IMG/VR virus record: IMGVR_UViG_3300042890_000852
Coordinates: 1-21,984 of that record
DNA: 21,984 nucleotides
From: a virus
Strand: one strand, 5' to 3'
The position numbers and the translations under genes were made by a program. The notes under the pieces were generated by a model, which did not search any database, was not told the DNA's origin, and saw nothing but the letters and a program-made list of their open reading frames with translations. Shown here piece by piece: positions 1 through 21,984 of this stretch. The first letter of the stretch is position 1. Every line of letters begins with the position of its first letter.

Positions 1-3000
1 GACGACAATAGAAAGAACGATCTTTTGGTTCCACAAAAATCTAATATTTTTAAACCAACTGAATATTTCATTAAAGAAACAATTGCAGATTTACCAAGAA
101 GAGCAAATTTAAATTTATATCCATATTTTGTAAAGACGGACGAAAATTTGATTAGTATTATGGCCACTAGAAGTTATGATACAGAATCCGAATTATTTAA
201 GTTTGCAGCACATAATATTAGAACCAATAGTAATGGACCTGTTTTAGCAAGAATTAATCAAAATTTATATACCGCAACGGTTGCTAAAAATAAAATAGGA
301 GAAGCGTTATTAGGTAATACTAACACACTAATAAACATTATTAGAGGTAAACAACCTTTAATTGAGGGTAACGAAAAAATTACCGCATCTAGAAGTATAT
401 TAGGTAAAGGAATTGATTTTTTAGGTACCGTGGCGGGAACACAATTACCGTTTAGTACAATACCTGGTGATTACTTAACAAACCCAAGAGCACCCATTAA
501 TGTAAGACCTACAGACGTTTCTACGGGAACTAAGATATGGCAAGATTTAACGGGGGTATTAGGTTCAATTGTAGGTATTCAAAGAAGACCTTTACCAACA
601 AGAAAACCGTCCGACATATTAATTGAAAATATGGGAGACGCCACAAAGTATAGATTATTTGATTTATTAAGTTTCAACGCTTATGCTCCTAACTATACAA
701 CAGGTGCAAGATCACAAATGTCAACTGGATTAGGTAGAATACCAAGTATGGTGGCTCAAGGTGTTAAAAGTATATTAGGTGTTGAGGCGCCAGCCGGAGC
801 TGCATATATTGGAGATGATAGAGCAAATAATGTTAAAAACGCCACTACCGATTTATTTAGTGGTAGACCAATAAGAAGTAGTTATTATCTTTCATTAATG
901 TTTGATACAATTGCTGCTGAACTTTTTCATAGTAATAAAAATATTACACAGGGAGGAAAAATAGGTGGTAAATTAACATGGGCTAGTAAAAATGGAACAA
1001 CCAAAGGTGTAAATTTACAAAATATTAATGAAGATTTATCTACAAGATATAAATTTAGGCCAGATTCAATTTTAGAAATTACTCAACAAATATTAGATTC
1101 AAAACCACAAAATGGTGGAGATTCTTTAGCACATATCGGTCACGTTATAGATCAAACAAGTAGATATTTTAAAGATGGAGACACATTAATATCAAGAGGT
1201 TCAGGTGTAAAATATATAGATAATTCAGGTAGAGATATAGGAGTTGAATATGCAAGAGTATGGACTAAAGATAGACCATATTTTAATTATGGTAATACAA
1301 TGCCGTTTTATAAGGAAACGGAAGATAAACCATATTATAAGGGAGGAGAAACACCATTTAGAAGAAAAGGTATAAGACGTTTTGATGGAAGTGTTATGTC
1401 AGATACATGGAATTTAAATATGGCCCCTATGTCAGACGGAACAACTAATCCTGAATTTCCAGGTTCAACAAATATTGTTAGAGGAGAGAAAAATTTTTAT
1501 GCTAAAAAGTATATGTTGTCAATTGAAAATTTAGCATGGGGTTCATCAACATTACCAGGTTATACAGTAAATGATTTACCTTTCTCAGAAAGAGGACCTA
1601 ACGGAGGTAGAGTAATGTGGTTTCCACCATATGATTTAAAAGTATCTGAACAAAATAGTGCTAAATGGGAATCTAACACATTTTTAGGTAGACCCGAACC
1701 AATTTATACATATCAAAATACTGAAAGAAGTGGAACATTAAATTTTAAAATTGTTGTGGATCACCCAAGTATTATGAATTTACTTGTTAGAGAACATTTT
1801 AAAAATTTAAACGACGAACAGGCGGATGATTATATTAATTCATTTTTTGCAGGAGCAAAAGACATTGATTTTTATAGTTTAATAAGAACATACGCAAATT
1901 TAAATGAAGATGATATTACAGCAATACAGAATTACTTAAACACTAATAAAAATCCGAATGATATTAATAGATTAAAAGACGCCGTTCCAACAATAGTGGA
2001 AAATAATCCTGAAGGAGGTTCAACAAATGATGCTAATAAGAAAAATGAATCATTAAAGGTAAAATTAATATTCCCTAATTCATTTCCAATTAGTGATAGT
2101 GGAACAAGTTTTAAATCAATTCAGAATTATAATGATATTGCTCAATTTTTAAGTGGAACAACAGATCAACAAACTGCATTGGCTAAATTAGAGACTGCAT
2201 TAATTACTATCATTAGTCAAAACGATAAAAAAGATTTAATTAATGTATTTGGAAAAGATAATATAAGTGGACCAGAATCAACACAATCAATTCAAAATGT
2301 TAAAGATGATTTATTAAAAGTTTTTGAAAACCAACAAACAAACTTTGATAGCTTTAAAACGGCAATTGAAAAATTAAAAACAAATATAGAAAATAAAAAT
2401 ATAAATAGCGACATTGTTATTTTAATTGGATCTACAACTTCCGCCACAGGAGATAGTATTAGTGATTATAACTTATCTATGAGGAGATCACATTCTATTG
2501 TTAAATATGTTATAGAAACATTAAACCCATTTATAAAAGATAAGTGGGAGTTTAAAAATGTAACATCAAAAGAGTTTTCACCAGGATTCGAAGTATTCCC
2601 AATTGAAGTTGATTATACCTTAAACTTAGATTTAGGTTTTGATGGTTTAGATAAGTCTATAATTTTTAGAACAATTAATTATGGAAAGCAAAAAAATGTA
2701 GATAATGTTGATTGTGGTAAAGTAACGTATGAAACTCCAAATTTAAACCGATTTTCACCATTATCATATGGATGTAGACAATCTACAGTATCAATCGATT
2801 ACGATACTAAAACGAATGTAGATGGACCTTCAAACGTGTCTAGTATAAGAATGTCACCTACGGGTAATGTTAGTACTAACAAAACTAAACCACCTATTGA
2901 TTTGATGAAAAGAATCATAATGAAAACATTATCTGAAGAGTTTTATTTTAAGAAATTAGAAGAAACGTCTCCAATGATTTATAGTTCATTAAAAGAAAAA

Positions 3001-4593
3001 TTAAGATATTTTCATCCTGGATTTCACTCAATGACTCCTGAAGGTTTGAACTCACGATTGACGTTTTTACAACAATGTTTAAGACCGGGCAACACAATAC
3101 CAATAAAAGGATCATCTGATGATTCCGATATAAATGCGAGAAATACAACATTTGGACCCCCACCTGTTTGTGTAATGAGAGTTGGTGATTTCTATAATTC
3201 AAAAGTTGTGATTAGAGATCTTAATATTCAATTTGAAGAAAACGTATGGGATTTGAATTCTGAAGGTATTGGAATACAACCTATGATTGCAACTGTCACA
3301 ATACAATTGAATTTCTTAGGTGGACAAGGTTTAGAAAGACCTATCGAAAGATTACAAAACGCATTATCATCTAATTTCTATGCAAATACTGAAATGTATG
3401 ATGAAAGATCTGAATCTACTAATACAAAAATAGGAGGTATGGATGCAAATGAATTTACAAAAGAATTCATACAAGGTTTAAACGATAAATTATTTCCACC
3501 AACATTACTAAAAGATAGTCCTAGTAAAAATAACGTATCTGAAGGACAATATATTGGTGCTTTGATAGATGGATCGGCATTAGATTATACGACCGTTATT
3601 GATAATCTTTATAAAAATACAAGTCAATATTTTGTCTCATATGAAAGTTTTTATAATAGTACTCTAACAAAATATGGTAAACATTTAACAAATTTAGTTT
3701 TTAATAAAGATTATCGAACAATAAATGTTTATGATGTGGAAACCGGTGGAGCGGCAACAACTTTAAATTTGTTTGGATTTTATCCTAATGAATCTAGTTT
3801 ACCTTCACTATGTAATCACACTGCCGATTCATTAAAAAGTTATTTAAATGGTCTTAATACAGAAGATAAGTATTATATTTTAAAGATGTTAAAACTTGAA
3901 AACACCATTCCATTAAACGTAAAAGATGATGTTGCAAATGTACTACACTCATATGTGGTAGAACAAATACCATCAAAAATGATCGATTTATCAACGTTTA
4001 AAAATATTACAGATTTTGAAAATAATAGAAATGAATTAATTAAATCTATTGATAATGTTAATTTCATTACAAAATATGGTAGAGACGTTAAAATTGAAAA
4101 AGAAATTATAACAAAAAATATATACAAATTAGATGGGATAACCGATGAACAAAGAAAAGTAGGATTCTATTCAAATTATAGTAATTGTATTGAACACATA
4201 AAAAATAATACCGAAAAGATGTATTCTAAATTAGATACTTCAATTAATTTTTTAAATATACAATATACATTTGAAATTGCTGAGGATATTGTAAGAGTAT
4301 TATTTTACGACGATAAATCATCTATGATTGGTAGAATAGGTATGGCTTTACCTACAACGGATAATGATCTTTTGGATAAAATAACTAAAGAATTAAATCA
4401 ATCACTATACCAACCATCAGAAATTAGTATTAAATTTAGTAAAGATCCGGTTCGTAAAAATGACAAACAAATTAAGATTGATTTGGAACCAATGGGAGAG
4501 TCTCCAGAAGATGTGGTAACTATAGATGAAATTAAAAAGTTATTCGGTTTACCAAATAATGTGACAGATAAATTAAACTATTATAGAAAATGA
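1..4593 (+). CDS. Giant baseplate/tail structural protein with OmpA-like segment (5' partial)
   Basis: The reading frame is open from base 1, so the true start lies left of the window and the TTG at 25 is probably not the start. At least 1530 residues are present. I read it as a virion baseplate or tail protein from its position just before gp53-like and hub-like genes. Three segments stand out. At about nt 1597-1785 there is a block with WFPPYDLKV, then FLGRPEPIYTY, then R-SGTLNFKIVVDH, resembling the first part of contractile-system tube-like domains. At about nt 2050-2620 there is an OmpA/Pal-like pattern, with a strand LKVKLIFPNSF and later VILIGSTTS followed by YNLSMRRSHSIVKYV. At about nt 3163-3390 there is MRVGDFYNSKVVIRDL, VWDLNSEGIGIQPMIATVTI, LGGQG and RLQNAL, resembling the second part of the tube-like fold. 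The stop overlaps the next start (ATGA). That it is a baseplate protein is fairly secure; its T4 counterpart is not identified. Confidence 0.75.
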   Translation, partial: DDNRKNDLLVPQKSNIFKPTEYFIKETIADLPRRANLNLYPYFVKTDENLISIMATRSYDTESELFKFAAHNIRTNSNGPVLARINQNLYTATVAKNKIGEALLGNTNTLINIIRGKQPLIEGNEKITASRSILGKGIDFLGTVAGTQLPFSTIPGDYLTNPRAPINVRPTDVSTGTKIWQDLTGVLGSIVGIQRRPLPTRKPSDILIENMGDATKYRLFDLLSFNAYAPNYTTGARSQMSTGLGRIPSMVAQGVKSILGVEAPAGAAYIGDDRANNVKNATTDLFSGRPIRSSYYLSLMFDTIAAELFHSNKNITQGGKIGGKLTWASKNGTTKGVNLQNINEDLSTRYKFRPDSILEITQQILDSKPQNGGDSLAHIGHVIDQTSRYFKDGDTLISRGSGVKYIDNSGRDIGVEYARVWTKDRPYFNYGNTMPFYKETEDKPYYKGGETPFRRKGIRRFDGSVMSDTWNLNMAPMSDGTTNPEFPGSTNIVRGEKNFYAKKYMLSIENLAWGSSTLPGYTVNDLPFSERGPNGGRVMWFPPYDLKVSEQNSAKWESNTFLGRPEPIYTYQNTERSGTLNFKIVVDHPSIMNLLVREHFKNLNDEQADDYINSFFAGAKDIDFYSLIRTYANLNEDDITAIQNYLNTNKNPNDINRLKDAVPTIVENNPEGGSTNDANKKNESLKVKLIFPNSFPISDSGTSFKSIQNYNDIAQFLSGTTDQQTALAKLETALITIISQNDKKDLINVFGKDNISGPESTQSIQNVKDDLLKVFENQQTNFDSFKTAIEKLKTNIENKNINSDIVILIGSTTSATGDSISDYNLSMRRSHSIVKYVIETLNPFIKDKWEFKNVTSKEFSPGFEVFPIEVDYTLNLDLGFDGLDKSIIFRTINYGKQKNVDNVDCGKVTYETPNLNRFSPLSYGCRQSTVSIDYDTKTNVDGPSNVSSIRMSPTGNVSTNKTKPPIDLMKRIIMKTLSEEFYFKKLEETSPMIYSSLKEKLRYFHPGFHSMTPEGLNSRLTFLQQCLRPGNTIPIKGSSDDSDINARNTTFGPPPVCVMRVGDFYNSKVVIRDLNIQFEENVWDLNSEGIGIQPMIATVTIQLNFLGGQGLERPIERLQNALSSNFYANTEMYDERSESTNTKIGGMDANEFTKEFIQGLNDKLFPPTLLKDSPSKNNVSEGQYIGALIDGSALDYTTVIDNLYKNTSQYFVSYESFYNSTLTKYGKHLTNLVFNKDYRTINVYDVETGGAATTLNLFGFYPNESSLPSLCNHTADSLKSYLNGLNTEDKYYILKMLKLENTIPLNVKDDVANVLHSYVVEQIPSKMIDLSTFKNITDFENNRNELIKSIDNVNFITKYGRDVKIEKEIITKNIYKLDGITDEQRKVGFYSNYSNCIEHIKNNTEKMYSKLDTSINFLNIQYTFEIAEDIVRVLFYDDKSSMIGRIGMALPTTDNDLLDKITKELNQSLYQPSEISIKFSKDPVRKNDKQIKIDLEPMGESPEDVVTIDEIKKLFGLPNNVTDKLNYYRK

Positions 4594-4916
4594 GTAGGGA
4601 TTATTTTGATAGGTATCAGTTTTTTATAGATGATGGTACATTTAGAATTGTACCGGGAATTGAGATCCCAATTAAAGGAACGGATAAGTATATTTTATTT
4701 AAGAAAGGTAAAGACAGATTAGATAAAATGTCACAAGAATATTATGGTGGACCCACTTTTGGATGGTTAATTATGCTAGCAAATCCACAGGCGGGAAGTT
4801 TAGAATTTGATATACCTGATAATTTCTTCATAAGAATACCGTACCCATTAATTAGCTCTTTACAAGATTATAAAAGAGGTGTAGAATTGTATAATCTATA
4901 TTATGGTGAAAAATAA
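4590..4916 (+). CDS. 53: gp53-like baseplate wedge protein with LysM-like motif
   Basis: A 108-residue protein likely to be a baseplate wedge component. The stretch ILFKKGKDRLDKMSQEYYGG followed by FGWLIMLANPQ fits the LysM-like pattern (turn-Gly-D-x-L-x-x-I, then YYG, then W-x-I-x-x-x-N) that marks T4 gp53 and the small LysM tail proteins of contractile systems. The N-terminal part (FDRYQFFIDDG, then IVPGIEIPIKGTDKY) is the usual beta-rich lead-in. It is shorter than T4 gp53. The start overlaps the preceding stop by 4 bases and the end overlaps the next gene by 14 bases, so translation of these three structural genes is probably coupled. All six arginines use AGA or AGG. An alternative is a generic P2 gpX-like LysM tail protein. 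Confidence 0.72.
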   Translation: MSRDYFDRYQFFIDDGTFRIVPGIEIPIKGTDKYILFKKGKDRLDKMSQEYYGGPTFGWLIMLANPQAGSLEFDIPDNFFIRIPYPLISSLQDYKRGVELYNLYYGEK

Positions 4917-7900
4917 CGTAACAAATACTGAAGATATACAAGTAAAAGTTGATCAAAATAATTTAATTTATATTGAACCAAACTCAACTGTTGATGCGGA
5001 TGGAAATGTAAACCCAAGAAACATACAAGCGGAAAAGTTAATTATGTATGTTAATTTAGAGGCGGACATCGTTCCAAGATCTATTTTAGTATCAGATAAT
5101 GAAACTAACACATTAACAAGTATTGCAAGTGGAACCCTTAATTTTCTAAAAAATGGAGACGGACAAGACTATGATACAACATGGACTGACTCATTTTTAA
5201 ATACAGAAGAAAAAAAAGACAATAAAGGTAATCCAACAGGTGAATTTTTTCAATCAGATAAAACTGGACAGTCCTTTGGTATCGATAGTATTTCAATAGA
5301 AATTAAAGGATTTAATGCAATACCACAAGTTCGAATAAATTTTATTGATGTAAGAGGTAAAACATTATTCGAGTCACCTGAAAATTCACCATATAAAGCG
5401 TTCTTTCATATACCTTGGCCAATATTTTATTTAACGGTAAAAGGTTATTATGGTAAAGCGATTAAATATAGACTTCATTTAGTTAAGTTTACAAGTAAAT
5501 TTAATGAATCTAGTGGTAATTTTGAAGTTAGTACAACATTCGTTGGATCAACATATGCGTGGTTGTCCGATATTCCATTACAAGGAATATTAAATGCTCC
5601 ATATCTTTTTCCTAACGAGTCAACACGAACAACTCGTTTTAATGAAACTTTAGGATTAGAAAAAGAAGAATTAAAAAAATCTTCAAGAGGATATGAAATA
5701 TTAAAGACAGTTTATAATGAATATAAATTAAAAGGACTTTTACCAAAAGATTTTCCTGTAAAGACAGTTAGAGAAATCTTAACTATTGCATCTAATTTAG
5801 ATTCATTATTGGAAAAACAAATATTTGATCAAGTGGTCGATATGAGATTATTTGCTGCTATGAAGGAATTTGGTGAAACTATAGATGACTACGAAAAGTC
5901 AGTTAGATCATGGGCGTCAAATAATTTACTTAATACTCCGGTAAATTCATTAAATGAACGACAGCCGGACGGAACTATAGTTCAATATTTTTATACTAAT
6001 AATGCGGACAAAAAGAAAACAACACAAGTATTAGGTGATGGTAACGGAACATTAGAAAATTTATTAAAATTATATGATAAAAAAATAAATGAAAATCAGA
6101 TGTTTACTAATTTTTTATCAAGTAAACCACAACAACCATCTTTAATTAATAACACAACATCTGTTTTTTCAAAAAATAGTTTAGGTATTAACAAAATAGA
6201 GGAAATAAATAAATATTATGTAATTGACAAGGACCAAGGAGGATTTATTGCGGTTGCAATTGAGAAATTGGTTGATGATATTCGAGACGTTAGAAGAAGT
6301 TTTGAACAACAAAGAAATAGATTGGAAAATGATGTGGAGAAAAAAATGAACGAAATTGTTCGTAATAAAAAGAACGGTTTTGGATTTGAACCCACAATTA
6401 GAAATATTTTTGCGGTTATATTAGCCAATGCTGAAGTTCTAATACGTTTAATGAAAGACGTACACAGAAGAGCAATTGATCAGGCGGACACAAGAAAAAA
6501 AGTGGTAGGTGAATTTTCTAAAGAATCAAAAGGAGAGTCGATATATCCATGGCCGGAATTAAAATCAACTATTTTAGGTAAAGAAAATACAATTATTTAT
6601 CCTGGAGACCCCGATTTTCATGTTAGATTAGGTTCGGATGATCCGGTTAGATGGCCTGAAGTTGAGTTTATCGAAACATATATTGGAATCTCTACAAATA
6701 AAGTGGATTCATTATCGAATAAAGAGAGCGGAATTGATAAAAATAAAACACAATTTGAAACTGATACTGATGTTAATAAAATAAAGAAAATTAATACGGC
6801 TAATTCGGTCACTAATATATTACCTTATGTAAATAAAACACCATCATCATTTGTGTATGAAATTTATGAAAGGGCATTAACATATAATTTAGTTGATACA
6901 TTTAATAAAGATACAATTAAAGAATTGGCAAATATTGAATTTCAAAATATATTAGAATCGGTAAAAGGAGATAATAATCTAAGAAAATTATTAAAAGATA
7001 GTATCAAAAGTCAAACTGATCTTTTATTACAATTACAGAAAATTGCACCATTTGAGAGTTATAATTATTATTTAGATAGTTTACCAACAACAGATTATTT
7101 AAAATCATTTTATTCACAATCATATTCCATTAAACAATATTTTCCGATCCGTACATTCAATGACGTTGAAATATATCCAAAATTAAAAAATAATTTATTA
7201 AATTACAGAGTTGATGATTATAGAACAAACATATATCCATTTAGTTCAACGAAATATTTAAGTTATTTAAATCTTAATGGAGCTTCCGTTGAAAAATTCG
7301 GAGTGGACAATTTTACATATCAAGGGTTTTTAGAAATCGACACAACACAAGGATTAATATCTGGTAAAAAGGACTCTAAATTTTGGGTAAAACCTGGTTA
7401 TACTACTAATTTATTTTCAATGCCGATTAATGTTGATAATAATAAAACTAACATATTAAACACCCCATATTTTCATAAACAATTGTTTGCTGATTTTATG
7501 GATACAGATGTTAACGGACCAAACGGTAGATATACGGCATCGGCTTATTTATTTTTAAATTCATTACCTTTTGTTGATTTGGATGATAATGTAAATTACG
7601 ACGGATCAATTATAATGGTTTCATCATTATTTAGGGAAATTAGCACATCACAATATGTTCCATATTTCCTAATGTTGAAATGGGGAGCAATTTATCATAG
7701 ATACAAAAAATATATATTAGAAGGTAAAGATATATTAGATGTTCAAAAAAACACTTTAAATGTTGTTTTGAAGGAAGGATTTTTATCAGGAGGAACTACA
7801 ACAAATATAAACGGAAGTATATTTTTTGATAATCAAAATAACTTAACATTTTATACTAATTCAGATGAGACTCAATCTGTTAAATATACTGGTTATACAG

Positions 7901-10710
7901 ATGTAGGTATACATCCTTATTATGACAATGTTTTTTATAATGTAGTAAACAACGATAGTTTCTTTATATATCTAAGTGGTGATACTGAAAATTATACAAC
8001 CGCAATTACAAATGGAAAATTAAAATTAAAAAAATACGATAGTAGAGGAACCAACAAAATTAATTATTGGACACAATATGTTAATAATGGAAATAATGGA
8101 TATACTTTATTACCGTCCACAGGTGGTAACTTAAATCACGGTAAAAAACAATCATTAGTAAATAATGACACACCATTTAGTGATAATTCTTTCGCGTTAG
8201 AAGAACAAAATAATTTTAGAATTATTTGGGAAGATGAATATATTAATAACACATATAGTGGTAAGACATTTTTCTCTTCAGAAGAGTATAATAGAACAAT
8301 AGATAATTTATATAATTTAAAAGGTAATAACAAAAAAGTATTTGATTTAATTGCGACGTTTAATCCACAAATGTTAGAAGATTTTGAAACTCACTTTTTG
8401 AACTTTGCATCTGAAAAAGTTAATTTAAATTATTCTGATAAATCGTTTAGTTTAACAAAATATGGTAAGTTTCAAGAAGTATTAAGAGACATAGTAAATC
8501 TTTCATATGATAAAAATAGTGATTCTGATAATATTGATACCCAAATTCAGAATTTAAAAATTAAACAGTCTGAAAAATTAAAAACAATTACAACTTCATT
8601 ATTATCAAATAATGATTTAATAAATATAACAATCGGAAACCCAAAAGAGTTAGACCCACATGTAATTAATGGTTTTATTGACATTAATAAAACAGATAAA
8701 TTTAAATATGATACTTACGATTTAACCACACAATCGGGAGATACAAAATATATTCAATTATATGTTGGACCGTATGTAAGTGGAACGTCTTTAAATAATG
8801 AATATTTAGATTTCTTCAAGGATAATAATATTAAAGTAAGTGAATCAAACATATTAATGTTTAGGTCATTAACATACATTTACGCGGGGTATATAAAAAA
8901 CGGTGGAGTACGAGACAAATATACGTTCCAACAATATCTATATAAAAATATTATTTTTAATGGTGAAAATAATACAGGTCTAAATAATAGAATGTCATTA
9001 TTCTTTAGTACTTTGATACCTCAATTTTCATCTTTTAATATTGAAGAACCTAAAAGTAAAATAGATTTTTTTGATGGTTATAATAATAAACCATTAAAGG
9101 TTGAGTTATATAATTTCTTTAAATCTATGAACGATAAGTGGATTGCTGGAAATTCCATAGGTCATAGGTCACTTTTAGAAGAGTTTTTATTTTTAGATAA
9201 GGCTAATAAAGACATAGGTAATGAATATTTTATAGACATATCACGATTACTTAATTTAGGGGAACCCGAAAACATTAAACAAAATTTATTCAGTTCAATA
9301 TCGATATTATTACAAGATACAGGTTTTGATTTAAGAGCATTACCGGCTTATATTAATTTCTATGGAACAAATTTTTCAAACACACCTAAATTAACACCAT
9401 CCAAAAAAATAGCACAAAATATATTTGGAACATTCTTAGAAGTTGATTATCAAGAATCATCACCTAAAATTATTGTACAATATGTAGGTAAAAATTCAAC
9501 AAGACCTGACATGTCAGATAATAAAAAATATAGATTTACTGACGATAGTTTTAATATTGGTAATACTAATAACAATCCAGTTATGATCACTTTACCTAAA
9601 GTATTTCAAACGGGAGATTTATCTAAAACAAATAAAGTAGTTGCATTTGAAGTAAGTTTCGGTGATCAAAACCAAAGTATTTTTAAAGGTATTAGTTTAG
9701 ATCAGGCATCAATTAAAAATACTACAGAGTCGTTTTATGTATTAGAAAACTTGGCTAGAAGTGAATCAGGTTCGTCATCACATAATGTTGATATTGGTTT
9801 ATATGAGTATTATAGACAAGCCGCATATACATGTGAAATAACTTGTATGGGTAATGTTATGATACAACCTACGATGTTTTTCTATTTGAAAAATATCCCT
9901 ATGTTTAAAGGAACATATTGGATTACTGAAGTTGGTCATGAAATTAGAAATAATAATATTGTAACCAAATTTAAAGGATCAAGAATGCCATACACGGCAT
10001 TACCAGATTTGACAGATTCATTTATGTCAAGTTATAGAACATTATTTGATAAACTACAACAAAAGGCAATCAATAGGGTTAATGGTTCAGATAAAGTTAC
10101 GGAAACAAGTGCATCTATTGTCACTGCCGATGGTAGTCAATACACATATGATATGGGTCCTGATAAAAAGAAAGTACCGGGAGAAAAGGTTACTTTAGAC
10201 GATGTGGGAGTAACCGTAAATGGAATACCATATAATGGATTTAATGAATTTAGATATATTGTTCAAGTTGAATATAAAGGTGATAAATGGTTAAGAGCAC
10301 AGGTGGTTAGAATGGGAGAATCAAATTATTCGATGAACGATACGGACAGTATGTCTTTAATAACTAAATCTAATTTTAAACAAGATCCAGCGTTTACTTG
10401 GGGTAATATTAGACAATTTAGTGATAAATATTATTTCTATTCTACTAGATTTATATTAGATAAAATGGATGTTAATGATACTTTAACAAAATATAAAACA
10501 CTTTTCTTAAATCCAAATAAAAATAAAAATATGACTTTATCACACGTATATTCTTTGGATAAGGCTAAACAATCACCAATAGCATTTGGAGGACCTATTG
10601 ACAATATTAGGGATGAAAAGGAATATGGAATCGCTCTATCACCTAAATTAATGAAAGATTTAGATTTACAAGATGGTGATATTGTTTATTTTAAATTGGT
10701 GAAAGTGTAA
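4903..10710 (+). CDS. Giant baseplate hub-type structural protein (1935 residues)
   Basis: A very large virion protein, probably part of the central baseplate or hub. Near the N-terminus (about nt 5270-5610) is a conserved-looking beta-rich block: FGIDSISIEIKG, VRINFIDVRGKTLFE, SPYKAFFHIPWPIFYLTVKG, YYGKAIKYRL, then FVGSTYAWLSDIPL. A middle block (about nt 7540-7720) has AYLFLNSLPF and LMLKWGAIYHRYKKYI. Near the C-terminus (about nt 9790-10010) is YTCEITCMGNVMIQPTMFFY, FKGTYWITEVGHEI and VTKFKGSRMPY, a pattern typical of the hub barrel of the gpD/gp27/XkdQ kind, in which an assembled protein must be of a given type, with a following T...R strand. About 200 further residues follow. No lysozyme catalytic motif is recognised. 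It is much longer than T4 gp27 (about 390 residues). The start ATG at 4903 lies inside the gp53-like gene and has no Shine-Dalgarno. The hub role is inferred. Confidence 0.7.
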   Translation: MVKNNVTNTEDIQVKVDQNNLIYIEPNSTVDADGNVNPRNIQAEKLIMYVNLEADIVPRSILVSDNETNTLTSIASGTLNFLKNGDGQDYDTTWTDSFLNTEEKKDNKGNPTGEFFQSDKTGQSFGIDSISIEIKGFNAIPQVRINFIDVRGKTLFESPENSPYKAFFHIPWPIFYLTVKGYYGKAIKYRLHLVKFTSKFNESSGNFEVSTTFVGSTYAWLSDIPLQGILNAPYLFPNESTRTTRFNETLGLEKEELKKSSRGYEILKTVYNEYKLKGLLPKDFPVKTVREILTIASNLDSLLEKQIFDQVVDMRLFAAMKEFGETIDDYEKSVRSWASNNLLNTPVNSLNERQPDGTIVQYFYTNNADKKKTTQVLGDGNGTLENLLKLYDKKINENQMFTNFLSSKPQQPSLINNTTSVFSKNSLGINKIEEINKYYVIDKDQGGFIAVAIEKLVDDIRDVRRSFEQQRNRLENDVEKKMNEIVRNKKNGFGFEPTIRNIFAVILANAEVLIRLMKDVHRRAIDQADTRKKVVGEFSKESKGESIYPWPELKSTILGKENTIIYPGDPDFHVRLGSDDPVRWPEVEFIETYIGISTNKVDSLSNKESGIDKNKTQFETDTDVNKIKKINTANSVTNILPYVNKTPSSFVYEIYERALTYNLVDTFNKDTIKELANIEFQNILESVKGDNNLRKLLKDSIKSQTDLLLQLQKIAPFESYNYYLDSLPTTDYLKSFYSQSYSIKQYFPIRTFNDVEIYPKLKNNLLNYRVDDYRTNIYPFSSTKYLSYLNLNGASVEKFGVDNFTYQGFLEIDTTQGLISGKKDSKFWVKPGYTTNLFSMPINVDNNKTNILNTPYFHKQLFADFMDTDVNGPNGRYTASAYLFLNSLPFVDLDDNVNYDGSIIMVSSLFREISTSQYVPYFLMLKWGAIYHRYKKYILEGKDILDVQKNTLNVVLKEGFLSGGTTTNINGSIFFDNQNNLTFYTNSDETQSVKYTGYTDVGIHPYYDNVFYNVVNNDSFFIYLSGDTENYTTAITNGKLKLKKYDSRGTNKINYWTQYVNNGNNGYTLLPSTGGNLNHGKKQSLVNNDTPFSDNSFALEEQNNFRIIWEDEYINNTYSGKTFFSSEEYNRTIDNLYNLKGNNKKVFDLIATFNPQMLEDFETHFLNFASEKVNLNYSDKSFSLTKYGKFQEVLRDIVNLSYDKNSDSDNIDTQIQNLKIKQSEKLKTITTSLLSNNDLINITIGNPKELDPHVINGFIDINKTDKFKYDTYDLTTQSGDTKYIQLYVGPYVSGTSLNNEYLDFFKDNNIKVSESNILMFRSLTYIYAGYIKNGGVRDKYTFQQYLYKNIIFNGENNTGLNNRMSLFFSTLIPQFSSFNIEEPKSKIDFFDGYNNKPLKVELYNFFKSMNDKWIAGNSIGHRSLLEEFLFLDKANKDIGNEYFIDISRLLNLGEPENIKQNLFSSISILLQDTGFDLRALPAYINFYGTNFSNTPKLTPSKKIAQNIFGTFLEVDYQESSPKIIVQYVGKNSTRPDMSDNKKYRFTDDSFNIGNTNNNPVMITLPKVFQTGDLSKTNKVVAFEVSFGDQNQSIFKGISLDQASIKNTTESFYVLENLARSESGSSSHNVDIGLYEYYRQAAYTCEITCMGNVMIQPTMFFYLKNIPMFKGTYWITEVGHEIRNNNIVTKFKGSRMPYTALPDLTDSFMSSYRTLFDKLQQKAINRVNGSDKVTETSASIVTADGSQYTYDMGPDKKKVPGEKVTLDDVGVTVNGIPYNGFNEFRYIVQVEYKGDKWLRAQVVRMGESNYSMNDTDSMSLITKSNFKQDPAFTWGNIRQFSDKYYFYSTRFILDKMDVNDTLTKYKTLFLNPNKNKNMTLSHVYSLDKAKQSPIAFGGPIDNIRDEKEYGIALSPKLMKDLDLQDGDIVYFKLVKV

Positions 10711-10753
10711 TATTAATAAAACTTGGGATATTTATAGTAATAAAACAAATATT

Positions 10754-10957
10754 ATGGAAAATAATAAATTAAATAATACCATGGATCAATTTTTAAACCC
10801 TAAAAAGGTTAAAAACGTATCTAATGATGGTATGGAAAGAGAAGAATGTGATTTAGTAACGGGAGAATGTTATACAATCAGAGAAAAAGACGGTATCGTT
10901 GAAAGAATAAATAAAAGATATATTACCAATGACGGTAGACAATTATTACAAGATTAA
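10754..10957 (+). CDS. Small hypothetical phage protein (67 residues)
   Basis: A 67-residue, charged, soluble protein without a signal peptide or membrane segment. I do not recognise its family. It has two cysteines in EECDLVTGECYTIRE and a C-terminal block, VERINKRYITNDGRQLLQD, that looks like a small conserved module. The ATG follows a 43-bp gap after the hub-like gene, the first real gap in the window, so it may open a new transcript. The next gene starts 3 bases after its stop, which favours it being genuinely expressed. It may be a minor virion or assembly protein given its neighbours, but the sequence alone does not show that. Confidence 0.6.
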   Translation: MENNKLNNTMDQFLNPKKVKNVSNDGMEREECDLVTGECYTIREKDGIVERINKRYITNDGRQLLQD

Positions 10958-10960
10958 GCC

Positions 10961-11638
10961 ATGTTAGAGAAAAAATTATTAGAAGAAGTAAAACGTTTTA
11001 ATTCCATCAATAAGTATGGTAAGAAAATGATTATGGAGCAAGATGCTCCACCACCTGCAGACGCCCCAACAGACGCTCCACCACCTGCAGATGAACCAAC
11101 GGATGTTCCGGCTCCTCCTCCACCTCCAGCAGGTGATATGGGTGGCGACGTTCCACCTCCTCCAGCAGGTGATATGGACACACCTCCAATGGATGATGCG
11201 GGTATGGGTGGTGACACAGAAGAAATTGATATTACAGATTTAGTTAATATGACCAAGAATATTAAGAATGATCTTGAAAGTAACAAACAAGATAATTCTG
11301 CGGTTATTAATAAAATGGATGACGTATTCACTAAATTGAATGACTTAGAAAGTAAATTGGCTCAAATGGACCAAGTTATGGCTAAGATTGATCAATTAGG
11401 GGCAACAGTTGAGGCTAACAAACCTAAAAGTGAAGTTGAAAAATTGGAAATGAGATCTTTGGATTCATACCCATTCAACGAAAAACCACAAGAGTTTTTT
11501 GCACACAAACAAGGTGAAATGAGAGCAAGTGGTAAGAATGAATATGTTTTAACTAAAGATGATGTTGACAATTATCCAGTTGATCAAATAAGATCGTCAT
11601 TTAACCAAGAAGACCAAAAAGATGAATATAGCTTCTAA
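10961..11638 (+). CDS. Pro/Ala-rich repeat and coiled-coil protein, possibly virion or prohead component
   Basis: A 225-residue protein in three parts. Residues 1-25 are a basic helix (MLEKKLLEEVKRFNSINKYG). Residues about 27-85 are low complexity, rich in Pro, Ala, Asp and Gly, with repeats of DAPPPAD and PPPPAGDM. Residues about 88-150 are a predicted coiled coil with regular hydrophobic spacing (IKNDLESNKQDNSAVINKMD onward). A C-terminal segment carries SLDSYPFNEKPQEFF. It has no Cys. The transition KMIME-QDAPPP has the I-x-E form cleaved by T4-type prohead proteases, so the basic leader could be removed during head maturation; that is inference. It overlaps the following gene by 17 bases. 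I do not recognise a named family. Confidence 0.68.
   Translation: MLEKKLLEEVKRFNSINKYGKKMIMEQDAPPPADAPTDAPPPADEPTDVPAPPPPPAGDMGGDVPPPPAGDMDTPPMDDAGMGGDTEEIDITDLVNMTKNIKNDLESNKQDNSAVINKMDDVFTKLNDLESKLAQMDQVMAKIDQLGATVEANKPKSEVEKLEMRSLDSYPFNEKPQEFFAHKQGEMRASGKNEYVLTKDDVDNYPVDQIRSSFNQEDQKDEYSF
11041..11091 (+). repeat. 30-bp tandem repeat, two copies, coding for DAPPPADxPT
   Basis: Bases 11041-11061 and 11071-11091 match at 20 of 21 positions with a 30-bp period. They encode two 10-residue units (DAPPPADAPT and DAPPPADEPT) in the Pro-rich part of the coiled-coil protein. The repeat is in frame, so copy-number change would lengthen the linker without breaking the gene. Confidence 0.8.
11123..11177 (+). 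repeat. 36-bp-period direct repeat coding for PPAGDM
   Basis: A 19-bp identical sequence occurs at 11123-11141 and 11159-11177, a 36-bp period (12 residues). It encodes the repeated PPAGDM motif, immediately downstream of the 30-bp repeat in the same low-complexity linker. The two repeat families differ in period and sequence. Confidence 0.78.
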
Positions 11639-11993
11639 AATAAAGTTCTTAATGGAACTTCAGGCTCAAGTTAAGATTAACCATTGGCAAACCAAAGGTT
11701 ATGCAAGACATAACGCTTTTGATAAGTTGTACGAAGGATTAGTTGATTTGACAGACACGTTTGCTGAGGCCGCGATGGGTAAGTACGGTAGATTTAAATT
11801 AGAAAATGAAGATAAAACATTAAACGTTGTAAATTTATCTGAATTGGATTTAAAGAACATGTTACAAACATCTAAAGAGGCGTTAATCCAATGGAGTAGT
11901 GAGTTTGATTCAACAGATACGGATTTATTGAATATCCGTGATGAGATTTTAGGACTATTAAATAAAATAACATATCTATTAACATTAGAATAA
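11622..11993 (+). CDS. Short helical protein with Dps-like motif (DUF5856-like)
   Basis: A 123-residue, mostly helical protein. Near the N-terminus it has NHWQTKGYARHNAFDKLYEG followed by LVDLTDTFAE, which resembles the NWHxKGxxFxxLHxxFExLYxExxDxxDxxAE signature of Dps/ferritin-like proteins. From memory it fits the phage-associated family DUF5856; I could not check this. It is shorter than Dps (about 160 residues) and appears to keep only the first two helices well, with a leucine-rich second half ending NKITYLLTLE. H20 and D34 in the motif correspond to positions used for metal binding in Dps, but a full ferroxidase site is not evident. It starts inside the end of the coiled-coil gene, suggesting translational coupling. 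Role in the phage is unknown. Confidence 0.66.
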   Translation: MNIASKIKFLMELQAQVKINHWQTKGYARHNAFDKLYEGLVDLTDTFAEAAMGKYGRFKLENEDKTLNVVNLSELDLKNMLQTSKEALIQWSSEFDSTDTDLLNIRDEILGLLNKITYLLTLE

Positions 11994-12014
11994 AAATAAA
12001 AAAAAATATTTAAG

Positions 12015-12242
12015 ATGCAATCAGGATCAGCAGCAAGAACAGCTTCAAATACAGCAACAGGTTCATTAACATATATCGATGGTTTAATATCAGGAGCAAC
12101 AGCTCAAGGACAATATCAAATTACTTTAGACCCAAGATACGTGAATGACGCGATAGTAACCACATTAAGAAATTATGGTTATAAAATTCAGACTAAGAAC
12201 AATTTCATGGGTACCAATAACGATTATGTGATTAGTTGGTAA
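12015..12242 (+). CDS. Small hypothetical protein (75 residues), last gene before terminator
   Basis: A 75-residue protein with a Ser/Ala/Thr-rich N-terminus (MQSGSAARTASNTATGS) and a folded-looking remainder, YVNDAIVTTLRNYGYKIQTK followed by NDYVISW. The end pattern (helix, then GYK-x-strand, then Y-x-I-S-W) looks like a compact alpha/beta module that I have the impression of in other marine phage proteins, without a function I can name. It has no membrane segment. It starts 21 bases after the DUF5856-like gene, and the sequence just before the ATG is AATATTTAAG with no Shine-Dalgarno. It is followed 25 bases later by a strong terminator, so it is the distal gene of its transcript. Confidence 0.6.
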   Translation: MQSGSAARTASNTATGSLTYIDGLISGATAQGQYQITLDPRYVNDAIVTTLRNYGYKIQTKNNFMGTNNDYVISW

Positions 12243-12267
12243 CAAAAAAATACTTTAAAAATAATTC

Positions 12268-12296
12268 AACCCAGATTTTATAGTCTGGGTTTTTTT
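12268..12296 (+). terminator. Rho-independent terminator
   Basis: A perfect 8-bp stem, AACCCAGA at 12268-12275 pairing with TCTGGGTT at 12284-12291, closes an 8-base loop and runs directly into a T tract to 12296. It lies 25 bases after the 75-residue gene and 46 bases before gene 32. It would end the structural/unknown transcript and separate it from the replication cassette. Confidence 0.88.
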
Positions 12297-12342
12297 ATGT
12301 ATATTATAACATAAATGATTTTATAATTTAAATTTTAATTCT
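12297..12342 (+). promoter_or_regulatory. Probable promoter/leader region of gene 32
   Basis: This 46-bp, almost pure A/T interval lies between a strong terminator and the gp32-like start, so a new promoter is expected here or within the terminator region. TATAAT occurs at 12322-12327, but no matching -35 element is seen at the usual spacing, and the Bacteroidota TAnnTTTG box is not clearly present. There is no Shine-Dalgarno before the ATG at 12343. The placement is by context rather than by a convincing motif. Confidence 0.4.
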
Positions 12343-13185
12343 ATGAGTACATTTGATGCAGTACTTGCACAGTACGAGAAAAACAAAAACGCCACAGGTG
12401 GCAACAACAACAAGATATCCTCAGAGGATAGATTAAAACGTTATTTCACAACCGTATTACAAAAAGGTTCTAAAGGTGAAGAAAGACGTATCCGTATTTT
12501 ACCTACAAAAGATGGTTCTTCACCATTCGTAGAGGTAAAGTTCCACGAAGTTCAAGTGGACGGAAAATGGGTTAAATTATATGACCCAGCACAAGAAGGA
12601 AAACGTTCTCCATTAAATGAGGTTTACGAAGGATTGATGATGAGTGGTGTAGATTCTGACAAAGAATTAGCACGTAACTACCGTTCTCGTAAGTTTTATA
12701 TCGTTAAAGTGATCGATCGTGATCATGAAGCTGATGGAGTTAAATTTTGGAGATTTAAACATAATCACAAAGGTGATGGTGTTATTGACAAAATCTTCCC
12801 AATCTTCCGTAATAAAGGAGATGTTACCAATCCTGAAAATGGTCGTGATTTGATCTTGTCTTTGGCTTTAACAAAAGCGGGAACAGGTAAAGAATACACA
12901 GTTATCAATTCAGTATTAAACGACGATCCAAGTCCATTACATACTGACGCAGACGTTGCAAAAACGTGGTTAGATGATGAGTTAACTTGGTCTGATGTTT
13001 ACTCTAAAAAGGGTGAAGATTATTTAGAAATGGTTGCAAGAGGTGAAGTTCCACGTTGGGATACAGCAAGTAGCAAATGGGTTTCTAATTTAACAACAGA
13101 AGAAACTATCGGAGCACCGAAGTCTTCTACGCCTGTTGTTGATCCACAAGATGATGCAGATGTAGATGGTGATTTACCATTTTAA
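12343..13185 (+). CDS. 32: gp32-like single-stranded DNA-binding protein
   Basis: A 280-residue ssDNA-binding protein expected to coat single strands in replication and recombination. The order of parts matches T4 gp32 (301 residues): an N-terminal basic region, an OB-fold core with RRIRILP, FVEVKFHEV, KFYIVKVIDR and KFWRFKHNHKG, a block with GRDLILSLALTKAGTGKEY, and a flexible acidic tail. Two things are unusual. The protein has no cysteine at all, so the zinc site of T4 gp32 is absent; the equivalent loop here is short (SPLNEVYE). The last residues, DDADVDGDLPF, look like the acidic tip of bacterial SSB rather than the T4 gp32 tail. Arginine is encoded by CGT in 11 of 15 cases, unlike the tail genes. 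It heads the replication cassette, directly followed by uvsX. Confidence 0.9.
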   Translation: MSTFDAVLAQYEKNKNATGGNNNKISSEDRLKRYFTTVLQKGSKGEERRIRILPTKDGSSPFVEVKFHEVQVDGKWVKLYDPAQEGKRSPLNEVYEGLMMSGVDSDKELARNYRSRKFYIVKVIDRDHEADGVKFWRFKHNHKGDGVIDKIFPIFRNKGDVTNPENGRDLILSLALTKAGTGKEYTVINSVLNDDPSPLHTDADVAKTWLDDELTWSDVYSKKGEDYLEMVARGEVPRWDTASSKWVSNLTTEETIGAPKSSTPVVDPQDDADVDGDLPF

Positions 13186-13196
13186 TTATTAACGGA

Positions 13197-13228
13197 GGGG
13201 TGGAGATAACGTCAGAAACCCCATTTTT
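13197..13228 (+). promoter_or_regulatory. Weak hairpin with T tract between gene 32 and uvsX
   Basis: A 5-bp stem, GGGGT at 13197-13201 with ACCCC at 13218-13222, encloses a 16-base loop and is followed by ATTTTT. It sits in the 54-bp gap between gp32 and uvsX and is the only G/C-rich spot there. It could be an attenuator, a partial terminator or an mRNA structure; the stem is short, so function is uncertain. The purine run GGAGGGG is too far from the uvsX start (about 40 bases) to act as a ribosome site. Confidence 0.4.
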
Positions 13229-13239
13229 AAAAACAAATT

Positions 13240-14220
13240 ATGGCAGGTATTAAAAAAACAGACTTTTCGGCAATTAAGAAGAAATTCTCTAAAGAGGCCG
13301 AGTACAAACCAGATCGTTTTTTCGATTTGGGTAATGCCTTCTTAGATGCATGTGGTATTCCGGGTCCTGCAATGGGTCACATCAATATGTTATTAGGACA
13401 TAGTGATACGGGTAAAACAACCGCACTTGTAAAGTCAGCGGTAGATGCTCAAAAGAAAGGTGTTGTTCCTGTGTTTATTATTACTGAACAAAAATGGAGT
13501 TGGGATCATGCCGAGTTAATGGGGTTTGATAGAAACGGAGATTATCTTTTTAACAGTGATTTTGAGTACATTGAACAAATCACAGATTATATCAATGAAT
13601 TATTAGACGCACAAGAGAAAGGAGATTTACCTCACGATTTATTAATCTTATGGGATTCAGTAGGTTCGGTTCCATGTAAGATGACTTACGATGGTAAAGG
13701 TGGTAAACAACACAATGCGTCGGTTTTAGCGGACAAAATTGGAATGGGTATCAACCAACGTATTTCAGGTTCAAGAAGAACAGATAAACCTTACACGAAC
13801 TCTTTAATCATTGTTAACCAACCTTGGGTAGAATTACCTGATAATCCTTTCGGACAACCGAAGATTAAGGCAAAAGGCGGTGAAGCAATTTGGTTAAACT
13901 CAAGTATCGTTTTCTTGTTCGGTAATCAAAAAGGAGCGGGAACAACAAAAATCTCTATCACTAAAGATAAGAGAAAAGTAAAAATTGCAACAAGAACAAA
14001 AATCTCAATTATGAAAAACCACATCAATGGTTTAGGATATGAGGATGGACGTATCTTGGTTACATCACACGGATTTATGCCAGGTAGAGAAGATTCTGAA
14101 GAGAAGAAATCTATCGAGGATTATAAAAAAGAAAGTGGTGATTACATCAGTAAGATGTTAGGTGTTAATGTTACAGACATCACAGACGTAGAAGTTGTAA
14201 CAGAAGAAAGTGATCTTTAA
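13240..14220 (+). CDS. uvsX: UvsX-like RecA-family recombinase
   Basis: A 326-residue RecA-family strand-exchange ATPase, expected to form filaments on ssDNA and drive recombination-dependent replication. Walker A is GHSDTGKT at residues 53-60. The catalytic glutamate is E83 in FIITEQKWSW, and Walker B is LLILWDS at 134-140 with D139. Downstream, SLIIVNQPW and KAKGGEAIW match the L1/L2-flanking region, and a basic block (TKDKRKVKIATRTKI) precedes a GLGYEDGRILVTSHGF segment seen in UvsX-type proteins. The length suits T4 UvsX (about 390) without its longer ends. It lies 54 bp after gene 32 and 9 bp before the nuclease gene. A cellular RecA is unlikely because the N-terminal RecA helix region and typical C-terminal domain are absent. 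Confidence 0.92.
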   Translation: MAGIKKTDFSAIKKKFSKEAEYKPDRFFDLGNAFLDACGIPGPAMGHINMLLGHSDTGKTTALVKSAVDAQKKGVVPVFIITEQKWSWDHAELMGFDRNGDYLFNSDFEYIEQITDYINELLDAQEKGDLPHDLLILWDSVGSVPCKMTYDGKGGKQHNASVLADKIGMGINQRISGSRRTDKPYTNSLIIVNQPWVELPDNPFGQPKIKAKGGEAIWLNSSIVFLFGNQKGAGTTKISITKDKRKVKIATRTKISIMKNHINGLGYEDGRILVTSHGFMPGREDSEEKKSIEDYKKESGDYISKMLGVNVTDITDVEVVTEESDL

Positions 14221-14229
14221 ATTTAACAA

Positions 14230-15264
14230 ATGTCGGTTTTACTTGTTGATGGGGATAATCTATTAACTATTGGTTATTACGGAGCGAAGAATGTGTTTTA
14301 TAAGGGAACTCACATTGGTGGTATCTACCACTTTCTAAACACCCTAAGAAGATCTTTTGAGGAATACCAATTAGACAAGATCGTTGTTTTTTGGGACGGT
14401 CAAGAAGGATCACAAAGTAGAAGAACAATTTATTCTCACTACAAGGAAAACAGAAGACAAAGAGTTAGAACAGAAGAAGATTTACAATCTTACTTATATC
14501 AGAGAGATAGAATTAAACAATATCTTGAAGAACTATATGTAAGACAAGGGGAATTTGAGTATTGTGAGACTGATGACAACATCGCTTACTATACTCAAAA
14601 CTCACCCGAAGAAAGAAAAATTATTTATTCATCAGACGGGGATTTAACTCAACTCGTTTCAGAAAACACACAAGTTTACAATCCTTCACACAGGAAATTA
14701 TATTCACAGAATGATATAATCGTTTACGAACACGAAGAAATTCTCATAGAGAATGTTCGTTTGGTTAAAATGATATGTGGAGACTCATCAGATAACATTG
14801 CAGGAATAAGAGGAATGGGGCTTAAAAGATTTTTATCTTTGGTTCCTGAACTAAAAAATCAACCAATCACGGTTGATCAGGTTAAAGATAGATGTAACCA
14901 ATTATTTGAACAAGACAAACATAATAAGTTAATTGCTAATTTATTGACAGGTGTTACAAAACACGGTGTACTTGGTGAGGAATTCTTCGACGTAAACAAT
15001 AGAATTGTAAGTTTGGATGAACCGTTTTTAACGGATGACGCAAAAGAGGTTATTAACCTATTGATAAATGAATCATTAGACCAAGAAGGTAGATCATATA
15101 AAAACGCAATGAAGATGATGCAAGAAGATGGACTCTTCAATGTACTACCAAAATCAGAAGATGCGTGGATAAATTTTTTAAACCCTTTTCTAAGATTAAC
15201 AAGAAAAGAAAAAAATATTAACAACAATATAAAAAAAACAATTAAAGTAAGACCCTATGAGTAG
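14230..15264 (+). CDS. rnh: T4 RNase H-like 5'-3' exonuclease/flap endonuclease
   Basis: A 344-residue FEN-family nuclease, probably removing RNA primers and flaps during lagging-strand synthesis. The two-metal acidic residues can all be placed: D7 and D9 in LLVDGDN, D56 in IVVFWDG, E113/D115/D116 in CETDDNIAYY, D136/D138 in IYSSDGDLTQLV, and D185/D188 in CGDSSDNIAG. The conserved basic patch YKENRRQR (about 71-78) and the helix-hairpin-helix-like GIRGMGLKR (192-200) follow the family pattern. The length is close to T4 RNase H (305 residues). It begins 9 bp after uvsX and overlaps the next gene by 8 bases. It could equally be labelled a generic phage 5'-3' exonuclease, but linkage with gp32, UvsX and gp41 supports the T4 Rnh role. 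Confidence 0.88.
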   Translation: MSVLLVDGDNLLTIGYYGAKNVFYKGTHIGGIYHFLNTLRRSFEEYQLDKIVVFWDGQEGSQSRRTIYSHYKENRRQRVRTEEDLQSYLYQRDRIKQYLEELYVRQGEFEYCETDDNIAYYTQNSPEERKIIYSSDGDLTQLVSENTQVYNPSHRKLYSQNDIIVYEHEEILIENVRLVKMICGDSSDNIAGIRGMGLKRFLSLVPELKNQPITVDQVKDRCNQLFEQDKHNKLIANLLTGVTKHGVLGEEFFDVNNRIVSLDEPFLTDDAKEVINLLINESLDQEGRSYKNAMKMMQEDGLFNVLPKSEDAWINFLNPFLRLTRKEKNINNNIKKTIKVRPYE

Positions 15265-15715
15265 AGATTACCAAAACCAAGACAACATAACAAAATTTGA
15301 ATTCTTGTTGTCATTAGAAGGACATATCGTATGTCAGAGATTTTTTAATGTTAGAGATCATGTTGACCAAGCTAGACGTTCAATGGATCTTCACTATTAT
15401 GTAAAAAATATTTGTGAAGATTTTATGGAAGATTTGAAAATAAAAAGTTCCAACTATCTATGTGAGAATCAAAACTATATCCTCAATTCAGAGGTTGTGG
15501 ATGAGTCGGCAACACCAGAAAAAGAACATTTTTTATTGGAAATTAAGTTGGGGGAGGATGTATTTATTCAAAGACAGTTCCCCGCATATCTTTATCATCC
15601 AAAGGCAAGATATACAGTTGATATTCGACCAAGATTGAAGAGAATTCTTTCCGATCTTACGGATATTTTATCTTCGGAAGAATTGGAAACAAGTTATTTA
15701 GGACACGAATTATAA
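15257..15715 (+). CDS. Unknown protein of the replication cassette (152 residues)
   Basis: A 152-residue soluble protein that I do not recognise. It has a beta start (KFEFLLSLEGHIVCQRFFNV), a helix (DQARRSMDLHYYVKNICEDF), a second beta portion (FLLEIKLGEDVFIQRQFPAY) and a basic stretch (DIRPRLKRIL), ending in a short acidic helix. There is no Walker motif, membrane segment or Cys cluster. It starts 8 bases inside the end of the nuclease gene and the helicase gene begins 24 bases after its stop, so it is co-expressed with replication enzymes. Position would allow a helicase-loader or replication-accessory role, but nothing in the sequence shows one, and the beta content does not look like T4 gp59. 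Confidence 0.7.
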   Translation: MSRDYQNQDNITKFEFLLSLEGHIVCQRFFNVRDHVDQARRSMDLHYYVKNICEDFMEDLKIKSSNYLCENQNYILNSEVVDESATPEKEHFLLEIKLGEDVFIQRQFPAYLYHPKARYTVDIRPRLKRILSDLTDILSSEELETSYLGHEL

Positions 15716-15739
15716 GAAAAAAAATATATAATAAACACT

Positions 15740-17116
15740 ATGGAAGAAAGGAATTTTGGGTATTTGGGGTTTTCGTTTCAACAATCCCTTATCAAAGCAA
15801 TTATTGAAGATAAGAAGTACGGAGAAACAATTATTGATGTATTAGAGAGTAAGTTTTTTGATAATAACTCATTTAGATTTATTATGGAAAACACAAAGGA
15901 GTTGTATAAAAATTACAACAAAATCCCCGATTACAATACATTGGCACAGAAAATCATGGCTGAAGGTGGTAACAAAGATTCCTCTAAAATTCATGTGGAC
16001 ACATTAGAAGCAATTAAAAACAACGAATCTCAAATTGAGTATGTAAAAGATACGGCACTTAACTTCTGTAAACAACAAAACTTGAAAAGAGAGTTGAAAA
16101 GTGTACAGAGTATTATTGAAAGTGGTGAGTTTGAGGCTTACAATAAGATTGAGGAAATCATTCAAAAGGCATTACAAGTTGGTATCTCAAATGATGAAGC
16201 AACAGATGTATTCCATGATATTGATGGAGCGTTAGAAAAGGACTTTAGACACCCATTACCGACAGGTATCGTGGGAATCGACAACTTACTTAAAGGTGGG
16301 TTAGGGATCGGAGAATTGGGGGTTGTATTAGCACCTACGGGTACTGGTAAGACTACCTTACTTACTAAGTTTGCTAATACCGCATATAACTTAGGTTATA
16401 ACGTTGTTCAGATTTTCTTTGAAGACAATCCGGGTAATATTAAAAGAAAACACTATACGATTTGGACTGAAATTGCACCTGACTCTCAACCTGAATTTAA
16501 GGATGAAGTTAAAGCAAAAGTTGAAGAGGCTCAGGCTAAATCTAAGGGTAGTTTGAAGTTATTAAAATTGGCAAGTGATAATGTTACAGTTTCTGAGATT
16601 AAAAATAAAATCAGAAAGATGAACTCAGAGGGAGGTAAAAAAGTCGACTTATTAGTATTAGATTACGTTGATTGTGTATCAACCGATAAATCTACTAATG
16701 GTGAAGAATGGAAAGGTGAAGGATCAGTTATGAGAAGTTTAGAGTCTATGACATCTGAATTTCAAATGGCAATATGGACCGCAACACAAGGTAATCGTGA
16801 ATCAATTTCATCTGAAGTTGTTACGGGAGATCAAATGGGAGGTTCAATTAAGAAAGCACAAATTGCTCACGTTATATTATCTATTGGTAAAACATTAGAA
16901 CAAAAAGAACATAATTTGGCAACACTTACGTTATTAAAATCACGTATCGGTAGAGATGGTGTTGTATTCCAAAACTGTAAATTCAATAACGAGTTCCTTC
17001 TTATTGATACAGAGTCTCAAAACACTTTATTGGGACATGAAGAGCAAAAAGTTCAGATAAACGCCAACAGAGCCGCTGAAGCGTTTAAAAGGAGACAACA
17101 AGTGGCAACTAAATAA
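15740..17116 (+). CDS. 41: gp41-like replicative DNA helicase (DnaB family)
   Basis: A 458-residue hexameric replicative helicase. The N-terminal helical part (residues 1-150) matches the place of the DnaB/gp41 N-terminal domain. The linker GALEKDFRHPLPTGIVGIDN leads into the RecA-like core. Walker A is APTGTGKTT at 198-206, the catalytic glutamate is E228 in QIFFEDN, Walker B is VDLLVLDYVDCV around 302-312 with D308, and the H3 motif is WTATQGNRES with Q350. The arginine-finger region is LLKSRIGRDGV. This order is the standard DnaB-family layout and the size is near T4 gp41 (475). It sits between the unknown 152-residue gene and the reductase, in the cassette with gp32, UvsX and Rnh. No primase gene is visible in the window. 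Confidence 0.93.
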   Translation: MEERNFGYLGFSFQQSLIKAIIEDKKYGETIIDVLESKFFDNNSFRFIMENTKELYKNYNKIPDYNTLAQKIMAEGGNKDSSKIHVDTLEAIKNNESQIEYVKDTALNFCKQQNLKRELKSVQSIIESGEFEAYNKIEEIIQKALQVGISNDEATDVFHDIDGALEKDFRHPLPTGIVGIDNLLKGGLGIGELGVVLAPTGTGKTTLLTKFANTAYNLGYNVVQIFFEDNPGNIKRKHYTIWTEIAPDSQPEFKDEVKAKVEEAQAKSKGSLKLLKLASDNVTVSEIKNKIRKMNSEGGKKVDLLVLDYVDCVSTDKSTNGEEWKGEGSVMRSLESMTSEFQMAIWTATQGNRESISSEVVTGDQMGGSIKKAQIAHVILSIGKTLEQKEHNLATLTLLKSRIGRDGVVFQNCKFNNEFLLIDTESQNTLLGHEEQKVQINANRAAEAFKRRQQVATK

Positions 17117-17145
17117 TAAACACAAACATAAAGTAAAAAGAACAA

Positions 17146-19407
17146 ATGCAGAAAGGTAAAAAATTTCTGAGTGACTTGAAGTTACACTCAGACTATTTCA
17201 AATGGAAGGAAGATCAAAAAAGGTATGAAACGTGGGAAGACGCGTGTGAAAACATAATTGACGGACACAGAAAAAAATATGTAGATTATGCTGAGGCAAT
17301 TGAACCATATTTACAATCTGCAGTTGAGAGTATGAAAGATCAAGCGGTATTGGCTTCACAAAGAAACTTACAATACAGACATGAACAAATTATGAAACAT
17401 AACACGAGAATGTTTAACTGTACATCAGGACACATTGCTCGTAATAGAGTATTCCAAGAGATTTTCTATTTGGCATTATCTGGATGTGGATTTGGTGGGG
17501 GATTATTAATTCCTTTTGTAAATAATTTAAGTAGAATACAAAAGAGAACTTTAGGAACTAAAACATTCTATATTGAAGATTCAATCGAAGGATGGGCAAA
17601 CGCATTGGGTGTGTTATTATCATCTTATTTTGTTGATGATCAACCATTCCCTGAATATGCGGGATACGAAGTTAAATTAGATTATTCTTTAATTCGTGAG
17701 AAAGGTGCATTCATCAGTGGTGGTTTCAAAGCACCGGGTGCCGATGGTTTAAAACAATCATTAGAAAAAATTGAAACATTAATTGAAAAATGGATTACAA
17801 CAGAAGGAGATAAAATTCGTCCTATCTTAGCGTTTGATATTATTTGTCATTCAGCGGATGCGGTATTATCAGGTGGTGTTAGACGTTCAGCGTTAAATAT
17901 GATTGTTGATCCTAACGATGATGAAATGATTCACGCTAAGACTGGTAATTGGAGAATGGAAAATCCACAGAGAGGTCGTAGTAATAACTCAGTATTATTA
18001 TTGAGAAGTGAAGTTAAAAAAGAACAATTCAATTACTTAGTTCAATTAAACGACGGAGCGAATGATATTGGTTTCGTATTTGCTAATAGTTGGTTTGATA
18101 TGTTTAATCCATGTTTTGAAATTTTAAAAATCCCTGTATTAGATACAATTGATTTTGGTAAAATCAAATATGATGAAGTTGATCAATATGTTAAAGACAA
18201 CAAATCAAAGTTCGGCATTCAAGGTTGTAACTTAACTGAAATTAATGCTGAGAAGGCAACAACAAAAGAGAAGTTTTTAAAGGCATGTAAAGACGCATCT
18301 TTCTTAGGTACATTACAAGCTGGTTATACTGACTTCCCTTATTTAGGTGAAACAAGTAAAGCAATCTTTGAAAGAGAGGCTTTATTAGGTGTTAGTATTA
18401 CAGGTTGGATGAATAACCCTAAATTATTTAATGCCGAATTATTAGAAGAAGGAGCACGAGTTGTAAAAGATGCAAATAAAGAATTGGCTGCGGTAATTGG
18501 AATTAATCAGGCGGCGAGAACTACATGTGTAAAACCATCAGGTAATGCATCGGTAGTATTAGGAACAGCTTCGGGTATTCACCCTGAACATTCTGAAAAG
18601 TATTTCCGTATTATGCAGTTAAACAAAGAAAGTAATACCGCAAAATGGTTAGAAGAAAACATGGAGTTCTTATTAGAGGAAAGTGTATGGTCTTCAACTA
18701 AATCAGATTACGTTGTATTCGTTCCTGTTGAAAATCCAAAAGTTGGTTTATTCAAAAAAGATATGAAAGGTATTAAACACCTTGAATTAATTAAATTGGT
18801 TCAACAACATTGGGTAAACGCAGGTACTAATCCTGAGTTATGTGCATACATGCCGGTTAATCATAATACATCTTGTACGGTTATTATTGATGATAAAGAT
18901 GCAATTGTTGATTACATTTGGGAACAAAGAGATTTCTTTACCGCTGTTAGTTTCATGTCAGACTACGGAGATAAAGATTTCAACCAAGCACCATTTACTT
19001 CGGTATTAAATCTTGATGAAATTGTTGAAACATATGGTAAAGGTTCAATCTTAGCATCAGGTTTAATTATTGACGGATTACATTATTTCCAAAATAACTT
19101 ATGGTTAGCAACTGATACTTTATTAGATGTGTCAATTCAAGTTACAGGAACAAGAGAACAAGTATTGTTAAAGAAATATTGGTTGTCAAGAGCGAAGAAA
19201 TTTGCTAAGAATTACTTTAAAGGTGATTTGAAGAAGATGGTTTATTGTTTAAAAGACGTTCATTTATTCTATAAGTGGGAGACCATCACTCGTCAATTCA
19301 AAGAAGTAAACTTCGGTGAAATTTTAGATAAACCACAATACAAGAGTATTTCCGATTATGCGGCACAGGCTTGTAGTGGGGCGCAATGTGATGTGACAAG
19401 TATCTAA
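17146..19407 (+). CDS. nrdJ: Class II (adenosylcobalamin-dependent) ribonucleotide reductase
   Basis: A 753-residue reductase that would supply deoxyribonucleotides without a radical-generating NrdB subunit. It looks like the monomeric RTPR type: GGVRRSA at 243-249, the active-site loop NPCFE with N321, C323 and E325, and TTCVKPSGNASVVLGTASG further on. The redox cysteine pair would be C114 (in SGCGFGG) and C361 (in QGCNLTEIN). The C-terminal shuttle pair is C743-x4-C748 in CSGAQC. The distance C323-C361 is 38 residues, against 11 in Lactobacillus leichmannii RTPR as I recall, so an insertion of about 27 residues lies beside the active site. No ATP-cone is evident at the N-terminus. No nrdB-like gene is present in the window. 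Class II is strongly favoured, but cobalamin use itself is inferred from family. Confidence 0.87.
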   Translation: MQKGKKFLSDLKLHSDYFKWKEDQKRYETWEDACENIIDGHRKKYVDYAEAIEPYLQSAVESMKDQAVLASQRNLQYRHEQIMKHNTRMFNCTSGHIARNRVFQEIFYLALSGCGFGGGLLIPFVNNLSRIQKRTLGTKTFYIEDSIEGWANALGVLLSSYFVDDQPFPEYAGYEVKLDYSLIREKGAFISGGFKAPGADGLKQSLEKIETLIEKWITTEGDKIRPILAFDIICHSADAVLSGGVRRSALNMIVDPNDDEMIHAKTGNWRMENPQRGRSNNSVLLLRSEVKKEQFNYLVQLNDGANDIGFVFANSWFDMFNPCFEILKIPVLDTIDFGKIKYDEVDQYVKDNKSKFGIQGCNLTEINAEKATTKEKFLKACKDASFLGTLQAGYTDFPYLGETSKAIFEREALLGVSITGWMNNPKLFNAELLEEGARVVKDANKELAAVIGINQAARTTCVKPSGNASVVLGTASGIHPEHSEKYFRIMQLNKESNTAKWLEENMEFLLEESVWSSTKSDYVVFVPVENPKVGLFKKDMKGIKHLELIKLVQQHWVNAGTNPELCAYMPVNHNTSCTVIIDDKDAIVDYIWEQRDFFTAVSFMSDYGDKDFNQAPFTSVLNLDEIVETYGKGSILASGLIIDGLHYFQNNLWLATDTLLDVSIQVTGTREQVLLKKYWLSRAKKFAKNYFKGDLKKMVYCLKDVHLFYKWETITRQFKEVNFGEILDKPQYKSISDYAAQACSGAQCDVTSI

Positions 19408-19580
19408 TGAAATTAGAGGAAGGAGTAGATTACTACATAGATGAGAAGTCGGGGCTTATGGTCCTGACTTCTTTCTTTTTACAGAAGAGAGGGTATTGTT
19501 GTTCCAACGGATGTGCAAATTGTCCATATGACCCTCCATATATAATAAAAGGGAATTCAAAATTAAAAGAGGATACATAA
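19407..19580 (+). CDS. DUF5522-like small Cys-rich protein (57 residues)
   Basis: An ATG overlaps the last base of the reductase stop (TAATG), and the frame runs 57 codons to TAA at 19578-19580. The product begins MKLEEGVDYYIDEKSGLMVL and has the motif YCCSNGCANCPYDPP. This strongly recalls the small DUF5522 family, common in Bacteroidota, with its YCCGNGCRHCPY signature; the assignment is from memory. Four cysteines (31, 32, 36 and 39) in this cluster suggest metal binding or a redox role. The protein is soluble. Coupling to the reductase gene might hint at a linked role, but there is no direct evidence. A terminator-like hairpin lies within codons 13-25. Confidence 0.8.
   Translation: MKLEEGVDYYIDEKSGLMVLTSFFLQKRGYCCSNGCANCPYDPPYIIKGNSKLKEDT
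19445..19480 (+). terminator. Intrinsic-terminator-like hairpin inside the small Cys-rich gene
   Basis: GAAGTCGGGG at 19445-19454 pairs with TCCTGACTTC at 19462-19471 (10 bp, two G-U pairs) around a 7-base loop (19455-19461), immediately followed by TTTCTTTTT (19472-19480). This has the layout of a rho-independent terminator and lies about 40 bases past the reductase stop, but within the coding sequence of the 57-codon gene. Confidence 0.6.
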
Positions 19581-19610
19581 CCATTTTAGGTTTATCTATA
19601 TTTATTGAAT
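19581..19610 (+). promoter_or_regulatory. Possible promoter region of gp25-like gene
   Basis: This 30-bp A/T-rich gap separates the replication cassette from the second baseplate block, and follows a terminator-like hairpin, so a promoter is expected nearby. TATATTTATTG at 19597-19607 resembles sequences before two other structural genes (10729-10735 and 21936-21942, core TATTTAT). No Shine-Dalgarno is present. Evidence is positional and weak. Confidence 0.35.
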
Positions 19611-20063
19611 ATGGCAGTAACGTACGGTATCGATTATCCATTTAGAGATAGCCCCAAAGGAGATTATCTAAACATGACTGAAATCCCTGAAAAGGAGGTA
19701 AGAGCTAATCTTATACACCTTATTTTAACAAGAAAAGGTAGTAGGTATTATTTACCCGATTTTGGAACAAGAATATATCAATACATTTTCGATCAAAATG
19801 ATGCGATTACATATAATTTAATTGAAGAAGAAATCAGAGAAGGAGTTAAAAAATTCATACCAAACTTAGATATTACTAATATATCTATAACATCAGCGGA
19901 AGATGATCCAAATAGACAAAGAAGTATTGCACAAGATGAAGATGAAAGATTATTTAGGGTTTCTGATGAATCAACAAAACCATATACTGCGGTAGTTAAA
20001 ATAGAATATACAGTTAATAACGGGTCATTTTCAACTTCCGACTTTATAATTTTAAACATATAA
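19611..20063 (+). CDS. 25: gp25-like baseplate wedge protein
   Basis: A 150-residue baseplate wedge protein of the gp25/GPW family, which helps initiate the sheath in contractile tails. The signature is visible: DYPFRDSPKGDYLNM, then the RANLIHLILTRKGSRYYLPD stretch followed by FGTRIYQYIFDQND, matching the R-x-x-I-x-x-I-x-T-x-x-G-E/S-R-x-x-x-P-x-F-G pattern. A helix (LIEEEIREGVKKFIP) and beta strands follow. I prefer the ATG at 19611 over the in-frame TTG at 19605, because the family usually starts close to this point and TTG would add only two residues. It has one base between its stop and the gp6-like start, so the two are probably co-translated. T4 gp25 is 132 residues. Confidence 0.88.
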   Translation: MAVTYGIDYPFRDSPKGDYLNMTEIPEKEVRANLIHLILTRKGSRYYLPDFGTRIYQYIFDQNDAITYNLIEEEIREGVKKFIPNLDITNISITSAEDDPNRQRSIAQDEDERLFRVSDESTKPYTAVVKIEYTVNNGSFSTSDFIILNI

Positions 20064-20064
20064 G

Positions 20065-21894
20065 ATGAGTAAACAGATATCATACGCAACAAGAGATTTT
20101 CAGGGATTAAGAAATGAATTAGTAACATTAACTAAAAATTACTATCCCGATTTAGTTAAAAATTTTAACGACGCATCGATTTATTCGGTGTTATTAGATA
20201 TTAACGCAGCGGTTGCGGATAACTTACACTTTCACATTGATAGAGTTTGGCAGGAAACTATGTTGGATTTTGCACAACAAAGACAATCATTATATCATAT
20301 TGCAAAAACATATGGTATTAGATTACCAGGCGTTAGACCATCAGTAGCATTATGTGATTTCTCAATTACAGTGGACGTTAGAGGAGATAAAGAAGATGTT
20401 AGATATTTGGGTATATTAAAGAGTGGAGCACAAGTTTCAGGAGGAGGACAAGTTTTTGAAACAATTGACGATATTGATTTTTCGGTTCCATTTAATAAAA
20501 AAGGAGAACCTAATAGATTAAAGATACCAAATTTCGATGTAAATAATAGATTAATATCTTATACGATTACAAAAAGAGAACCTGTTGTAAATGGTATAAC
20601 AAAAATTTATAGAAGAGTTATAAACCAAGCGGATCAAAAACCTTTCTTAAAATTATACTTACCTGAACAAAACGTATTAGGAGTGACATCTGTTATTCAT
20701 AAGGACGGAACAACTTTCACAAGTAATCCAACATCAAATGAATTTTCTAATACCACAAATAAGTGGTATGAGGTTAAATCATTAATTCAAGACAAAGTAT
20801 TTGTACCGGACCCAACATCTGTATCGGATACAACTAATTTTACCGCGGGAACATTTTTACCTGTTAATAATAAATTTATAACAGAATATACACCTGAAGG
20901 TTATTTTTCATTAACATTTGGTTCGGGTACGGTTAATCCATTAGATAATTTGGACAACTATATGACAGGACAATTGAAAGTTAATTTAGCGAGTTATTTA
21001 AATAACCTATCATTAGGAACCACACCAAAAATTAATACAACATTATTTGTACAATATCGTGTGGGTGGTGGTAAAGATAGTAACTTAGGGGTGAATGTAA
21101 TAACAAACGTAGATGATGTTGAATTTATAGTTTCAGGACCTGTACCAGCAAAGAATACTGGTGTGGTACAATCACTTAGAGTTAATAACATAACACCTGC
21201 GGTAGGTGGTGCAGACCAACCAACAATCGAAGAAATTCGTAATATGGTTTCATATAACTTTGCGGCACAAAATAGAGCAGTTACATTAAATGATTATAAA
21301 TCATTAATTGAGACGATGCCATCAACATACGGAGCACCAGCTAAGGTTAATGTTATGGAGGAAGATAATAAGATTAGAATTAAATTATTATCATATGACG
21401 ACCAAGGTAATTTAACTGATACCGTTTCTAATACATTAAAATCGAACATTTTAACCTATCTTACGGAATATAAAATGATTAATGACTATTTGGATATTGT
21501 AAGTGGTGAAGTCATCGATATGGGGTTAGAAATTGATTTAAACATAGATAAAAACGCAAATCAGACAGATATTATTCAAACGGTAATTCAGGATACAATT
21601 GAACATTTTGCAATAGAAAAACGTAAAATGGGCGATCCTTTGTTTATCGGAGCTTTAAACAAAATCATAGGTAGCGTATCAGGTGTGATAAATGTAATTG
21701 AGACCAGAGTTTACAGTAAAATAGGAGGTGAGTATTCATCCGCAGAACCGTCACAAACAACAGATCAAAACACTAGATTAATAAATCAGTCCGATAATAT
21801 GATCTTTATGAAGTCAAATCAAATCTTCCAAATTAGGTTTCCAAATAAAGATATTAGAGTTAGGGTTAAAACATTAGGAACGGCTACATTTTAA
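20065..21894 (+). CDS. 6: gp6-like baseplate wedge protein (baseplate J family)
   Basis: A 609-residue wedge protein that in T4 forms the ring framework of the baseplate. The N-terminus has YATRDFQGLRNELVTLTKNY then YPDLVKNFNDASIYSVLLDI, with the helix ADNLHFHIDRVWQETMLDFA and YHIAKTYGIRLPG, the typical start of gp6/J-like proteins. The middle region is beta-rich, with YFSLTFGSG as the J-like domain and GGADQPTIEEIRNMVSYNF, RAVTLNDYKSLI and YGAPAKVNV further on, a block characteristic of this family. The C-terminal part (LDIVSGEVIDMGLEIDLNID onward) is the beta-rich end. T4 gp6 is 660 residues. It pairs with gp25 just upstream, as expected for wedge genes. Confidence 0.9.
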   Translation: MSKQISYATRDFQGLRNELVTLTKNYYPDLVKNFNDASIYSVLLDINAAVADNLHFHIDRVWQETMLDFAQQRQSLYHIAKTYGIRLPGVRPSVALCDFSITVDVRGDKEDVRYLGILKSGAQVSGGGQVFETIDDIDFSVPFNKKGEPNRLKIPNFDVNNRLISYTITKREPVVNGITKIYRRVINQADQKPFLKLYLPEQNVLGVTSVIHKDGTTFTSNPTSNEFSNTTNKWYEVKSLIQDKVFVPDPTSVSDTTNFTAGTFLPVNNKFITEYTPEGYFSLTFGSGTVNPLDNLDNYMTGQLKVNLASYLNNLSLGTTPKINTTLFVQYRVGGGKDSNLGVNVITNVDDVEFIVSGPVPAKNTGVVQSLRVNNITPAVGGADQPTIEEIRNMVSYNFAAQNRAVTLNDYKSLIETMPSTYGAPAKVNVMEEDNKIRIKLLSYDDQGNLTDTVSNTLKSNILTYLTEYKMINDYLDIVSGEVIDMGLEIDLNIDKNANQTDIIQTVIQDTIEHFAIEKRKMGDPLFIGALNKIIGSVSGVINVIETRVYSKIGGEYSSAEPSQTTDQNTRLINQSDNMIFMKSNQIFQIRFPNKDIRVRVKTLGTATF

Positions 21895-21949
21895 AATGTT
21901 TTTTCGTTATAATATATAGAAAATCACATAGTTTCTATTTATTATAAGA
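21895..21949 (+). promoter_or_regulatory. A/T-rich gap with small inverted repeat before the last gene
   Basis: The 55-bp gap after the gp6-like gene has an inverted repeat, ATAGAAA at 21916-21922 and TTTCTAT at 21932-21938, with a 9-base loop. TATAAT-like sequence (21909-21914) and TATTTAT (21936-21942) also occur. It may hold a promoter or processing site; the stem is too A/T-rich and lacks a T tract for a convincing terminator. Confidence 0.35.
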
Positions 21950-21984
21950 ATGATACAAAAGCATAGAATTTCAACCAATATTGG
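21950..21984 (+). CDS. Start of a further phage gene (3' partial)
   Basis: An ATG at 21950 opens a frame reading MIQKHRISTNI up to the window edge. Position after gp6 suggests another baseplate or tail gene. Only 11 codons are visible, so neither the family nor the reality of the gene can be shown. Confidence 0.45.
   Translation, partial: MIQKHRISTNI

Follow-up and report, generated by a model that had tools for sequence, protein, structure and literature searches.

Does the giant protein encoded at the start of this viral DNA carry a domain of the OmpA/Pal type and, if so, what could such a domain do in a phage tail? The stretch analysed (21,984 nucleotides of IMG/VR record IMGVR_UViG_3300042890_000852, positions 1 to 21,984; hereafter, the window) opens inside a long ORF for which a preliminary description had proposed, at nucleotides 2050-2620, a peptidoglycan-binding segment within a giant baseplate protein. 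The motifs on which that proposal was built are present in frame 1 of the plus strand (LIFPNSFP, nt 2065-2088; GSTTS, nt 2428-2442; LSMRR, nt 2473-2487). The domain lies in the proposed region, but its end was set too early: it continues to about nt 2802, and the added part comprises more strands, a Gly in a loop, two Cys residues and a final strand whose Arg is conserved. The Cys pair may correspond to the disulphide of E. coli OmpA. The features of the locus are collected in Table 1. The carrier ORF lacks some 50-75 N-terminal residues with respect to its relatives, as estimated from matches that start at about residue 51-73 in most relatives matching from window residue 1-15, and its nearest relatives span about 1590 residues from stop to stop.

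Table 1. Features of the carrier ORF and of the genes next to it (nucleotide positions in the window).
Feature	Position	Strand	Basis or remark
Tail-tube-initiator-like giant protein	1..4593	+	5'-open ORF, 1530 residues; 5' end outside the window
First half of tube-like barrel (W..N.FLGRPEPIYTY...ERSG...VVDHPS)	1507..1797	+	Column identity 0.87-0.90; hhalign; VIA-align of model
Whole insertion between barrel halves: helical lead-in (FFAG...), linker, OmpA-like domain, return segment	1843..3009	+	Window residues 615-1003
OmpA/Pal-like domain	2056..2802	+	Window residues ~686-934; profiles, AlphaFold2, Foldseek, VIA-align
Pocket signature GSTTSATGDSISDYNLSMRR	2428..2487	+	Insert alignments, HMMER alignments; residue roles from excerpts of PMC8253398
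Cys905 ... Cys925-Arg926, Cys pair and Arg before last strand	2713..2784	+	Conserved
Second half of tube-like barrel (FGPPPVCVMRVGDFY...GIGIQPM...LNFLGG)	3025..3330	+	Column identity 0.81-0.87; weak co-linear profile match; model
Small LysM/gp53/tail-X-like baseplate protein, next gene downstream	4590..4916	+	phrog_7145 baseplate wedge, E 4.3e-6
1935-aa protein in hub position	4903..10710	+	By position; no convincing Pfam/PHROG match

The fold was approached through structure prediction. AlphaFold2 modelled residues 680-932 with a mean pLDDT of 92.1 and a pTM of 0.90, and placed strands and helices in the OmpA order. The best PDB row in Foldseek was an OmpA C-terminal domain (E 1.3e-2, probability 0.96), none of the rows reaching 1e-3, and the search of BFVD gave at best E 0.47, with an uncultured Caudovirales protein. 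A second look at the Foldseek matches with VIA-align superposed the model on A. baumannii OmpA (3td3_A) with Z 9.4, over 112 of 120 residues at 2.4 Å, followed in lower rows by Pal, TagL, OprF and YfiB domains; for a larger model of residues 470-1150, Z with the same chain was 9.9. The gap between the first strand and GSTTS, previously described as longer than usual, is indeed long, and the model adds its nature: it is helical, with four helices, the last of 41 residues.

Profile searches led to the same family at scores under the Pfam threshold. For the whole ORF, PF00691 was the top Pfam family (residues 775-839, E 0.034, 14.9 bits, cut-off 27.2), and its match to the window's record (E 6.0e-5, 17.9 bits) was also under that cut-off. 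When the domain alone was compared with Pfam, the helical family OVT1 came first (E 0.004) and PF00691 second (E 0.0072), an order that was repeated with the whole insert. At least 598 relatives of the window protein were confirmed in IMG/VR, of which 80 were kept, and the 48 sequences left after thinning (window included) were aligned. PF00691 appeared at E<=0.1 in 19 of these 48, the next families in 2; in another 26 sequences, which covered more divergent clades, it appeared in 13 (best E 1.9e-5), any other family in one at most; and seven of ten divergent inserts matched it at E<=0.1, the exceptions being L105, L128 and L137. Wherever bits were shown, the cut-off of 27.2 was never reached (0/9 related records and 0/10 divergent inserts, best 25.3), and such a domain is thus easily missed. 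Searched against PDB sequences, the 48-row profile was led by a helical mismatch (8qox, E 9.4e-4), OmpA domains coming next at E 0.0024 and worse; its hemagglutinin rows matched only the long-helix stretch and were set aside. A later 26-sequence profile returned 34 rows, the first 11 of which were OmpA-type domains, with a best E of 1e-5 (alignment A4 comprises 26 of the 66 inserts described below). The two checks that had been suggested for the domain, searches by profile and fold and a structure prediction, both came out in favour of it, with OmpA/Pal/TagL/MotB domains in the one case and the OmpA topology (pLDDT 92) in the other. Taken together, the predicted structure and the profiles confirm that residues ~686-934 form an OmpA/Pal-like domain with the fold of the OmpA C-terminal domain.

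The sequence around the domain was compared with distant homologues. With the whole ORF, tblastn found nothing at E<=1e-5 among 50,697 phage records, and with the barrel halves it gave weak matches only (best E 0.5). Those to Flavobacterium phage immuto, Microcystis phage Mel-JY01 and the uncultured 484-kb phage LR756508 became useful through synteny and profile comparison, and those to Erwinia, Pectobacterium and Mycobacterium were discarded as chance. Among the divergent relatives, the L131 insert drew a single Staphylococcus phage match (E 0.9) and a 1441-residue stretch of the L128 protein none at E<=0.01. In immuto, Mel-JY01 and LR756508 the homologous domain is continuous. The first half of the window barrel matched it in hhalign with probability 91.7 and E 7.6e-7; the second half matched in the right order, weakly (E 0.0076, probability 5). 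The matched halves stand 27 profile positions apart in these three phages and about 460 residues apart in the window protein, and none of the three proteins matched the OmpA profile. Together with the model described next, these comparisons show that the conserved segments around the OmpA-like domain match, in order, both halves of one continuous tail-tube-type barrel, and that the domain is an insertion. A profile of the three outgroup barrels found nothing in the PDB, and PHROGs returned one family (E 0.24) for one of the three.

The 470-1150 model had a mean pLDDT of 62, with low confidence outside the OmpA part. Besides OmpA-type domains at model residues ~200-470, the 50 entries listed by VIA-align for this model included baseplate entries from AFP, PVC, phiCD508, diffocin, P1, T4, phi812, A-1(L) ('baseplate-initiators'), R2 pyocin, AlgoCIS, Mu, Milano and others, the best being 6rao_G (Z 10.5, 142 residues, 4.9 Å, on a low-confidence model). 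The baseplate matches aligned 114-174 residues, with first and last aligned model residues at ~3-35 and 637-647, and match ends so placed suggest that these alignments skip over the OmpA part. Foldseek alone ranked the baseplate chains lower (9gtp_M, E 0.058, probability 0.92). The A-1(L) chains are named as initiators in the title of their PDB entry, and we assume that the other matched baseplate chains are tube initiators as well. With flanking halves that match tube-type baseplate chains in the model, and with the gene order described below, the carrier looks like a tail-tube initiator; the earlier assignment to the baseplate stands and becomes more exact. The C-terminal part of the protein (window 3478-4590) has no assigned fold.

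We examined how widely the insertion is distributed. The core profile matched 157 ORFs strongly; four truncated ones without an insert boundary (L099, L123, L154 and L155) were left out, and the other 153, some from the same contig twice, were thinned at 90% insert identity to 67 non-redundant proteins. An insert of more than 200 residues was found in 66 of the 67, window included. L115, L117 and L118 are included on the strength of their insert lengths and of the signature in the alignment; searches of L115-L119 with OmpA profile A1 stayed without a match at E<=1e-3, and the Pfam OmpA family matched L115 and L118 weakly. The remaining protein, L101, has 127 residues at the insert position, without an OmpA-profile match, and represents (L101:2383-6513) a naturally occurring form of the tube-initiator-like protein that lacks this domain. 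No PF00691 match was found anywhere on its contig (102.8 kb, perhaps incomplete), which says little because two of eight other records (G003 and G004) carry the insert and give no such match either. In a tree of the rest of the protein, L101 fell within the OmpA-bearing relatives (96 SH-aLRT; midpoint root, L101 on a long branch). This position disfavours, with the same reservations about branch and root, the idea that L101 preserves the ancestral state. A single loss in L101 is the simplest reading of these sequences; on that reading the domain would go far back in the history of the family.

The residues that bind the peptide in OmpA had been described as not clearly kept, and the alignments separate two cases: the Asp is lost in all 66 inserts, but the Arg is kept in all 66. 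In the HMMER alignments Ser814 (nt 2440-2442) occupies the Asp position, which holds Ser in 64 and Thr in 2 of the 66 non-redundant inserts (window included). Leu825 and Arg829, the latter equivalent to the peptide-binding Arg of OmpA, are invariant (66/66 each), and the Asn three residues before the Leu is present in 65, the exception being the window itself (Asp822). According to the excerpts of PMC8253398, Asp486, Asn494, Leu497 and Arg501 of TagL contact diaminopimelate, wall binding is lost when Asn494, Leu497 or Arg501 is mutated, and Ser498 and Ala502 also matter; the corresponding excerpt on PA0833 (PMC5974059) names Asp271 and Arg286 of A. baumannii OmpA. At the position of TagL Ser498, Ser occurs in 43/66 inserts, and at that of Ala502, Ala occurs in 3/66. 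Towards the end of the domain, the loop Gly, the second Cys and the Arg after it are found in 66/66 and the first Cys in 61/66. Conservation reaches >=90% in 18 of the 253 columns, and the four pocket columns all belong to these 18 (hypergeometric P 1.8e-5). The signature positions also shape the fold, and their conservation is not proof of binding.

Outside these positions the domain varies considerably. Over the 48 aligned sequences, mean column identity was 0.87-0.90 in residues 501-600 and 0.81-0.87 in residues 1001-1150, against 0.38-0.53 in the OmpA stretch (651-950), 0.70-0.72 in the lead-in and return segments, and 0.42-0.59 in the C-terminal part (1151-1530). In eight chosen pairs of these sequences, which are not independent since the window, L005 and L006 recur, dN/dS was 0.10-0.67 in the OmpA part, 0.05-0.13 in residues 60-610 and 0.01-0.08 in residues 985-1140, the OmpA part lying above both adjoining flanks in 8/8 pairs. 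For the C-terminal part (1160-1525) the values were 0.12-0.26, the OmpA part being higher in 6/8 pairs and lower in 2/8. That variability singles out the OmpA-like domain is weakened by this similarly variable C-terminal part: judged from the alignments, the domain is freer than the barrel, and not alone in being so. A fixed pocket with a variable surface fits a ligand-binding module whose surface changes, although the domain may instead be a variable structural part.

Gene order provided a further line of comparison. In the relatives, the giant-protein gene is placed between the tape measure and the LysM/hub genes, the window itself starting inside the gene, with a hub-subunit homologue upstream and a LysM/gp53-like homologue downstream. 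The ORF of 630-700 residues upstream is a putative tape measure, by position and one weak match (E 0.009). Immuto shows the order hub subunit, tape measure, small ORF, barrel protein, 102-aa LysM/gp53-like protein and large protein with a C-terminal VanY domain. Mel-JY01 and LR756508 share with it and with the window the barrel domain, the downstream LysM/gp53-like gene of about 100 aa and then a large gene; the hub subunit and tape measure upstream are additionally shared by immuto. The small downstream protein matched Phage_gp53 in Pfam at E 0.066, under the cut-off; its near-identical relative in L001 matched the 102-aa protein of immuto (E 9.7e-5), and the Mel-JY01 counterpart matched Phage_tail_X at E 0.041, also under the cut-off. 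The N-terminal part of the 1935-aa hub-position protein is common to divergent relatives at the same place, whose ORFs are truncated where the loci end. In immuto the large protein at the corresponding place (L082:6841-9657) ends in a VanY D-Ala-D-Ala carboxypeptidase domain (E 6.6e-10), a wall-cutting activity near the tube-initiator gene.

Farther along the window, a small protein (11622-11993; DUF5856, E 7.7e-21; PHROG 858, 'starvation-inducible transcriptional regulator', E 5.5e-20) lies between the tail and replication genes. The latter (12343-19407: gp32-like SSB, UvsX/RecA-like recombinase, 5'-3' exonuclease, DnaB-like helicase and ribonucleotide reductase) separate the hub module from the gp25/gp6 baseplate genes. 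The gp6-like baseplate protein (20065-21894) matched at E<=1e-5, in tblastn among the 50,697 phage records, only four immuto records, Mel-JY01 and LR756508 (25.7-27.8% identity), marking a group of contractile phages that has been sampled poorly. In GTDB genomes, a scan with A2 produced 40 pattern matches, none of them confirmed as a relative, so that no bacterial host can be named.

What the domain does can be addressed from sequence, model and analogy. The preliminary description had suggested that it could hold or read the cell wall during injection; it may do so in an altered way, or be structural only. The explanation that we place first, at not quite an even chance, is that it is a modified wall-peptide-binding module at the tube base. 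The carrier would form a ring of six around the tail-tube base, each copy sending its OmpA-like domain outward at the baseplate. Sheath contraction would bring the tube base to the periplasm, where the domains would meet the wall and, by way of the Asn/Leu/Arg pocket, bind the peptide stem of peptidoglycan or something closely similar; they would then hold the tube at the wall, or position it there, during DNA passage. The change of Asp to Ser could then be read as altered specificity or as weaker, reversible binding, and the variable surface as adaptation to host envelopes. From the residues alone, the lost Asp argues against canonical peptidoglycan binding and the kept Asn, Leu and Arg for a modified, putative one. 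Counting against this explanation are the universal absence of the Asp, the Asp that replaces Asn in the window, the scarcity of Ala at the Ala502 position and the partial retention of Ser at the Ser498 position, together with the PF00691 scores under the cut-off and the low confidence of the barrel model. Nor is the domain indispensable, because the L101 lineage has the protein without it.

A close rival, to which we give a little more than one chance in three, holds that the domain has ceased to bind peptidoglycan and connects the tube base, hub and wedges, as LysM does elsewhere. Loss of the pocket Asp throughout the family agrees with it, as does L101, which lacks the domain but retains the rest of the gene, and, in the excerpts of the respective papers, the LysM module of Alg7, the AlgoCIS tube initiator, reaches and contacts the wedges (PMC8894135) and that of the Mu tube initiator gp43 is called a structural component (PMC11915804). 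The C-terminal part is also about as variable, so that variability does not mark the domain as host-facing. A packed connector, however, might be expected to match the conservation of the barrel, and the identities are 0.38-0.53 against 0.81-0.90; dN/dS exceeds that of both flanks in all eight pairs while the pocket columns stay fixed, and a separate LysM/gp53-like protein is encoded next door. A mimic that recognises some other ligand in the host envelope, such as a protein that partners host OmpA or Pal, could account for a variable surface and an altered pocket, but we consider it improbable. Chance resemblance of an unrelated alpha/beta domain is by far the least credible reading. It could draw on the single-sequence Pfam scores under the cut-off, on OVT1 outranking OmpA for the domain alone, on the modest Foldseek E and on the helical mismatch that led the first PDB profile search. 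It is opposed by the profile with E 1e-5 and OmpA-type domains in its first 11 rows, by the VIA-align Z of 9.4 over nearly all of 3td3_A, and by a signature kept through strong divergence.

The module can be set beside known systems. Phage genomes do encode proteins named OmpA, BFVD rows including ones from Cellulophaga phage phi17:2 and virus sp. ctML55. Among the open-licence PMC papers listed in literature searches, none describes, by its title and the beginning of its abstract, an OmpA-like domain in a phage tail protein. With the C-terminal domain of OmpA/Pal/MotB (PF00691; A. baumannii OmpA 3td3-3td5, E. coli OmpA 2mqe, Pal 1oap) the domain of this family shares the fold, the order of strands and helices, the LSxRR motif with the peptide-binding Arg, and the Leu, and in 65/66 inserts, though not in the window, the Asn. 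It differs in having Ser or Thr for the pocket Asp and an enlarged helical stretch that separates the GSTTS strand from the first strands, in sitting inside a tail protein, and in scoring under the Pfam cut-off.

The LysM-bearing tube initiators offer a parallel in place. Afp7 and Pvc7 are tail-tube initiators with a LysM module. Alg7 and Mu gp43 resemble the window protein in barrel fold, in their place between tape measure and hub, and in having an extra module of wall-binding type, but in the window protein this module is OmpA-like and lies between the barrel halves, and the LysM-like protein is encoded by a separate gene beside it. Some tube initiators have a LysM module that is interpreted as structural despite the wall-binding type of its fold, and here a tube-initiator-like protein bears a second, unrelated wall-binding fold. 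If our preferred reading of a modified wall-binding module is true, modules of this type at the tube base would be a recurrent solution, and the locus would offer a direct test of whether they make contact with the wall or do no more than keep the baseplate together. TagL of type VI secretion (5m38, 7bba) likewise places an OmpA-type domain on a contractile machine, but as an accessory of the membrane complex that anchors the machine in its own cell and with the pocket Asp present (excerpts of PMC8253398), whereas here the domain lies inside a phage tail protein. We would tentatively propose, as a possibility that is less than even, that a group of uncultured contractile phages dock the tube base to the host wall by means of an altered-pocket (Ser for Asp) OmpA module in the tube initiator, with a surface adjusted to the walls of their hosts. 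Such a module would be the phage equivalent of the anchors TagL (in type VI secretion) and MotB (in flagella), but working from outside the cell.
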